Source: Filomicrobium sp.
Lineage (GTDB): Bacteria; Pseudomonadota; Alphaproteobacteria; Rhizobiales; Hyphomicrobiaceae
Direction of reading: 5' to 3'
Assembly (NCBI GenBank): GCA_017792465.1
Contig: CP051234.1
Coordinates: forward strand, 2,946,501-3,010,500
Length of the DNA: 64,000 nt
The position numbers were made by a program, and so were the translations under genes. The notes beneath the pieces were generated by a model, which was not told where the DNA came from, did no database searches, and saw only the letters and a program-made list of their open reading frames with translations. Every line of letters begins with the position of its first letter. Within the stretch, counting starts at the first letter, position 1. This document shows positions 1 through 64,000 of this stretch, in pieces.

Positions 1-282
1 GCGATAGCCCTTGCCCTCAAGCTCGGCCTTCAGGTCCTTGTAGTTATAGATGCAGCCATTGAAAGCCAGGGTCAGGCCCAGTTCCGGGTCCGTCATCGGC
101 TGGCTGCCGCGCGCCGACAAATCGATGATGCGCAGCCGGCGGTGGCCAAATCCGACCCGGTCGCGGACAATCGCTCCGCCTGCGTCGGGTCCGCGTGGAC
201 GCATGACCTCGCACATTGCTGCGATTGCTCCAGCAGAGGCGCCTTTGCCGTCGAACCGTATTTCGCCGCAGATGCCGCACAT
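1..282 (-). CDS. Class II glutamine amidotransferase, asparagine synthase family (N-terminus, partial)
   Basis: Ninety-four codons are visible from the ATG at 282; the gene runs off the left edge. The protein starts MCGICGE, so Cys2 would be the N-terminal nucleophile that hydrolyses glutamine. RPRGPDA (residues 28-34), GHRRLRIIDLS (47-57) and LAFNGCIYNY (72-81) are the usual motifs of the asparagine-synthase glutaminase domain. The MCGICGEIRFDG opening and LGLTLAFNG resemble the amidotransferase that makes the osmolyte N-acetylglutaminylglutamine amide rather than general AsnB, but the synthetase half and the partner genes are outside the window, so that assignment is tentative. Confidence 0.8.
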   Translation of the reverse strand, partial: MCGICGEIRFDGKGASAGAIAAMCEVMRPRGPDAGGAIVRDRVGFGHRRLRIIDLSARGSQPMTDPELGLTLAFNGCIYNYKDLKAELEGKGYR

Positions 283-1217
283 ATGGGTAGTTTCTCCTAT
301 GACTTGTCTATGAGGATGTAATGATAATGTCGCGCAAATGCTGCGTCGCGTCAAAAAATGTGCATCTGATCGGTTTGGCCTTTGGACTTGAGCCCCAGTT
401 CTACAGTCGTGTTCGACAGTCGTGCGCCGTGTCTGGCTAATATTTACGCAACGGCCGGGGGCTGTCGCGTTGAGGACTTAGTTGCTTGGGCGTGTGGGGC
501 CGGGGAGAAGCCGTCACCTGAACCGAGGGCAACGGGTCGGGTTGGCGGATGGACGCGATCGGACATCTGTTCGGCTGAGCCGGTGTGGCGGCGCGAAAAT
601 CTCTTTGCAGGTTGATTGGGACGTTATTTCCCGGCAGTTGTCCTTCGGTTTTTGTGGTGGCCCTATTTTTATTGATCTGGTTTTGTCTTTTGTTGGATCT
701 CAGTAAGACGCAGTCCTTTGATTCTTTGTTGAAGTGAATTGCTTTATTTATTCCATTTCATTTCATGATTTGCGTTGTGGTAAGGTCTATGTAATTCCCA
801 GCATTGTTTTTGAGCAGTTCGGCAATGCTTGAATCTTTGTTGTTTTCATCTTCAGCTTTCCGCTGATGATTTTTCGCCATGTCTGATGGCTACGAGTTTG
901 TTTTCTCTTGCGCTTTTTGCTTTTCCTGTTGGTTTGCGAACATCGAGTCAACTACCTTGGGTTGGCCTGGGCTAGCCAAATTGTTTCTCGCCGTGAAGGT
1001 CACGGCATTTGCGTAAAGCGCTGGATTTCTTCGGTTCGTGATAATTTCGAAGCCAATTGTTTGTGTTGGTTTAGATTTCCTTTTGCTTTTTGAAAGTATC
1101 CTCCTTAATGCCAACGCCGTTTTGGTGCTTGGAGTGAAATTTGTGTTCCGCAATTGGGGCGAAACGCGGTTGCGATTGAGCCGTTGGTTTAAAATTCTAT
1201 CCGTTCGGGGGGCATTC
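283..1217. other. Long gene-free spacer, A+T-richer than its surroundings
   Basis: About 935 bases separate the divergent amidotransferase and chemoreceptor genes. Short open frames exist (for example 382-615) but have unlikely protein composition, no ribosome site and mutual overlap. From roughly 600 to 1200 the sequence is clearly more T-rich than the flanking genes. It must hold the promoters of both neighbours, but I could not recognise a specific operator or RNA. Confidence 0.5.
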
Positions 1218-3278
1218 ATGCTGAAAATTATTTCCAGACTTTCGATAAGGCAGCGTCTGTGGATGCTTGCCCTGGTTCCAATGGTGACGGCGCTCGTACT
1301 GTCTGGAATTCTTCTGTTTGGCGAATATCGGAACTATCGGATGGAGCGCTTCGTTCTTGCCAAGATCGACGAGGCTCCAGTTATTTCGCAGCTTATTCAC
1401 GAGCTGCAGAAAGAACGTGGCGCATCGGCAGGCTTCGTCAGTTCTCGGGGTCGGCAATTTTCCAGCCAGATCGATTCGCTGCGGCTCGATTCCGACAATG
1501 CTCTAAAGGAATTTGCTAAGAGGTTCGGATCTATTGAAGCGGGTTCGGAATCGCATCAATTCGAACTTCACCTGCAACAGGCCAGTCAGTCATTGCGCGA
1601 TCTTAAAAATATGCGCGGCAAGGTCAGCCGGCTTGAAGTCGGCGTCTCTGACGTTGCGGGCTATTATACGCCGGTTATCGGCGAGCTTCTGAAGATGGTC
1701 GAGAGTATCACCTCAGAGATTGACGATGCGGATCTGCTTGAGCCATTCGAATCGTATGTCACCCTGTCGCTTGCAAAAGAGAATGCAGGCCTAGAGCGCG
1801 CAATGGGCGCTGCCGGGTTTGGCGCGGGTCAATTCGTCGAAAAAGTCTATCGGCGCTTCGTTCGTTTGGGTGCGAAGCAAGACGTGTATCTTTCCGAGTT
1901 TAAACGCGCCACTTATCCTTCAATAGTTGCTTACAAGAATTCGGTGCTGTCGGGGGCTGTCTCGGCCGATGTCGAGGTGCTGCGCAAGGCTGCCAATAGC
2001 GCTCCGTTCGGTGCCGACTTGAGCGGGATCACAGGGCCGCAGTGGTTTGCAGCCAGTACGGTTCGTATCGATGCGCTGAAAACGGTCGAAGACAAGCTTC
2101 TGGCCGAGCTTGATTTGCACGCAAGAGCGAAGGCTGGCGCAACCTTCCAAAGGCTTATCTTGAGTTCGGTGGCCCTGGCGGTGACTTTTGCCTTCGCCTT
2201 GGGACTGATCTGCATGGTTTATTCCTCGGTGGGACCGCCATTAGTCGGTTTGACAGAAACCATGAGCCGGTTGGCGGACCATGACACTTCCGTTGAGATC
2301 GTCGGGACGGACCGAAAGGACCAGATTGGCGCGATTGCCAGAGCAGTCGCAGTCTTCAAAGACAACGCCATTGCCAACGAACGGATGGTGGCAGAACGTG
2401 CGCAAGCCGCCGAGTTGGCCGAAAAGAAACGTCGCGCGGAGCTGAATGCGCTTGCCGATAATTTTGATTCGCAAGTCGGGCAGATCATCAATTCGGTTTC
2501 TGCTGCGGCCAGCCAACTCGCGTCGACGGCATCGGCGATGCAGGAGGTTTCCAATCAGACCAGCAACGACGTTGGAATGGTGGCGGCGAACTCAAGCCAG
2601 GCCAGCAGCAATGTCAGCACCGTCGCGGCGGCGGCCGAAGAGCTTAATGCGTCCATTTTCGAGATCAGCTCGCAGATGGGGCAGGCTTTCGACGCCTCCG
2701 AAAAGGGGGTTGAGAATGTCGACAGTACGAGCGTTCATATTGCTGGTCTGGCGGAAAGCTCCGATCTGATCAGCGAGGTGATCGACCTGATTGCCGAAAT
2801 CGCCAGCCAGACGAACCTGTTGGCGCTCAATGCCACGATCGAAGCGGCGCGTGCCGGCGACGAGGGCAAGGGCTTTGCTGTCGTTGCGGCCGAGGTCAAG
2901 GAACTTGCCTCACAAACGGGGAAGGCAACCGAGAATATCCGAAGCCAGGTTGAGCAGATTCAAAGCGCCTCCAAGGGTGCTGTGAGTTCGATGGCCGAAA
3001 TGCGCAGCCTGATGACGACTATCAATGAAGCGTCTTCAGCGGTCGCGGCGGCGCTTGAGCAGCAAAGCGCGACGACCCGGGATATCGCCGGAAACATGAC
3101 GCAGGCTGCCGACGGCACGGCATCCGTCGTCACCAGCATCGAGCGCGTTGCGGTGGCGGCTCATGAAACGGGGGCGTCGTCGACGCAGCTTGCGAGTGCG
3201 GCGTCTCAGCTTTCCAGCGAATCAGAAGTCCTGAGGCAGCAGGTCGAGCAGTTTATCGGGAAAATACGCGCAGGCTGA
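1218..3278 (+). CDS. Methyl-accepting chemotaxis protein with NIT sensor domain
   Basis: A 686-residue transmembrane chemoreceptor. A first membrane segment (about residues 15-35) is followed by a periplasmic domain with [16 protein letters not shown] (61-76), the signature of the nitrate/nitrite-sensing NIT fold. A second membrane segment (about 315-337) leads to a HAMP linker and a C-terminal MCP signalling domain with the conserved hairpin tip [18 protein letters not shown], which contacts CheA/CheW. The open frame extends upstream to 1038, but the ATG at 1218 is preceded by a G-rich ribosome site and gives the usual short cytoplasmic N-terminus ([14 protein letters not shown]). It is a lone gene with no che genes nearby. 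The NIT domain suggests nitrate/nitrite but the ligand is not proven. Confidence 0.9.
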
Positions 3279-3374
3279 TGGTTGAGCTGCAGCTCAAGCG
3301 TAAAGCGGCTGGCTGCAGCTCGCTTCGAAGGGCAAATGCCAGTGCGAAGTGAGAGATGGGCCATGTGAGGAATA

Positions 3375-3450
3375 TGGTGCCCAGGGGCGGAATCGAACCA
3401 CCGACACCGTGATTTTCAGTCACGTGCTCTACCAACTGAGCTACCTGGGC
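3375..3450 (-). tRNA. tRNA-Phe (anticodon GAA), CCA encoded
   Basis: The reverse complement folds as a 76-nt cloverleaf. The acceptor stem GCCCAGG pairs with CCTGGGC, and a D arm AGCTCAGTTGGTAGAGC follows. The anticodon arm is CGTGA-CTGAAAA-TCACG with GAA at the anticodon, and the T arm contains GGTTCGATTCC. CCA is encoded at the 3' end. Confidence 0.97.
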
Positions 3451-3631
3451 GGAAGGCGTTCCCGCAGGGCGGGCAACGCGAAGACCCGTCTTATAGTGAA
3501 GGCGAACGTGGCTGGCAAGCGCCTTTGGGAGCCAATTTTTGCGCCATTCGTCGCGCGGGAAACGATTGGGGTTGCGAGGGAAATCCCGTGTCGGCTGGGC
3601 TTCTTGGCGGCCAAAACGGCTTATTGAGCGT

Positions 3632-3901
3632 TCAAACGTCGGGGTCGTTGCGGGCGATCGACCTTGCGGCATCTGCGGCGCGGGCCTGATCGCCGTCTTC
3701 ATCTTCGTCGGCGTTGCCACCGGCGACCGCGTATTTGCCGGTCATCCAGCGCGAGAGGTCGATGTCGGCGCAGCGGCGTGAGCAAAAGGGCCGGTATTGG
3801 TAAACAGAGGGGTGTTGGCAAATCGGGCAGGGCCTCGACTTCCCATGGGAGATTTCTTCGGAACCGGTTTCGGCTGCAGCTTTCTGCGGCTTATCCGCCA
3901 T
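3632..3901 (-). CDS. yacG: DNA gyrase inhibitor YacG, zinc-binding
   Basis: An 89-residue protein with a treble-clef-like zinc site CPIC...CSRRC (around residues 25-45) followed by ADIDLSRWMTGKYAV, the typical YacG core. In E. coli YacG binds GyrB and blocks DNA binding by gyrase. The C-terminal tail is acidic (DEDEDGD). The frame allows an upstream start at 3916 (MKETAMADK), but MADK at 3901 fits the family better. It lies downstream of maf on the same strand, a pairing common in Hyphomicrobiales. Confidence 0.9.
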   Translation of the reverse strand: MADKPQKAAAETGSEEISHGKSRPCPICQHPSVYQYRPFCSRRCADIDLSRWMTGKYAVAGGNADEDEDGDQARAADAARSIARNDPDV

Positions 3902-4065
3902 TGCTGTCTCCTTCACTTGGCTCGGTTTATGGAAAGTGCGCCGAGGTGCTTGTGGCTCTTGCCTGATTTAGGGCGCGGGCTAAGGCCGATCAATCACCGA
4001 GCGGTTCGTTGGGTGGGGATCAGCCGGCAATATCGGTCCGCATCGGTCCACCGGCTTGAAAAGCG

Positions 4066-4812
4066 TCATTCCTCGTCGGCTTCGCCCATTTTCAGCCAGG
4101 CATAGTGGATCGGGTAGCCTTCGCCAGCCAGCATGTTGGTGACTTCGAGCACCGGCAATCCGACGACATTCGTGTAGGAGCCGATGATCTTCTGGACGAA
4201 GGCGCCGGCCAGGCCCTGGATCGCGTAGCCTCCGGCTTTGCCGCGCCATTCGCGTGACGCGATATAGGCTTCGATTTCCGGCCGGCTCAAGTGCTTGAAG
4301 CGGACCGAGGTTTCGACGATGCGCGTGCGCATCTTGTCGTCTGGCGTGAGAAGGCAGACGCCCGTCATGACGCGGTGGGTGCGGCCCGACAACAGCTGAA
4401 GGGAGGCAACGGCTTCCTCCATGAACTGCGGTTTCATCAGGATTTTGCGGCCGGTTGAGACGATCGTATCGGCGGCGATGACAAAACTGTCGGCGATATC
4501 GCGGTCGTTGGCGATTTGATCGCGGGCGGTTTCGGCCTTCTGCCGGGCGAGCCTTGAAACCAGACCGCGCGGCATCTCGCCCTTGCGGGGCGTTTCGTCG
4601 ATTTCGGTCGGCCGAAGCGCGTCGGGGTCGATGCCGACCTGGGCCAAAAGCGCCAATCGGCGCGGGCTGGCGCTGGCGAGCACCAGCTTGGGACGGCTCT
4701 GGCCGGTCTGGTCGGATGGCTTGGCGCGGGCCAATTCTCGGCGCAACGTATCGCGGCGAGGTCCGTCGGTTCGGCTTAGGGCGGTGAATAGTGTACCTTT
4801 GGCGGTGGTCAT
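4066..4812 (-). CDS. maf: Maf-family nucleotide pyrophosphatase
   Basis: Maf proteins hydrolyse non-canonical or canonical NTPs to NMPs and influence septum formation. The nucleotide-binding start LVLASASPRRLALL, the central EIDE, VIAADTIV and the KAGGYAIQG motif are all present. The open frame reaches 4959, but the residues upstream of MTTAKGTLF are unlike Maf, so I chose the ATG at 4812, giving 248 residues. This still leaves about 41 extra residues before the usual N-terminus (Maf is normally near 200), so the true start could lie further in. The gene diverges from the Crp-like regulator across a 199-base spacer. Confidence 0.88.
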   Translation of the reverse strand: MTTAKGTLFTALSRTDGPRRDTLRRELARAKPSDQTGQSRPKLVLASASPRRLALLAQVGIDPDALRPTEIDETPRKGEMPRGLVSRLARQKAETARDQIANDRDIADSFVIAADTIVSTGRKILMKPQFMEEAVASLQLLSGRTHRVMTGVCLLTPDDKMRTRIVETSVRFKHLSRPEIEAYIASREWRGKAGGYAIQGLAGAFVQKIIGSYTNVVGLPVLEVTNMLAGEGYPIHYAWLKMGEADEE

Positions 4813-5011
4813 GGAACCCGTTCGTAAAACTTGATCCTGAGCTATAACGAGCCGACAGGCGGCCTGCCGATGCGCGCGACAATGCAAAGCCGCCTGATGA
4901 AAAGCAATAGGCGACAAATTCGTTGCTATCTCGACTGGACCGCTTGATAAGTTTTTCAACGGTTTATATTGCCGGGAACGGACTTATCCTGATTGCACAG
5001 GAGGACAACGC

Positions 5012-5710
5012 ATGAGCGCTAATCAAAACCTGACTGAGCTGATCAAGGGGACGTCGTTGTTCTCCGGGCTTGACGAAGAGAGTTGCGCCGCGATCGCCAA
5101 GGAGATGCGGCCGGTTTCGTTTACGAGCGGGCAGGTCATTTTTGCACGCGGCGATGAAGGCAAGGACGTTTATCTGGTCGCGGATGGGCGGGTTCGGTTG
5201 TCGGTTCTGACGGCAGAGGGCCGCGAACTTTCGTTTGCACATGCCGAGGCGGGCAGTTTGTTCGGTGAGATCGCCATGATCGATGGCGGTTTGAGAACGG
5301 CGGATGCAACGGCTGCCACCAAGGTTTCGGCGCATAACCTGTCGCGTTCGGCCTTCCAGCGGGTGATGACCTCGCACCCGTCCGTCGCGGAGGCGATGCT
5401 GCACTTCCTCTGCCGCCGGCTGCGCGAGGCCGATCAGCAACTCGAAGCCATTGCGCTCTGCCCGATTGAAGTCCGGCTGGCGCGATTCTTCTTGGCGGCC
5501 GTTCGTGCCAGGGCCGGCGAAGAGCCTGAAGACGAGGTCGTCGAAATTCCGTTCAAGATGTCGCAAAGCGAGTTGGCGCTTTTGATCGGGGCCAGCCGGC
5601 CGAAGGTCAATACGGCTTTGTCGTTGTTGGAAGGCAGTGGCGCGATCAAGCGGGACGGGCAATCGATCCGCTGCAACGTTTTTGAGCTGGAAGATATCGC
5701 AGGGAACTGA
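5012..5710 (+). CDS. Crp/Fnr-family transcriptional regulator
   Basis: A 232-residue regulator with an N-terminal cyclic-nucleotide-binding beta-roll and a C-terminal helix-turn-helix (MSQSELALLIGASRPKVNTA, about 185-204). The phosphate-binding cassette is recognisable as FGEIAMIDGGLRTADATA, including the Arg that contacts the cyclic phosphate. There is no N-terminal cysteine cluster for an Fnr iron-sulfur centre, so cAMP/cGMP sensing is more likely than oxygen sensing. A strong ribosome site (AGGAGG) precedes the ATG. The next gene is a class III nucleotide cyclase, so signal producer and receptor are adjacent. Confidence 0.88.
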   Translation: MSANQNLTELIKGTSLFSGLDEESCAAIAKEMRPVSFTSGQVIFARGDEGKDVYLVADGRVRLSVLTAEGRELSFAHAEAGSLFGEIAMIDGGLRTADATAATKVSAHNLSRSAFQRVMTSHPSVAEAMLHFLCRRLREADQQLEAIALCPIEVRLARFFLAAVRARAGEEPEDEVVEIPFKMSQSELALLIGASRPKVNTALSLLEGSGAIKRDGQSIRCNVFELEDIAGN

Positions 5711-5840
5711 CAAGGACGGTCGGCCGGGAAGAATTTTGATCCGGCTGGCCGCCATGAAACCGAAATGATTTGAGTTCTAGGTTGTCTGCGGTTTGCCGTT
5801 TTGCCGGCTCTACCTTTGATCGATCACTTATAAAGAAGCG

Positions 5841-7175
5841 ATGCAAGAGCAGAACAACAGTGCATTGCGCGCCCAAGCGCTTGAACTGGGCTCGGCGCGG
5901 CCGCCCAAGACCAAACGGCGCGGTCGCTCGCTTCTGCGGCAGGCCCGGCTGGCGCTGAGGCGGCTTGCCCGGTTTGGGACCGAGGGTTATCCGCCCGACA
6001 TCCAGCGGCGCCTCGTCGTCATGAATCTGATTGCCTACCTGATCGCGCTGACGACGGCGGGGTATTCGATCCAGAATACGTTCATGGACTTTGAGAAATT
6101 CGCGCCGGTGATCTACGTGAATCTGGCGCTATTCTTTGCGGCGCTGACGGTTCCGTTCGCGCACCGGATTTCAGATCTGGCCGGTGCTCTCATCATCATC
6201 GTTTCAGAATATGTCGGGTTGTTTTTCCTGACGGCGTATCTGGGTCACGAGTCAGGCCTGCATCTGCAATATTTCATTGGCACTGCGGCGACGTTTGTCG
6301 TTTTCGGCATCGAGCGCATGAAGCTCATCTTGCCGATGGTGGTGTTGGCGGTTCTGCTGCATGTCCTGGCGTGGCATATGTACCCGGAGGGGGCGGCCTT
6401 GATCGACGCGCCTGAAGAGGTGCTGTGGGATCTTTATCTGCAGGCGGCGATCACAACCGGCGTTCTCATCGCGGCGACCGTCTATTACGCGTTTTCATTG
6501 GCTGAGACGGCGAAAGCCGAAACCGATGCGCTGTTGCGGAATATTCTACCAGACAGCGTTGTCGAGCGGCTCAAGGCAAATCCTGGTGCGGCGATTGCCG
6601 ACAGTCACGAAAACGCAGCCATCCTGTTCACCGACATCTCAGGGTTTGTGGCGCTGGCGCGTGCGCTAGGACCGCAAAAGACCGTGGCGCTGCTCAATGA
6701 AATGGTGACGGAGTTTGACCGGCTTGCCGAGCGGCACGGCGTCGAGAAGATCAAGACGATTGGTGATGCCTATATGGCGGCCGCCGGAGTACCCGATCCG
6801 GTGCCTGATCCGACGGCAAGGTTGGCGCGACTTGCGCTCGATATGCAGAAGGTCGTCGTTCGCGTGAGGGATCAGCACGGCATCGATCTGTCGATGCGCG
6901 TCGGTCTTGCCTCAGGGCCGGTGATGGCGGGTGTGATTGGTACGCACAAGTTCACCTATGATGTCTGGGGGGATACGGTGAATCTGGCTGCGCGGCTGGA
7001 GAATAAGTCGGAACCCAACCGGGTGCTTGTCTGCCCGGCATGCCGGACGTATCTGGAACCGGAGTTCGTCCTCGAACGGCATGGCGTCATCGACATCAAG
7101 GGTGTGGGTGAATGCGAGACGTGGTTTATCGTCGGTGAAGGCGGGTCGGAAGTATCGTCGGTGCTTCAGGGGTAA
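5841..7175 (+). CDS. Membrane-bound class III adenylate/guanylate cyclase
   Basis: A 444-residue protein: a basic cytoplasmic N-terminus (about 1-60), about six membrane helices (about 62-225) and a C-terminal cyclase catalytic domain. Metal-binding aspartates are in AAILFTDISGFVAL and KTIGDAYMAAAG, and the transition-state segment VWGDTVNLAARLE has the conserved Asp/Asn/Arg. Class III cyclases make cAMP (or cGMP) from the nucleoside triphosphate. The membrane half has no recognisable ligand pocket. It follows the Crp-like gene by 130 bases on the same strand. Confidence 0.88.
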   Translation: MQEQNNSALRAQALELGSARPPKTKRRGRSLLRQARLALRRLARFGTEGYPPDIQRRLVVMNLIAYLIALTTAGYSIQNTFMDFEKFAPVIYVNLALFFAALTVPFAHRISDLAGALIIIVSEYVGLFFLTAYLGHESGLHLQYFIGTAATFVVFGIERMKLILPMVVLAVLLHVLAWHMYPEGAALIDAPEEVLWDLYLQAAITTGVLIAATVYYAFSLAETAKAETDALLRNILPDSVVERLKANPGAAIADSHENAAILFTDISGFVALARALGPQKTVALLNEMVTEFDRLAERHGVEKIKTIGDAYMAAAGVPDPVPDPTARLARLALDMQKVVVRVRDQHGIDLSMRVGLASGPVMAGVIGTHKFTYDVWGDTVNLAARLENKSEPNRVLVCPACRTYLEPEFVLERHGVIDIKGVGECETWFIVGEGGSEVSSVLQG

Positions 7176-7217
7176 CAGGTCCCGGAAATCGAGGCGGCGC
7201 GTTATGGTTTCACTTCG

Positions 7218-7415
7218 ATGGGTTTGAGCAAGGGTCTCAAAAAGATGACCGAAAAGTCGGCTACGGGTGCGAAAAAAGACAAAAAGGCCCTGCGTCTCGA
7301 GCGGCTTGAAGCGCAAATGCGCGAGAATATGAAAAAGCGCAAAGCTGTCTCGCGAGCCCGGAATACCCAGGAAACCGGGAGTTCGGATGACGGCGAGACA
7401 GGCGCAGACGACTGA
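7218..7415 (+). CDS. Small charged hypothetical protein
   Basis: A 65-residue frame with a lysine/arginine-rich middle (KKDKKALRLERLEAQMRENMKKR as a likely helix) and an acidic tail (SSDDGETGADD). It has no membrane segment or cysteines and I do not recognise the family. An internal ATG at 7245 (MTEKSATG) is an equally good start; neither has a strong ribosome site. It sits between the cyclase and murA on the same strand. Its reading frame has coding-like composition and overlaps no better gene. Confidence 0.5.
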   Translation: MGLSKGLKKMTEKSATGAKKDKKALRLERLEAQMRENMKKRKAVSRARNTQETGSSDDGETGADD

Positions 7416-7617
7416 TTATCCAACTGTTCTGGTCTCCAGCCCCTTGCGGCCAGGGTGCGAACCCGACTAAGTGTCTCGCTTTGTGGATACACGCTTTGGG
7501 GCCGGTGCGGCTTCGTTGGTGGCCGCGCGCGTCGGGTTGCGAGACCTTGATGAAGTCGGCGGTAGCGAGCGGGTTTCCGCAACACAGCTACAGATTGAAG
7601 AGCTAGGGCGAAAGACT

Positions 7618-8910
7618 ATGGATCGTATCAAGATTGTCGGCGGGCAGCAGCTTAACGGGACCATCCCCATCTCCGGGGCGAAGAACGCAGCGCTGCCGTT
7701 GATGATCGCGAGCTTGCTGACCGATGACCGGCTGTCGCTGAAGAACGTTCCGAACCTGGCGGACGTCAATCTGCTGGCTCGCATTCTGCGCAACCATGGG
7801 GTTGATCTTGCCGTCGATGGCAAGCGCTCCGGACCTGCGCCTTATCTGGGTGAGACGTTCCATCTCACGGCTCGCGATATCGTCGATACGACGGCCCCTT
7901 ATGAAATGGTCAGCCGGATGCGGGCCAGTTTCTGGGTGCTTGGTCCGCTGATCGCCAGAATGCGCAAAGCCAGAGTTTCGCTGCCGGGCGGATGCGCGAT
8001 CGGCACGCGGCCCGTCGACATGCATCTTAGCGGTTTGCGGGCGCTCGGGGCCGAGATCGACATTGATGAAGGCTATGTGATCGCCAAGGCTCCGAACGGG
8101 CTTGTCGGCAACCGCATCACGTTCCCCAAGGTCTCGGTCGGTGCGACCCATAACGTTCTGCTGGCGGCGGCCTTGGCGAAAGGCGAAACGCTGATCGAGA
8201 ACGCGGCGCGTGAACCCGAAATCGGCGACGTTGCGGAGTGCCTCGTCAAGATGGGTGCTCAAATCGACGGGATCGGGACGTCGACGCTGCGCATCCAGGG
8301 CCGCGACCGGCTTGAAGGCGCTGTGCATAGCGTCGTTCCCGACCGGATCGAGACCGGCACGTTCGCTTTTGCGGTGGCGGCCACTGGCGGTGAAGTTCTG
8401 CTTGAAGGGGCTCGCGCGGAACATCTGCAGGCAGCGCTTGATGCGCTGAAGCGGACCGGTGCCAGCGTTGAGGCCGTGCCGGAAGGCATTCGCGTTTCGC
8501 GTCAGGGCGGGGAAATCACGCCGGTGACTGTCGAGACGCAGCCGTTCCCCGGGTTCCCGACGGACTTGCAGGCGCAGATGATGGCTCTCGTCACGCGCGC
8601 TAACGGGACGAGCGTCATTAGCGAGACGATTTTCGAAAACCGGTTCATGCACGTGCAGGAATTGGCGCGTCTTGGCGCAGATATTCAGCTCCACGGCGAT
8701 ACCGCGACCATCACCGGCGTCAAGGCGTTGCGCGGTGCGCCCGTCATGGCGACCGACCTGCGTGCATCGGTGTCGCTTGTCATCGCAGGGCTGATGGCGG
8801 AAGGCGAAACGCTGATCAACCGCGTCTACCATCTCGATCGCGGATTCGAGCGCTTGGAAGAAAAACTCTCGCGTTGCGGCGCAATTATCACGCGTGTTTC
8901 GGAAGGCTGA
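7618..8910 (+). CDS. murA: UDP-N-acetylglucosamine 1-carboxyvinyltransferase MurA
   Basis: The first committed step of peptidoglycan synthesis: transfer of enolpyruvate from PEP to UDP-GlcNAc. The frame extends upstream to 7471 but MurA proteins begin M(D/E)xIxIxGG, matching [14 protein letters not shown] at 7618, which gives the usual 430 residues. [11 protein letters not shown] at 20-30 and the active-site loop [13 protein letters not shown] with the catalytic Cys at 126 are intact, so the fosfomycin-sensitive Cys form is predicted. Confidence 0.96.
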
Positions 8911-9111
8911 TGCGTGAGGCATTGGCCCTTTGGCTGCGCTGAGTGCGAAGTCCTCTCGAATTTTCAACGCGTTGGGTTTTGTCTTCGCGCAACTGGGCAC
9001 GCCTAAGTGCTGCTCGCGCGTTGGCGGATTGCGTATGATCTGCGACATACTCCTTCCACGCTGGGTAGGTTATGGTCCCCCTAGAGGCACGAGCGATGCG
9101 GGAGTCCAGTT

Positions 9112-11718
9112 ATGGTGCGTTGGGTCTTGGGGGCGGTCGTCGTTATTCTGGGGCTGATTACGATCAGCGCTGCGGTTTTATTCTTTCTTGTTCCCCCGTC
9201 TGCCATTGAACGCCACATTCTCGCATCCGTTGCGCGTGCGACTGATACGGAGATCTCATCAGGCGGACCGCCTGAGATTACCCTATTCCCGCAGATCTCC
9301 ATGAAGTTGCGCAATTTGAGGATGCAGCCGCGGAGTGGGCAGAGGCCGCTGCTTTCCGCGCGGGAAGTCGATGCCGAGATTAGCTGGCTCCCGCTCATCA
9401 CGATGTGGACGGTCAGTGTCGACAAGCTGCATTTTGTAGATCCGGTCGTTGATTTGACGGAACCCGCCGAGGCGCCTTTGGAACGAGCGGAGACGCCGCT
9501 ACGGAAGGCGTCTTACACCGCGCCGGGCTTATCGATCGGTGAGGTCAGCGTTGAAAACGGGTCGGTGCAAGGGCTTCCTGGCGATCTGCGTGTCGATGGT
9601 GTGCGTTCAAAGGTGCAATCGGTCGATTTCGAAAAGCCGCTGCCGGTCGCCTTCAACTTGATCCTCAACGGGCATCCGGTCACCGGGTCTGTGAGGTTCA
9701 AAGATCCAGCCAAACTTAAATCCGGAGAGGCCTTCGCATTCACGTCGAATCTGTCGGGTGAAAACGGGCGCGCGGAATTCGATGGCGTTGCGGACGTCGG
9801 CGGCGACACCATGCTGGATGGCAAAGCCAAGATCGAAACGCCCGATCTGGTTGCGGCCTCGAACTGGCTCGGCCTACCGGTCGAGCAGCGCGAGAAGGTG
9901 CGACCGGCATCGTTTGCCGGTGGCATCAAGATTTCTGACGGAGCGGCTGAAATTTCAGACGCTGCGATCCAGCTCGGTGAGGTCGGCTTCACTCTTGGCG
10001 CGCGATTGAAAACCGATGCCGATCCGCCGTCGGTGCACGACATTACGCTTTCGAACATCGATCCGAACATGTTTGTCGAATTGCCCGAGGGGATCACGGT
10101 CGGCGAGGTTACAGCCAAGATCGATGAGTTTTCGCTTGGCAAGCCATTGAAGTCCGATCTCGAATTCAAGCTCAACGAAGAACCGTTGACGGGGACGGCA
10201 ACGCTTTCCGAAGTCGCGCAACTGACACGACCGGGGCCGGTTCGCCTCAACGCATCGTTTGCGATCCCGGGGGGCAATCTGGAGTTCTTCGGCGATTTCC
10301 CGTCGCCGGCCGAAGGTGGCCCTCTCGAATCCGCAGGGGCGGCGAAGGCGGTTCAAGGCATCTTGAAAGTGAAGACGGCTTCGGCGCGGCGGACGGCGGC
10401 GTGGCTCGGCGTCGAGGTCCCGCAAGGTCAGGGGTTCAATTCGCTAAAGTTCGACGGAGATGTATCGATTGCAGCGGACCGCGTCCGGCTTGCTCAGATG
10501 AAGGCGAAGCTCGACGAAACCGCGGCCAGTGGTGAAGTCGTCGTCGACATGAGCGGGGAGCGCCGTTCGGTGTCCGGCAAGCTTGTCCTCGATAAGCTCG
10601 ACACCGGGCTCTATTTCGGATCGGGATCGGCCGGTAACAAAGCCGCGGGAGGCAGGCAGGTTGCGCAGCTGGAGAGTGTTGCGCCTGCTCCCTACCAGCT
10701 CTTGCTCGACCCCATCAAGCCGTCGCTTGAAGCCTATGTTGCCGGGTCGGCGACGGGCGGACCGTTGAAGAAAGAGCTGCAGCTGGAATCGCGTCTCGCA
10801 TCATCTGGGAGCGTCTGGAGCAAAGACGACCTGGGCCTTGATGCTCTCAAGGGCGGAAAGACCGACGTTGATCTCGACCTTACGGTCGGCGATCTCAGTT
10901 ATGGCTCCTTGGCGTTGGGCAAATCGGTGCTCGGCGCCAAGCTTGCCGGAGATCGGCTTGATCTCGATATCAGGGAGGCAGAGCCGCTTGAAGGGAAGAT
11001 CAGCGGCACGGTGGGGATCGATGCGAGCGGTGACGAACCATCGATTGCGGTTGATTTGAAGGCGCAAGGCGTGCGGGTCGAGAACGTATTGCGGCAGGCC
11101 GAGCAGCGCGACGTCATCAGAGGTGCGTTGACGGGCGATGCCAAACTTTCAGCGTCGGGCAAGAGCCAGGCGGCGCTCATCAGTTCGCTGAGCGGAACGG
11201 CGCATGGCGTGGTCAAGGATGGGGCGGTTGTCGGGTACGACGTCCGGCGGATCGTTCGGCCGTTTGCAAACCGCAGCTACAACCCGAACCACACAACGCC
11301 GTTCGATGCCCTGGAAGGCGATTTCGAGATCGCGAATGGTCTGGCAAAGAACCCGAATATCGCACTCAATGGGCCGGCGATTGTTGTGCGGGCTGACGGG
11401 GAAGTGGACCTCAAGACGCGTGAAATCGCCTATCGCACAAAGCTTTCTCTTGTGCCACCGCCGTCGAACTTCTCTCTACCTTTGAAGATCTTAGGGACGT
11501 GGCGCAACGTCAAAGCGGCGCTCGACTGGGCGCGGCTCGCGACACAATGGACCGGTCCGTCGCCGTTTGATGGGCTTGAATCCGTCAAAAAGCCCAATCT
11601 GGGCGATAAAGAGCTGGAAAGTCTGGTTCTTGAGCTCATTACCAAGTCGGGCGGCAAAGGCGGGATACCACCTCAAGGCGCGGCACTCATGCGCGAACTG
11701 ACGGGAACTGGCCGCTAG
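9112..11718 (+). CDS. AsmA-family inner-membrane-anchored periplasmic protein
   Basis: An 868-residue protein with one N-terminal membrane anchor (WVLGAVVVILGLITISAAVLF split around residues 4-26) and a long beta-rich periplasmic part. The opening IERHILASVARATDTEISSGG and the C-terminal region FDALEGDFEIANGLAKNPNIAL are typical of the AsmA N- and C-terminal domains. Members of this superfamily form bridge-like structures implicated in phospholipid transport to the outer membrane. It lies between murA and the DUF2948 gene in a cell-envelope neighbourhood. Substrate not inferable from sequence alone. Confidence 0.85.
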   Translation: MVRWVLGAVVVILGLITISAAVLFFLVPPSAIERHILASVARATDTEISSGGPPEITLFPQISMKLRNLRMQPRSGQRPLLSAREVDAEISWLPLITMWTVSVDKLHFVDPVVDLTEPAEAPLERAETPLRKASYTAPGLSIGEVSVENGSVQGLPGDLRVDGVRSKVQSVDFEKPLPVAFNLILNGHPVTGSVRFKDPAKLKSGEAFAFTSNLSGENGRAEFDGVADVGGDTMLDGKAKIETPDLVAASNWLGLPVEQREKVRPASFAGGIKISDGAAEISDAAIQLGEVGFTLGARLKTDADPPSVHDITLSNIDPNMFVELPEGITVGEVTAKIDEFSLGKPLKSDLEFKLNEEPLTGTATLSEVAQLTRPGPVRLNASFAIPGGNLEFFGDFPSPAEGGPLESAGAAKAVQGILKVKTASARRTAAWLGVEVPQGQGFNSLKFDGDVSIAADRVRLAQMKAKLDETAASGEVVVDMSGERRSVSGKLVLDKLDTGLYFGSGSAGNKAAGGRQVAQLESVAPAPYQLLLDPIKPSLEAYVAGSATGGPLKKELQLESRLASSGSVWSKDDLGLDALKGGKTDVDLDLTVGDLSYGSLALGKSVLGAKLAGDRLDLDIREAEPLEGKISGTVGIDASGDEPSIAVDLKAQGVRVENVLRQAEQRDVIRGALTGDAKLSASGKSQAALISSLSGTAHGVVKDGAVVGYDVRRIVRPFANRSYNPNHTTPFDALEGDFEIANGLAKNPNIALNGPAIVVRADGEVDLKTREIAYRTKLSLVPPPSNFSLPLKILGTWRNVKAALDWARLATQWTGPSPFDGLESVKKPNLGDKELESLVLELITKSGGKGGIPPQGAALMRELTGTGR

Positions 11719-11864
11719 ACGAATTCGTCAGGTTTTTTGGTTAAGCCAATTCGGTCGCGGGGGCGACAGGTTGCCTTCCCCTGCGGCCCCCGGTATCAAG
11801 CGTGGACGCCTGCCCGTTCTCAGGCGGAGCCGGAAACTCGTGACACTTTAGGCTATTGATCCAG

Positions 11865-12308
11865 ATGTCGGAATTGAAGCTGCTCGCGCTTGACGTTGAA
11901 GACCTGCAAGTCGTTTCCGCGCACCTGCAGGATGCCGTCGGGCGGGTTGGCGATATCGTTTTTGATGGGCCCGCGCGGCGCCTCGTCATGGTTCTCAATC
12001 GTTTCGATTGGGATGGCGCCGAGGGCGAGCGCAAGAAGCGCGGCTTTGAGCGGCGTCAATGCGGGTTGCGGTTCGACAAGGTCAAGTCTGTGCGCAGTAT
12101 GGGGCTCGACCGTTCGAAGCCTGGAGAGGTTGTCAGCTTGCTCGCGATTGGCTTCGAAGAGCGCGAGGCGCCTTCGGGTATGGTGACGCTATTTTTCTCA
12201 GGCGGGCCGCAGATGGCTATCGATGTCGAATGCATCGAAGCGGAGCTGCGCGATCTGGGTGCGGCGTGGAAGACTGATAGCAAGCCTGAGCATCCAGACG
12301 GCGGCTGA
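11865..12308 (+). CDS. DUF2948 family protein
   Basis: A 147-residue conserved protein of unknown function, found mainly in Alphaproteobacteria and usually encoded between murA and hisD, as here. Recognisable features are LKLLALDVEDLQVVSAHLQDAVGRVGD split across residues 4-30, RFDWDG, and the C-terminal MAIDVECIEAELRDLG. A TTG lies nine bases upstream, but the ATG at 11865 (MSELKLLAL) is the family-typical start. No catalytic motif or membrane segment is visible. Confidence 0.85.
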   Translation: MSELKLLALDVEDLQVVSAHLQDAVGRVGDIVFDGPARRLVMVLNRFDWDGAEGERKKRGFERRQCGLRFDKVKSVRSMGLDRSKPGEVVSLLAIGFEEREAPSGMVTLFFSGGPQMAIDVECIEAELRDLGAAWKTDSKPEHPDGG

Positions 12309-12409
12309 GCCGGTGGACGGAAATTTGATTGCCCCGGTTTATGGCGACGACTGCCGGCGGGGTCGTGCTCCTTGGTTTCAGGGGGCTTGGACATGGAGCA
12401 GAATGAGAG

Positions 12410-13714
12410 ATGGTGAACCGGCTCAACAGCGCTGATGCAAATTTCGCGGACGGCTTCGCTGAAATGCTGGCGCAGAAGCGCGAGGTTTCCGAAGAGGTCG
12501 ATGGGATCGTTGCCGACATCGTCAAGGATGTTCGTTTGCGGGGCGATGCGGCGCTGATCGACTTGTCGAAGAAATTCGATGCGGTCGATTTGGCCGAGAA
12601 GGGGATCGCCATTACCGGAGACGAGGTCGCGGAGGCGATCGGCGAGGTGAAGTCGAAATCTCCCGAAGCGCTTGAGGCGCTGGAGTTCGCGCGCGACAGG
12701 ATCATGGCCCACCATCAGCGGCAAAAGCCTGCCTCCGGTCGGTATCGCGATGCGGCCGGGGTGGAACTCGGCGAACGCTGGACGCCGGTCGATTCAGCAG
12801 GGCTCTACGTCCCGGGTGGTACGGCGTCTTATCCCAGCTCGGTTCTGATGAACGGGATCCCGGCGAAGGTGGCGGGCGTTTCGCGGATCGTGATGGTCGT
12901 CCCGACGCCGCGGGGCGAGCTCAACCCGCTGGTGCTTGTTGCCGGCAGCATGGTCGCCGATGAGATCTATCGGGTGGGCGGTGCGCAGGCCGTTGCCGCG
13001 CTTGCTTACGGCACCGAGACGATTGCTCCGGTGGCGACCATTGTCGGTCCCGGCAACGCGTTCGTGGCGGCGGCCAAGCGGCAGGTCTATGGAGCGGTCG
13101 GCATCGATTCCATCGCCGGGCCATCTGAAGTTCTGGTGATTGCCGACAAGCACAATGATCCCGAATGGATCGCGACCGATCTGTTGGCGCAGGCCGAACA
13201 CGATACGGCGGCGCAGTCGATCCTTATGACGGATGACGCGGACTTTGCCGATGCGGTCGAAGCTGCAGTCGAGCGGCAACTGGCCGAACTGCCGCGGAGC
13301 GCGATTGCGACGCCGAGCTGGCGCGACAATGGTGCGATCGTTGTTCTTGGGTCGCTTGATGAAGCGCCGCCGCTTGCAGATCGCGTCGCCGCCGAGCACC
13401 TCGAGATCGCAACCCAGAACGCTGAAGAGCTTGTTGCCCGTATCAACAATGCCGGCGCGATCTTTATCGGTTCCTATACGCCGGAGGTGATCGGCGACTA
13501 TGTCGCGGGCACCAACCACGTTTTGCCGACGGCGCGTTCGGCGAAGTTTTCGTCGGGGCTTGGGGTTCTCGATTTCATGAAGCGCACGTCGATCCTGAAG
13601 CTTGACCCTCAGTCGCTTGCCGCTCTTGGACCTGCGGCAATGACGCTGGCGCGCTCCGAAGGACTTGAAGGACATCGCCGTTCGGTTGAAGTCCGCCTGA
13701 AAACGACCGGGTGA
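12410..13714 (+). CDS. hisD: Histidinol dehydrogenase
   Basis: Catalyses the last two steps of histidine synthesis: NAD-dependent oxidation of histidinol to histidine. At 434 residues it has the normal length. The zinc-ligand segment LLAQAEHDTAAQS and the catalytic Glu-His pair in AAEHLEIATQNAEEL are present, as are GPGNAFVAAAKRQVYG and the GPSEVLVIAD segment. It is followed by UPF0262 with only eight bases between stop and ATG, so co-transcription is likely. No other his genes are in the window. Confidence 0.96.
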   Translation: MVNRLNSADANFADGFAEMLAQKREVSEEVDGIVADIVKDVRLRGDAALIDLSKKFDAVDLAEKGIAITGDEVAEAIGEVKSKSPEALEALEFARDRIMAHHQRQKPASGRYRDAAGVELGERWTPVDSAGLYVPGGTASYPSSVLMNGIPAKVAGVSRIVMVVPTPRGELNPLVLVAGSMVADEIYRVGGAQAVAALAYGTETIAPVATIVGPGNAFVAAAKRQVYGAVGIDSIAGPSEVLVIADKHNDPEWIATDLLAQAEHDTAAQSILMTDDADFADAVEAAVERQLAELPRSAIATPSWRDNGAIVVLGSLDEAPPLADRVAAEHLEIATQNAEELVARINNAGAIFIGSYTPEVIGDYVAGTNHVLPTARSAKFSSGLGVLDFMKRTSILKLDPQSLAALGPAAMTLARSEGLEGHRRSVEVRLKTTG

Positions 13715-13722
13715 TACACATC

Positions 13723-14217
13723 ATGTCGGAATTCGCTCCGCAGCCAAATTCGCGCTCTCGTCTTTTCGAGATCAACCTCGATCAGGAAACGATTGCCAGC
13801 AAAAAACCGCATATCGATCACGAGCGCGAAGTCGCGATCTTCGACATTCTTGAATCGAACGAGTTCAAGCTGGCCGATATCGATGAGGGCCCTTACCGGC
13901 TTGATCTTTCGATTGCGGACGATCGTCTTGTGATGAAGATCTTCAACGAACCTGGCGTGGAGGTGGGGACCCATAACCTGTCGCTGCAGCCGTTCAAGAA
14001 GATCATCAAGGACTACTTCCTCGTTTGCGACAGCTACTACGAAGCGATCCGCTCGGCGCCGGCCTCGAAAATCCAGGCGATTGATATCGGCCGCCGGGGA
14101 TTGCACGACGAAGGAAGTAAGCTGCTGGTCGAACGGCTGGATGGCAAAATCGAAGTCGACTTCGATACTGCCCGCCGGCTGTTTACGCTGATCTGCGCCC
14201 TGCATTGGAAGGGATAA
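13723..14217 (+). CDS. UPF0262 family protein
   Basis: A 164-residue protein of the UPF0262 family, a conserved alphaproteobacterial protein of unknown function that habitually follows hisD. Typical segments are IDHEREVAIFDI, YRLDLSIADDRL, HNLSLQPFKKIIKDYF and AIDIGRRGLHDEG. A GTG at 13711 overlapping the hisD stop is possible, but the ATG at 13723 (MSEFAPQ) fits better. It is five bases upstream of the phosphatase gene. Confidence 0.88.
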   Translation: MSEFAPQPNSRSRLFEINLDQETIASKKPHIDHEREVAIFDILESNEFKLADIDEGPYRLDLSIADDRLVMKIFNEPGVEVGTHNLSLQPFKKIIKDYFLVCDSYYEAIRSAPASKIQAIDIGRRGLHDEGSKLLVERLDGKIEVDFDTARRLFTLICALHWKG

Positions 14218-14221
14218 AACC

Positions 14222-14689
14222 GTGCCGCTGGCAGGGCCGAACATCGCTCCAAAGCGGAATATTCTTTTCGCGTGCAGCCTCAATGCTGTGCGCTCGCCGA
14301 TGGCCGAGGGGATTTTGCGGCATCTGGTCGGGAGCCGCCTGAGCGTGCAGTCGGCCGGGGTGCGGGCGGGCGATGTCGATCACTATGCTGCCGACGTTCT
14401 GGCGGAAATCGGCATCGATATCTCGAAACACTGTCCGGCCGAGCTTTCGTCGCTCGAAGACGCGCCCATCGATCTCATCATCTCGTTATCGCCAGAAGCG
14501 CATCACAAGGCTCTCGAGATGACGCGCACGGCACCGATCGATGTCGAGTACTGGCCGACCCTTGATGCGACTGCGCTGCCTGATGATGCCAACGATGAAC
14601 AGATCAGGGAAAGCTACCGCAAGGTTCGCGATCAGCTGTTTCGGAGGATCAAGATGCGCTTTGCGGTTTCGGGTGGGCCGTCTGTCTGA
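14222..14689 (+). CDS. Low-molecular-weight phosphotyrosine phosphatase-like protein
   Basis: A 155-residue member of the low-molecular-weight phosphatase/arsenate reductase fold. The P-loop is FACSLNAVRSPMAE, giving the C-x5-R nucleophile motif near residue 18. The usual Asp-Pro catalytic loop near the C-terminus is replaced by YWPTLDATALPDD, so the general acid is not obvious and activity is uncertain. The start is a GTG directly after the UPF0262 stop, which indicates translational coupling in the hisD operon. Confidence 0.82.
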   Translation: MPLAGPNIAPKRNILFACSLNAVRSPMAEGILRHLVGSRLSVQSAGVRAGDVDHYAADVLAEIGIDISKHCPAELSSLEDAPIDLIISLSPEAHHKALEMTRTAPIDVEYWPTLDATALPDDANDEQIRESYRKVRDQLFRRIKMRFAVSGGPSV

Positions 14690-14882
14690 GTGCGCCCCGG
14701 CGCTGTCCCGCAGCTCCGTTCAAATCAGCGATACCATCGAGGACACGGCGCGCGGCGGCAAGCTTGAACGTGGCGGTGATCTGCTCGAAGAGCTGAGCAC
14801 GGTTCTTGACGCGACGCTTGAAGCGTTGTCGAAACCCTCAGAAGCCGCTCCGAGTGCGCAGGCTATCAAGGCTGCGGGATAA
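14673..14882 (+). CDS. Possible small protein overlapping the phosphatase 3' end
   Basis: A 69-residue frame from a GTG at 14673, overlapping the phosphatase stop by 17 bases. The part beyond the overlap (DTIEDTARGGKLERGGDLLE and onwards) reads as a soluble amphipathic helix and the frame closes before the convergent kinase gene. There is no recognisable family and no strong ribosome site. It may instead be untranslated 3' sequence. Confidence 0.3.
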   Translation: MGRLSECAPALSRSSVQISDTIEDTARGGKLERGGDLLEELSTVLDATLEALSKPSEAAPSAQAIKAAG

Positions 14883-14974
14883 CGACAGGCGCGTTTCCGG
14901 CTCCTGCCGGCGGATCTTTCATAGAGTTTGGTGACTGGCGTTGGCGCCAATTGATGACCGACGGCCGCAGCGCT

Positions 14975-16552
14975 TCAAGGCTTCGCCGAGCGGTCCGGAA
15001 TCGTCAAGCGGAACGCGGCACCTTCATCACAATCGAGGACTTCGATCATACCGCCATGGGTTGCGAGAAGCTCCTGGGCGATGGCCAGACCTAGGCCGGA
15101 CCCGCCTTTGCGCTGTGCGGTCTGGAATGCTTCAAACATTCGCTCGCGTACCTTGGCTGGAATGCCCGGCCCGTTGTCGTGAACTTCTATTGTCACAACG
15201 CGTGTATCGCGCTGGGCGACGATGCGGATTTCACCGTTCGGGCAGCCGTCGGTTTTTTGAGATTCGATGGCCTGCAAGGCGTTGCGCGCAAGGTTCGAGA
15301 GAATGCGGTAGAGGTGATCGCGGTCGGCATCGACTGTCAGGTTGTCGTCGAAATCCGGAACCCAGGTGATTTGTCCGCAGCGTGGCAGACCCAGACCGTC
15401 GCCGACTTCATCGATGAGAGGTCTGAGCTTAAACAGCTCGCGGCGCGGCGGCGCTTCTTCGGCGCGACCGAACTTCAAAGTGTCGTTGCAGAAATTGATG
15501 GCACGGTCGAGGGAGGCGATCAGTTTGGGGGCGAAGCGCTGGACGGTCGGATCGCTGAGCGAGGCGAGCCTGTCGGATAGGATCTGGGCGCTCGCCAACA
15601 TGTTGCGCAGATCGTGGTTGATCTTGCTAACGGCGAGCCCGAGCTGGGCCAGACGGTTCTTTTGCAGGAGAAGTTGCAAGAGCTGGCGCTGCATTGATGC
15701 AAGCTCGCGTTCGGCGATGCCGATTTCATCGGCGCGGGCAGATGTCTCGATGATGCGTTCAGGCTCGGGCTTCTGGGCGAAGTCCAACATGTTATTGGTG
15801 ATGCGCATCATCGGCTGAACGAGCAATCTCGACAAAGCCAGATAAACGAGGGCGGCGGTGAACGCGGAGATGATGATCGAGAGGAAGAGAATGTTGCGTC
15901 CATAGCGGCGCAAGGCTTCGCGCAGCGGCGTTTCGGGAATGACGATTTCGATGAAGTCTTTGTCGTGCCCATCGAGCGGACCGACAACGCGCAGCAGGCG
16001 GCTGTCTGTCCGAACGAGTGCCGTCAGGGCCTCTCCGATCAAATCACCACGGTAGGCGATTTCGTCGAGCAGGGAACGGTCGGGGACTGGGCGCAGATCG
16101 ACGAAGGCATCGACCTGGACCGGTTCGGTGGGCGAAAGGACGATCCTTCTGCGGCCGTCGCGGCGGACGGCGACGGCTTTCACCGCGGCCGTGCGAAGGA
16201 GTTCGTCGTTCAGCATCTTGGGAATAGCGCCGCCGGGTGCGGATTCTGCTGCAAGTGCCGCCAAATGGGCCGACGTCAGCCGGTCGGTTAGCCAGTTGAG
16301 GCGGTGGTTTGCAACGGAAGGAACGAAGATCAAGATTTCGGCGAGCATGACGAACGCCATCGTCAGCACGAGAAGCTTGAATGGCAGTCGCAGTTGCTGC
16401 CAGGTCGAGATGTTTCCGGCCTGATTGGTGCGGCTGAAACCGGGGAGGCGAAAGCGACGGATCAGCTTGCTGACGGCCGAGTTGCTGTTATCGGCTGCCT
16501 GAGTGGCCTTTTGTTCCTGCCTTTCGACAAGCTGGTCGATTCTCTGGTCCAT
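14975..16552 (-). CDS. Sensor histidine kinase, transmembrane
   Basis: A 525-residue sensor kinase. Membrane helices at about 57-80 and 220-240 bracket a periplasmic domain of about 140 residues. After a HAMP-like linker and coiled coil (270-305) comes the dimerisation/phosphoacceptor helix LAVSKINHDLRNMLASAQ with the phosphorylatable His at 313. The ATPase domain follows with N-box NLARNALQAI, G1 DNGPGIP and G2 GGSGLGLAIA. The HDLRN form of the H-box is typical of NtrB/DctB-like kinases. No response regulator gene adjoins it, so it is an orphan kinase whose partner is elsewhere. The ligand is unknown. Confidence 0.88.
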   Translation of the reverse strand: MDQRIDQLVERQEQKATQAADNSNSAVSKLIRRFRLPGFSRTNQAGNISTWQQLRLPFKLLVLTMAFVMLAEILIFVPSVANHRLNWLTDRLTSAHLAALAAESAPGGAIPKMLNDELLRTAAVKAVAVRRDGRRRIVLSPTEPVQVDAFVDLRPVPDRSLLDEIAYRGDLIGEALTALVRTDSRLLRVVGPLDGHDKDFIEIVIPETPLREALRRYGRNILFLSIIISAFTAALVYLALSRLLVQPMMRITNNMLDFAQKPEPERIIETSARADEIGIAERELASMQRQLLQLLLQKNRLAQLGLAVSKINHDLRNMLASAQILSDRLASLSDPTVQRFAPKLIASLDRAINFCNDTLKFGRAEEAPPRRELFKLRPLIDEVGDGLGLPRCGQITWVPDFDDNLTVDADRDHLYRILSNLARNALQAIESQKTDGCPNGEIRIVAQRDTRVVTIEVHDNGPGIPAKVRERMFEAFQTAQRKGGSGLGLAIAQELLATHGGMIEVLDCDEGAAFRLTIPDRSAKP

Positions 16553-16735
16553 TTGCGGAGTGGTTCGGTCAGTCAGGAGGGGCCATATGGCCGTTGCTTG
16601 ATGCCAGCGCCGTCAGTTCCTATTCGCACATGTAGATATTATATCGCGAAAAACCACCTCGTGCATCGCCGGGTGTTGGCCTCAGGCCTGTTGCCGGTTG
16701 CCTTGCAGCGCCGGAGGCCGCTCGGATCCCGACGA

Positions 16736-18289
16736 TTAACCAAGTTTGGCAAGCCAGCTAATCGCTTTGCGGATGAGAGGGCTCGAAGTCGCGCCGGTGT
16801 AGAACTTGTAGGCTGCGCGCTTGTTTATCTCCGAAAGCGTCGGGTATGGCGAGATCCATTCCGTCATCGCCTTAACCTTCAATTTCTGGGAAATCGCCAG
16901 GTTCCACATTCCGATCAGTTCTCCGGCATGTTCGCCAACGATCGTGGCGCCGAGGATGCGCCCCTTCTTGTCGGCAATGACTTTGACGTGGCCCGTTGTA
17001 GCGCGTTCGGCCTGGGCGCGGTCGTTTTCGTGGTAGGGCCAGCGCAGAACCGAAATCTTTCCGTGCTGCTCGATGGCCTGGTCTTCGCTCAATCCGACGT
17101 GGGCCAGTTCGGGGTCGGTGAAGGTCACCCAAGGGATGATCTTCTCGTCGACTTTGGCGGGGATGCGGAAGAGCGCCCGCCGGATGACGATCCCGGCGTG
17201 GTAATTGGCAACGTGGGTGAACTGCAGCCCGCCGATGACGTCGCCAATGGCGAAAACGCTCTTGTTTGTTGTTTGCAATCCGTCACTGACTTTGATGCCG
17301 CGCTTGTCGAACTTGATGCCGGCGGCTTCGAGCCCGAGATCGCCGACGTTTGGTTTGCGTCCGGCGGCGATCAGAATGTGGCTGCCTTCGACGGTCGCTT
17401 GCTTGTCACCGGACTTGGTGTGAACGGTGATATTGCCGGAAGCGCCTTCGACCTTTGTGACGAGCGTGCCTTCGCCGATTTCAATTCCTTCGGCACGCAA
17501 CTGCTCCAGGACGATGCGGGTCATTTCCGGATCGTCTTTGCCAAGCGCCTTCGCACCTTCCAGCACCGTCACCTTGGCGCCAAGACGGCGATGGGCTTGC
17601 GCCATTTCCATGCCGATCGGGCCGCCCCCGACGATGATGAGGTGGTCGATCTTGTCCTTGTTGTCGAAGATCGTTTCGTTGGTGAAGTAGGAGGTGTTGT
17701 CGAGCCCGGAAATCGGCGGGACGAGCGGAGCCGATCCGGTTGCGATGACGAAGCGGCGCGCCTTGATGCGGCGTTCCCCGGCTTCGATAGTTGATTTGTC
17801 GACAAAGCGCGCGGCCGCTTGGATAACCTGGACGCCCAAGCCGGTGAAGCGCTCGACGGAATCATTGGGTTCGATGGCGGCGATCACGCTGTGCACGTGG
17901 TCGTGCACGGCTTTGTAGTTGATCGACGGATCGTGCGAGGCGATGCCAAATGGGTCGGACGTGCGCATCAGGTGGGCGCGCTTGCCGGCGGCGATCAGGG
18001 CTTTGGATGGGACGCAGCCGTAGTTGAGGCAGTCGCCGCCCATCTTGTGTTTTTCGATGAGGACGACACGGACGCCGAAGGCCGCCGCAGCCGCCGCGAC
18101 CGACAGGCCTCCGGAGCCGGCGCCGATCACGCAGATGTCGCACGTGATGGTTTCGTCTCTCGAACCGCCGGAGGAGCCGAAGCTTGTTCCGCCCGAACCT
18201 GTGGCACTCGTACCTGACGATGAGCCGGTGACGCCACTCGTCCCATCGACCTTGGTGAAAACGTTGGCGGCCTTGTTATGCGGCTGCAT
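16736..18289 (-). CDS. FAD/NAD(P)-dependent disulfide oxidoreductase (dihydrolipoamide dehydrogenase/mercuric reductase-like)
   Basis: A 517-residue flavoprotein of the class I pyridine-nucleotide-disulfide oxidoreductases. The FAD-binding GAGSGGLSVA, redox-active pair GGDCLNYGCVPSK, NAD-binding IVVGGGPIGME-like segment (LIIVGGGPIGMEMA) and the C-terminal dimerisation domain are complete. It lacks the N-terminal HMA domain of MerA and the C-terminal dihydrolipoyl HPYPTLSE form is read as SPYPTLSEI, so the substrate is open. The first ~45 residues are a Ser/Gly/Thr-rich linker unlike any Lpd. Its start overlaps the end of the TVP38 gene by 14 bases. Confidence 0.85.
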   Translation of the reverse strand: MQPHNKAANVFTKVDGTSGVTGSSSGTSATGSGGTSFGSSGGSRDETITCDICVIGAGSGGLSVAAAAAAFGVRVVLIEKHKMGGDCLNYGCVPSKALIAAGKRAHLMRTSDPFGIASHDPSINYKAVHDHVHSVIAAIEPNDSVERFTGLGVQVIQAAARFVDKSTIEAGERRIKARRFVIATGSAPLVPPISGLDNTSYFTNETIFDNKDKIDHLIIVGGGPIGMEMAQAHRRLGAKVTVLEGAKALGKDDPEMTRIVLEQLRAEGIEIGEGTLVTKVEGASGNITVHTKSGDKQATVEGSHILIAAGRKPNVGDLGLEAAGIKFDKRGIKVSDGLQTTNKSVFAIGDVIGGLQFTHVANYHAGIVIRRALFRIPAKVDEKIIPWVTFTDPELAHVGLSEDQAIEQHGKISVLRWPYHENDRAQAERATTGHVKVIADKKGRILGATIVGEHAGELIGMWNLAISQKLKVKAMTEWISPYPTLSEINKRAAYKFYTGATSSPLIRKAISWLAKLG

Positions 18290-19070
18290 GACGGTTGCTC
18301 CACTTCTTGACGATGACGGGGATCAGGGCGACGACGCCGATGGCGGCAAATGCGAGGATGACTTCCTTGCTGACAAGCGTGCTGGCGTCAATCGAATAAG
18401 GGCAGGCTTCCGCAGCTTTTGCTGCAAGGCACGCTGCATGTTCGGCGTTGGTCTTCTCGATGATGGTTTTAAGCTGGGCGGCGGCAAAACAGAACGCCAT
18501 GGTGCCGGGAATAATGCCCAAGACCGTTCCCAAGATATAAGTGCGCAAGGGCACGCCGAGAAATGCCGGAGCGAGGTTCACCACAAAGAACGGGAACACT
18601 GGGACAAGGCGCAAGAACAGCAGGTAACTCAAGGCGTTTTCCTGGAAGCCTTTGCGCAGTTTGTTGATCGCCGGTCCGGCCTTGGCGGCGAGCGCTTCGC
18701 CCAGTGACGTCTTGGCGACGAGGAAAATGATCGTTGCGCCCACGGTTGCGGCAACTACGGTGACGGGTCCGGCAAGCTGCCATCCGAAAAAGAGGCCGCC
18801 TGCAAGGGTCAGTGGCAAAGCGCCGGGCAGCGAGAGAGCGACGACGACAATATAAAGCGCGGCGTAGAACAGCAGCGACAGGACCATGTTGCTGTTGATG
18901 AGCTCGGTGAGTGTCGCGTAATTGCGGCCCAGCTGTTCGAGCGTCAGATATTGGTGCCAGCCCATTGCGAAGACCAGCGCCATCAGGCCAAGGATCACAA
19001 TGAGGGGTGCCCAGGTTCGAAGCGCGCTTTTGTCTGCGCTGTTGGCGGTGTTGGTGCCAGACTCATCCAT
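18276..19070 (-). CDS. TVP38/TMEM64 family membrane protein (VTT domain)
   Basis: A 264-residue integral membrane protein with a hydrophobic helix near 20-42, further helices to about residue 225 and the VTT signature region: LSLPGALPLTLAGGLFFG, TVGATIIFLVAKTSLG, and FPFFVVNLAPAFLGVPL. DedA/VTT proteins include lipid scramblases. The gene overlaps the flavoprotein start by 14 bases, so the two are translationally coupled; a redox partner for a membrane protein is a reasonable inference. An extra C-terminal region of about 60 residues has cysteines (AACLAAKAAEACPYSI) and a last hydrophobic helix. Confidence 0.85.
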   Translation of the reverse strand: MDESGTNTANSADKSALRTWAPLIVILGLMALVFAMGWHQYLTLEQLGRNYATLTELINSNMVLSLLFYAALYIVVVALSLPGALPLTLAGGLFFGWQLAGPVTVVAATVGATIIFLVAKTSLGEALAAKAGPAINKLRKGFQENALSYLLFLRLVPVFPFFVVNLAPAFLGVPLRTYILGTVLGIIPGTMAFCFAAAQLKTIIEKTNAEHAACLAAKAAEACPYSIDASTLVSKEVILAFAAIGVVALIPVIVKKWSNRHAAA

Positions 19071-19107
19071 GACGAGTATTCCTTAAACTATTTGTGCGCC
19101 GGAAGCT

Positions 19108-20016
19108 TCATGAGCCGCGCTTAATTGTGTTGAGGGACCAGTCGTAGCCGTAGCTCGAAATCGAGGTTTTGCCTTTGAGCTTGGCTTTGAGGGCTGGATT
19201 GGCGAATTGGCGGACGTGATCGAGGACGGATGCTTCAGAGCCGCCGAAATCGGATTGAAACCATTGGTAGATCGATGAGGCGCGGACCTGGCCGTCTTCG
19301 ACTGAGATGCCGCGGGCGGAGTTGACGTAGGCTTTGGCGCCTGCGTTGAGCTGGCTGTCGAGCTTCGCGCCGCTGAAGGCTTCGGTTTGCAGGTTCGAGC
19401 AGCCGATAGACGCGCAATTGACGGCGTAGTGGACGCGCGGGTCTTTGAAGACGGGGCGCAGGATTTTGTGCTCGATATCGTCGAGGCTGAGACGTTTGCC
19501 TGCGACTTCAAGGATTTGAGCCTTCCAGGGGCCTCCTGCGCCGACACTCTTTTTCAAGAAACCCAGCAGACCTTCACCGATGGAGATGTCGCGGATCGAC
19601 TGCACGGGGTAGTGGTCGAGGACGACGTCGATGGTCTTGGCGTTATAGAGATTGGCCCAGTAGGCGAATTGCTCGTTGCGCGCCAGTTTGCGCGGCTCGA
19701 TGCCCTGAAGCTGCGTCAGGTAGGCTTTCAGGTTCTTATGGTCGGCAGCCTTCCAGGCGGCATAGTCGACCAGGTTTAAGCCGTGGGCTCCGGGCGAGAC
19801 GTATTGGCCCAGCATTCTCGTCCAAACGGAGTGGTCGACGGTTTCGGTCGATGCCTTGGAATACTTGGCGGAATAAGCAGTTACGCCATCATCCGCTGAC
19901 GAATATTGCGTTTGCGCGAATAGGGACAGCAATGCTGCGAAGACAACTGCTGGAATATTTCGGTAATTGTCTTTTTGGGCCCGGACGATTTGACCGGAGG
20001 GGCTAGGCGTTCTCAT
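19108..20016 (-). CDS. DUF547 domain-containing secreted protein
   Basis: A 302-residue protein with an N-terminal signal-like hydrophobic stretch (IPAVVFAALLSLFAQTQ, about 21-37). The DUF547 core is recognisable: NLVDYAAWKA, NEQFAYWANLYNAKTIDVVL, the segment DIEHKILRPVFKDPRVHYAVNC (in part) and the conserved NCASIGC. DUF547 is of unknown function. It lies 37 bases downstream of the TVP38 start... on the same strand, upstream in transcription, so the three genes probably form one operon beginning here. Confidence 0.8.
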   Translation of the reverse strand: MRTPSPSGQIVRAQKDNYRNIPAVVFAALLSLFAQTQYSSADDGVTAYSAKYSKASTETVDHSVWTRMLGQYVSPGAHGLNLVDYAAWKAADHKNLKAYLTQLQGIEPRKLARNEQFAYWANLYNAKTIDVVLDHYPVQSIRDISIGEGLLGFLKKSVGAGGPWKAQILEVAGKRLSLDDIEHKILRPVFKDPRVHYAVNCASIGCSNLQTEAFSGAKLDSQLNAGAKAYVNSARGISVEDGQVRASSIYQWFQSDFGGSEASVLDHVRQFANPALKAKLKGKTSISSYGYDWSLNTIKRGS

Positions 20017-20479
20017 GTCGATTCCGCTCCGATGGGAATTCTATTTCTTTTTGGTTTAGGTGCTGCCGTTGTTCGGCAAGCTGGTTCCTAAAAATTGCGT
20101 TTCCTGGAATTGTTGACCTGGGGCGTAGAATTTGCGCCTTGAGGCTGACGAGAAGATGTATGAGTTTTCAGGTCTTGAAAATGGGCTCTCAAGCAGTCGT
20201 GAAAGCGCAATAGAGTTCGTGATAGGTCGTGATCTCGAACCGATCTGTGGCCGCGATGGAGGGTGTCCAGCGCGCCAATTTATGGGCTGAAGCGGGTTTG
20301 ACTTTGCCTGATCTCGCGCTTATAAGCCCGAGTTCGACCGAAAGGGTCGGAATCTGGACAAATTCATCGCTAGCGCCGCTTGGCTTGATTTGAGCCGTGC
20401 TGCCTGGAGTTCGTAGAGGCCCGCGCGTAACGTCCGATGCGACGAGCGTCGTGCTAGCGAATTGTTTTTGGAGACAATC
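20017..20479. other. Divergent intergenic region before rpmH
   Basis: About 460 bases between the DUF547 gene and rpmH. It must carry both divergent promoters. I see no coding frame with plausible composition, no DnaA-box cluster and no convincing RNA structure, so there is no sign that the replication origin lies here even though rpmH-rnpA marks the origin in some other phyla. Confidence 0.5.
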
Positions 20480-20614
20480 GTGAAACGTACATATCAACCA
20501 AGCCGGCTGGTTCGCAAACGGCGTCATGGTTTTCGCAAGCGTATGGCAACGAAAGGCGGCATCCGCGTGCTCGCCCGCCGTCGCGCCAAGGGCCGCAAGA
20601 AGCTGTCAGCCTGA
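20480..20614 (+). CDS. rpmH: 50S ribosomal protein L34
   Basis: Forty-four residues, the normal L34 length, starting at a [21 protein letters not shown] followed by RKRMATKGG and [12 protein letters not shown]. This is an intact L34. An upstream AGACAATC leaves only a weak ribosome site. It is followed after about 35 bases by rnpA in the conserved order rpmH-rnpA-yidC-engB. Confidence 0.97.
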
Positions 20615-20649
20615 TTTCGTGCGTCTTGGCTGACCGTCGGCGCAATCTG

Positions 20650-21099
20650 ATGGTCACGACTCTCAAGAAGCGTTCTGAATATCTGCGTGTGCGCGGCGGT
20701 GCCCGGTGGGGTGCTGCCTCGTTTGCGTTGGAGGCGCGCGTCAGGGAGGTCGCCAAGGCGATACAAGCCAAAGGTGGGCAGGAGCCTGCTGTCGAAGGCG
20801 CATCAGCGGAGACAGCGGGAGATGGTTCGCCCGAAGGTGCCCGCTTCGGCTTTACGGTCACCAAGAAGATCGGCAATGCCGTCATCCGCAATCGTGTCCG
20901 GCGCAGGCTAAGGGAAGCGGTGCGAGAGACGGCTCCAGGCTTGGCGCGTCCGGACTGCGACTATGTGCTCATCGCGCGACCAGCGGCCGTAAATCAGCAA
21001 TACGCTCAACTTTGCTTGGAGCTTCGTGAGGCATTTCAACGGGTTAATTCCCGACTGAGTGGGCGGCAGGCGAAACGCAATAGGCGGCCGGGATGGTAA
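20650..21099 (+). CDS. rnpA: Ribonuclease P protein component
   Basis: The protein subunit of RNase P, which processes tRNA 5' ends. The opening TTLKKRSEYLRVRGG and the RNR motif region TKKIGNAVIRNRVRRRLREA are diagnostic. An insert of about 35 residues rich in Ala/Glu/Gly (from AKAIQAKGGQEPAVEGASAE) separates the two conserved parts and makes it longer than most RnpA. A TTG at 20626 would add eight residues (MADRRRNL); I prefer the ATG at 20650. No yidD gene follows, although it often does. Confidence 0.93.
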   Translation: MVTTLKKRSEYLRVRGGARWGAASFALEARVREVAKAIQAKGGQEPAVEGASAETAGDGSPEGARFGFTVTKKIGNAVIRNRVRRRLREAVRETAPGLARPDCDYVLIARPAAVNQQYAQLCLELREAFQRVNSRLSGRQAKRNRRPGW

Positions 21100-21309
21100 T
21101 TAACGCTGTCGGGCCGGTTAGTGGCAGGGAACTGTAGAACCTAGGTGCCGTCCCCTGTATAGACGGTGCGAAGAAACGAGTTCCGGCGTGGCGGGCTGTT
21201 GCTGGTGCGGCGGACGTAAGGTGTAGGGGGACGTCGGCGAGGTGGCTTTGCGGCTGCGGATTGCTCGCGTCTGCCAGATACCTCGGAGCGAACGCAAGCT
21301 GAGGCGGCG

Positions 21310-23109
21310 ATGCAGAGTCAACAACCAGAGAACCACAACAACCTTATGCTTGCCGTCGTCTTGTCGATGGCGGTGTTGTTCATCTGGCAATTCATTTTTC
21401 CGCCACCGAAGGCTCCGCCAAAACCCGCTCAGGAGACCCAACAGAATGTTGATCCGAATGGGACGGCTGCGTCTTCAGCTGGCGCTGCACCAGGTATTTC
21501 TGGCGGTTCCGGCCAAGGCTCAACGGCAGAACCGGCGCGGCGCATCAAGATCAAGACGCCGGCGATTATCGGTTCGGTTACGCTCAAGGGGGCGCGCATC
21601 GATGATGTGCGGCTGGTCGACTACAAAGAGACGACCGATCCGACGAGCCCGGATGTTGAAGTTCTCTCGCCGTCGAATACGGCTAATCCCTATTTTGCCG
21701 AATACGGCTGGCTGGCGCCGGGCGGCGCGAAAGTGCCAAACGGCAGCACTGTCTGGCAGGCGGAAGAGGGCGTCGAGCTGACACCTGAGACCCCGCTGGT
21801 GCTGACCTGGGATAACGGCGAAGGGCTGACCTTTAAGCGCACGATCTCGATCGACAACGAGTACATGTTCACGATCCGCGACGACATCTCGAATACGTCG
21901 GCGAGTGATATCGTGCTTCATCCGTATGGCCGGGTTTACCGTCAGGGACTTCCCCAGCACCAGATGTTCTTCGTTCAGCACGAAGGGCCGATCGCGTGGC
22001 TGGGTGAAGAGAAGCTGCAGGAATACGACTACACGGAATTGCTCGACAACGATAAGCCCGTAAAATTCACCGGCATCAAAGGCGGGTGGCTGGGCTTCAC
22101 CGACAAGTACTGGGCGACGGCTCTCATTCCCAATCAGGAGCAGCCTTATTCTGCACAGTTCTGGGCGCCTTCGAAAATTGCAAAGGGCGGGGTGAACTCC
22201 TTCCAGGTCGACTATCAGCAACCCCCAGTGACGGTTGTGGCCGGTGGTACTGCGGATATTTCTTCGCGCTTTTTTGCCGGCGCAAAGAAGGTTGAGCTCG
22301 TTGAGCAGTATGAAACCGAAGGCAAGATCCTGGAGTTCAACTACCTCATCGACTGGGGCTGGTTCTACTTCATCACCAAGCCGCTCTATTACCTGCTGCA
22401 CTGGCTGCACGGGTTCCTGGGCAATTTCGGTTTGGCCATTCTTGCAACCACGGTGATCGTCAAGGCGGCGTTCTATCCGCTTGCCAACCGGGCTTACGTT
22501 TCCATGGCGCAGATGAAGAAGCTGCAGCCGGAAATGGAGAAGCTGAAGAAGAAGTATCCCGACGATAAGCAAAAGCAGCAGCAAGAGCTGATGGCGCTCT
22601 ATCAGCAGGAGAAGATCAATCCGTTGGCGGGCTGTATTCCGATCCTGCTGCAGATTCCGGTGTTCTTCGCGCTTTATAAGGTGCTGTTCGTTGCGATCGA
22701 GATGCGGCATGCGCCATTCTATGGCTGGATCACGGACCTTTCGGCGCCCGATCCGACGACGATTTTCAACCTCTTCGGACTGCTCCCGTATGATGTGCCG
22801 AGCTTCCTGATGATCGGTGTTTGGCCATTGATCATGGGGTTGACCATGTGGCTGCAGATGCAGCTCAATCCATCGCAGCCCGATCCGACGCAGCAGATGA
22901 TCTTCAACTGGATGCCAGTGATGTTCACGTTCCTGCTGGCAACGTTCCCGGCCGGGCTTGTGATCTACTGGGCCTGGAACAACATCCTGTCGATTATCCA
23001 GCAGTACGCGATCATGAAGCGCCAGGGTGCGGATGTGCCGCTCGTCGACAACATCAAGAAAACGTTTGCGGCGGTGACCAACATCATACCCAGGGGCAAG
23101 AGCGGCTGA
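21310..23109 (+). CDS. yidC: Membrane protein insertase YidC
   Basis: A 599-residue insertase that inserts and folds inner-membrane proteins alone or with SecYEG. It has an N-terminal helix (LMLAVVLSMAVLFIWQFIF split around 12-30), a Pro/Gln-rich linker, the large periplasmic beta domain (about 70-350) and five C-terminal helices beginning near WGWFYFITKPLYYLLHWL. The cytoplasmic hairpin KKLQPEMEKLKKKYPDDKQK and INPLAGCIPILLQIPVFFAL are canonical. Gram-negative-type length. Confidence 0.96.
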   Translation: MQSQQPENHNNLMLAVVLSMAVLFIWQFIFPPPKAPPKPAQETQQNVDPNGTAASSAGAAPGISGGSGQGSTAEPARRIKIKTPAIIGSVTLKGARIDDVRLVDYKETTDPTSPDVEVLSPSNTANPYFAEYGWLAPGGAKVPNGSTVWQAEEGVELTPETPLVLTWDNGEGLTFKRTISIDNEYMFTIRDDISNTSASDIVLHPYGRVYRQGLPQHQMFFVQHEGPIAWLGEEKLQEYDYTELLDNDKPVKFTGIKGGWLGFTDKYWATALIPNQEQPYSAQFWAPSKIAKGGVNSFQVDYQQPPVTVVAGGTADISSRFFAGAKKVELVEQYETEGKILEFNYLIDWGWFYFITKPLYYLLHWLHGFLGNFGLAILATTVIVKAAFYPLANRAYVSMAQMKKLQPEMEKLKKKYPDDKQKQQQELMALYQQEKINPLAGCIPILLQIPVFFALYKVLFVAIEMRHAPFYGWITDLSAPDPTTIFNLFGLLPYDVPSFLMIGVWPLIMGLTMWLQMQLNPSQPDPTQQMIFNWMPVMFTFLLATFPAGLVIYWAWNNILSIIQQYAIMKRQGADVPLVDNIKKTFAAVTNIIPRGKSG

Positions 23110-23182
23110 CGTCTCGGCGGTGGCGGGTTCGTGACTCGCCGCTGCTGAATGACGGCCGGCCCGACTTACGAGGTCTTAAAGC

Positions 23183-23842
23183 ATGCTGGAAGACACTCGG
23201 GTCAGTGCTCAATCGATCGAGGCGGGAGAAGCGCTTTGCCGGCGGCGATGGGATTTCGTCAAAGGTGTCGTCGATATTGCGAACCTGCCGGCGGCCGATC
23301 GGCCGGAGATCGCTTTTGCCGGGCGTTCGAACGTCGGTAAGTCGAGCCTGATCAACGCTCTTTTACTGCAAAAGGGGTTGGCACGGACCTCCAACACGCC
23401 AGGCCGGACGCAGGAGCTCAACGTCTTTGCGCCGGCGGCCAGCGAAAACGCAGCTCCAGTTTTTTTGTTCGACCTTCCCGGATATGGATTCGCGCGTGCG
23501 CCGAAGGAGAAGGTCGATACCTGGACCGAACTCGTCAAAGATTATTTGCGCGGTCGCCCGACGTTGAAGCGGGTGTTTGTGCTGATCGACTCGCGGCACG
23601 GCATCAAGCCGGTCGATGAGGAAATCCTGGCGATGCTCGATATTGCTGCTGTCAGCTATCAGGTGGTGTTGACCAAGGTCGACAAGATCAAGCCGCCGAA
23701 ACTTGCGGCGCTGGAAGCGGCGACGGCGAAAGCGCTCGTCGAACATCCGGCAGCCTATCCGGCGGTCCTCGCGGTTTCCTCGCTGAAAGGCGACGGGCTT
23801 GAAGAATTGCGCGGGACGTTGGCGCAGGTGCTCGAACTTTGA
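23183..23842 (+). CDS. engB: Ribosome biogenesis GTPase EngB (YihA/YsxC)
   Basis: A 219-residue GTPase required for assembly of the large ribosomal subunit. G1 [14 protein letters not shown], the switch region [10 protein letters not shown]3 DLPGYGFA and G4 TKVDK are intact, with the usual G5 region AVSSLKGDG. It lies 73 bases after yidC, completing the conserved rpmH-rnpA-yidC-engB cluster. The ATG at 23183 gives the normal N-terminal extension. Confidence 0.95.
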
Positions 23843-23936
23843 CGCGCGAGTCTTAAGCTATTCATTCGATGGCTAGCGGCATTGGACGCCCGGTGATGGG
23901 TGGGCATCCGCGCAGGCGGTGCGCTGCCGACTACGA

Positions 23937-26135
23937 CTACTGCATCAGAGATTTCATCAGAGGATCGACAGCGGTCCAGATCTTGGCACCGAACTGCGCC
24001 AGCAGACCGCCGAGGACGGCGGCGATGGCCCAGCCAGCAACGCGTTTGAAAACGGTCGCGTAGTTGGTCGCGACTTTGATCTCGATGACCTGGTCAGGCA
24101 GGGCGGTTTCGGCGGCAAGCCCATCGGGGCCGACCGTGCGGGCTGAAATCACGAGCTGCAGGCGTCGCTTGCCGCGAACTTTCGGCGTCACATTCCAACG
24201 CCAGCGGGCGTAGTCGTCGGCCATCAGCCCGAGCGCGTTTTCTATCCATTGCGTTTCCGGCGAGGCGGTCTCGATGAAGAAGCCGCCTTCGGGTGCGCGC
24301 AGGCGGACGCTCATCGCTTTCGTCACCTGGATCTCGTGGCGATGAACGTTGCCCATGTCTAGCCCTTCGGAGATGGCTTTGACTTCGGCTTTGGCAATGC
24401 GCACTTCGACCGGCGAAGAAATGCCAACCCGCATGCGGCGCGGGACGTTCTCAACGAGCTGACCGGGGAGCACGGTCGGCGGTTCGAGCGTGCGTCTTGC
24501 AGCAGGTGCTGCAGATGGCGGTGGACCTCCGGCGAGTGTTGGTTGCGGCATGCGTTCCAACATCGCGTCGGAGGGTCGCGTTTGCCGTGCCGGTTCCAAG
24601 GCTTCTCTGGGAGGCGGGCTTCCTGCCGGCCGTTGGCGCTGACCGAAGACCTCGTCTGGTGATGGCAAAGGCGCTCCGGGCGGGCGCGGCTGGCCTGCGC
24701 CGCGCGGATCAGGCGCAACAGATTGGCCAGGTGGCCCAGGTGGCGGGGCCCATCCGCCTTCGCGCCGAGGTGGCGAACCGGTGACCGGTCCGGCCCCTGG
24801 AGATGGCCCTGAGCCGGGGACGGGCGGGCGCATCGGCGCGTTCGGCGGCATTGGCGGAGGCGCACCGCGCGGCGGTTGCGGCGGAGGTCCTGTGCGACCG
24901 TCCCCAACCGGCGGCGGAGTCCAGGACGGCTGTCGCGGCGGTGCCGGTGTGTCGTCCGGTTTTGCTGGAGCTGCTGCGGCCTTGTCGGCTGTTTCGGACG
25001 ACGGCGGGCGTGGCGGCGGGACGGGTGGTGCGGCTGGACCCGGCGGAGGCGGCGCGGGTTGCTCGTCGCGAATTGGCGCGGGCTGCGGCGGCGTTGGCCG
25101 CAGGGCTGGCGGATCGATTTCAAGTTGCTCTTCGGCAGATGGTGGCGGCGTCGGAGCGGGAGGCGGCGGCGCGTCCTCCTTCTGGGGCGGCGGAGGCGGC
25201 GGAGCGGGTGCGCGCACGGCAGGCGGCGGCTTGGGCGGCTGCAGCGGGTTTTCGTCGCTCACGCGCTCAAAGCTCGTTTGTGCGACGGTGCGATCGTTCG
25301 GGGTTTTCGATGATGCTGCAACAATAAGCGCGTTCAGATCGGCCGAGAGCGTGTCGGCGTCTGATTTCGCCGGCGTTTGAGAGGCTGCCGGTGTGGCTTG
25401 ATCATCGTTGCCCTCAGGCGCAGCGGCAGGCGGGGCGGGTTCGTTCGGGACGCCCTCTGCAGGTGGTGGTTCGCCAGCAGCTGGTTCGCCTTTTGTGTGC
25501 TGGTCTGAATAGCCCGCCGCGCGACGGCTGGCGACGCGGGCGCGCGCATTGGCGAGGATCTCATTGGCTTGCGGCGGCGGAGCATTTTCCGGCGGCGGGA
25601 CGTCTTCTGTCGCCGCCGGCTCGGGCATCTGGCCTTGGGGTGCTTGCGGCGGTGGGCTGGCCGGATTGCGGGCGACTTGGCGAATTGCGTCGATGGCGAC
25701 TTCGAAGGTCAGCCCGTGCGCGCGCAGGAGGCCGGCGGCGCTGGTTTTGGCGTCGCCGATGATGGCGGCCAAGACAATGGCTCCGTCGATCGAATTGCGG
25801 CGCCCGGCCCGTGCGGCGATCGCTGCGGCGTTTAGAATGCGGCGCAGTTCCTCGGAAATCTTCGATGTGGGGCGTTCGCCAGGCGGGATGCGTTGTTCGA
25901 TACGGCCGATATGCTGGGAGACGTCCGTCTGCAGCGCCGCGATATCGACGCCGCTCGATTCCATTACCTGGCGCGCGGAATCGTCCTCGGTCAGCGCGAG
26001 GAGCAGGTGTTCCAGCGCCACCTCGTCATGCGACTGCTGCTGGGCGTATTCGGCCGCGCGCGTCAGCGTCTGGCCGAGCAGCGGCGACATTGGAATTGGT
26101 GGAATTTGACCGGCGATGTCCGCCCCCATTGCCAT
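23937..26135 (-). CDS. Membrane-anchored protein with Clp N-terminal domain and proline-rich centre
   Basis: A 732-residue protein in three parts. Residues about 18-160 are a double Clp repeat: LLGQTLTRAAEYAQQQSHDEVALEHLLLAL (first half) and LRRILNAAAIAARAGRRNSIDGAIVLAAIIGD (second half), as in the adaptor-binding N-domains of ClpA/ClpB/ClpC. Residues about 165-545 are extremely rich in Pro, Ala and Gly (runs such as APAPPPPPPQKEDAPPPPAP) and probably disordered. The last ~190 residues form a compact domain ending in one membrane helix (VAGWAIAAVLGGLLAQFG, about 700-717). There is no AAA+ ATPase. Function unknown; a membrane-bound substrate or adaptor receptor is one inference. Confidence 0.75.
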   Translation of the reverse strand: MAMGADIAGQIPPIPMSPLLGQTLTRAAEYAQQQSHDEVALEHLLLALTEDDSARQVMESSGVDIAALQTDVSQHIGRIEQRIPPGERPTSKISEELRRILNAAAIAARAGRRNSIDGAIVLAAIIGDAKTSAAGLLRAHGLTFEVAIDAIRQVARNPASPPPQAPQGQMPEPAATEDVPPPENAPPPQANEILANARARVASRRAAGYSDQHTKGEPAAGEPPPAEGVPNEPAPPAAAPEGNDDQATPAASQTPAKSDADTLSADLNALIVAASSKTPNDRTVAQTSFERVSDENPLQPPKPPPAVRAPAPPPPPPQKEDAPPPPAPTPPPSAEEQLEIDPPALRPTPPQPAPIRDEQPAPPPPGPAAPPVPPPRPPSSETADKAAAAPAKPDDTPAPPRQPSWTPPPVGDGRTGPPPQPPRGAPPPMPPNAPMRPPVPGSGPSPGAGPVTGSPPRREGGWAPPPGPPGQSVAPDPRGAGQPRPPGAPLPSPDEVFGQRQRPAGSPPPREALEPARQTRPSDAMLERMPQPTLAGGPPPSAAPAARRTLEPPTVLPGQLVENVPRRMRVGISSPVEVRIAKAEVKAISEGLDMGNVHRHEIQVTKAMSVRLRAPEGGFFIETASPETQWIENALGLMADDYARWRWNVTPKVRGKRRLQLVISARTVGPDGLAAETALPDQVIEIKVATNYATVFKRVAGWAIAAVLGGLLAQFGAKIWTAVDPLMKSLMQ

Positions 26136-26385
26136 GCTCTCCCTTCAAGGCAATCAGCGATAATAATCTTGCCACGTACTGGCGCGGACGTCGCACCTCA
26201 TGAAAGCGTTTTCTACTTGTTCCTAGCGCGGATAGCACCAGAATGTGTGCGAAATCCGTTGTTCTTGGTGCTGTGGACTATATAAGTGCCGCGAAAACAA
26301 CAAAGCGTGTGGCAAAGAGGCCCGGCGGCTTTTTGGTATTCCGGAAAAAGTCGGTTTGGGGCGGAACCCGGACGGAAAGTGAAGA

Positions 26386-27342
26386 ATGAACGATAAGGCA
26401 AAACATGCTCACCCGCCGAAATTGGCCGATGATTCGCAGGGGTCGGACAAGATTTCGGCTCACGTCCAGGCGCGGATCCTGGCTGAGGCTTTGCCGCACC
26501 TCATCCGTTATGACGAAAAGACCGTCGTTATCAAATTCGGCGGCAACGCCATGGGTGATGAAGAGCTGGCCAAGGCCTTCGCGCAGGATGTCGTTTACCT
26601 GAAGCAGTCGGGCGTCAATCCCATCATCGTGCATGGTGGGGGGCCGCAGATCGCCAAGATGCTGGCCAAGCTATCGATCAAATCGGAATTCGTGAACGGA
26701 TTGCGAGTCACCGATAAGCCAACGGTTGAAGTGGTCGAAATGGTCCTTGCCGGTGCGATCAACAAGGAAATCGTTTCGACGATCAATGCGCAGGGTGGTA
26801 AGGCGGTCGGGATCTCGGGCAAGGATGCCAACTTGATGATCGCGACGCGCATTACCGAGATGAGCGATCCGACCTCCAATATCATGCAGGCGGTCGATAT
26901 CGGCTATGTCGGCGATCCGAAGTACGTCAATCCGCACATTGTGGACGTGATTTCCGATTCAGATCTCATCCCGGTGATCGCACCGGTGGCGATTTCGCCC
27001 GATGGAGAGACGCTGAACGTCAACGCCGATAGTTTTGCATCCGCGCTGGCGGCGCGAATGAAGGCCAAGCGTCTGTTGCTTTTGACGGATGTCGCAGGGG
27101 TGATGGATAGCGAAAAGAATTTGCTATCATCGCTGACGGTCAATGAGGCGCGCGAGCTGATCAAGGACGGTACGATTTCGGGCGGAATGATCCCGAAGGT
27201 TGAAGGTTGCATCGAAGTGGTCGAAGCTGGCGTCGAAGCCGTCGTCATTATTGATGGGCGGGTCCCGCATTGTGTGCTGTTGGAACTTTTCACCGAGCAT
27301 GGTGTTGGTACGCTCGTTGGCCAGGAAAACAGGATTTCGTGA
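26386..27342 (+). CDS. argB: Acetylglutamate kinase
   Basis: Second step of arginine synthesis: phosphorylation of N-acetylglutamate. The 318-residue protein has [16 protein letters not shown], the glycine-rich substrate loop [22 protein letters not shown] and the C-terminal [15 protein letters not shown] with [15 protein letters not shown]. The extended N-terminal helix ([20 protein letters not shown] in part) is typical of the arginine-sensitive hexameric form, so feedback inhibition is likely. Its stop overlaps the start of the HAD gene by four bases. argD and argF are 3.3-4.5 kb away on the other strand. Confidence 0.95.
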
Positions 27343-28127
27343 GCAAAGCCTCGGACAGTTCTGACAAGAATTCCACTCAGCCCGACGGTGCTGAGCACGA
27401 GGCCGGCAACCCACCTTCTCCGTTTGCTGCCCCCGGCTTTGAAAAGACAGCGATCTGGATCTTCGATCTCGACAACACGCTTTATCCTGCCGAATGCAAT
27501 TTGTTCGCGCAGGTCGATCAGCGCATGGGTGATTTCATCTCGCGCGAGCTGGGGATGCCGTTTGCGCAGGCCCGGCATCTGCAAAAGGCCTACTACAAGC
27601 AGTTCGGGACGACTTTGTCGGGGCTGATGCAGGTGCATAAGATGTCGCCTGAGCCGTTCCTCGATTACGTGCACGACATTGATTTGACGTGTGTGCCTGA
27701 GCTTCCCGAACTCAAAGCGGCGATCAATCGCCTGCCTGGGCGCAAGCTAATTTTCACCAACGGTTCGACCCGGCATGCCGAGCGGGTGGCGGGCAAGCTG
27801 GGTGTGCTCGATGAGTTCGAAGGCATCTGTTCAATCGAGACGTGTGAATTTATCCCGAAGCCCGATCCGGTGGCGTTCGACCGAATGGTTCGCCATCATG
27901 GCGTGGCACCGCAAAACGCTGCGATGTTCGAAGACATGCCGCATAATCTGGAAGCGCCGCATAAGCTCGGTATGACGACCGTTCTCGTGCATTCGGAATT
28001 TTACGATCATCCGATCCAGGCGAAAATCAAGACCTGGGCGGAACCACCCGAGCACGTTCATCACATGACCGACGATTTGACAGGCTTTCTCGCCGCGCTC
28101 GATTTCGTACCGAAATCGTCATCGTGA
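27339..28127 (+). CDS. Pyrimidine 5'-nucleotidase-like HAD hydrolase
   Basis: A 262-residue HAD-superfamily phosphatase. Motif [10 protein letters not shown], motif II FTNGS, the Lys of motif III in FIPKPDP and motif [10 protein letters not shown] are complete. The [15 protein letters not shown] insertion places it with the SDT1/yeast-type pyrimidine 5'-nucleotidases. The GTG start lies in a GTGA overlap with the argB stop, a clear sign of translational coupling. The link to arginine may be via shared carbamoyl-phosphate/pyrimidine metabolism, but this is only a suggestion. Confidence 0.87.
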
Positions 28128-28147
28128 GGTTGGACTAGGGTAGGGGA

Positions 28148-28471
28148 CTACTCGGTCTCAATGATTTTTGCAGCGCTGCCTTCCTTGGTGCTGTAGAGGC
28201 GTCGGGCAAACGTACAGGCGCGTTCCTTCGGCAGCTTCTTCAACATGCCATCGACCATCGCGACGCCATCCAGGAAACGGGGGTTGGTTTTGACGTCGTC
28301 GGGCACGGGTACGGTCAGCTTGAAGCCGGGGCAGTTCTGGCTGGCCTGATAGGCATAGCCAAGATCATAAGGGGCGACGCGGGAGGCAGCGCCGGCCGCG
28401 TTCGACAGGCAGATGCTGCCCAACACGACGGCGAACGCGACTAAAGATTTTTGGGAAAAAACGCCTGCCAA
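28148..28471 (-). CDS. Small secreted hypothetical protein, TTG start
   Basis: I chose a TTG at 28471 because it follows an excellent ribosome site (GGAGAGGG, seven bases upstream) and opens directly onto a signal peptide: SQKSLVAFAVVLGSICLSNAAGA. The longer frame to 28597 starts in sequence that does not resemble protein. The mature part has two cysteines (NCPGF and RACTFARRLY) that could form a disulfide. No recognised family. It converges on the HAD gene with 20 bases between the stops. Confidence 0.6.
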   Translation of the reverse strand: MAGVFSQKSLVAFAVVLGSICLSNAAGAASRVAPYDLGYAYQASQNCPGFKLTVPVPDDVKTNPRFLDGVAMVDGMLKKLPKERACTFARRLYSTKEGSAAKIIETE

Positions 28472-28612
28472 GTTCCCTCTCCTGCTGTTGCCCACGGCGG
28501 CCGAAGTTGAGCAGTGTGACAGTTTTATTGCAAGCGTTTTGGGGCGGTTTTCGGGCTTCAACGAGCAACTAAATCGAGAAGGCGTGATTGCGATCACGGT
28601 GCTTGTCGGGCT

Positions 28613-29704
28613 TTAGCCGATTTCGTCTTTTTCGAAGCGATAATTCTTGTTGCAGAATTCGCAGGTCACGGTAATTGCGCCGTCGGGCTCTCGCAGATCA
28701 TCGATGCCTTCGGCAGCGAAGCGCTCAAGGAAGCCGACGACGCGCTCGCGGGAGCAGCGGCACTGGTCAAGCAGAGTGTGCGGGGTTTGCACGCGCACGC
28801 CTTCTTCGTGGAAGAGGCGGTAGAGCAGTTCTGGCGACGAGAGGTTGGGGTCGGTCAGTTCATGGTCTTCGACGGTGGCGGCGAGCATTTGTGTGCGGCG
28901 CCAATCTTCGTCGTCTTCGCCTGAGAGCGGTAGCGGTTCGCCGTGCTCTTCGGGTGTCGTTTTCCCGCCGGTCTGGGCGATGTGCTGGACGAGCAAGCCG
29001 CCTGCGCGCCAGGTCCAGCGGCCAGCTTTTGGAGTGGTTCCGTCTTCGTCGTCGGTGCCATCCTTCGCAGGCTCGAAGACGCGGGCAACGGCTAGGCGGA
29101 TGAACGTTGGCAATTGTTCGGACTGACGGAAGTAGGTGTGGGCGGCGCTCGACAGCGTTTCGTTTTCGAGGGCGACGATCCCTTGATAGCGGTCCATGTC
29201 TCCGCCTGGATCGATCGTCAGAGCCAGGTAGCCCTGCCCTAGAATTTTCGTTTCAGATGCGCCTGTCGGGGACGCGGAGCTTGCACCGGCAGCCGCAGAT
29301 GTTTCGGTGGGCAGCGCCTGCTTCAAGCGTTCGGCATCGAAGTTCGCATAAGCGCGCAAGTGGCCGGGCGTATCGTAGTTGACGACGAGGAGATCGAGTG
29401 CGCCATCGGACTTGGTTTGCAGGGTCAGGCGGGCGTCGATCTTTAGCGCGGTACCGAGCATGGCGGCTAGCGCGAGGGCCTGACCCAGCGTTTCGCTGAC
29501 GGGATCGGGATAGTCATGGCGGGACAGAATGGCATCGAGCGCCGGGCCAAGCCGGATGATGCGGCCGGTCATGTTCGAGCGGACGGTCTGGAACGGCAGG
29601 ACGTAGTCATCGTCGGCATTGAACGCCAACTCGATGGGTGACGCTGCTGCCTCGCCGTTTTCTTCGTGCCCGTTGCCGGGGGTGTTATCGTCCGGATCTG
29701 ACAA
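28613..29704 (-). CDS. hslO: Hsp33 redox-regulated chaperone
   Basis: A 363-residue Hsp33, a holdase activated when oxidation releases zinc. The C-terminal zinc cluster CRCSRERV...CEFCNKNY has all four cysteines. The core domain starts near FQTVRSNMTGRIIRLGPALD. Two inserts (around TETSAAAGASSASPTGASET and the acidic KDGTDDEDGTTPK) lengthen it relative to E. coli Hsp33 (292 residues), as is common in this order. It follows argF by six bases, so it is co-transcribed with argD-argF. Confidence 0.93.
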   Translation of the reverse strand: MSDPDDNTPGNGHEENGEAAASPIELAFNADDDYVLPFQTVRSNMTGRIIRLGPALDAILSRHDYPDPVSETLGQALALAAMLGTALKIDARLTLQTKSDGALDLLVVNYDTPGHLRAYANFDAERLKQALPTETSAAAGASSASPTGASETKILGQGYLALTIDPGGDMDRYQGIVALENETLSSAAHTYFRQSEQLPTFIRLAVARVFEPAKDGTDDEDGTTPKAGRWTWRAGGLLVQHIAQTGGKTTPEEHGEPLPLSGEDDEDWRRTQMLAATVEDHELTDPNLSSPELLYRLFHEEGVRVQTPHTLLDQCRCSRERVVGFLERFAAEGIDDLREPDGAITVTCEFCNKNYRFEKDEIG

Positions 29705-29710
29705 TGGAGT

Positions 29711-30640
29711 TTATGCTCCCAAGCACCAAGCCAGAATTGCCTTTTGCGCATGCAGACGGTTTTCTGCTTCGTCGAATACGACCGACTGCGGGCCTTCGAT
29801 CACACTTTCGGTGACTTCGTTGCCGCGGTAGGCGGGCAGGCAATGCATGAAGATGGCGTCTTTGTCGGCCTTCTGCATCAAGGCTTCGGTGACGGCGTAG
29901 GGTTTCAGCAAGTCCTTGCGGCGCTGGGCGTCTTTCTGACCCATCGAGACCCAGGTGTCGGTGACGACGCAATCGGTTCCCTTGACCGCTTCTTCGGCGC
30001 TTTGCGTGATGACGAGTTTGCCATTGTGGTCTCGAACCCATTCTACGATTTCAGGGGCCGGCGACAGTTCCTTCGGGCAGGCGATGCGGATTTCGAAATC
30101 GAATTGGACGGCGGCCTGCATCCATGAGGCCGCAACGTTGTTGCCATCACCGACCCAGGCAACCGAGCGGCCTTTGATCGGGCCTTTGGATTCTTCGAAG
30201 GTGACGATGTCGGCCATGATCTGGCAGGGGTGCGTGCAATCGGTCAGCCCGTTGATCAGCGGCACGGTCGCGTGTTCGGCGAACTCCATCAGCGTTTCGT
30301 GGCTGTTGGTGCGCAGCATGATGGCGTCGACGTAACGCGATAGGACGCGGGCGGTGTCGGCAATCGACTCTCCGCGGCCAAGCTGGAGATCGGTGTGGTT
30401 GAGCATGATCGTCTGGCCGCCGAGCTGGCGCATGGCGACATCGAATGAGACTCGGGTTCTCGTCGACGGTTTCTCGAAGATCATGACGAGCACGCTTTGC
30501 TCGATATCTGGCGGGCGCAGCTTTTTGGGAACCTGTTTGCCGGCGCGCTTCATGGCGTGCGCGTTGTCGATGATGCTGCGCAAGGTTGCGGCATCGATTG
30601 AATCAAGATCTAGAAAATGGCGGGGGCTCATTTTTTTCAA
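29711..30640 (-). CDS. argF: Ornithine carbamoyltransferase
   Basis: Forms citrulline from ornithine and carbamoyl phosphate. The 309-residue protein carries the carbamoyl-phosphate motif [10 protein letters not shown], the HPCQIMAD motif, [14 protein letters not shown] and the ornithine-loop [11 protein letters not shown]. Normal length. It sits between argD and hslO with short gaps (25 and six bases), in the standard argD-argF-hslO order of Hyphomicrobiales. Confidence 0.96.
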
Positions 30641-30665
30641 CCCGCGGCTCCATGATTATCGGTTT

Positions 30666-31904
30666 TCAGGAATGGCTGTCGCGAAGGCTCGATAACGCGC
30701 GTTTCAATCGCGCGAAGGCTTCGCTGATTTCCTCATCAGTGACCGTCAGCGGAGGCAGTAGACGCACGACGTTGTCGGCGGCACCAACGGTGAGGAGTTT
30801 TTCGTCCATGGCGGCGCCGACTAGTTGCGGTGGCTTCACGTTGGCGCGCAGCTTTAGTCCGATCAACAAGCCGCTCATGCGGATCTCTTCGACGAGATCG
30901 GAATAGTTGTCTTCGATTTCGGCGAGGCACTGCCGGGCGCGACCGACCTTCTTCTCGACGGCTTCGAGGAAACCCGGCTCCGTCACGATATCCAGGACGG
31001 CATTGCCGACAGCGCAGGCCAGAGGGTTGCCGCCGAATGTCGAGCCGTGGGTGCCCGGCTGCATGCCGGAGGCTGCCTTTTCGGTTGCGAGAATGCCGCC
31101 GAGGGGAAATCCGCCGCCGATGCCTTTGGCAATCGCCATGACGTCGGGTTCGATGCCGGAATGCTGATAAGCGAACAGCTTGCCGGTGCGGCCGACGCCA
31201 GTTTGGACCTCATCGAGAATGAGAAGGAGGCCGTTGTCGTCGCACAGCTTGCGCAGTTCCTGCAGGAATTCGATCGGGACGACGCGGACGCCGCCTTCGC
31301 CTTGCACGGGCTCGACCATGATGGCGGCGGTTTCGTTCGTGATCGCTTCTTTAACGGCGTCGAGGTCGCCGAAGGGAACGTGGTCGAAGCCGCTGGCGGG
31401 CTCGCCGAAGCCTTCGAGGTACTTTTCGTTGCCGGCCGCAGACAGGGCCGTCATCGTCCGGCCGTGGAAGGCGCCTTCGAAGGTAATGATGCGTGTCCGC
31501 TCAGGAGCGCCGTTGGCAAAGTGGTAGCGCCGGGCAACCTTGATGGCGCCCTCGCAGGCCTCGGCGCCTGAATTGCAGAAGAAGGCCTTGTCAGCGAATG
31601 TCAGTTGGCACAGGCGCTCGGCCAAGCGTTCCTGTTCCCCGACGCGATAGAGATTGGAGGTGTGCCAGAGCTTATCGGCCTGGGTTTTGAGGACTTCGAC
31701 GAGGCGCGGATGGGCGTGGCCAAGCGAATTTACCGCGACGCCGGACCCGAAATCCAGATAACGATCGCCGTCAAAGGTGATCAGCCAAGAGCCCTCGCCG
31801 CGGTCGAAGACAATGTTCTGGCGCGCGTAAGTCGGCATGACCGCGGGCGAAGGACGCTCGCTTGCGGTTGAATTCAATGCTGCAGCCGGATTGCTTTCAG
31901 CCAT
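30666..31904 (-). CDS. argD: Acetylornithine aminotransferase
   Basis: A PLP enzyme converting N-acetylglutamate semialdehyde to N-acetylornithine. The 412-residue class III aminotransferase has [18 protein letters not shown], the [13 protein letters not shown] segment and the PLP lysine in [14 protein letters not shown], followed by [13 protein letters not shown]. The first ~22 residues ([15 protein letters not shown]) are low-complexity; a second start is possible at M23 (MPTYARQN). First gene of the argD-argF-hslO operon, with a promoter and leader hairpin directly upstream. Confidence 0.95.
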
Positions 31905-31930
31905 CGCAGGCCTTCCAGTTCTCCCAAATC

Positions 31931-31955
31931 AAAAAGGCCGCCATTGCAGGCGGCC
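31931..31955 (-). promoter_or_regulatory. Terminator-like hairpin in the argD leader
   Basis: Read on the minus strand, GGCCGCC and GGCGGCC pair perfectly over a six-base loop and are followed at once by TTTTT. The hairpin ends 27 bases before the argD ATG and begins about ten bases after the start site predicted from the promoter at 31971-31999. It looks like an intrinsic terminator placed inside a 5' leader, so it may be an attenuator; it could also just stabilise the mRNA end. Confidence 0.6.
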
Positions 31956-31970
31956 ACTTGCGGAATATTG

Positions 31971-31999
31971 TGAATAGGCGCGGCGCTGGCGCCTGTCAA
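31971..31999 (-). promoter_or_regulatory. Predicted sigma-70-type promoter of argD-argF-hslO
   Basis: On the minus strand TTGACA (31999-31994) and TATTCA (31976-31971) are separated by exactly 17 bases, a near-consensus housekeeping promoter. Transcription would begin near 31964, giving a leader of about 60 bases. Confidence 0.6.
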
Positions 32000-32454
32000 C
32001 GGCGCATTCTGGGAGTTGTCGGAAGCGCCAGGGCCCGAATGTCTAGGGGAATGAGCAAATGCAACCCTACGAATCGAGCCTGTGGCGGGTGAGCCACAAA
32101 AATTGTCAACCACAAGTTAACTCGTTGATGACCCTTGTCGCTTCTGAGCCACTTGAGGTATCTTCAACCCTGCCTGACACGACATCTTGTATCGATGGGC
32201 CGTAGTTTCTGCTTCATCTCGTTGTCAGCACGCGTCAGCCGATGTGTATCCCGGCTTGTACCTGTTCGCGTGAGTACTGTCCCAAGCGTTTAACTCAGTG
32301 AAGTTCATCCACCGGTCGCTTTCGACTGGGCAGTTCCTTGCGCGCTTAACTGTGCTGCACTGAAGCCATCTGCTCTCGTCTTTGCGATCGCCAGAGTGTT
32401 CGCGCTCCCTCGTTTGAGCGCGACGGTACTGTGATTCTGTAAGGAGCGAAATAG

Positions 32455-33024
32455 ATGTCCTGGACCGATGAGAGAGTAGACCTTCTTAAGAAGCTCTGGT
32501 CCGAAGGCTTGAGTGCAAGCCAGATCGCGGGTCGCCTGGGGGGCGTCACCCGCAATGCTGTGATCGGCAAAGTGCACCGTCTCGGACTGTCCGGCCGCGC
32601 AACGACATCGCGCGTTAAATCTCATCGGCCGCGCAAGCGCGTCGCCAACAACATCGTCAAGCGGCCCGCTCGGCCGCGTTTCCCGACCTCGGGCAATCCG
32701 ACTGTCCGGGAACTTTATTCGGGTGACGGCTACGTCCCGACTGTCGAAGAGATCGACATCCCGGTGGCGCAGCGCAAAACCATTCAGAGCCTTGAGACGT
32801 GCAGCTGCCGCTGGCCGGTTGGCGATCCGCAGACCCAGGAATTCTATTTCTGCGGCGGCAAGGCTGTTCCGGGCCTTCCTTATTGCGAGCACCATGCCCG
32901 CCGGGCTTTCCAGGCCCCGGCTCCAAAACGCCGCGAGCGCGAAAGCGTCGAGGCCGTCCGGGCAGCGATGTCGCGCGTCGAAGCCGGTGGCAAGGCTTCC
33001 TTGAAGGAGCCAACGGATGCCTAA
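32455..33024 (+). CDS. gcrA: GcrA cell-cycle regulator
   Basis: A 189-residue global cell-cycle regulator restricted to Alphaproteobacteria; it works with sigma-70 at promoters whose GANTC sites are methylated by CcrM. The N-terminal DNA-binding helix-turn-helix is complete (MSWTDERVDLLKKLW, SASQIAGRLGG, TRNAVIGKVHRLGL). A basic linker (SHRPRKRVANN) precedes the C-terminal domain with CSCRWPVGDP, FYFCGGKAVPGLPYC and EHHARRAFQ. A GANTC site lies 18 bases before the ATG. AAGGAG is the ribosome site. A strong terminator follows at 33091. Confidence 0.95.
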   Translation: MSWTDERVDLLKKLWSEGLSASQIAGRLGGVTRNAVIGKVHRLGLSGRATTSRVKSHRPRKRVANNIVKRPARPRFPTSGNPTVRELYSGDGYVPTVEEIDIPVAQRKTIQSLETCSCRWPVGDPQTQEFYFCGGKAVPGLPYCEHHARRAFQAPAPKRRERESVEAVRAAMSRVEAGGKASLKEPTDA

Positions 33025-33090
33025 GCCCGAATATACAAGCGGACGTGAATTCAGTTAGCGCCAGGCGTATTTACGCTCGGCAGCGGGGGG

Positions 33091-33125
33091 AAGGCTGGAC
33101 AGAGCAATCTGTCCAGCCTTTTTTT
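33091..33125 (+). terminator. Intrinsic terminator after gcrA
   Basis: AAGGCTGGACAGA and TCTGTCCAGCCTT form a perfect 13-bp stem with a GCAA tetraloop, followed by a run of seven T. It lies about 65 bases after the gcrA stop. Confidence 0.93.
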
Positions 33126-33170
33126 GTGCCGGCCAGTTTGATGGTGGTGCGTTGGGATTGCCGCTCGGCG

Positions 33171-35780
33171 TCAGTCGGTGAAGGCCGCGGTTGCCCAAAC
33201 CCGGATGTTGCCGTCGGCGCCGCTGCTGGCGAAGGTTTTGCCATCGGGTGAAAAGGAGACGGCGTTCACCGCCCCGCGGTGATCGGGAAGCGTCTTGATG
33301 GTATTCCAGCGGCGCGTTTCGCGGACGCGCAAAGTCCCGTCTTTGCTTGCGGACACCAGAATTTTGCCGTCAGGGGAGAAGGCGAGCGCGCTGATTTCTG
33401 CGTCGTGGCCTCTGATCCGGCGGATGCGTGAGCGCGAACTCGTGCGGAAAATGCTGAGGCTGCCGTTCAACGTGCCGGATGCAACCACGCTGTCGTCCGG
33501 CGAAAACGCGGTGGCAGTGATGAAATCGCTTTGTTTACGGTAGGTGCGGATGACGTCGAGGGTGTCGAGGTTGACGATCCGGAGCTGTTTGTCGGCGCCG
33601 CCAGAGGCGAGCAGGTTGCCGTCGTTCGATAGTGCTACCGTCTGCACGGGGTTCTTATAGGCGTCGAAGACGTGAATGGGGGCGCTGGGCTGGCGCATAT
33701 CCCACAAGGCAACCGTCCAATCATGGCTTGCGACGGCGACCCGGCCGGCTTTGGTGAAGGTGACCGACCAGATGGGCGCTTCGTTGCGATGCAGGTCGGC
33801 GATCTTGGTTCCGGCGGCCAGGTCCCAGATGGTCGTATGGCCGTCTTGATGACCGGTGGCGGCATAGCGGTTGGCTACCGAAAGCGAGGTCGCCGGACCA
33901 TGGTCCATATTGATGATCCGCTGGAGGGCGCCGTTGTCGGCCGACCAGATCCGTAGAGTTTTGTCCTCGCCGGTTGTCAGAATGGTTGTGCCATCGGTGC
34001 CGTAGGCCATTGCGGTAATGGGTCCGGAGTGCGCTTCGATGGTTCGGACGCGTGCTGGCACGGGCGCCGCTGGCGGCTGGCGCTTGTTGCTGGCGGCCGT
34101 GCGTTGGGTTTTCGAGCTTCTCGTATTGTCGGAGCGGGTCTGCGCAGCTTTCGCGGATTGCCGCTCGGCTGCCGATTGTTCGGAGCGCGGAGCCGGTTTG
34201 GAAAGCTCTTTGATGTAGGCGCCGATCGCAGCTGTATCTATCGGTGGGAGCCGGTCTCGATTGACATACACCCCATAGCCGATGGCTCCAACAATGAGCA
34301 GCCGTATCAGGTTCTTACCCCAGCGCGCGCTGCGCTGAAGCAAGCCTTCGCCGGGTGGTTTTGGAGGCAGACGCTGCGGTTCGACGGGGACGGGCAGGAT
34401 TGCGCCGCCGGCGTCGGCTTGTGTTTGCGCTGCGGCGGCCTTGCGGGCAGCACGTCGATTGTGTGCGGGAGCCGGTTTGGCTGCCGGAGCCGCTTTGGGC
34501 TCGGCCTTTTGTTTGCGCTTGCGATTGAAGATTGGGGCGATCGGCGGCGCGTCGATCTTCACCGTTCCAGCTGCGCCGCCTGCTGGAGGCTGAGCTTGGG
34601 CCTGAGCGGCGGCGCGCTGATTGGCTTTTTCGTTGGGGTTGGTTTTGAGGTCAGTCTCGCCGGCGTCCGCGCGCGCTTGATGTGCGGCAGGTCCGGCCGG
34701 GCCGGCAGAGCCCGGCTTTTTCAGATCGTCGACAAAGTCGAGCATGCCGCCAAGAGGGCCGGGGGCGTCCGGAATTGGGTGCGAACCTGGTTGGAGCAGG
34801 TTGCCGCGATCCGCGCCATCAGCGGCACCGGGGTCGGCCAAGGGATCTAGCGGATCTTTTTTGGCAGGTTTGGAGCGGCCGCTGATCCAGCTTCTTTTAG
34901 CTTCGTCCGGACCCAGAAGTTCGCCGCGCCAAGCCGCGATCGATTGCGGTCTGGAACCGATATCGACCTTCAGGGCCGTATCGATCGCACGAAGGAAGCG
35001 CTTGCGATACGAGCCGAGCGCCAGTTCAGAGACGGAGCGATACTCATCTTTGGTGACGCGCAGGACGGCATCGGGCGGGCGTTTTTTGGTGACGGCGAAA
35101 AACAGCGTCGCGCCGAGGGCGTAGATGTCGGTCCAGGGACCCTGCCGGCTATTCTTCTCGGCATACTGTTCGTAAGGGCTGTAGCCGGGCTTGACGAGCG
35201 CCGAGATGGTTTTCGAATGCCGCGCGATTTCGCCACGCGCCGAGCCGAAATCGATGAGCACCGGCTGGCCGTCCTTGCGGATGATGATGTTGTCCGGGGC
35301 GATATCACGGTGCAGGAAATCGGCGTTGTGGATCAGCTCCAGGGCATCCAGCAGCGGTGCGGTGATCTTGTCGAGATCTGCTTGACGTGGAACCCGGCCG
35401 AGAGACTTCAGCCAGTTTTTGAGGCTTTGGCCTTCCTCATAGTGCAGCACCATGTAGGCGGTGTTGTTGGCGCGGAAATAGCGATGCACTCCGACGATAT
35501 GAGGGTGGTTGAAGCGCGCCAGCGTCTGGGCTTCGGCGACAAAGCGTTCAAGACCCCATTTGTAGTCGGGGACGGATTCCTGGGAACGCGGGACGGCGTC
35601 GGCGCCGTCCTTGCGGGCTGCGAAATCGCTGGGGAAGTATTCCTTGACGGTGACGAGGCGGTCGAGGTGCTTTTCGCGCGCGAGGTAAGTGATCCCGAAG
35701 CCGCCAGCTCCGAGCACCTTTTCGATGGTGTAGTCGCCGACAAGGGTGGTTCCCTCAGATAGCGCTATGATGTTGGTCAT
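33171..35780 (-). CDS. Ser/Thr protein kinase with C-terminal WD40 propeller
   Basis: An 869-residue fusion. Residues about 14-285 are a Hanks-type kinase: G-loop LGAGGFGITYLA (23-34), Lys46 in TVKEYF, the catalytic loop HRDIAPDN (Asp159) and DFGSAR (177-182). The Lys of the usual HRDxKPxN is Ala here, as in a subset of bacterial kinases. A Pro/Ala/Lys-rich linker (about 300-480) leads to one membrane helix (LLIVGAIGYGVYV) and then seven WD40 repeats (about 578-869), each ending in motifs such as DKTLRIW and DGNIRVW. The propeller is thus extracytoplasmic and probably senses or binds a partner. Divergent from FHA/FHA/PP2C genes. Confidence 0.9.
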   Translation of the reverse strand: MTNIIALSEGTTLVGDYTIEKVLGAGGFGITYLAREKHLDRLVTVKEYFPSDFAARKDGADAVPRSQESVPDYKWGLERFVAEAQTLARFNHPHIVGVHRYFRANNTAYMVLHYEEGQSLKNWLKSLGRVPRQADLDKITAPLLDALELIHNADFLHRDIAPDNIIIRKDGQPVLIDFGSARGEIARHSKTISALVKPGYSPYEQYAEKNSRQGPWTDIYALGATLFFAVTKKRPPDAVLRVTKDEYRSVSELALGSYRKRFLRAIDTALKVDIGSRPQSIAAWRGELLGPDEAKRSWISGRSKPAKKDPLDPLADPGAADGADRGNLLQPGSHPIPDAPGPLGGMLDFVDDLKKPGSAGPAGPAAHQARADAGETDLKTNPNEKANQRAAAQAQAQPPAGGAAGTVKIDAPPIAPIFNRKRKQKAEPKAAPAAKPAPAHNRRAARKAAAAQTQADAGGAILPVPVEPQRLPPKPPGEGLLQRSARWGKNLIRLLIVGAIGYGVYVNRDRLPPIDTAAIGAYIKELSKPAPRSEQSAAERQSAKAAQTRSDNTRSSKTQRTAASNKRQPPAAPVPARVRTIEAHSGPITAMAYGTDGTTILTTGEDKTLRIWSADNGALQRIINMDHGPATSLSVANRYAATGHQDGHTTIWDLAAGTKIADLHRNEAPIWSVTFTKAGRVAVASHDWTVALWDMRQPSAPIHVFDAYKNPVQTVALSNDGNLLASGGADKQLRIVNLDTLDVIRTYRKQSDFITATAFSPDDSVVASGTLNGSLSIFRTSSRSRIRRIRGHDAEISALAFSPDGKILVSASKDGTLRVRETRRWNTIKTLPDHRGAVNAVSFSPDGKTFASSGADGNIRVWATAAFTD

Positions 35781-36079
35781 CGTTCCCGATCTGACAATTT
35801 GCAGACCGTCCCCGTTTCAATCGCCGCCAAGCGGAGCTGTTACACGTCCCCCAACTAAGACCCCGGTCAAGGTGCGGGGAACGCTTGCCTTATGCACGAT
35901 CCCAGCCCGTTTGTGTAAACGTCTTTCAATTGCACCTTTGTGATGCCACTTTTGCAGCATGAATGTGGCGTTAGCGGGTGCGTTTGCCTCGATTGCTGCA
36001 AAACGCGATCAACCCATTCAGGCAATAGAGTTTTTTGATGATGCGGTGCGCTGAGGTGCATCGAGGGGGCTGAAATCAC

Positions 36080-36682
36080 GTGGGTGCGGTTGGCGATATC
36101 TGGCTGAGCGTAACGGAATTTGTCCAGCAGGCGGCAGGCGCGATCGGTGCGGCTGTCGGGCTTGGCTACGATACGGCTCCAGCCTTGATTTTCGGGCTTG
36201 CCGTGATCGTTGCGCTGCCGGCCTTGATGATTGGAGGCATGCTGTTGCGCCGGGTGGCTCCTGACGATGTCCCGCAAACTTCGAAGGTCGGTCAGACCCA
36301 GATTGTTGCGATGAAAAGCGGTTCTGGTGGATCTGGCGGGACCGCCAAAGGTTCACCGGCTTTTGCTGCAGCGACCCTGAGCGTTCAAGCGGAAGGTGAC
36401 AGCGATGGTTCAGCCAAGGCTTACACGTTCGGTGATGGGCAGATGGTGATGCGGATCGGGCGGGAGGCAGATAACGACCTGCGGCTTGAGCATCCGACCG
36501 TCCATCGCTATCACGCCATGGTGCAGCGAGACTTTGAAGAAGGCTATCTCATCTCCGATCTTGCCAATCCCGGCGGGAACGGGGTTTTCGTCAACGGCAC
36601 GCGGGTTTCGCATGGCAAATTGTCGGATGGCGATGAGATCACGCTTGGAGAGGCAAGATTGAAATTTGAGATCGTCGGTTAG
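36080..36682 (+). CDS. FHA-domain membrane protein
   Basis: A 200-residue protein starting at a GTG. A membrane helix (PALIFGLAVIVALPALMIGG, about 34-53) is followed by a Gly/Ser linker and a C-terminal FHA domain with the phosphothreonine-binding signature: RIGREADNDLRLEHPTVHRYHA and GNGVFVNGTRV (read in parts). FHA domains bind phosphothreonine peptides, so this is a likely reader of the adjacent kinase. First gene of the FHA-FHA-PP2C group. Confidence 0.87.
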   Translation: MGAVGDIWLSVTEFVQQAAGAIGAAVGLGYDTAPALIFGLAVIVALPALMIGGMLLRRVAPDDVPQTSKVGQTQIVAMKSGSGGSGGTAKGSPAFAAATLSVQAEGDSDGSAKAYTFGDGQMVMRIGREADNDLRLEHPTVHRYHAMVQRDFEEGYLISDLANPGGNGVFVNGTRVSHGKLSDGDEITLGEARLKFEIVG

Positions 36683-36685
36683 CCC

Positions 36686-36843
36686 AAATTCGGGCAAATC
36701 GGCGTTAGAGAGTAAAACGAGAATCACTCGTTCGTTGCTTAGAGGTCTTGCTCTTGGCGCTGCGTTCTCCATACTCGGGGGCTTTCGCAGTGCGTGAATT
36801 GAGGTATTAGCGAGGCACAAATTCGGGATGATCGGCGTTTGAG
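36686..36843 (+). repeat. Pair of 25-base imperfect direct repeats
   Basis: Copies at 36686-36710 and 36819-36843 both read AAATTCGGGnnnATCGGCGT and end in GAG, 21 of 25 positions identical. One follows the first FHA gene by three bases, the other ends 34 bases before the second FHA gene. They may be a duplication remnant or regulator sites. Confidence 0.6.
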
Positions 36844-36877
36844 GCTGGGGACGCTACGCATTTGGGAGGTGAAAACG

Positions 36878-37690
36878 ATGGGTCAGGACCCAAAAGCTCC
36901 GGCACAACGATCCGGGTTCCTTGGGACTTTGAAAGATGCACTTGCTGCGGCTAGCCGCGAAGATACGGATGGATTGAAAGCCCGCGCGAAGGCTGAGCCC
37001 GAAGAGGCCACAGAAGCCGCCGCGCCGATCCAGCTGCCGCCGCCGCTACCGAAAGAGCCTGAACCCGCCGCGGCGGTCGCTGAAGAGGCGAGCGACGTGT
37101 CCGAGGTAGAAGAAGCCGATGCCGTTCCGCGCACGAGTGGTCTCAGTGCAGCGGACGCAGCACGCGAAGCGCGGCGGGCCAATACAGTCGAGCCGGTGAC
37201 GGCAAGCGTTGAAAAAACTTTGGATACCGCACGGGTGACAAACGCCATGGTTTCAAAAACAGAAGACGAAGCGCGGACGCAGTTGGTTCGCGGCAAAGTG
37301 CAGGTCGCCAGAGGCCAGTTCGATTGCGATCCCGTGGTCGGGTGGCTGGTGATTGTCGGCGGTCCTGGCATCGGTGCTTACCGACCGGTTTTTGAAGGCA
37401 ACAACTCGATCGGGCGTTCGTTGACGCAGCGCATCCCTATCGATTTTGGCGACGATGCCATCTCGTCGGAAGAGCAGGCCTACATTCGCTACGATTCAAG
37501 CGACCGCTCTTTCCTGTTTGTACCGAACCTGGCGAAGACGAATGTCGTCTCCATCAACAACGCGCGTCCGACCGGCGCTGTCGAGTTGTCGGCGATGGAC
37601 GTCATCGTCATGGGGCGCACGCAGCTTGTTTTCGTTCCGTTTTGCGGGAGCGATTTCGACTGGTCTGAGATTGCGGAAAACAAGGGCTGA
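36878..37690 (+). CDS. FHA-like domain protein with disordered N-terminus
   Basis: A 270-residue protein. The ATG at 36878 follows a GGGAGG ribosome site; an earlier in-frame codon at 36839 has none. Residues about 40-110 are rich in Glu, Ala and Pro. The C-terminal half resembles an FHA fold: GWLVIVGGPGIGAYRPVFEGNNSIGR, with the serine-rich QRIPIDFGDDAISSEEQAYIR and a final DVIVMGRTQLVFVPF (all read in pieces). The canonical GR...SxxH is only partly kept (IGRS, ISSEEQ), so phosphopeptide binding is likely but not certain. Its stop overlaps the PP2C start. Confidence 0.75.
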   Translation: MGQDPKAPAQRSGFLGTLKDALAAASREDTDGLKARAKAEPEEATEAAAPIQLPPPLPKEPEPAAAVAEEASDVSEVEEADAVPRTSGLSAADAAREARRANTVEPVTASVEKTLDTARVTNAMVSKTEDEARTQLVRGKVQVARGQFDCDPVVGWLVIVGGPGIGAYRPVFEGNNSIGRSLTQRIPIDFGDDAISSEEQAYIRYDSSDRSFLFVPNLAKTNVVSINNARPTGAVELSAMDVIVMGRTQLVFVPFCGSDFDWSEIAENKG

Positions 37691-38457
37691 TGCTGGCATT
37701 CGAACACGGCAGGCGCGCAACTCGGGGCGCTCGCGAATATCAAGAAGACACCGCAACCGCGCAGTCGCTGACGCCGGCCGGTGGGGCCAGTGGCGATCTC
37801 ATCGCAGTTCTTGCTGACGGCATGGGCGGTCACATAGGTGGAGCGCTCGCCAGCAAGACGATTTGCGAGCGGTTTGTTGAGGCCTTCCGGAATTCGACGG
37901 GGGAGGTCGCTCACCGGCTTCAAGCCTCGCTCGAAGCTGCCAATGGTGCGATTGCCCAGAAGGTCGAGGCTGATCCCATGCTTAGCGGGATGGGGTCGAC
38001 CGTCATCGGTACGGCTTTCACGAACGCGGGTCTTGAATGGGTCAGTGTCGGAGACAGCCCACTCTATCTTTATCGTCGCGGCGAGATGGCCGTTCTCAAC
38101 GAGGATCATTCGCTGGCGCCGGAACTCGACCGGATGGCTGCGTCAGGACAGATCACGCTTGAGCAGGCGCGTCAGGATCCGCGGCGGCATATGCTGCGAT
38201 CGGCAGTGACGGGCGAAGAACTCGATCTTGTCGATAGTTCGAAAAAGGCGCTGGTGCTCGAAGAAGACGACGTCGTCATTCTTGCCAGCGATGGTCTCAA
38301 TACGCTCGACAACGATGAGGTCGAACGCATCATCAAGGCTTATTGCACCGATGGTGCCGATGCAATCGCCGGGGCGTTGGTGCGTGCCGTCGAAGCCTGC
38401 CGGGAGCCGCATCAAGATAACGCGACCGTTGTCTCGGTCCGCGTCAGAAGCGCTTAA
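37690..38457 (+). CDS. PP2C-family Ser/Thr phosphatase
   Basis: A 255-residue metal-dependent phosphatase. Its opening RATRGAREYQEDTATAQ and VLADGMGGHIGGALAS carry the metal-binding Glu/Asp residues, and GSTVIGTAF, WVSVGDSPLYLYRRG and the final HQDNATVVSVRV complete the PP2C motifs. The ATG overlaps the FHA gene stop (TGATG), so the two are coupled. With the divergent WD40 kinase it gives writer, reader and eraser of phosphothreonine in 5.3 kb. Confidence 0.93.
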   Translation: MLAFEHGRRATRGAREYQEDTATAQSLTPAGGASGDLIAVLADGMGGHIGGALASKTICERFVEAFRNSTGEVAHRLQASLEAANGAIAQKVEADPMLSGMGSTVIGTAFTNAGLEWVSVGDSPLYLYRRGEMAVLNEDHSLAPELDRMAASGQITLEQARQDPRRHMLRSAVTGEELDLVDSSKKALVLEEDDVVILASDGLNTLDNDEVERIIKAYCTDGADAIAGALVRAVEACREPHQDNATVVSVRVRSA

Positions 38458-38523
38458 CTTCCAATGGCTTGGCTAAAGCGCTAGGGTCCGGCCTCGGATC
38501 GGTTCATTTACAAAGAAAGCAAG

Positions 38524-39510
38524 ATGCAAAAAGAGAATGCTTCGAAGGCTGCCGCCGCCTCCAGCGGATTGGCGCGCCTTGCTGCCTTTGGCAGAGCATT
38601 CGAATCGAGCGGCAAGTCCGGGGAAGTTGACCGGCCTTTTTCGGGCGTGATTTTCGTCTTTGCCGCGATGGGGTTTCTGGCGGCGCTCATCACCATGGGC
38701 CGCTACGCGGCGCTTGAGGGGATCAATCCCTCGCAGGTGGTCTTCTTTCGCAATTTCTTCTGCGTCATCTGGATGCTGCCGTTGTTTGCCTGGCGCGGGA
38801 TGTCGCTCGTCAGGACGCAAAGTCTGCATCTTTACGGATTGCGGGTCGGTCTCAGTTTTATCGCGATGACGGCGATGTTTCATGCCGTCGGAATGATCCC
38901 GGTTGGGGAAGTCACGGCGATCAGCTTCTTGTCTCCGTTGTTTGGTACGGCGTTCGCCATTGGGTTGCTTGGCGAGCGCGTCGGCATTCGCCGCTGGATG
39001 GCGATTGTCGTCGGGTTTGTGGGGGCGATGATCATCCTGAGGCCGTCTGGCGGAGACTTCAATGCCGGTCAGATGGCGGCTCTCGTTTCGGCGTGCGCGG
39101 TTGGGGTGATCGGGCCGTTGGTCAAACGCCTGACGCGCGAGGATGATGCCGACAGGGTCGTCTTTCTGACCAACCTCTTGCTCACGCCGCTCTCGTTTGT
39201 TCCGGCCGTCTTTGTCTGGACGTGGCCCACTCTGGAGATGTGGGGGCTGTTTCTCGTCATGGGCCTGATTGCGGTGCTTGGGCACATGAGTCTCGTTCGC
39301 GCTTATGCGGCGATGGATGCCTCGCTGGTGATGACCTTCAAATTCGTGCGGCTACCTTTTGCTGTGCTCTTTGGCTTCTTGGTTTTCCGCGAGGCGATTG
39401 ACGGCATGACGTGGGTCGGTGGATTCATCATCTTTGCGGCGTCGGCTTATGTCACTCACAGAGAGGCCAGATTCAAAGCCGCCAAACCGCCGATCCAACC
39501 GCCGATGTAG
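38524..39510 (+). CDS. DMT-superfamily (EamA) transporter
   Basis: A 328-residue inner-membrane protein with about ten helices and the twofold EamA repeat (for example MGFLAALITMGRYAALEG, then VVGFVGAMIILRPSGGDF and the second half VGVIGPLVKRLTR, IIFAASAYVTHREARF). EamA proteins export metabolites or take up small solutes; the substrate cannot be read from sequence. An N-terminal cytoplasmic stretch of about 40 residues is longer than usual. A terminator follows at 39565. Confidence 0.88.
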   Translation: MQKENASKAAAASSGLARLAAFGRAFESSGKSGEVDRPFSGVIFVFAAMGFLAALITMGRYAALEGINPSQVVFFRNFFCVIWMLPLFAWRGMSLVRTQSLHLYGLRVGLSFIAMTAMFHAVGMIPVGEVTAISFLSPLFGTAFAIGLLGERVGIRRWMAIVVGFVGAMIILRPSGGDFNAGQMAALVSACAVGVIGPLVKRLTREDDADRVVFLTNLLLTPLSFVPAVFVWTWPTLEMWGLFLVMGLIAVLGHMSLVRAYAAMDASLVMTFKFVRLPFAVLFGFLVFREAIDGMTWVGGFIIFAASAYVTHREARFKAAKPPIQPPM

Positions 39511-39564
39511 GCTTGCGTTGATTGTCGGTTTGCTCTGCGGCATCAGCGCATGACCAAGAAAAAA

Positions 39565-39592
39565 GCGCCGGCATTGCTGCCGGCGCTTTTTA
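39565..39592 (+). terminator. Intrinsic terminator after the DMT transporter
   Basis: GCGCCGGCA and TGCCGGCGC form a perfect nine-bp stem with a TTGC loop. It is preceded by A-rich and followed by T-rich sequence (AAAAAA before, TTTTTA after), so it could work in both directions. Confidence 0.88.
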
Positions 39593-40200
39593 GTACCCCG
39601 CGTAGTCTGATCCTGTTCATTTTCTTAGATATCGGCGCCGTTACCCCCTCGGTCGCGGCGCACGCTTTTCCAGGATTTCCTTCAAATGCAACGGTCCAAA
39701 ACTTTGCCCTCTCGAACCGCTGCAGACGCATCTTTCTGCCGGTCGGTGACGTTCAATTCAAGTGCTGATTTGGGGGTGCGATGATTTTGTCGTGCGTGGT
39801 CGGATCGCGGTTTTTTTAATGAACGCAGTTCGACGGTGGAGCGCCAGATTCGGGGTGGCTGGACGCGGCTGATTGATATTCCGGAACGGTTCCCGAGCGG
39901 TCGAAATTCGTTACTGTATACTTAGACTTATTTTGTTCTGAAGGCATCGTTCGTCGCTTGATCAGAACAGCGCGGTGCATCGCGTGGCCGGTTTTTAGAC
40001 GGCGCCGCCATGAGAGGTTCTTGAACGAATTGTGACGACTTGGCCACGGTCGGTTGTGGACAGTAAGTGTGCCCAGATTCTTTCGTCGCAGCTCTTCTTG
40101 TTGAATACGTCGGCTGGAGCGAAGCGGCAAAAAAATACGTGCTGCCAAACCGATGACTGGAGCGGCATCGGCGCGTTGCGTTTGGACCTGCCAAACAGCA

Positions 40201-40230
40201 AAAAAACCGGTCGCAGCGTGTGCGACCGGT
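40201..40230 (-). terminator. Intrinsic terminator after the reductase gene
   Basis: Read on the minus strand, ACCGGTCGCA pairs perfectly with TGCGACCGGT over a five-base loop and is followed by TTTTTT. It lies about 70 bases beyond the stop of the ketopantoate-reductase-like gene. Confidence 0.88.
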
Positions 40231-40302
40231 TCTTCGAGATCATAGTGTTGGACTTTCGATCAGTGCTTTGCAGCTTGCCGTCGAGCAGGCGCGCGGTTCG
40301 GT

Positions 40303-41307
40303 TCAGGCGCCGCCTTCAAATTCCGGGAAGACGGGATAGACGCCGGCGACGCGGCCCATTTGCTGGGTGAGCGCCAGAACGACATCCATTGTCGGTGTTG
40401 GAACGTCGACGAGGCGGCCCATTTCAACGACCGCCGTCAGGAGCGCATCGAGTTCGAGCTTGCGGCCTTTCTCCAAGTCCTGCAGCATCGATGTGCGGTG
40501 TGCGCCGACCGAGGCTGCGCCATTGATACGGCGTTCGATGTCGACGCGGAAATCAGCGCCCATCTTGCGGGCAAGCGTTTCGGCCTCCGTCATCATGCCG
40601 TGAGCAATAGCACGTGTGCCGGGGTCGGTTGCGACGACGTCGAGCGTTGCGTGCGTCAGTGCCGAAATCGGGTTGAAGCACAGGTTGCCCCAGAGCTTCA
40701 GCCAGATGTCATCGCGGATCTGTTCGTAGACGCGGCATTTGAGGTTAGCTGCTTCCAAAGCGGATGCCAGCTTCTTAACGCGGTCGCTGATCTCGCCGTT
40801 GGGTTCGCCAAGGTTATAGCGGTCGCCATAGGTGTGGGTGATGACGCCGGGCTCGGTGATCTCGGCGGCGGGGTAAACGGTGCAGCCGATGGCGCGTTCC
40901 GGACCGATTGCTTTCCACTGACGTCCGCCTGGATCGACGCTTTGGATCTGTTTGTTTTCCCAAGGGCCCTTGAGGCCGTAGAAATACCACCAGGGAATGC
41001 CGTTTTGCGCCGTGACGACGTGCGTGTCTGGCCCAAGAAGCGGGACCATATGTTCGGCGGCATCCCAAGCCTGGTGCGATTTGACTGCTACGATGACGTA
41101 GTCGTGGACGCCGAGGTCGGCGGGGTCCTTGGCAGCGCGGACTTTGGCGACTTTTTCCTGGCCGCCGATGATGAGCTTGAGGCCATTTTGCTTGATGGCT
41201 TCGAGGTGCGCGCCTCTGGCAACGACCGAAACGTCAACGCCGGCGTCCGCCAGCAGTACCGCCAAATGCGCGCCAATTGCGCCCGCCCCGTAGACACAGA
41301 CTTTCAT
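40303..41307 (-). CDS. Ketopantoate reductase family protein; candidate oxalyl-CoA reductase
   Basis: A 334-residue NAD(P)H-dependent reductase of the ApbA/PanE family. The Rossmann motif GAGAIG (7-12) and the catalytic Lys-x3-Asn in KLWGNLCFNPISALT (Lys204, Asn208) are present. The C-terminal substrate domain is longer than in housekeeping PanE, with HRTSMLQDLEKGRKLELDAL near residue 290. In Methylobacterium extorquens a PanE paralogue (PanE2) is reported to reduce oxalyl-CoA to glyoxylate. Here the gene lies beside a formyl-CoA transferase and a ThDP decarboxylase/lyase gene, not pantothenate genes, so oxalyl-CoA is the inferred substrate. A perfect palindrome sits 40 bases upstream of its ATG. 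Confidence 0.82.
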   Translation of the reverse strand: MKVCVYGAGAIGAHLAVLLADAGVDVSVVARGAHLEAIKQNGLKLIIGGQEKVAKVRAAKDPADLGVHDYVIVAVKSHQAWDAAEHMVPLLGPDTHVVTAQNGIPWWYFYGLKGPWENKQIQSVDPGGRQWKAIGPERAIGCTVYPAAEITEPGVITHTYGDRYNLGEPNGEISDRVKKLASALEAANLKCRVYEQIRDDIWLKLWGNLCFNPISALTHATLDVVATDPGTRAIAHGMMTEAETLARKMGADFRVDIERRINGAASVGAHRTSMLQDLEKGRKLELDALLTAVVEMGRLVDVPTPTMDVVLALTQQMGRVAGVYPVFPEFEGGA

Positions 41308-41346
41308 ATGTCTCGCTCCCCAGACTTACGTGTTGATTGATTTTGG

Positions 41347-41360
41347 GCTGGTATACCAGC
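41347..41360. promoter_or_regulatory. Predicted GntR/FCD operator before the reductase gene
   Basis: GCTGGTATACCAGC is a perfect 14-base palindrome, 40 bases upstream of the reductase ATG. Its core TGGTATACCAG recurs at 46450-46460 before the gntR gene. FCD-type GntR regulators often bind TGGTATACCA-like sites. Confidence 0.65.
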
Positions 41361-41422
41361 AGCTATAGGTAGTCAAAAGTCTTATTGTCGCTGTGTGAAA
41401 TCCTTATCGCGACTTTTTGCTT

Positions 41423-42616
41423 TCATGCGATCTGTTTTACGCGCGCTGTCTCGACGGCGAGGCGGACGGCTTGCTGCATCGAGTCTGTCTGTTCGAAGCT
41501 GATGCCCGCGCCTTCTAGCCGGACGGCGGCGAACTCGGCGTTGTTGCCAGCGAAGCGGGTGATGATGGGCACTTTGCGCGGCGCGCGGCAAGCCGCAATG
41601 GCGATGCCTTCGGCGATGGTATCGCAGCGCTGCATGCCGCCACCGTGGACGTTGACGAGGAGAACTTTGGTGCGTGGGTTCGTCAGCACGAGTTCGACAC
41701 CGTAGGCGATATCCAAGCTGGTCGCGGTGGTGCGGATGTCCATGAAGTTCGCGGGTTTGGCGCCTTCGTCATGGAGCATGTCGAGGGTGCTGAGAGCTAA
41801 GCCCGCACCGTTAACGACGATTCCAATCGATCCGTCCAACGCTGCGTAATTGAGCTGGTGGCGGTCCGCGGCAAGTTCGTTGGGATCGTCTTCGTCATCG
41901 CTCACCGCGTTTCTGTAGGCGGCGAGATTTGGGTGACGGAACAACGCATGGTCGTCGATTTGAAGTTTTGCGTCGAGGGCGACGAACTTGTTGGAAGGGG
42001 TCAGCGCCAGTGGGTTTATCTCGACCTGGACAGCGTCAATTTCGTAGGCAAGCTTTGCCATCTTGCGGAATATGGCTGCTGCTTTTTCGGTGAGGTCGGC
42101 TGGCAGGCCCAAATGGCGTGCGGCGTTTTCAAAGTCGCCTTCGAGCCCGGCATCGGTTAGCCGCAATGGCGTTGTCTCGATGAGATCCGGGTCGAGCGCT
42201 GCGCGCTTTTCAATGCCCGATCCGCCCGAACGGCTGGTCAGCAGGGCCATTGACGATGTGCTCTGGTCGAGGATGACGGCGGCGTAAATCTGCAATGCAA
42301 CCGGGATCGATTCTTCAATCAGCAGCCATCGGACGGGTTCGATCTTTTGGTGTGAGCCTTCGGCTGCGGCCTTGCGCGACATCTCGAAGATATCTTGAGC
42401 GGTCGCTGCCACGCCTGAGGGAGAGGCAGCAAAGCGAATGCCGCCTTCGGCTTGGCGTTCGATTGTTCGCACCTGGGCTTTGACGACGTAGCGCGGGTAG
42501 TCCAGCCTGCTGGCGACCTTCTGGGCGTCCTCGGACTGCCCGACAATACGGCCACGGGGAATGGCGATTTCAAACCGCTCAAGGATTTCCTTCGCTTGGT
42601 ATTCATGAAGGTGCAT
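41423..42616 (-). CDS. Divergent SucC/MtkA-like acid-CoA ligase beta subunit, no alpha partner
   Basis: A 397-residue homologue of succinyl-CoA synthetase/malate thiokinase beta subunits, recognised from MHLHEYQAKEIL at the start, IEINP-like VQVEINPLAL, LDAKLQIDDHALFRHP, VNGAGLALSTLDM and the C-terminal VNVHGGGMQRCDTIAEG. The frame extends to 42760 but the family start is the ATG at 42616. Two signature loops differ: the ATP-grasp loop HAGGRGKAGG is replaced by RTIERQAEGG, and the DVGGGAT loop by DIRTTAT. No SucD/MtkB gene is adjacent. It may have changed substrate or lost catalysis. It shares the divergent operator region with tctC. Confidence 0.78.
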   Translation of the reverse strand: MHLHEYQAKEILERFEIAIPRGRIVGQSEDAQKVASRLDYPRYVVKAQVRTIERQAEGGIRFAASPSGVAATAQDIFEMSRKAAAEGSHQKIEPVRWLLIEESIPVALQIYAAVILDQSTSSMALLTSRSGGSGIEKRAALDPDLIETTPLRLTDAGLEGDFENAARHLGLPADLTEKAAAIFRKMAKLAYEIDAVQVEINPLALTPSNKFVALDAKLQIDDHALFRHPNLAAYRNAVSDDEDDPNELAADRHQLNYAALDGSIGIVVNGAGLALSTLDMLHDEGAKPANFMDIRTTATSLDIAYGVELVLTNPRTKVLLVNVHGGGMQRCDTIAEGIAIAACRAPRKVPIITRFAGNNAEFAAVRLEGAGISFEQTDSMQQAVRLAVETARVKQIA

Positions 42617-42978
42617 AGTGCGAAACTCGTTGCTGCAGTTTGTTATTGTGACGAGCGGGTGAGAGGGGGAAAAGTTCTCAGCTGGGTGTGGTGGGTATTT
42701 GCTCTTTGGTGTGCTTATGAGCCCTGCGCAAGCATGCCTTGACATTACCTGTAAACGCAATTTGCGTTTTCGCCACGAAGCTCACAATCTTAAACGAATG
42801 TCGAAAAAGCGTTGCGTGGGTATGCTTCTTGGCATATTGTATTCCAAGGGGCGCGCAAATGTCGCATGACCTTGTTGTCGCCCACTACTAAGCGCAAGAC
42901 AAAAAGGCACAGGTTGGAGGGAACCAAAACAATCCTTCGGCCTGCGTACAAAGCGAAGCGCAAAAGGGAGGAATTTTG
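42617..42978. promoter_or_regulatory. Divergent promoter region, SucC-like gene / tctC
   Basis: About 360 bases between the two start codons. It contains the 21-base inverted-repeat operator candidate at 42828-42848 and, before tctC, a strong ribosome site (GGGAGGAAT). No gene is supported in it. Confidence 0.6.
42828..42848. promoter_or_regulatory. Predicted GntR/FCD operator in the tctC upstream region
   Basis: CTTGG and CCAAG form an inverted repeat around CATATTGTATT. The same architecture (TCTGG-N11-CCAGA around CATATGGTATA) occurs at 46441-46461 before gntR; TGGCATATnGTATnCCA is common to both. It lies 130 bases before the tctC ATG. Confidence 0.6.
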
Positions 42979-43977
42979 ATGCTTCAACGTCGTGGACGGA
43001 CTCTGGGGTTCGCCCTGGGTACGGTTGGCGCAGCCGCGTTGACCGCCGGACTTTGCTCGGCAGCATTTGCTGAGTGGAAGCCACAAAAGCCTATCGAATT
43101 TGTTGTCATGGCAGGCAAAGGCGGCGGCGCCGACAAGGCAGTCCGCTTTATGCAGTCGATTATTGCTAAAGAAAAACTGGCTCCGGTTCCGGTTATTCCG
43201 GTCAACAAGCCAGGTGGGTCGGGTGCTGAAGCTCTTGTCTATATGAAAGGCAAAAAGGGCGACGACCATACGATCATGTTCACCTTGAACTCGTTCTATA
43301 CGACTCCGCTGCGTCAGCCGGCGCTGGGTGTCGACATCACCGAGTTCACGCCAGTGATGCGCATGGCCGAAGACACGTTCTGCCTGTGGGTCAACACCGA
43401 CAAGAAAGACATCAACTCGGTTGATGACTTTGTGAAAGCGGCCAAGGCTGCTGGCAAAAAATGGATCATGGCCGGTACGGGTAAGGCATCTGAAGATAAC
43501 CTTCTGACCGACTACCTGAACACCACCTACGGCCTTGATATGAAGTACGTTCCTTACAAAGGCGGCGGAAAGGTTGCCAAGGAATTGGCCGGCAACAACG
43601 CGAACTCGACGGTCAACAACCCGTCCGAGCAGGAACCATTCTACAAGACAGGCGACGCCAAAAACAAAACCAAGCCGCTTGCCTGCTTCACGCCTGAACC
43701 GATCTATGATGGTGTTCCGACCTTCAAGGATCTGGGCAAAGACTTCGTCTACTTCATGCAGCGTTCCGTCGTCGGTGCGCCTGGCATGAGCGCTGAGGCA
43801 GCTGCCTACTATCAGGACCTCTTCACAAAGGTCTTCAACTCGAAAGACTGGCAGAACTATCGCACCAAGAAGAAGCTTCAGGGTGAAGCGCTTTCTGGCG
43901 ACAAGCTGATGGCATACTGGAAGCACGAAAATGAAGTGCACGAAGGTATGTTGAAGGAAATGGGCGCTATTAAATAA
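42979..43977 (+). CDS. tctC: Tripartite tricarboxylate transporter substrate-binding protein
   Basis: A 332-residue periplasmic binding protein of the TctC/Bug family. An N-terminal signal peptide ends near AAFA/EWKPQKP (about residue 31). The mature protein has FVVMAGKGGGADKAVRFM, the loop around VIPVNKPGGSGAEAL and YVPYKGGGKVAKELAG, the usual carboxylate-binding loops. The ATG at 42979 follows GGGAGGAAT. First gene of tctC-tctB-tctA; Bug proteins bind small di- and tricarboxylates. The context suggests oxalate or a related acid, which would be unusual for this transporter class. Confidence 0.9.
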   Translation: MLQRRGRTLGFALGTVGAAALTAGLCSAAFAEWKPQKPIEFVVMAGKGGGADKAVRFMQSIIAKEKLAPVPVIPVNKPGGSGAEALVYMKGKKGDDHTIMFTLNSFYTTPLRQPALGVDITEFTPVMRMAEDTFCLWVNTDKKDINSVDDFVKAAKAAGKKWIMAGTGKASEDNLLTDYLNTTYGLDMKYVPYKGGGKVAKELAGNNANSTVNNPSEQEPFYKTGDAKNKTKPLACFTPEPIYDGVPTFKDLGKDFVYFMQRSVVGAPGMSAEAAAYYQDLFTKVFNSKDWQNYRTKKKLQGEALSGDKLMAYWKHENEVHEGMLKEMGAIK

Positions 43978-43992
43978 GTGCCCCAATGTTAC

Positions 43993-44021
43993 CCCGGTCG
44001 GGCTTTCATGGCCCGGCCGGG
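43993..44021 (+). promoter_or_regulatory. Intercistronic hairpin between tctC and tctB
   Basis: CCCGGTCGGGC and GCCCGGCCGGG form an 11-bp stem (one G-U pair) with a seven-base loop. No T-run follows. A stable hairpin after a binding-protein gene typically protects its mRNA so that more binding protein than membrane protein is made. Confidence 0.55.
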
Positions 44022-44154
44022 TTGCCGCTTTAGCGGCCTGATTTAGCTCAACACTTGACGATGACCAGTTTCACTCTGCGGCATGGATTTGCCGCGGGAA
44101 CAGCGCCTTGCGGCCTGATTAGAGCTGGACCGTCACCCTTTTAGGGGATGCGCG

Positions 44155-44688
44155 ATGACTGTGCGGACTGCAGAGCTTCTCATGGGGCTCGCCCTAGCGA
44201 TCTTATCTGCTTACTTCATGTGGAAGAGCGCCGAGCTTCCGATCATGTGGGTGCCGGAAGTCGGCCCCGGCGGCGGCTCCTGGCCGTTCTGGCTCTCGGC
44301 AGCCATGTTTGGGTCCTGTATCTGGATCCTGATCAACTGGGTTCGTCGGATCGGCCCAGTTGCCAATAACGAAGAACCTTTCTTTGAACCTGGGCTTTTT
44401 GCGCCGGTCGCATATGTCGCCGGGGCTCTTTTGATCTGCGTTGCTCTGATTGAGGGAATCGGAGTCGGCGGCTTCAAGGGCATCGGTTTTTATGGGTCGC
44501 TGCCGCTGTTCTTGATCTTCTATATCAGGTTCATGGGCAAACATTCCTGGGTGGCGACAATTGCTGCGGCGATCACCATTCCGGTCGTGACGTTCTTGTT
44601 CTTCGAACTGATGTTGAACATCACCCTGCCCAAGGGAATGACAGAGCCACTCTTCCTAAAAATCTTCGCGCTCTACTACGGGCTCTAG
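44155..44688 (+). CDS. tctB: Tripartite tricarboxylate transporter small membrane subunit
   Basis: A 177-residue protein with four predicted membrane helices (near 8-24, 42-60, 82-100 and 118-150) typical of TctB. MVTxxx is not needed here: the ATG at 44155 (MTVRTAELLMGLALAIL) opens directly on the first helix. The sequence W..EVGPGGGSWPFWLS between helices 1 and 2 is the most conserved stretch. It works with TctA and TctC in secondary, cation-driven uptake of carboxylates. Confidence 0.88.
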   Translation: MTVRTAELLMGLALAILSAYFMWKSAELPIMWVPEVGPGGGSWPFWLSAAMFGSCIWILINWVRRIGPVANNEEPFFEPGLFAPVAYVAGALLICVALIEGIGVGGFKGIGFYGSLPLFLIFYIRFMGKHSWVATIAAAITIPVVTFLFFELMLNITLPKGMTEPLFLKIFALYYGL

Positions 44689-44804
44689 CGCGAGAGCATT
44701 TGCGCCGGTGGCGGCCGGCGCCTTGAGGCAAGAAACAGGATCTCGGTCGAATTCGACCTGAGGCTTCCCAATTACAACGGACGCAACAAAAGAAGCTTCG
44801 TGAC

Positions 44805-46346
44805 ATGTTTGAAATTCTAGGACTGCTCGTACAAGGCTTTGGAGTCGCCTTGCAGCCGTTCAACCTGATGTTGATCATTCTCGGCTGTGGCGTTGGACTG
44901 TTTATCGGCGCAATGCCGGGGCTTGGTTCGGTCAACGGCGTCGCGATTTTGCTGCCGCTGACCTTTCTGGTGCCGCCGGATGGCGCAATCATCTTCCTGG
45001 CCGCGATCTATTACGGGGCCATGTATGGCGGCGCGGTTTCGTCGATTCTGCTCGGTATTCCGGGTGCATCGACGGCGGTTGCGACGACCTTCGATGGTCG
45101 TCCGCTGGCCAAACAGGGATTGGCCGACAAGGCGTTGACGACGGCTGCGCTGGCGTCATTCGTCGGCGGTACGATTTCGGTCATCCTGTTCACCTTCTTT
45201 GCTCCGCCGCTGGCGCATGTCGCGCTGACGTTCGGCGCGCCGGAGGAATTCTCCTTGATGATGTTGGCTTTCGCCACCTTCGTCGGGTTGGGCGGAGACG
45301 ACATCGCCAAGACGATCTTCTCGATCTGCATCGGGCTGGTGCTTGCTGCGGTCGGTCTGGACATCATGTCGGGTGCGCCGCGTCTGATCTTCGGTGACCT
45401 GCCGGGCTTCATGCACGGTATCAACTTCCTCGTTCTGGCTATCGGTATCTATGGCATCGGTGAGATGTTGTGGACGGTCGAAGAGAACGCGCGGGCTGGC
45501 GGCAAAAGTATGTTGTCGGAAGCGAACATGACCTGGGAGCGGACGAAGAAGAACGTTTCTGAGTTCACGGGTACGTGGAAAATCACTTCGTTGTCTTCTG
45601 TACTCGGTTACTTCGTCGGCATTCTGCCGGCTGCCGGGGCGACGCCTGGCTCGCTGATGGCCTATGGCATCGCCAAGCAGATGGTCAAGAATCCTGAAAA
45701 GTTCGGCAAAGGCGCCATCGAAGGCGTTGCGGCTCCTGAAGCTGCCAACAACGCGGCGAGTACCGGTTCGATGTTGCCGATGTTGACCCTTGGTATTCCC
45801 GGTTCTCCAACGACGGCTATTCTTCTGGGTGGCATGGTCATTTGGGGACTGGAGCCGGGACCGCGCTTGTTCAGTTCCAACCCGGACTTCGTCTGGGGCT
45901 TGATTGCTTCGCTTTACGCGGCAAACGTCTTCGCACTTATTCTCAACGTGCTTTTGATCCCGGCGTTCATCTGGGTCCTGAAGTTGCCGTTCACGATCCT
46001 TGCTCCAATCATTCTGACGCTGTGTCTGGTTGGCGGTTATGCGCCGACGCAGGACATGCACGATCTTTGGTTGATGCTCGTCTTCGGCATCGTCGGGTAT
46101 CTCCTGCGCAAGCTCGACTATCCGGTTGCTCCTGCGGTTCTTGCCATTGTGCTTGGTCCGCTGGCTGAGCCTTCCTTGCGCCAATCGCTTTTGATCAGCG
46201 GTGGTGATCCGATGATCTTCTTCAACCGTCCGTATTCGGGACCGATCATGGTGGTCGCGCTGATCCTGCTCTTCATGCCTGCATTCTTCATGGCCTATCG
46301 CTTGATCCGTGGTGGCCGTCCCGGAAATGCGACGAGTGGAGTCTGA
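44805..46346 (+). CDS. tctA: Tripartite tricarboxylate transporter large membrane subunit
   Basis: A 513-residue permease with about twelve membrane helices. The two TctA signatures are clear: FIGAMPGLGSVNGVAILLPL near residue 35 and the repeated EAANNAASTGSMLPMLTLG with IPGSPTTAILLGGM near residue 310-340. YYGAMYGGAVSSILLGIPG is the other hallmark. It is 116 bases after tctB and is followed by the gntR gene, so the transporter belongs to the island. Transport is expected to be proton- or sodium-coupled. Confidence 0.93.
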   Translation: MFEILGLLVQGFGVALQPFNLMLIILGCGVGLFIGAMPGLGSVNGVAILLPLTFLVPPDGAIIFLAAIYYGAMYGGAVSSILLGIPGASTAVATTFDGRPLAKQGLADKALTTAALASFVGGTISVILFTFFAPPLAHVALTFGAPEEFSLMMLAFATFVGLGGDDIAKTIFSICIGLVLAAVGLDIMSGAPRLIFGDLPGFMHGINFLVLAIGIYGIGEMLWTVEENARAGGKSMLSEANMTWERTKKNVSEFTGTWKITSLSSVLGYFVGILPAAGATPGSLMAYGIAKQMVKNPEKFGKGAIEGVAAPEAANNAASTGSMLPMLTLGIPGSPTTAILLGGMVIWGLEPGPRLFSSNPDFVWGLIASLYAANVFALILNVLLIPAFIWVLKLPFTILAPIILTLCLVGGYAPTQDMHDLWLMLVFGIVGYLLRKLDYPVAPAVLAIVLGPLAEPSLRQSLLISGGDPMIFFNRPYSGPIMVVALILLFMPAFFMAYRLIRGGRPGNATSGV

Positions 46347-46358
46347 ATAATAATTTGG

Positions 46359-46422
46359 CCGGGGCCCTCGAGAGATTTTTCGAAGCGAAATCAAAGCTGA
46401 AAAAATTTCATCAGGGCCCCGG
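46359..46422. repeat. Long-loop inverted repeat after tctA
   Basis: CCGGGGCCCT (46359-46368) and AGGGCCCCGG (46413-46422) are exact inverted copies enclosing 44 bases, within which GATTTTTCG and CGAAATC can form a smaller stem. It lies between the tctA stop and the operator before gntR. It may be a bipartite terminator or a structured leader. Confidence 0.55.
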
Positions 46423-46440
46423 TAATTTACTTGAGTCGTT

Positions 46441-46461
46441 TCTGGCATATGGTATACCAGA
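46441..46461. promoter_or_regulatory. Predicted GntR/FCD autoregulatory operator
   Basis: TCTGG-N11-CCAGA encloses the palindrome TGGTATACCA. It shares TGGTATACCAG with the site before the reductase gene and TGGCATATnGTATnCCA with the site before tctC. It lies about 135 bases before the gntR ATG. Confidence 0.65.
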
Positions 46462-46596
46462 GGCAAGGATTAGAAGACCGGGGCGGGCATTCGACGCTTC
46501 TCAAGCGGCTCGCGTCAGTCAGATCCGGTAGGTCGTTTCATCATCGTAAGGTGACTGCGAGGCTTCGACCGGATTGTAAGTCCCCCGAGGGGTGAG

Positions 46597-47283
46597 ATGG
46601 CGATGAAGCGTCTTTCCGTAGAGCCAATCGGCGAAAGCCAAAGCCTCAAGGCGAGAGCCTATACGGCCTTGAAGGCGGCGATCACGGAAATGAATATTTA
46701 TGACAGCAATGTCGAGCTGCGGCTCGATGAGCGCGACCTGTCGGCAAGGTTCGGCATTTCCAGAACGCCGTTGCGCGAGGCTCTTGCGCAGCTTGATCAG
46801 GAAGGTCTTGTCAAAGTCGTCGCGCGTCGTGGGATCTTTATCGTCCGCAAAACGAAGGCCGAGATCATGGAGATGATCACGGTCTGGGCGGCTCTTGAAA
46901 GTATGGCAGCCCAGCTGGCTTGCGATGGCGCCAGCGACGAAGAAATCGCACAACTGCACGAGTTGGTCGACGAGTTCAGCCAGGACGCCGTTGCGCGCCG
47001 GATGGGTGAGTACTCAGACGCCAACATCACGTTTCACCAGGCGATCATCAACCTTGGCGGCAATCAGCTGATCAAGGACATCACCGATGGCCTGTTCGTC
47101 CATGTGCGCGCGATCCGCAACCGGGCGATATTCGAGAAGGATCGCGCAAAACGCTCACTTGCTGATCACAAGGACATTATCGAGGCTTTGGAAGCCCGCA
47201 ACCCGGAACGGGCCGGACGGCTTGTCCGGGACCACACGGTTCGCCTGCGCGATCACGTCGATCAGTTCGTTGAGATCGAATAA
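46597..47283 (+). CDS. GntR-family (FCD subfamily) transcriptional regulator
   Basis: A 228-residue regulator. The N-terminal winged helix is LKARAYTALKAAI...LDERDLSARFGISRTPLREALAQLDQEGLV, read in parts, with the recognition helix SRTPLREAL. The C-terminal FCD effector domain has metal-ligand histidines in NITFHQAIINLG, the HVRAIRN segment and LADHKDIIEALEARN. FCD regulators usually bind small carboxylates and release DNA. It lies between tctA and the ThDP enzyme gene, and three matching palindromes in the island are its probable sites. Confidence 0.92.
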   Translation: MAMKRLSVEPIGESQSLKARAYTALKAAITEMNIYDSNVELRLDERDLSARFGISRTPLREALAQLDQEGLVKVVARRGIFIVRKTKAEIMEMITVWAALESMAAQLACDGASDEEIAQLHELVDEFSQDAVARRMGEYSDANITFHQAIINLGGNQLIKDITDGLFVHVRAIRNRAIFEKDRAKRSLADHKDIIEALEARNPERAGRLVRDHTVRLRDHVDQFVEIE

Positions 47284-47334
47284 CGAAGAAGGAACGGGGT
47301 CTTTAGTGCCCCTAATTGACATGGGAGGCTGCTC

Positions 47335-49080
47335 ATGGCGGCAACTGCAACCACTACGAACACTGCCGACGATACCCTGGCCAGGAAGAGTGCGGATCCG
47401 AACATCGTCTCCGGTGGCCGCCTTGCCGCCAAGGCGCTGAAGAACGAAGGCGTCGATACGATCTTTACGCTGTGCGGCGGTCACATCATCGACATCTATG
47501 ACGGTTGCATCGACGAAGGCATTCGCATCATCGACGTTCGGCATGAGCAGGTCGCAGCGCACGCGGCTGACGGCTATGCCCGCCAGACCGGCAAGCTCGG
47601 TTGCGTTGTGACGACGGCAGGGCCCGGCTGCACCAACGCTGTTACGGGTGTTGCTACGGCGTTTCGTTCGGAAAGCCCGATCATCCACATCGGCGGTCAG
47701 GGATCGCTGACGCAGCACCGCATGGGTTCGCTTCAGGACCTTCCGCACGTCGACATGATGCGGCCGATCACGAAGTTCGCCGACAGTGTGCGCTCGACCG
47801 AGCGCGTCGCCGATATGATTTCGATGGCGGCTCGCGAGTGCTTCGCTGGCGCTTATGGTCCGGCCTATTTGGAAATTCCTCGCGACGTTCTCGACCGTGA
47901 GGTTCACATCGACACCGCTGTCGTTCCAAAGCCTGGTTCCTACCGCGCCTCGGTCCGTTCGATCGGCGACCCGAACGATGTCGAGAAGCTGGCCGACCTG
48001 CTTGTCAACGCGGAACGTCCTGCGATCCTGCTCGGGCAGCAAGTCTTCGCAACACGCGGTCACGAAGAAGCCATCGCTCTGCTTCGCGGTCTCGACATCC
48101 CCGGATACTTCAATGGCGCCAGCCGCGGTATGCTGCCGCCAGGCGATGAGCATCACTTCGACCGCACGCGTTCGCTGGCGTTCAAGAATGCCGACGTCAT
48201 CGTCATCGTCGGGACACCGTTCGATTTCCGTATGGGTTACGGCAAGCGTATTTCGCCAGACGTCAAGCTCGTTCAGATCGACCTCGACTACAAGACCGTC
48301 GGTAAGAACCGCGACATCTCGCTGGGTCTCGTCGGGCACCCTGGTGCGATCCTCGGCGCCGTTCTGGATGCGGCTTCGGCGAAGATCGACAACGGCAAGC
48401 GCCAGGCGCGCAAGCAGTGGATGTCGAAGCTGCGTGAAGCTGAAGCAGCAGCCCTTGAAAAGCTAATGCCGCTCTTCACCTCTGACCGCTCGCCGATCCA
48501 TCCGTTCCGTGTGGCTTGGGAAATCAACGAATTCCTCGGCGAGGACACCATTTACATCGGCGATGGCGGTGATGTCGTGACGATTTCGGCGCAGGCCGTG
48601 CGTCCGCGTGGCCCCGGCCAGTGGATGGACCCAGGCGCTCTGGGCTCGCTCGGTGTCGGTACCGGTTTCGCGCTTGCGGCCAAGCTGGCGCATCCGAACA
48701 AGGAAGTCATGTGCTACTACGGCGACGGTTCGTTCGGCATGACGGCTTTCGACATGGAAACGGCTAACCGCTTCGGCGCACCTTATCTGGCGGTCATCGG
48801 CAATAACTCGGCGATGAACCAGATCCGTTACGGCCAGATCTCCAAGTATGGCGAGCAGCGCGGCAACATCGGCAACCTCCTGGCTGACGTGCCGTTCTCC
48901 AAGTTCGCTGAAATGCTGGGCGGCTATGGCGAAGAGGTGCACAACGCCGACGACATCCAGCCGGCTCTGCAGCGGGCTCGCGAGCAGATCGCCAAGACCG
49001 GCAAGTCTGCTGTCGTCAACATCTGGGTCGACCCGACCGAATATGCGCCGGGCACCAAGAACCAGACGATGTACAAGTAA
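47335..49080 (+). CDS. ThDP-dependent enzyme of the oxalyl-CoA decarboxylase / 2-hydroxyacyl-CoA lyase family
   Basis: A 581-residue three-domain ThDP enzyme. The catalytic Glu71 lies in RHEQVAAHAADGYAR. The ThDP/Mg motif is GDGSFG (463-468) ending near NN at 489. The position beside formyl-CoA transferase argues for oxalyl-CoA decarboxylation to formyl-CoA. However, the sequence differs from classical Oxc: it has FTLCGGHIIDIYDG where Oxc has YGxxGIP, and DGSFGMTAFDMETANRF where Oxc has EGDSAFGFSGMEVETICRY-type residues. It looks closer to acetolactate-synthase-like 2-hydroxyacyl-CoA lyases, which also release formyl-CoA. An ATG with GGGAGG starts it. C-terminus ends APGTKNQTMYK. Confidence 0.75.
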   Translation: MAATATTTNTADDTLARKSADPNIVSGGRLAAKALKNEGVDTIFTLCGGHIIDIYDGCIDEGIRIIDVRHEQVAAHAADGYARQTGKLGCVVTTAGPGCTNAVTGVATAFRSESPIIHIGGQGSLTQHRMGSLQDLPHVDMMRPITKFADSVRSTERVADMISMAARECFAGAYGPAYLEIPRDVLDREVHIDTAVVPKPGSYRASVRSIGDPNDVEKLADLLVNAERPAILLGQQVFATRGHEEAIALLRGLDIPGYFNGASRGMLPPGDEHHFDRTRSLAFKNADVIVIVGTPFDFRMGYGKRISPDVKLVQIDLDYKTVGKNRDISLGLVGHPGAILGAVLDAASAKIDNGKRQARKQWMSKLREAEAAALEKLMPLFTSDRSPIHPFRVAWEINEFLGEDTIYIGDGGDVVTISAQAVRPRGPGQWMDPGALGSLGVGTGFALAAKLAHPNKEVMCYYGDGSFGMTAFDMETANRFGAPYLAVIGNNSAMNQIRYGQISKYGEQRGNIGNLLADVPFSKFAEMLGGYGEEVHNADDIQPALQRAREQIAKTGKSAVVNIWVDPTEYAPGTKNQTMYK

Positions 49081-49094
49081 GACCTTGTATTTTG

Positions 49095-49119
49095 CGTGGG
49101 GGCTTTTAAAGCCCTCACG
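49095..49119 (+). promoter_or_regulatory. Intercistronic hairpin 1 downstream of the ThDP gene
   Basis: CGTGGGGGCT and AGCCCTCACG pair over ten bases (one G-U) with a five-base loop, 15 bases after the stop. No T-run follows, so it is more likely an mRNA-stabilising element than a full terminator. Confidence 0.5.
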
Positions 49120-49201
49120 TGAGATGTTACTCAACTAAAGTCGAGGAACGACGGGGTCGCCGTCGGGCTCGCAAAGAACAAAACAATCAACCGGGTATTC
49201 G

Positions 49202-49220
49202 GAGCGGTCATGAACCGCTC
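49202..49220 (+). promoter_or_regulatory. Intercistronic hairpin 2 upstream of frc
   Basis: GAGCGGT and ACCGCTC form a perfect seven-bp stem around CATGA, 31 bases before the frc ATG. It could influence frc translation. Confidence 0.45.
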
Positions 49221-49250
49221 GGAGCAACTACCGTAAGGGGCTTAAAGAAA

Positions 49251-50528
49251 ATGTCTAAAGCGCTCGATGGCGTCAAGATCCTCGATTTCACGCACGTCCA
49301 GTCAGGACCGACCTGTACGCAGCTTTTGGCCTGGTTTGGCGCTGACGTGATCAAGGTCGAGCGGCCTGGCGTCGGCGATGCGACGCGCAAGCAGCTGGTT
49401 GATGTCGAAGGCGCCGACAGCCTCTATTTCACGATGCTGAACCACAACAAGCGCTCGATCACGCTCAACACCAAGAACGAAAAGGGCAAGGAAGTCCTCG
49501 AGCGGCTGGTCAAGACCTGCGACGTTCTGGTTGAGAACTTTGCACCAGGTGCGCTCGACCGCATGGGTTTTTCCTGGGAACGCATCCAGGAAATTAACCC
49601 GCGCATGATCATGGCGTCGGTCAAAGGATTTGGTCCTGGTCCCTATGAGGACTGCAAGGTTTACGAGAACGTTGCACAGTGCGCTGGTGGTTCGGCCTCG
49701 ACGACCGGCTTCCTCGATGGTCCGCCGGTCGTCACGGGTGCGCAGATCGGTGACTCGGGCACCGGTCTTCATCTCGCGCTTGGCATCATGACGGCGCTCT
49801 TCCATCGTGAGCGCACCGGTAAGGGTCAGAAGGTTCTAGCGCCAATGCAGGATGGCGTTTTGAACCTGTGCCGCGTCAAGCTGCGCGATCAGCAGCGCCT
49901 CAAGGCCGGCCCGCTGAAAGAATACTCGCAGTTTGGCGAAGGCATTCCGTTTGGTGAAGCGACGCCGCGCGCAGGCAACGATTCTGGTGGCGGTCAGCCC
50001 GGACGCATTCTCAAATGCAAAGGCTGGGAAACCGATCCCAACGCCTACACCTATTTCATTACCCAGGCTGCGGTTTGGGAGAAGATCTGCGACGTCATCG
50101 GCGAGCCGGAATGGAAAACGAAGGCTGGCTACGCAACGCCGCCTGAACGCCTCGACAAGCTCAATGAGATCTTCGAGCGCATCGAGCAGTGGACGATGAC
50201 CAAGTCCAAGTTCGAAGTCATGGAAATCTGCAACCCGCTCGATATTCCTGTCGGTCCAATTCTGTCCATGAAGGAAATTGCCGAGGACGAAGGTCTGAGG
50301 AAAACGGGTACGGTCGTTGAAGTCGATCACCCCGAGCGTGGTCCTTATCTGACGGTCGGCAGCCCGATCAAGTTCTCGGGCATGGATGTCGAAGTGAAGC
50401 GCTCGCCACTTCTGGGCGAACATACGGCTGAAATTCTGAAAGATGTTCTGGGTTACTCCGAGGAAGAAGTCGAAGAACTCAAGTCCACTGGCGTTACCGA
50501 CGTGGTCAAGAAGATCGCTGCGGAATAA
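49251..50528 (+). CDS. frc: Formyl-CoA:oxalate CoA-transferase (family III)
   Basis: A 425-residue CoA-transferase that moves CoA from formyl-CoA to oxalate. Similarity to Oxalobacter Frc is strong throughout: [39 protein letters not shown], the catalytic Asp168 in [10 protein letters not shown], the glycine-rich loop GGGQPG and [14 protein letters not shown]. The frame extends to 49119 but [13 protein letters not shown] at 49251 is the family start. Close match to true Frc rather than generic CaiB proteins supports an oxalyl-CoA/formyl-CoA pathway for the island. Followed by the formyltransferase-like gene. Confidence 0.9.
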
Positions 50529-50552
50529 CGCTCAATCATAACAACAAGAGCT

Positions 50553-50578
50553 GGTGGACCGGCTTCGTGCGGTCCACC
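50553..50578 (+). promoter_or_regulatory. Intercistronic hairpin after frc
   Basis: GGTGGACCG and CGGTCCACC form a perfect nine-bp stem with an eight-base loop, 24 bases after the frc stop and 55 before the next ATG. No T-run follows. Confidence 0.5.
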
Positions 50579-50633
50579 GAAACTGAAACTCAATTCGCTC
50601 CGACGGAACATTCCGGGCGGAAAGGGAGTACGC

Positions 50634-51557
50634 ATGCGTATCGTGGTTCATGGCCAGCAGGCCTTTGGCAAGGCGGTGCTCGAGAAGCTGCTTGAGCGCG
50701 GCGAAAATGTTGTGGCTGTTTGTTGTGCGCCGACCAAGGAAGGCAAGCCGGAAGATCCGCTTGCCGAGCTCGCTCGCGAAAAAGGTCTGCCCGTCCATCA
50801 GCCGGCTTCATGGAAGACGCCGGAAGCGCTCGAACTGATGAAGTCGTTCGACGCTGATGTATGCATGATGGCATACGTGTTGTTGTTCGTGCCCGAAGAA
50901 GTTCGCGATGCGCCGCGCTATGGGACGTTCCAGTATCACCCTTCGCTGTGCCCCTGGCACCGTGGTCCGTCGGGCATCAACTGGCCGATCGCGATGGGCA
51001 AGAAGCACACTGGCCTGACGATCTTCTGGCCGGATGATGGTCTAGATGAAGGTCCGATCTTCCTGCAGAAGACTTGCGAAATTGGCCCTGATGAAACGCT
51101 GGGCGATGTATACTTCAAGAAGTTGTTCCCGATGGGCGTCGACGCCATGCTCGAGTGTCTCGACATGGTCAAGGCCGGCGTCATTCTCAAGCATACTCAG
51201 GACCTTGAAGCCGGCTCTTATGAGAGCTGGTTCTCCAAAAAGGTCGCGCAGCTCGATTGGTCGAAGTCGGCTGACGAATGCTACAACTGGATCAGAGCCG
51301 CCAACCCGCAGCCGGGCGCCTGGACGACGGTCAATGGCACGCAGCTTGCCATTTTCGATGCCGCCAAGGTCGATGGATCGGGCAAGCCTGGTGAAATTCT
51401 GAGCATCTCCGAAGAAGGTGTCGTTATTGCCGCAGCCGACGGTGCAGTCCTGGCCAAGCGGGTCAGACCGGGTAAGGATGCGAAGGTAACGGGTGCGGAA
51501 TGGGCACAAGCCTCGGGTCTGAAGGTTGGCGATGTGTGCGAACGGGTCGAACAATAA
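50634..51557 (+). CDS. Stand-alone formyltransferase/10-formyl-THF hydrolase-like protein
   Basis: A 307-residue protein with an N-terminal formyl-transferase domain and a C-terminal Fmt-like OB domain. It matches the N-terminal hydrolase part of 10-formyl-THF dehydrogenase (ALDH1L1) better than Fmt: YHPSLCPWHRGPSGINW and TIFWPDDGLDEGPIFLQK are diagnostic. His102 and Asp138 correspond to the catalytic His106 and Asp142 of that enzyme, with the same 36-residue spacing. No acyl-carrier or aldehyde-dehydrogenase domain follows. Between frc and formate-THF ligase it could hydrolyse 10-formyl-THF, or exchange formyl groups between CoA and THF; the second is only a hypothesis. Confidence 0.8.
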   Translation: MRIVVHGQQAFGKAVLEKLLERGENVVAVCCAPTKEGKPEDPLAELAREKGLPVHQPASWKTPEALELMKSFDADVCMMAYVLLFVPEEVRDAPRYGTFQYHPSLCPWHRGPSGINWPIAMGKKHTGLTIFWPDDGLDEGPIFLQKTCEIGPDETLGDVYFKKLFPMGVDAMLECLDMVKAGVILKHTQDLEAGSYESWFSKKVAQLDWSKSADECYNWIRAANPQPGAWTTVNGTQLAIFDAAKVDGSGKPGEILSISEEGVVIAAADGAVLAKRVRPGKDAKVTGAEWAQASGLKVGDVCERVEQ

Positions 51558-51623
51558 CGATCGGGCCAACGCTACTGGCATTCGCATTCAAAAGACGTGT
51601 GTGAAGGAAAAGGAAACGCTCCA

Positions 51624-53300
51624 ATGTCTGTAAAATCCGATATCGAGATTGCCCGCGAGGCATCGATGCGCCCCATCGCTGAGGTCGCAGAAAAAATCGA
51701 TGTTACAAGCGACGCACTTTTGAACTATGGGCCCTACAAGGCAAAGATCTCCGCAGAATTCATCGACAGCCTGAAGGACCGCCCCGACGGCAAGCTGATC
51801 CTGGTGACGGCGATTTCGCCGACCCCGGCTGGCGAAGGCAAAACGACGACGACGGTCGGTCTCGGCGACGGCCTTAACCGCATCGGCAAGAAAGCGATGA
51901 GCTGCCTGCGCGAGCCATCGCTTGGCCCGTGCTTTGGCGTCAAGGGCGGTGCGGCCGGCGGCGGCTACTCGCAGGTCGTGCCGATGGAAGACATCAACCT
52001 GCACTTCACCGGTGACTTCCACGCGATCACGTCGGCGAACAACCTACTGGCTGCGCTCATCGACAACCACATCTATTGGGGCAACTCGCTGGGCATCGAC
52101 GCGCGCCGTGTCGCTTGGCGCCGGGTCATCGATATGAACGACCGCGCGCTGCGCCAGATCACCAACTCGCTGGGTGGCGTTGCCAACGGCTTCCCGCGCC
52201 AGGATGGTTTCGACATCACGGTTGCGTCCGAAGTCATGGCCATTTTGTGCCTGGCGAATGACCTGAAGGATCTTCAGCGCCGTCTCGGCAACATCGTCGT
52301 CGCCTATACGCGTGAGAAGAAGCCGGTTCTGGCGCGCGATCTGAAGGCCGACGGTCCGATGACCGTTCTGCTGAAAGATGCGCTGATGCCGAACCTGGTG
52401 CAGACGCTTGAAAACAACCCCGTGTTCATCCACGGCGGTCCGTTCGCCAACATCGCGCACGGCTGTAACTCGGTTCTTGCCACCAAGACCGCGCTGAAGC
52501 TTTGCGATTATGTGGTGACGGAAGCAGGTTTCGGCGCCGACCTCGGTGCTGAGAAGTTCTTCGACATCAAGTGCCGCATGGCCGGCTTGAAGCCATCGGT
52601 TGTCGTGCTTGTTGCAACGATCCGCGCATTGAAGATGCACGGTGGCGTTGCCAAGGACGAACTCAAGGCGGAGAACGTCGAGGCCGTCAAGAAGGGTGCC
52701 GCCAACATGCAGCGCCACCTTGAGAACCTGCGCAAGTTCGGCGTGGCACCGGTTGTTGCGATCAACAAATTCATCTTCGATACGGATGCTGAAGTCGAGG
52801 CTGTCAAAGCGGCCGCAGAAGCTGCCGGTGCGAAAGCCTTCCTTGCCAACCACTGGGCAGACGGCGGCGCCGGTATCGAAGAAGTTGCAAAGCACGTCGT
52901 CGAGCTGGCTGACGCCGGTCAGTCCGAATTCAAGACGCTCTATCCCGATGAGATGCCTCTGTGGGATAAGATCAAGACGATCGCGACCGAGATCTATCGC
53001 GCTGAAAACGTCACAGGCAGTGCTGCTGTCATGAACCAGGTGAAGGATCTGCAGGATGCCGGTTATGGCCATCTGCCGATCTGCGTAGCGAAAACGCAGT
53101 ACTCGTTCTCGACCGACCCCAACAAGCGCGGCGCGCCGACGGGTCACGAGATCCCGGTGCGTGAGGTGATCCTTGCTGCCGGTGCCGAGTTCATCGTGGC
53201 TGTCTGCGGTGACATCATGCGGATGCCGGGTCTGCCGCGGAAACCGTCGGCTGAGGTGATTATGCTTAACGAAGAAGGGCAGATCGAAGGTCTGTTCTAA
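51624..53300 (+). CDS. fhs: Formate--tetrahydrofolate ligase
   Basis: ATP-dependent formation of 10-formyl-THF from formate; called ftfL in methylotrophs. The 558-residue protein has the P-loop [15 protein letters not shown] (66-80), the segment [34 protein letters not shown] and the later [14 protein letters not shown] and [12 protein letters not shown]. The frame reaches 51597; the ATG at 51624 ([13 protein letters not shown]) is the family start. It closes the operon: a clean terminator follows. In a serine-cycle methylotroph this is the entry of formate into assimilation, so its place in this operon links formyl-CoA breakdown to C1 assimilation. Confidence 0.96.
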
Positions 53301-53329
53301 GCGATAAGCTTAACCCTCAAAGAGAAATT

Positions 53330-53358
53330 GGCCGGTGGCGCAAGCTGCCGGCCTTTTT
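53330..53358 (+). terminator. Intrinsic terminator closing the island
   Basis: GGCCGGTGGC and GCTGCCGGCC form a ten-bp stem (two G-U pairs) with a GCAA tetraloop, followed by TTTTT. It lies 30 bases after the formate-THF ligase stop. Confidence 0.88.
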
Positions 53359-53429
53359 GTTTGGGGTGTTTTTGTGAGAGGATAGGGCGTGCGCAGACTT
53401 CTTGATGCGGATCAGGGGAGGCTTAAGTT

Positions 53430-54059
53430 TTGAATTTGCGGATTATCGGTTTGGCCGGGTTGCTCGGTCTGGTGGCGTTTACGTTCTTGACCGTCGATGC
53501 GGCGCCGACGCGGGCGCAGGGGAATTACTGCGAGGATCTCTGGTATCAGCGCAATCGGATTTTTGCGGCTCGCGGGTATTGTTTTGGCAGCCCCAAGGGA
53601 CAGGCGGCGTTTCCGAATTCGTGCTTTCCGCCTTACGGGGAGCTGACTGCGGCTGAGCGGCAGCTGGTGGGCTATATCAAATCGCTCGAAGCGCAGGCTG
53701 GTTGCGGCAGCGCTCAGGGTTCGAATGTCGTACAGGGCATGCTGCCGATCATTATCGGCGGCGATGATTACGATGCTTGCGCGAGTTCGGGCGAGGTCGT
53801 CGGGTTGAAAGTCAGCGGCGATGGATTCCTGGCCGTGCGCGCCTCACCGAACGGAACCGAGGTCGATCAGATCTATAACGGTCAGCAGATCTATCTTTGC
53901 AACCAGATCGGTGGCTGGATGGGGATCGTTTATCCCAAGCCCGGGCAGGATGCTTCCCAGTGCAATGTTTCGACCCCTTGGGGGACGCGTCAGCAGTATT
54001 CAGGCCCATGCGGTTTCGGATGGGTGTCGCGCAAATATATCCGGATTATTGCAGGCTGA
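53430..54059 (+). CDS. Secreted YARHG/SH3-domain protein
   Basis: A 209-residue protein starting at a TTG preceded by GGGGAGG. A signal peptide (LAGLLGLVAFTFLTVDAA, about 7-24) leads to a YARHG-type cysteine motif, CEDLWYQRNRIFAARGYCF, closed by AAFPNSCF. After a linker, residues about 120-209 resemble a bacterial SH3 domain (LAVRASPNGTEVDQIYNG, GWMGIVYP, GFGWVSRKYI). Such proteins are periplasmic and often bind peptidoglycan. The pairs of cysteines suggest disulfides. Not part of the island operon, which terminates upstream. Confidence 0.7.
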   Translation: MNLRIIGLAGLLGLVAFTFLTVDAAPTRAQGNYCEDLWYQRNRIFAARGYCFGSPKGQAAFPNSCFPPYGELTAAERQLVGYIKSLEAQAGCGSAQGSNVVQGMLPIIIGGDDYDACASSGEVVGLKVSGDGFLAVRASPNGTEVDQIYNGQQIYLCNQIGGWMGIVYPKPGQDASQCNVSTPWGTRQQYSGPCGFGWVSRKYIRIIAG

Positions 54060-54087
54060 GGGGAGCGCAGGCGAGCCAGGACAAACC

Positions 54088-54105
54088 GTGCCGGCTCGCC
54101 GGCAC
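54088..54105. terminator. Weak convergent terminator
   Basis: GTGCCGG and CCGGCAC pair perfectly over a CTCG loop, followed by TCCATTTTCT. It lies between the convergent stops of the SH3 and RND genes. The T-run is imperfect. Confidence 0.4.
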
Positions 54106-54121
54106 TCCATTTTCTCTCGTC

Positions 54122-57100
54122 CTATTCGCCCGGCTCCGGGCTCGGACCGGTGGTGTGACTTGGTTTCTTGTCGGGCCGGCGCAGGAAACCGGTGACAGCG
54201 CCGATGCCGCGGCCCGTTTTGTTCCATAGGTTGCCGACGTCTCCGCCGATCCCGATGAGGGACGGGACAAGGAGCAACACGAGGATGGTCGCGGCCGAGA
54301 GGCCGAAGACCAGCGTGATCGCCATTGGGATCAAGAACTGAGCCTGTCGGCTCGTTTCGAACAGCAGAGGCGTCAGTCCGCCGACGGTGGTCAACGACGT
54401 CAGCATGACGGCGCGGAAGCGATCTCGGGCGCTGCCGATTGCCGCTTGTTCCAGCGTATCGCCTTCGGCAAGACGCTCATTGATGCGGCTGACCAGCACG
54501 ATGGAATCATTGACGAGAATTCCGGATAAGCCGAGCAGGCCGATCATCGAGATGATGGTGAGGGAAGCACCCATCACGTAATGCCCGACGATGGCGCCGA
54601 CGAGCCCGAAGGGGATGATCAGCATGACGGTGAGCGGCTTCCAGTAGCTGCCGAAGACCCAAGCGAGCGTGATGTAGATGAGCGAGAAGGCCAGGATGGC
54701 GCCTTGCTTCAAGTCGCGGAAAGATTCACGGCGTTCTTCATCGCGACCCTTATAGACGTAGCCGACGTTGTACTTGGCTGCGAGCGCCGGCATCACTTCG
54801 GCTTCCAAACGCGACACGACCTCTTCGGTGCTGGTGACATCGGCGTCGATATCGCCGGTGACGCCGACGGTGCGGATGCCGTCGCGGCGCTGAACGATCG
54901 AGAAGGAACGCCGTTCGGTGATGTCGACGACTTCCTTCAACGGCACGCGATCACCGGCAGGTGTCGTCAGGTAGAAGCGCTCCAGGTCCTGGCGGCCGGC
55001 TTCGGATTGCTGGCGCATGACGCGGACGGTGATTTCATCATCGCCGCGGGCAAAGCGCGTTGAGATCGCACCTTCGAATGCGCGGCGGACCTGGGCGCCA
55101 ACGTTTTGGCCGGTGAAGCCCAAGGCGTTGCCGCGGGCGTTCACTTCGAAGAGGAATTCCTGCTTTCCGTATGGCAGGTCGTCGGCGATTGCCGTGACGC
55201 CGGGGAAGCCTGTCAGCGATTGCTTCAATTCCTCGGCTGCGGCTTTCAGCACCTCAACTGGAGCGCTTTGCAATCGCACATCGACATCGCGTCCGGGAGG
55301 GCCTGCGCGGCGTTCGGAAATCGAGACGGATTCAACGCCGGAGATTTTCGGCAGTTCGTCTTTCCAGGCTTTGGCAAAAGCGCGCGTGCGTACCGTGCGG
55401 CGTTCGCTCGGGGTCAGCTGGGTTCCGATTTCCGCGACGTTGTCGTTTTGGGTGCGGCCGGCTTTGCCGACGGTCGTGAAGACGGCTTCGATCAGGCTTG
55501 TTTCGAGGGCCCCCTTATTGGGATCGACCAGGCCGAGCCATTTGCCGGCGTCGGTCACGGCCTTTTTCAAAGCGTCGGGTTCGGTATCGCTGTTGGCTGT
55601 TGCGGTCTTTGTTGTCGCTGGCTTGGTGGCGGCATCTTTTTGGATCTTGGCCAGCAGCTTTTCTTCGGCCCGGTAGAGCGCCTTTTCGAGTTGCTCCAAG
55701 GCGGCGATTTGCTGCGGGCGGGGGACGCCTGGAGCGAACTCGATTGCCGCGGTGAGATTTTCAGATTCGGGAGAGGGGAAGAACTGGAAGCCGACGCGGC
55801 CGCCAGCGATCATGCCGATGGCGATGAAGAGGCTGGCAACGAGAACGGAAACGGTCGTGTAGCGCCAGTGGTAGGCGGTTTTGACGATCCAATGCACGGG
55901 GCCGCTGCGCAGCCAGTTGAATCCGTCGTCCAGCTTTTTGCGTAACCAGAACGGCTGTTTGCGGGCCTCTTTGCCGTGCCGCAAATGGCCGGGCAGGATC
56001 AGGAAGCATTCGATCAGGCTGGCGATTAGGACGGAGACAACGACCAGCGGAATGGCGATGAGGATATCGCCCATGCGACCGGTAATGGCGACAATGGGGA
56101 AGAACGAACATGCCGTCGTGATCATGGCGGCGGCAACTGGGGCGAGCATGCCGATTGCGCCGATCTGTGCCGCGTCGATACTGGGATAGCCCTGCTCTTC
56201 GAGAGTTGCGGTTTGTTCGCCAACGACGATGGCGTCGTCGACGATGATGCCGGTCATCATGATGAGAGCGAACATCGAGACCATGTTGATGGTCTGTCCG
56301 GTGACGTACATCACGCCGAGAGCCGCCAGGAGTGCAACCGGAATACCGGCGGCCACCCAGAACGCGACGCGGGCGTTCAGGAACAAGAAGAGCAGGATCA
56401 AAACGATGAGGAGACCCTGCAGGCCGTTTTCGATCAGGATGCCGAGACGCTGGACCACGAATTTGCCGCGCACGTCAAAGACCTTGACGTTAAGGGACGG
56501 CGGTAGTGTCGGCTGAACGCGGTCGAGATAGGCGTTCAGGATGTCCATCGTCTTCAGCGTGTCGGCGTGCTGAGCGCGTTGGACCGAAAGCTCAATTGCC
56601 GGCTGGCCCCGCATCAGGCCGATCTTTCCTTCGCGTTCGAAACGGGTGTCGATTTCGGCGATGTTTTTGAGGAAGATCTTTTCGCCGGATGGGCCCGACT
56701 TGATTTCGATCTCGCCGATCTTCTCAGGCGTCTTGCGTTCGGCACGGGCGCGCAATTGAATTTCTGCAGCGCCTTCGAGTTTGCCGGCGGGGAGGTCTTG
56801 GGTGTTCTCGCGGACGCGCGCGGAGATTTGCTGGAGGGTCAGCCCTAAGCGGCGTAAATCGGCTTCGCGGACCTTGATCCAGATTTCTTCATCGCGGGCG
56901 CCGTTCAACGTCACGCGGTCAATGCCGGACGCGAGAAGTTCGTCGCGCATCTGCTTGGCGAATTTCTTCAGAATTTGTTCGGTGAACGGTCCTGACAATG
57001 CGATCGAGGCGACGGCATCGAAGAAGACGGCGCGGGAGATTATCGGGCGTTCGGATTCTTCGGGCAGCGTCGTGACGCGGTTGACCGCCTGCTCGACGTC

Positions 57101-57475
57101 GCTTTGTGCTTTCGCCAGGTCGGCGGTGCTGTCGAACTCGATCGAGATGACGCCAGAGCCTTCGCGGGCAATCGAGGTCACCTCATGGACGTCGTCGAGG
57201 AAGCGAAGTTCGGGTTCGAGGACTTCGAGGATGTTGGTCTCGACGTCTTCGGCGCTGGCGCCAGGCCAGGGAACGGTGACGGTGATCGACGGCAATTCGA
57301 AGTTTGGAAAGAACTGCCGATTGAGCCGCATGAGGCTGAAGATCCCGATCAGGATCAGGACGGCCATCAGCAAGTTGGGTGCAGTGGGATGGCGAACGAA
57401 TAGGCCGATCAGGCCGCCGCTTCCCAGAGGCCGCCGCTTGTTGGGATCATGAGCTGGAAAGATGGGGCTGTTCAC
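54122..57475 (-). CDS. RND-family efflux transporter permease
   Basis: An 1117-residue AcrB-type inner-membrane pump with twelve helices in two repeats and two large periplasmic loops. The proton-relay pair is in GIIVDDAIVVGE in helix 4. The N-terminus FVRHPTAPNLLMAVLILIG and the second-half signature GLVGAIVGHYVMGASLTIIS are typical. An extra stretch around AKIQKDAATKPATTKTATAN in the periplasmic part is low-complexity. Its start overlaps the adaptor stop by four bases. No outer-membrane channel gene adjoins, so a shared TolC is assumed. Drug or metabolite substrate unknown. Confidence 0.93.
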   Translation of the reverse strand: MNSPIFPAHDPNKRRPLGSGGLIGLFVRHPTAPNLLMAVLILIGIFSLMRLNRQFFPNFELPSITVTVPWPGASAEDVETNILEVLEPELRFLDDVHEVTSIAREGSGVISIEFDSTADLAKAQSDVEQAVNRVTTLPEESERPIISRAVFFDAVASIALSGPFTEQILKKFAKQMRDELLASGIDRVTLNGARDEEIWIKVREADLRRLGLTLQQISARVRENTQDLPAGKLEGAAEIQLRARAERKTPEKIGEIEIKSGPSGEKIFLKNIAEIDTRFEREGKIGLMRGQPAIELSVQRAQHADTLKTMDILNAYLDRVQPTLPPSLNVKVFDVRGKFVVQRLGILIENGLQGLLIVLILLFLFLNARVAFWVAAGIPVALLAALGVMYVTGQTINMVSMFALIMMTGIIVDDAIVVGEQTATLEEQGYPSIDAAQIGAIGMLAPVAAAMITTACSFFPIVAITGRMGDILIAIPLVVVSVLIASLIECFLILPGHLRHGKEARKQPFWLRKKLDDGFNWLRSGPVHWIVKTAYHWRYTTVSVLVASLFIAIGMIAGGRVGFQFFPSPESENLTAAIEFAPGVPRPQQIAALEQLEKALYRAEEKLLAKIQKDAATKPATTKTATANSDTEPDALKKAVTDAGKWLGLVDPNKGALETSLIEAVFTTVGKAGRTQNDNVAEIGTQLTPSERRTVRTRAFAKAWKDELPKISGVESVSISERRAGPPGRDVDVRLQSAPVEVLKAAAEELKQSLTGFPGVTAIADDLPYGKQEFLFEVNARGNALGFTGQNVGAQVRRAFEGAISTRFARGDDEITVRVMRQQSEAGRQDLERFYLTTPAGDRVPLKEVVDITERRSFSIVQRRDGIRTVGVTGDIDADVTSTEEVVSRLEAEVMPALAAKYNVGYVYKGRDEERRESFRDLKQGAILAFSLIYITLAWVFGSYWKPLTVMLIIPFGLVGAIVGHYVMGASLTIISMIGLLGLSGILVNDSIVLVSRINERLAEGDTLEQAAIGSARDRFRAVMLTSLTTVGGLTPLLFETSRQAQFLIPMAITLVFGLSAATILVLLLVPSLIGIGGDVGNLWNKTGRGIGAVTGFLRRPDKKPSHTTGPSPEPGE

Positions 57476-58917
57476 GGGTGCTTCGCCTCGACAACTTTGA
57501 CGCCATCGCCAGGCGTGGAGATGCGCGAGGTCATGATCTGCTCGCCGTCTTTGAGTTCGCCCTTGATGAGCAGGTCCTGATCGATGCCGCCGACGACTTC
57601 GACGTTGCGGGCTTTCAAGCGGCTGTCTTCGATGACGTAAACCGTGTTGCCGTCATAAAGCGCGGTGGCCGGAATTCTGAAGACTGAGCTGAACTGGATA
57701 TCGGGCACATCGATTTCGACGAAAGCGCCGGGGCGAAGCGGTACAGGCTCGCGCGGGGTTTTGATGCGCGCATAGACCTCGACGCCGCCGGTGGCGGAGG
57801 TGATGCGGGCGCCGACGCGTTCGATGGTGGCTGGATAGGTGAAGACCGTTTTGCCGAGCACCCAGCGAACGGTGACGTCGCGGCCGGCGATTGAACCTTC
57901 CTTGCCGACGATGCGGCCATATTGATCGTCGGTCAGGTTGAATCGGACTTCGATCCAATCGCGGTCAATGAGCGTTGCCACCTTGTCGTTGGAGCCGACC
58001 ATGCGGCCGACCTGCGCGCCGACCTCTGTGACGTAAGCGGCAAACGGTGCGTTGAGTTCGGTTTCCGTCAAGCGGCGGTCAGCACGTTCGATTGCCGTTT
58101 CGAGGCGCGTTGCGGCAGCCTTTTGCTGTGCGATGCGCGCTTCCCAGACCTTCAGATTGTTTTCCAGATCGTCGGCGGCCTGTTGGCGTTGCAGCAGGAT
58201 CTGTTGGCGATCATCGACGGTTCTTTTGGAAACGGCACCGCGGCTGGCGAGCGGCTTGGCGCGCTCAAGGTCGATCTTGGCGAGTTCCAATTGCTCTTTG
58301 GCGTATTTGAGAGACTGCTTGCCGGCCGCGAGCGAGCTTTCGAATTCGCTTACCTTGGCGCGCGTTTCGGCGAGCTGGGCTTTTAGTTCGGCCAAGCCGG
58401 TGCGGTAATCGATCTGGTCGATTTTTAGCAGCTGCTCGCCTGCTTTCACCTCTCCGCCTTCGCGCAGAGCGGGGCTCGTTTCGACAATCTTGCCGGAGAC
58501 GAGGGCGCGAATGTCGACCTGGCGGCCGGCGACCGTCGATCCAAATATATTCAGGGTCGGCCTGAAATCGCCGGCTTGCAGGGTCTGCATCTGGACTGAG
58601 AAACTGCGCTCTTGTTTCGGGCGGACCTTCGGAGGTTCCTTGGTTGCGGCCAGATACTGATAGACGTAGTAGCCACCCGCGATGATCGCGATGGGAAGCA
58701 GGATCTTCAGGGCAATTCGGATCGTGGCTGCAAATATGCGGGCTGCCGACATGGGAGGGTGGCCGCTGGGGCCGGAATGATCGCGCTGCTCAGCGTCGGG
58801 GTGAAGCGTCTCAACCTTCACTGGTGCGCCTGACCTGTCAGGGGCGTCCTGACGATAGGCGTCGCGCTCTTTTTTCTGCACCCCAGTCATGTTTTTCAAT
58901 CTTTCGGTCTTGAGCAT
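57472..58917 (-). CDS. RND efflux periplasmic adaptor (membrane fusion protein)
   Basis: A 481-residue adaptor anchored by one helix (ALKILLPIAIIAGGYYVYQYL split, about 68-86). The periplasmic part has a lipoyl half-motif (VSGKIVETSPALREGGEVKAG in parts), an alpha-hairpin of about 110 residues (ELKAQLAETRAKVSEFESSL onwards), the second lipoyl half (NAPFAAYVTEVGAQVG) and beta-barrel. It couples the pump to the outer-membrane channel. The first ~55 residues are charged and unusual; starts at M10 (MTGVQKK) or M55 (MSAARIFA) are also possible. Confidence 0.88.
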   Translation of the reverse strand: MLKTERLKNMTGVQKKERDAYRQDAPDRSGAPVKVETLHPDAEQRDHSGPSGHPPMSAARIFAATIRIALKILLPIAIIAGGYYVYQYLAATKEPPKVRPKQERSFSVQMQTLQAGDFRPTLNIFGSTVAGRQVDIRALVSGKIVETSPALREGGEVKAGEQLLKIDQIDYRTGLAELKAQLAETRAKVSEFESSLAAGKQSLKYAKEQLELAKIDLERAKPLASRGAVSKRTVDDRQQILLQRQQAADDLENNLKVWEARIAQQKAAATRLETAIERADRRLTETELNAPFAAYVTEVGAQVGRMVGSNDKVATLIDRDWIEVRFNLTDDQYGRIVGKEGSIAGRDVTVRWVLGKTVFTYPATIERVGARITSATGGVEVYARIKTPREPVPLRPGAFVEIDVPDIQFSSVFRIPATALYDGNTVYVIEDSRLKARNVEVVGGIDQDLLIKGELKDGEQIMTSRISTPGDGVKVVEAKHP

Positions 58918-59305
58918 TCATTCGGCGTTGGCGCGTCGTGGGAGCGCTTTTTTTGCGCCTTGGTTATCGTGATCGTTCCAGCTGCCGCAAGTTGCAGGCT
59001 TAGGCGTCGTCTCATTTCTATTGGTTTTCATTGATTAATGTCGATTCGACCGCAGTTCCTCCAGGAACCAGCCAGTCTGTTCAGTTAACGGAGCCTGAGC
59101 CGTCGTGTTTCCCTTAATTTTATACGCCGGTTCGGGCCTCCTGGTTTAACGGACTTAAGGTTGTGGTTTCTTGATTAGACTGGACTTTACCGCATGAACG
59201 CTCTGTGAAGCCCGCCAACAGGCGATCGTTGGCCATTTGGCGGTTTACAGGATGCAGCAATAACAGGGTCGTATTTCGCCTTGTTTGCGGCAATGCAACG
59301 TTTCG
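58918..59305. other. Intergenic region upstream of the efflux operon
   Basis: About 390 bases between the MocA stop and the adaptor start, both on the minus strand. It should carry the pump promoter. No regulator gene, clear operator or RNA structure was recognised. Confidence 0.45.
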
Positions 59306-59947
59306 TTACGGATAGAGTTCAGCCGGGGTGTCGATATCGCGGAAGATGGCCGTATCTGGGGCCAGAATTTCGAGGCGTTGGTCTGGGGTGGCCGGGATCA
59401 GCTTCTTGGCGCCGCGACTGCCGCTAAGTTTGCAAAGTTCTGCGAAATAGCTTCGCGGCCAGATTATTGGGTTTCGCTGCTCGCCTTCGGGTGTGGTGGG
59501 TACGATGACCCGGTTGCGCTCATTGGCGACAAAAGCCTCAATCAGCCGATTTATGAACGCCGATGTCATCCAGGGCATGTCGCCGGGCAAGATCAGTGCA
59601 CCGGCGACGTCGTCTTCCAAGGACGCGATCCCTGTCGCAATCGAGCTGCCTATTCCGGCCTCTGCTTGCGGATTTGCGACCAGAGACGCTGGCTGATCCT
59701 TCAGAAGCTCCTTCAAGGGACTGTTGTCGGGCGCAACGACGACGTGAATGGCTCGGCACTTAGACCCCGAGAGCGCTCCTAGCGTTTTCAGGATGATAGG
59801 CGTGCCCTCGAGTTCCGCCATCAGCTTGTCGTCGGGGCCAAAGCGACGCGATCTGCCGGCGGCGAGGAGTATAGCGGTGATGTTCAATGGCAGGGCCTCT
59901 TGCCGCTCAGGTTCGTCAGCGGATCTATCTTGGCCTGTCGGGGGCAT
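59306..59947 (-). CDS. mocA: Molybdenum cofactor cytidylyltransferase-like protein (MocA/MobA family)
   Basis: A 213-residue nucleotidyltransferase. The binding motif LLAAGRSRRFGPDDKLMAEL (near 28-47) and LILPGDMPWMTSAFI (metal Asp) are complete, and PTTPEGEQRNPIIWPRSYF matches the substrate side of MocA. MocA attaches CMP to molybdopterin for xanthine-dehydrogenase-family enzymes. Its ATG follows the XdhC stop directly (TAAATG), so the two are coupled. No molybdoenzyme gene is in the window. Confidence 0.85.
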   Translation of the reverse strand: MPPTGQDRSADEPERQEALPLNITAILLAAGRSRRFGPDDKLMAELEGTPIILKTLGALSGSKCRAIHVVVAPDNSPLKELLKDQPASLVANPQAEAGIGSSIATGIASLEDDVAGALILPGDMPWMTSAFINRLIEAFVANERNRVIVPTTPEGEQRNPIIWPRSYFAELCKLSGSRGAKKLIPATPDQRLEILAPDTAIFRDIDTPAELYP

Positions 59948-61012
59948 TTACAACTTGGCCTGCTCGGGCACGGGGTGAGGTGTCCCGGGCGTTGATCGTT
60001 TTGGCTGGCGGAAAGCCAATAGCACCTCCGCAGCGATCGAGAGCGCGATTTCCTCGGGCGTGACTGCGCCGATGTCGAGACCGATCGGGCATTTAATGCG
60101 CGCGAGTTCATCGTCAGAAAAGCCAGCTTTGCGTAGACGCTCACAGCGTTTGGCGTGGTTTCTGCGCGAGCCCAAGGCGCCGACGTAACCGGCCTTGCTG
60201 CGCAGTGCCAGCGTCAGGGCTTCATCATCGATATTCGCAACGTGGCTGAGGGCAACGATCGCGGTAAATTGATCGAGTTGGAGATCGGCGAATGCATCGC
60301 TGGGCCACTGGTTGATGATCGGCGTATCTGCGAAGCGGGCGCGCGACGCGAAGCTTTCTCGCGGATCGACGATGATGGGGGCCGTTTTGATGATGTCGAG
60401 ATGTGCCACCAGCGCCTGAGCGATATGGGTTGCTCCGATGATGATGATGCGCGGAGGTGGTTTGACAGCGAGGATGAACCTGTCGTCCTCCTCCGCCCTG
60501 ATGCGCTTGCTGCGTCCGAGTTTGAGAAGTTCGCCGAGTTCCGCGGGGGGCGTGTCGTCTGAGCTGTGAACCTTGCGATGGCCGTTCGAAAGGTTGGTTT
60601 CGATCAGGAGGGGCTGGCGGTTTGTTCCCGACGTTGCCATGCGTTCGGCAAATCCAAGATCTCCTGGAGCCGTTAAGCGTTCGACGAAGACTTCGATGCG
60701 TCCGCCGCAAGGAAGGCCGGCCCGCCAGGCGGTTTCGTCCTCGACGCCGAATGACAAAAGCTGGGGTTTGCCGGTTTCGAGTGTCGCCAAGGCTGCCGTG
60801 ATGACATCGGTTTCGACGCAGCCACCAGAGACCGAACCTTGGAAACTGTCCTCGGCGGCGATTGCCATTTGTCCGCCAAGAGGAACCGGGGCTGAGCCCC
60901 AGGTATCAACGACGGTTGCGATGGCGACCGACCGGCCGTCGGCAAGCCAACGTGCTGTCTGGCGCCAAACGTCGGTTTCGGGGAGCGTTGAATGCGGGAA
61001 GCTGTCGGTCAT
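59948..61012 (-). CDS. xdhC: XdhC-family molybdenum cofactor chaperone
   Basis: A 354-residue protein with an N-terminal XdhC/CoxI domain (VATVVDTWGSAPVPLGGQMAI in parts, GSVSGGCVETDV with the conserved Cys) and a C-terminal Rossmann domain (IIIIGATHIAQALVAHL, ALSHVANIDDEALTLAL, GALGSRRNHAKR). XdhC proteins bind sulfurated Mo cofactor and insert it into enzymes of the xanthine/CO dehydrogenase type. Together with mocA it forms a two-gene operon. The C-terminus has an extra Pro-rich tail (PKRSTPGTPHPVPEQ). Confidence 0.88.
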   Translation of the reverse strand: MTDSFPHSTLPETDVWRQTARWLADGRSVAIATVVDTWGSAPVPLGGQMAIAAEDSFQGSVSGGCVETDVITAALATLETGKPQLLSFGVEDETAWRAGLPCGGRIEVFVERLTAPGDLGFAERMATSGTNRQPLLIETNLSNGHRKVHSSDDTPPAELGELLKLGRSKRIRAEEDDRFILAVKPPPRIIIIGATHIAQALVAHLDIIKTAPIIVDPRESFASRARFADTPIINQWPSDAFADLQLDQFTAIVALSHVANIDDEALTLALRSKAGYVGALGSRRNHAKRCERLRKAGFSDDELARIKCPIGLDIGAVTPEEIALSIAAEVLLAFRQPKRSTPGTPHPVPEQAKL

Positions 61013-61295
61013 ATCCCAATCTTATTGGCTGTGTGAAGTTGAGGTCTTGCAAAAGACTTTCTCACCTTAGCCACTTAGTCCAACGCGCGCTTTGTGCAAG
61101 TGCAGCAACGCTTTGCGAATAAGGCGAAGGTTTGATGCCGATGAGCGCATGAAGCAAAGCGATGTTCGTAAGGTTGCCTGTTTTCCTTCATTTTTCGGTC
61201 GACGGAACCTGATACGAGCGGTAATTCGTAGGCGTGTTAATTCGTCCGCCTATTCAGATTGAGCGGTTTACCCGTATCCACGGAGGACAAGTCAG

Positions 61296-62765
61296 GTGTG
61301 CAAAATCAAATTGGCTCTTGTCGGAGCGTTGCTGCTGGGAGCGTTGCAAACGAGCGCAGCATACGCGGGCAAGAATGACTGGGCGAGGCTCATTCCTGAA
61401 GAGCGCAAGTCGATCGACTACATCGATTTCAAGGACCGCTCCGGGCGTTTTACGAAAATTCGGCTGGTGGCTATTCGCCAAAGGGTTTTCATTGCCAGCT
61501 TGAGCGTCAAATTCGAGAACGGGAAGGTTGCGAACTACAAGATTGAGCAGGAAATCGGGAAAGGCGACAGGACCCGCCCCATCGATCTTCCAGGCAATGC
61601 CAGAGCCATCGACTCGGTGCAGATCACGTATCGCCAGAGCGCGCGCAGCGATGGTTTTGCCAGTGTCGAGGGACTGAGTGCACGCAGCAAAGACTGGAGC
61701 CGGATCGACAACGAAGATCGCAAGTCTGTCGACTTTCTCGACATCAAGAAGAAATCGGGCCGCTTCACGAAGGTCAGGCTCGTTGCCGTGGGCGACAGCA
61801 TTTTTGTTTCGGATCTGAGCGTTAAGTTCGAGAACGGCAAGGTCGCAAATATCAAGGTCGAGCGGGAAATCCGCAAGGGCGATACGTCACGCCCCTTCGA
61901 TCTTCCCGGCGATGCGCGCGCGATCGATGCGGTGCAAATCGGATATCGTCAGCGCGCCAAACGCGACGGCTTTGCCAACGTCGACGGGCTGATTGCCGAT
62001 GAACCGGGTGGGTTCAAAGTTCTCGATACGGTAGGGCTGGACACCAAAGACGACATGGTTCGCATCCGTCTCGATGGGAACGACCGTGCAGTCGGTTCCA
62101 TCCGGTTGAGGGCCTGGGTCGAGGATGTCGTCCTTCGCAAAGCCGAGATCGTTTTCGAGAACGGCGATCGTCAGGAAGTCAAGATTCGCGACCGTTTGGA
62201 GCCGGGGCAAGCGACACCGCCGATCGATCTGCTTGGTTATCGCCGCAAGATCCAGCGTGTCGACTTGACGTTGAAACCGCAGCGCGGTCGCAGCGAGTAT
62301 GCGCGCATTGACCTGCTCGGAAAGGCTGCCCCGGCTGGGCATTACGAGCGTGGCCGCGACAATGGCAAGCGTGGCCGCGATTTGCGTGATCGCGATCGCG
62401 GTCGGGATCATGATCGCCGTGGTGGTCTGGGTCGCGACTGGGAGCTTCTGGGCACTCGGAAAGCTGCCATCTTCAGCAAAGACAGCGATGTCTTTCCAAT
62501 CGGGAAATCGAAAGGCCGGTTCACGACCATTCGTGTGCGCGCATTGGAACAAGATGTGCAGATGTATGGCATGACGATCATCTATGGAAACGGCAATCGC
62601 GAAGACGTCGGGATTTATGGGACGCTGAGAGAGGGCGAGCTTTCGCAACCTTTCGATCTGAAAGGTAAGCGCCGTTTCATCGATAAGATCGAGTTCAAGT
62701 ATCGCACCAAGCTCAATCTGAAGGGGCAAGGCGAAGTTGAACTTTGGGGAAAGAGTGCTGGTTGA
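61296..62765 (+). CDS. Secreted protein with four DUF2541-like repeats and an Arg/Asp-rich linker
   Basis: A 489-residue protein from a GTG after GGAGG. A signal peptide (LALVGALLLGALQTSAAYA, about 6-24) is followed by four related domains of about 100 residues. The first two are nearly duplicates: SGRFTKIRLVA/SGRFTKVRLVA, SLSVKFENGKVAN/DLSVKFENGKVAN and GNARAIDSVQI/GDARAIDAVQI. The third is more diverged. A basic-acidic linker (RGRDNGKRGRDLRDRDRGRD) precedes the fourth (GRFTTIRVRALEQDVQ). The pattern resembles DUF2541 (YaaI). Function unknown; a surface or periplasmic binding role is a guess. Confidence 0.7.
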   Translation: MCKIKLALVGALLLGALQTSAAYAGKNDWARLIPEERKSIDYIDFKDRSGRFTKIRLVAIRQRVFIASLSVKFENGKVANYKIEQEIGKGDRTRPIDLPGNARAIDSVQITYRQSARSDGFASVEGLSARSKDWSRIDNEDRKSVDFLDIKKKSGRFTKVRLVAVGDSIFVSDLSVKFENGKVANIKVEREIRKGDTSRPFDLPGDARAIDAVQIGYRQRAKRDGFANVDGLIADEPGGFKVLDTVGLDTKDDMVRIRLDGNDRAVGSIRLRAWVEDVVLRKAEIVFENGDRQEVKIRDRLEPGQATPPIDLLGYRRKIQRVDLTLKPQRGRSEYARIDLLGKAAPAGHYERGRDNGKRGRDLRDRDRGRDHDRRGGLGRDWELLGTRKAAIFSKDSDVFPIGKSKGRFTTIRVRALEQDVQMYGMTIIYGNGNREDVGIYGTLREGELSQPFDLKGKRRFIDKIEFKYRTKLNLKGQGEVELWGKSAG

Positions 62766-62842
62766 CGCTTGAAGCTCTCCACGCAGTCGCCAGCAGATAG
62801 TCTGGGTAACGGCGAGAAGAGCGATCTCATTGGAAAACATTT

Positions 62843-62869
62843 AAGCCGCCCTTTTGGGGCGGCTTTTTT
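62843..62869 (+). terminator. Intrinsic terminator after the repeat protein
   Basis: AAGCCGCCC and GGGCGGCTT pair perfectly over a TTTTG loop, followed by a run of T. It lies 78 bases after the stop and may mark the border with the phage region. Confidence 0.9.
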
Positions 62870-62885
62870 GATTGTTTTTCGTGAC

Positions 62886-63329
62886 TTAAGGGCTTGATGC
62901 GTTCCAGACCGCATCGTCCTGATAATTTGCGGGCGGGTTGGCTTCCAGTTCGGCTGATCTGGTTTCGATCTCAGCAAGCTGCAGCTCTGAATTTTCCAGT
63001 TCGGCCGCGCGCGCGCTTTCGTCGGGTGTCCAGTTGGCTTCTCCCTTGCGCAACAGCCGCACAGCTTCGCGGGTGGCGTTGCCGACGATTTCGTCGAATT
63101 CCGCCTTGTTGGATGCGCCGACGAGCAGGCGCTGTCTGCGGTCGCGTTCAGCGCGCACGTCGGCTGCCGTCGGTGGCGGTTTCTGGTAGGCGGAGATCGG
63201 GACGGCATTCGTCACCAGCGCCGCATAGTCCTTATTGGCCGGGTCTTTCGGCACATTGGTTTCAACGATCCCATCCGAGACGAGAATGACGGTTTCTTCC
63301 GGGTTGGCATATTTTGCGGTGATCGGCAT
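62886..63329 (-). CDS. Phage tail-associated protein (tail fibre assembly-like)
   Basis: A 147-residue protein. The frame extends to 63386, but MPITAKYANPEET at 63329 follows the upstream stop by four bases and suits the family. An N-terminal NPEETVILVSDG beta part is followed by KDYAALVTNAVPISAYQKPP, then a charged helix (TAADVRAERDRRQRLL), a pattern seen in small proteins encoded after tail fibres. Proposed role: tail fibre assembly or structural accessory. Not certain. Confidence 0.6.
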   Translation of the reverse strand: MPITAKYANPEETVILVSDGIVETNVPKDPANKDYAALVTNAVPISAYQKPPPTAADVRAERDRRQRLLVGASNKAEFDEIVGNATREAVRLLRKGEANWTPDESARAAELENSELQLAEIETRSAELEANPPANYQDDAVWNASSP

Positions 63330-63333
63330 TTTC

Positions 63334-64000
63334 TTAGAGTTCCGCCTCTGCTGTGTAGTGGCCGCGTGCGAAGGTGCCAGAACCATTGAGGCCGTGGCCG
63401 GACAGGAGCAAATTGACGATAAACTGCCGGTTGCTGAGCCAGCTGGACACGCTGCATGGCGCAGTCGTATAGCCGCTCGTAAGGACTGCCCAATTGCCGA
63501 TCGCGACGCCAGTTCCGTGGTTGGGATAAAATGTCATTGTCGGTGTCGCGCGCATTTCGACCGGGAACATGATTCCTTGCGTGGCGATGTTTGAAATATT
63601 CCAGTCGAACGCTGCGTAGGTGATGTCCGTGGCGTTGGTCGCCGCGGGTGTTGTATCGAGTGGGAACGATTTGCAGTAATAACGCTGGCAGCGCAGCAGC
63701 TCTTCTGAAAGCGGTCGGTATTCCCAAACGGTCGCGTCCGTGCCGACTTCCAGCTTGACCTTGTCGAAGGTGACGGCGCCGGAAGTTGGCGACAATTTCA
63801 CTGAGATGTTGCCGGTTGATCCGCCTGGGATCGCGATGGTTGCAGATTTCTGTCCGCTGCCGGCAGTGATTGTCCCGGTTTCGCCGGCAACATCGTAGCT
63901 GAGGCTGCCATCTGTGAGGTTCCAAACGCTCAATGTGACGTCGAGACCGGCAAGGCCCGGTGGAGATAGTTCCACCACCTGCTCGGTTGTGCCGCTCGTT
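63334..64000 (-). CDS. Phage tail fibre protein, C-terminal part (partial)
   Basis: The frame is open to the right window edge; at least 221 residues are visible, the start lies outside. The stretch KLEVGTDATVWEYRPLSEEL followed by LLRCQRYYCKSF is characteristic of prophage tail fibre/receptor-binding C-termini. The rest is rich in Thr, Gly and Ser, with GTITAGSGQKSATIAI beta repeats. Upstream genes (further right) would be the remaining tail module. Confidence 0.7.
   Translation of the reverse strand, partial: TSGTTEQVVELSPPGLAGLDVTLSVWNLTDGSLSYDVAGETGTITAGSGQKSATIAIPGGSTGNISVKLSPTSGAVTFDKVKLEVGTDATVWEYRPLSEELLRCQRYYCKSFPLDTTPAATNATDITYAAFDWNISNIATQGIMFPVEMRATPTMTFYPNHGTGVAIGNWAVLTSGYTTAPCSVSSWLSNRQFIVNLLLSGHGLNGSGTFARGHYTAEAEL

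Follow-up and report, generated by a model that had tools for sequence, protein, structure and literature searches.

Canonical oxc-frc catabolism of oxalate is represented by E. coli and, in the genomes analyzed here, by Cupriavidus- and Hyphomicrobiaceae-type islands that carry canonical oxalyl-CoA decarboxylase (OXC), and Schneider et al. reportedly described oxalate assimilation via oxalyl-CoA reduction in 2012. Methylorubrum extorquens and Cupriavidus necator assimilate oxalate through oxalyl-CoA reduction by a PanE/ApbA-type CoA-acylating glyoxylate dehydrogenase (ApbA2 in C. necator) encoded near frc-oxc, with formate and glyoxylate as products (PMC7486775). E. coli YfdE, an acetyl-CoA:oxalate CoA-transferase, is a "primer" of oxalate catabolism that meets the need for oxalyl-CoA when formyl-CoA is scarce (PMC3720670), and an oxc mutant of B. 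phytofirmans was unable to use oxalate (PMC3886118). 2-Hydroxyacyl-CoA lyase (HACL) catalyzes a formyl-CoA-making reaction (PMC7176365), and the acid/base residue of AcHACL is Glu493 (PMC13327070). Formyl transfer from 10-formyl-tetrahydrofolate (10-formyl-THF) to a phosphopantetheine thiol was proposed for HypX and stated for 10-formyl-THF dehydrogenase (FDH; ALDH1L1) (PMC6802093). Surveys of oxalate degraders search for oxc and frc, e.g., PMC12927642.

We analyzed a stretch of 64,000 nucleotides of Filomicrobium sp. (the window), in which an island of ten genes at 40303-53300 lies between two terminator-like hairpins. All ten are intact open frames matching the families named for them in an earlier sequence-only reading, which had, however, counted eight genes. 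The same reading had placed the island between terminators, and the two hairpins were indeed the most-paired terminator-like sites within 38000-55500; overall, 31 such sites were found against 19.1 (sd 4.7) in shuffled sequences. From translations and upstream sequence, the likely starts of four genes are internal to the mechanically called ORFs (SucC-like, 42616 on the minus strand; TctC, 42979; Frc, 49251; Fhs, 51624). Antisense ORFs inside the island were rejected as genes. The features are as follows.

40201..40235, minus: hairpin of terminator type past the PanE gene, with 15 pairs and a T-rich tail
40303..41307, minus: PanE/ApbA-type reductase, probable oxalyl-CoA reductase (NF005089, PF02558/PF08546)
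41423..42616, minus: SucC-like ATP-grasp beta subunit (PF08442/PF00549); the mechanical ORF runs to 42760
42753..42769, no strand: palindrome of 17 bp, near-perfect, AAACGCAATTTGCGTTT, in the gap separating tctC from the SucC-like gene
42831..42845, no strand: operator-like palindrome GGTAT-N5-ATACC, degenerate copy with 2 mismatches, upstream of tctC
42979..43977, plus: TctC, TTT transporter binding protein, probable oxalate binder (PF03401)
44155..44688, plus: TctB, small membrane subunit (PF07331)
44805..46346, plus: TctA, large membrane subunit (PF01970, 501 bits)
46444..46458, no strand: operator-like palindrome GGCATATGGTATACC, 1 mismatch, upstream of gntR
46597..47283, plus: GntR-FCD regulator, probable island regulator (PF00392 and PF07729)
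47335..49080, plus: ThDP*, non-canonical thiamine-diphosphate enzyme in the OXC slot, separate clade; probable substitute oxalyl-CoA decarboxylase
49251..50528, plus: Frc, formyl-CoA:oxalate CoA-transferase (TIGR03253)
50634..51557, plus: FmtH, formyltransferase of the FDH hydrolase-domain type, probable formyl-CoA:THF formyltransferase
51624..53300, plus: Fhs, formate-tetrahydrofolate ligase (NF010030)
53330..53353, plus: hairpin of terminator type at the end of the tct-gntR-ThDP*-frc-fmtH-fhs run, with 10 pairs and a TTTTT tail

The island shared with canonical oxc-frc systems Frc, the thiamine-enzyme slot and, in part, GntR, PanE, FAH, SucDC and a transporter. In contrast, its decarboxylase fell in a separate clade without the canonical motifs, its uptake genes were tctCBA and not oxlT, and FmtH-Fhs stood in place of an ACD (acyl-CoA) ligase. 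Only ThDP* represents a swap, because TctCBA and FmtH-Fhs accompany canonical OXC too in relatives. A PanE/ApbA-type protein encoded near frc was common to the island and the M. extorquens/C. necator route, whereas FmtH, ThDP* and TctCBA were not mentioned in the excerpt describing that route. Among the open-access papers searched, none was seen to describe ThDP* as an OXC, FmtH as a formyl-CoA/THF enzyme or oxalate uptake by a TTT transporter.

The sequence-only reading had proposed that the island imports an acid, makes its CoA ester, splits or reduces it and passes the formyl group to tetrahydrofolate. This outline was supported, and the acid can now be named: it would be oxalate, because Frc matches the oxalate-specific model (TIGR03253, 707 bits; cut-off, 504.2), the tct-to-fhs run occurs with canonical OXC in the same genus, and the oxalate carrier OxlT was found in sister islands. 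Thus, although the reading had not recognized the combination as a described system, the island is probably a form of a known kind, serving oxalate uptake, degradation and assimilation. Frc was 61% identical to E. coli Frc/YfdW. The PanE-type protein scored 479 bits against NF005089 (cut-off, 223), was 64% identical to PanE of a Phyllobacterium oxalate locus and 57-61% identical to PanE in Cupriavidus ThDP* islands, and lies near frc and an oxalyl-CoA-producing system, a setting expected of PanE2/ApbA2; it is probably an oxalyl-CoA reductase (CoA-acylating glyoxylate dehydrogenase). Frc is more likely than the SucC-like protein to activate the acid with CoA, because the latter is a beta subunit with no alpha-subunit gene neighboring it in the island. 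Alpha homologues exist elsewhere in the genome (G000); the nearest, at 3041316, lies next to a further sucC and to genes for formate dehydrogenase. The SucC-like protein also fell short of the equivalog thresholds set for SucC (339 of 370 bits) and malate-CoA ligase (263 of 604 bits), so a complete succinyl- or malate-CoA ligase was rejected.

In the proposed route, TctCBA would bring in oxalate, and Frc, on strong family evidence, would convert oxalate and formyl-CoA to oxalyl-CoA and formate. ThDP* would then convert oxalyl-CoA to formyl-CoA and CO2; alternatively, the PanE-type reductase may convert oxalyl-CoA to glyoxylate, as judged from characterized homologues. Every oxalate reduced uses up formyl-CoA that is not remade, so the cycle needs a further source of formyl-CoA. 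Fhs (formate + ATP + THF <-> 10-formyl-THF) followed by FmtH (predicted reaction, 10-formyl-THF + CoA <-> formyl-CoA + THF) could provide this supply. In reverse, the two enzymes would deliver formyl groups to the folate/serine route, which can also accept glyoxylate; homologues of formate dehydrogenase and of the enzyme presumed to be serine-glyoxylate aminotransferase are encoded in the genome. The proposed primer would differ from that of YfdE, being formyl-THF via Fhs and FmtH here and an ACD ligase in sister islands.

The position of ThDP* was compared with that of canonical OXC. In a second genome of the genus (G008), the order tctCBA-gntR-OXC-frc-fmtH-fhs placed canonical OXC where ThDP* stands in the window. 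The two stretches formed collinear DNA blocks of 66-79% identity, and among the tctC-to-fhs genes only ThDP* sat in an alignment gap (47241-49256); the G008 protein in that slot was 26% identical to ThDP* and 60% identical to E. coli OXC. Among 40 Cupriavidus genomes, 27 had OXC over the cut-off, 10 had ThDP*, three had neither and none had both. Within the order (99 genomes, our own included), ThDP* was present in 20 and OXC in 33, both in one, and either in 52. ThDP* was seen in Alpha-, Beta- and Gammaproteobacteria and Actinomycetota; it adjoined oxlT/frc/sucCD/PanE in an annotated Phyllobacterium record and sucCD/frc/OFA carrier in a Streptomyces record, and part of the canonical OXC islands likewise had PanE, GntR, Frc, FAH, SucDC and OxlT as neighbors. 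The slot swap in G008 suggests that ThDP* replaces OXC in decarboxylating oxalyl-CoA, and the most likely reading is that oxalyl-CoA decarboxylases include a second type, ThDP*, derived separately from OXC. A search of 18 genomes with ThDP* showed that 14 lacked OXC over the cut-off and four had it; since some genomes carry both (also the one of 99), the two enzymes may not be fully equivalent. The oxc of B. phytofirmans mentioned above could be of either type.

ThDP* itself was ruled out as canonical OXC by score (213.5 bits against TIGR03254, the OXC equivalog; cut-off, 739.4), by the lack of the QQGDYEE and NN-x-G-[IV]-Y-[RK]-G motifs common to ten of ten aligned OXC rows, and by a tree with several long branches in which ThDP* and E. 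coli OXC occupied separate clades, both supported at 100/100. The RHEQ Glu and a C-terminal A-x-GT stretch were retained. Acetolactate synthase was also rejected, as the best NCBIfam match, PRK05858, reached 441 of 587 bits and the tree separated ThDP* from the IlvI group. An enzyme of the 2-hydroxyacyl-CoA lyase type, acting in place of an oxalyl-CoA decarboxylase, agrees with several observations: the nearest solved sequences are HACLs (AcHACL, 268 bits), the LQD-P and NN-A-N stretches resemble AcHACL, a weak tree join (85/82) was obtained, and the coexistence of ThDP* and OXC in some genomes points the same way. A fold search ranked HACS/HACL first and E. coli OXC 20th, but gives no decision on function because the model was poor around the active site (pLDDT <50 at 122-149 and 492-516). 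Nevertheless, ThDP* fell below the curated HACL cut-off (NF058623, 351.5 of 600 bits), and Glu493 of AcHACL aligned with Ile in our reading of the alignments, where a local shift is possible. In contrast to HACL systems, no hcl or mpd, and no obvious aldehyde- or ketone-processing enzyme, was found by family matches among the ten window genes. With the slot swap, the oxalate-type Frc and the OxlT neighbors all favoring oxalate, a lyase is improbable, and a second oxalyl-CoA decarboxylase is preferred.

For FmtH, a protein of 307 aa with only Formyl_trans_N and _C domains, the FDH hydrolase domain was the best match by sequence (39% identity; Fmt, 31%; HoxX, 23%) and by fold, although the match to the model (mean pLDDT, 86) had an rmsd of 6 A. 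FmtH resembles this domain and the HypX/HoxX N-domain in fold and His/(Ser)/Asp machinery (PMC6802093): H102/S104/D138, invariant in 15 FmtH, correspond to the His106/Ser108/Asp142 triad of FDH. Unlike these proteins, FmtH stands alone and is linked to oxalate genes, and a Pfam search found no FDH-type carrier or dehydrogenase domain in its chain. We give an even chance to the reaction formyl-CoA + THF <-> 10-formyl-THF + CoA. Alternatively, FmtH might only keep the folate pool in balance, either by hydrolyzing 10-formyl-THF or as an accessory methionyl-tRNA formyltransferase, and the folate genes would then serve simply for formate disposal. The family includes both 10-formyl-THF hydrolase domains and Fmt, and a Paracoccaceae record labels FmtH a methionyl-tRNA formyltransferase. 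This alternative is rather unlikely: FmtH scored 145.8 bits against TIGR00460, the Fmt equivalog (cut-off, 201.5), and is closer to the FDH domain. An in-frame FmtH-Fhs fusion was present in four genomes, where a hydrolase would presumably waste ATP in a closed loop, and FmtH adjoined frc even where ~1.5 kb beyond showed no Fhs match. Fhs (932.9 bits against NF010030; cut-off, 652) was the sole formate-tetrahydrofolate ligase found in this genome.

The sequence-only reading was to be abandoned if the genes did not co-occur in related genomes, and they do: clustering of the island genes exceeded chance and extended from relatives to much more distant genomes. Among the best 80 of at least 585 confirmed relatives in genome_contigs, whose loci were picked for holding ThDP* and often lay on short contigs, matches in the stretch were Frc 72, GntR 64, PanE 33, FmtH 25, SucC-like 25, TctA 24, TctC 20, TctB 16 and Fhs 13; where Frc was absent from the stretch (eight loci), it was found elsewhere in all six genomes searched. 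A Paracoccaceae plasmid held oxc-frc-fmt-fhs with TctBA, PanE, glyA, hprA and folD within 18 kb. A chance or lineage-bound neighborhood, in which oxalate genes happen to lie next to TTT, SucC-like and folate genes that have nothing to do with them, would agree with the presence of Tct, FmtH and Fhs in only part of the loci and with counts taken from related genomes; Fisher p values take no account of shared ancestry. However, 47 of the order's 99 genomes carried FmtH, every one of them belonging to the 52 that had OXC or ThDP*, and FmtH was not found in any of the 47 without either. Nine further FmtH genomes appeared among 398 of the phylum, with frc directly 5' in seven. Across 84 loci, FmtH was found in 25 and an ACD ligase in 34, never together, and islands of each type occurred inside both Alpha- and Gammaproteobacteria; both genes were missing after frc in 23 of 68 islands. 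In many loci, gntR, tct and sucC were also preceded by an operator-like palindrome. A chance neighborhood is very improbable.

Taken jointly, for which we allow somewhat less than an even chance, oxalyl-CoA decarboxylation would have evolved twice among thiamine-diphosphate enzymes, ThDP* having other active-site residues and being swapped with OXC as a single-gene cassette, and FmtH would be a new enzyme, a formyl-CoA:tetrahydrofolate formyltransferase linking the formyl-CoA pool to that of formyl-folate; it would take the place of a ligase that depends on ATP, and some lineages have it as a fusion with Fhs. Surveys based on oxc and frc would probably miss the decarboxylase where ThDP* replaces OXC, as in the 14 of 18 genomes above. 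If the FmtH assignment is true, the enzyme directly connects a CoA thioester with the one-carbon units of folate, would explain how aerobic oxalate users regain formyl-CoA lost through oxalyl-CoA reduction, and would be a useful component when assimilation of formate or oxalate is to be engineered.

TctA, TctB and TctC together carried all three Pfam domains of a TTT transporter. TctA and OxlT occurred together in none of 68 islands, and TctCBA probably stands in for the OxlT carrier as oxalate importer. GntR probably controls the island via a TGGTATA-N3-TATACCA-like operator; copies in the window were degenerate only, and their count there was not above chance. The 17-bp palindrome at 42753..42769 was not conserved, its 13-base core being exact in two of 270 loci, both from one other genome.

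The interval 40303-53300 contained ten intact genes, as indicated by a reading-frame check of the window, and a terminator-like hairpin was located at each end, these having the most pairs of any in the region. The genes were assigned by family matches as follows.

Genes of the island, by family match
Within 40303-53300, minus strand: PanE/ApbA-type reductase and SucC-like protein
Within 40303-53300, plus strand: tctC, tctB, tctA, GntR-FCD regulator, non-canonical thiamine-diphosphate enzyme (hereafter the ThDP enzyme), frc, fmtH (formyltransferase of the 10-formyl-THF dehydrogenase hydrolase-domain type) and fhs

The island is real, conserved and very probably for oxalate, and it is known in kind; parts of it are without previous assignment in the searchable literature, as far as searched. 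Our literature searches, mostly covering journals other than subscription ones, found no description of the ThDP enzyme as an oxalyl-CoA decarboxylase (OXC), of FmtH, or of oxalate uptake by a TctCBA transporter, and no paper treating such a transporter together with oxalate and oxalyl-CoA. The genome of the window is one contig of 4.47 Mb. Among the matches listed, the closest ThDP enzymes were at 95% (an Alphaproteobacteria record) and at 94 and 89% (both Filomicrobium). The genes flanking the island at 38524-39510 and 54122-57475, which we take to be an EamA-like transporter and an RND efflux pump, respectively, also border the island, one or both, in several same-genus genomes; thus, the island has a stable place in the genus.

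The substrate of the island is very probably oxalate. Against the formyl-CoA:oxalate CoA-transferase equivalog, Frc reached 707 bits (cut-off 504), and its identity to E. coli Frc was 61%. On a Phyllobacterium plasmid, the ThDP enzyme gene was flanked by frc and, with one small hypothetical gene intervening, by oxlT, an oxalate/formate antiporter gene, and sucCD, BhcR and a PanE reductase were near. The order in Streptomyces fungicidicus was sucDC, the ThDP enzyme gene, frc, a gene of the acetate-CoA ligase family (ACD) and a carrier of the OFA family. A Paracoccaceae plasmid carried a GntR-type regulator, oxc, frc, fmt, fhs, TctB, TctA and PanE within 18 kb, with a few other genes intervening. 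The same 18 kb included glyA, hprA, folD and a gene annotated as "soluble hydrogenase 42 kDa subunit", presumably a serine-glyoxylate aminotransferase; this set would bring oxalate carbon through glyoxylate and formyl-folate to serine and glycerate. Islands of the order ThDP enzyme-frc-ACD were also observed on Streptomyces and Nonomuraea records (L168 and L169, 64-65% identity), which suggests cross-phylum transfer.

Next, we analyzed the identity of the ThDP enzyme, whose likely reaction is the decarboxylation of oxalyl-CoA. It was rejected as a canonical OXC by its score of 213 bits against an equivalog cut-off of 739. It also scored below cut-off against the 2-hydroxyacyl-CoA lyase (HACL) model (351 bits; cut-off 600) and PRK05858 (441 bits; cut-off 587). 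A tree built from 30 thiamine enzymes, with several long branches, placed the 10 OXC and 7 ThDP enzyme rows in separate clades with support of 100/100 each, and the join of the ThDP enzyme with AcHACL, the nearest solved sequence, was weak (85/82). Alignment showed that the OXC motifs QQGDYEE and NN-x-G-[IV]-Y were absent from the ThDP enzyme, which retained the Glu of RHEQ and the C-terminal A-x-GT stretch. In the same-genus genome G008, the order was tctCBA-gntR-OXC-frc-fmtH-fhs; the stretch stopped inside the SucC-like gene, so any PanE gene would lie beyond its end. The window and G008 aligned in collinear blocks of 66-79% DNA identity, with breaks in intergenic stretches too, and of the tctC-to-fhs genes only that for the ThDP enzyme fell wholly inside a gap (47241-49256). 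Protein identity was 86% for GntR and 87% for Frc, versus 26% between the ThDP enzyme and the G008 OXC. Judged from these comparisons, the ThDP enzyme is not a canonical OXC, yet it occupies OXC's place.

A third thiamine-enzyme type (G115:C1:5815798-5817390, in L130 and L182, and G132:C14:85716-87317) scored 330-337 bits against the OXC model, between the ThDP enzyme and OXC; in L182, an Frc homologue (38%) and a TctA (40%) lay nearby. Genome G020 had a second OXC-like gene below the cut-off (G020:C30:823206-824837, 532 bits) and a canonical OXC elsewhere.

Among 40 genomes of Cupriavidus, 27 had OXC over the cut-off, 10 had the ThDP enzyme, none had both and three had neither (Fisher p 3e-7, common descent ignored). 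Six canonical stretches of this genus matched GntR, Frc, FAH and OxlT; four of them also matched PanE, and two SucDC. In the order (99 genomes, including that of the window), the ThDP enzyme was found in 20 and OXC in 33 (31 over the cut-off), with both in one (p 0.0014, common descent ignored). OXC over the cut-off was also found in 4 of 18 ThDP enzyme-bearing genomes searched. Since genomes with both exist, the two enzymes can coexist.

We then compared 85 loci, comprising the best 80 of 585 confirmed relatives, four plasmid records and the window, by tblastn matches over 80 bits, a threshold because of which divergent genes may be missed. As observed, frc directly followed the ThDP enzyme gene in 75 of the 85, and at least 1.8 kb lay beyond frc in 68 of these 75. 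The gene after frc in these 68 loci was ACD in 25, FmtH in 20, both in none and neither in 23. Anywhere in the stretch, the 84 loci other than the window had FmtH in 25, ACD in 34, both in none and neither in 25; Fhs occurred in 13 of the 84, never with ACD. Pfam places ACD among the ATP-grasp acyl-CoA ligases, and FmtH and ACD are ALTERNATIVES. Among the matches listed, 26 Alphaproteobacteria loci included nine with FmtH, three with ACD, six with neither and eight skipped; the corresponding numbers for 20 Gammaproteobacteria loci were 10, 3, 3 and 4. One set of 19 canonical-OXC stretches had FmtH in 18 and ACD in one (L260), and another set of ten had neither. Carriers in the 68 loci were OxlT-like in 38, TctA in 17, both in none and neither in 13, and pairing of FmtH or ACD with a given carrier was not strict (FmtH with OxlT in L258; ACD with TctA in L260). 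On a straightforward reading, ACD and Fhs plus FmtH do the same job, namely the ATP-dependent exchange of formate (or oxalate) with its CoA ester.

FmtH was closest to the 10-formyl-THF dehydrogenase hydrolase domain by sequence match (192 bits, with Fmt at 145 and HoxX at 65), by aligned identity (39, 31 and 23%, respectively) and by fold search. Its His102, Ser104 and Asp138 correspond to the triad of that domain and were invariant in all 15 FmtH aligned. As stated in PMC6802093, this domain passes the formyl group of 10-formyl-THF to the phosphopantetheine thiol of a carrier, and a like formyl transfer with CoA is proposed for HypX. We regard it as evenly balanced whether FmtH joins the formyl-CoA and formyl-THF pools. 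FmtH occurred in 47 of the order's 99 genomes (E up to 1e-60): 47 of the 52 with OXC or the ThDP enzyme and 0 of the other 47 (p 9e-23, uncorrected). Regarding the five exceptions, the contig stops in frc in three (G004, G005 and G030), one has an ACD ligase (G092), and the fifth is G056. Phylum-wide, FmtH was found in 10 of 398 genomes (E up to 1e-70); the nine other than the window's had frc directly upstream in seven (four from one genus), fhs adjoining in one and neither in the short stretch in one, and one of the nine (G091) is also among the order's 99. Four genomes from the family to which the window belongs had FmtH and Fhs joined in a single uninterrupted open frame (L248-L251 in G019, G037, G017 and G014, respectively), with 878-888 codons across the two matched parts. 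No Fhs other than the island's was found in the window's own genome. In L077, L085 and L088, fmtH directly followed the ThDP enzyme gene without frc, which was located elsewhere in those genomes (78-81%); the next long ORF resembles, we assume, the isocitrate dehydrogenase kinase/phosphatase AceK. L044 had tandem frc copies after the ThDP enzyme gene, at 64% and 87% to the window Frc.

We propose that TctCBA would import oxalate, a role for which it is somewhat favoured, and that Frc would move CoA from formyl-CoA onto oxalate. The resulting oxalyl-CoA would be decarboxylated by the ThDP enzyme or reduced to glyoxylate by PanE. As reported in PMC7486775, C. necator no longer grew on oxalate once frc-oxc was deleted, and it grew more slowly without the PanE-like apbA2. 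As argued in PMC3720670, oxalate catabolism requires a primer under conditions of scarce formyl-CoA. PanE reduction drains formyl-CoA; therefore, Fhs and FmtH would refill it from formate, with ATP spent. In reverse, they would pass the formyl group to folate and serine, and either direction may dominate.

The sucC and sucD genes were adjacent in a number of other islands (e.g., L086, L100 and L113), and no such side-by-side pair was present in the island of the window or its close relatives. The nearest alpha-subunit homologue in the window's genome was at genome position 3041316, beside another sucC and formate dehydrogenase genes.

A count of palindromes before island genes gave GGTAT-N5-ATACC, mostly as TGGTATA-N3-TATACCA. 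A set of 127 stretches, amounting to 2.16 Mb with the window counted and eight known duplicates removed, contained 41 copies in 37 stretches versus 0.8 expected (maximum 3 in 20 mononucleotide shuffles), and 40 of the 41 were upstream of an island gene by no more than 450 bp (gntR 13, tctA 7, tctC 7, sucC 7, ThDP enzyme 3, oxlT 2, tctB 1); because the motif was derived from the same loci, these counts are a description and not an independent test. The window copies were inexact only, before gntR (one mismatch) and tctC (two mismatches), and the ten inexact matches in the window versus 6.0 expected were not significant (7 of 100 shuffles reached ten). Another palindrome, AAACGCAATTTGCGTTT, was located at 42753-42769, in the stretch separating the sucC-like gene from tctC. 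Exact recurrences of the 13-base core of this palindrome were confined to G055 (2 of 270 loci), where it lay between gntR and oxc.
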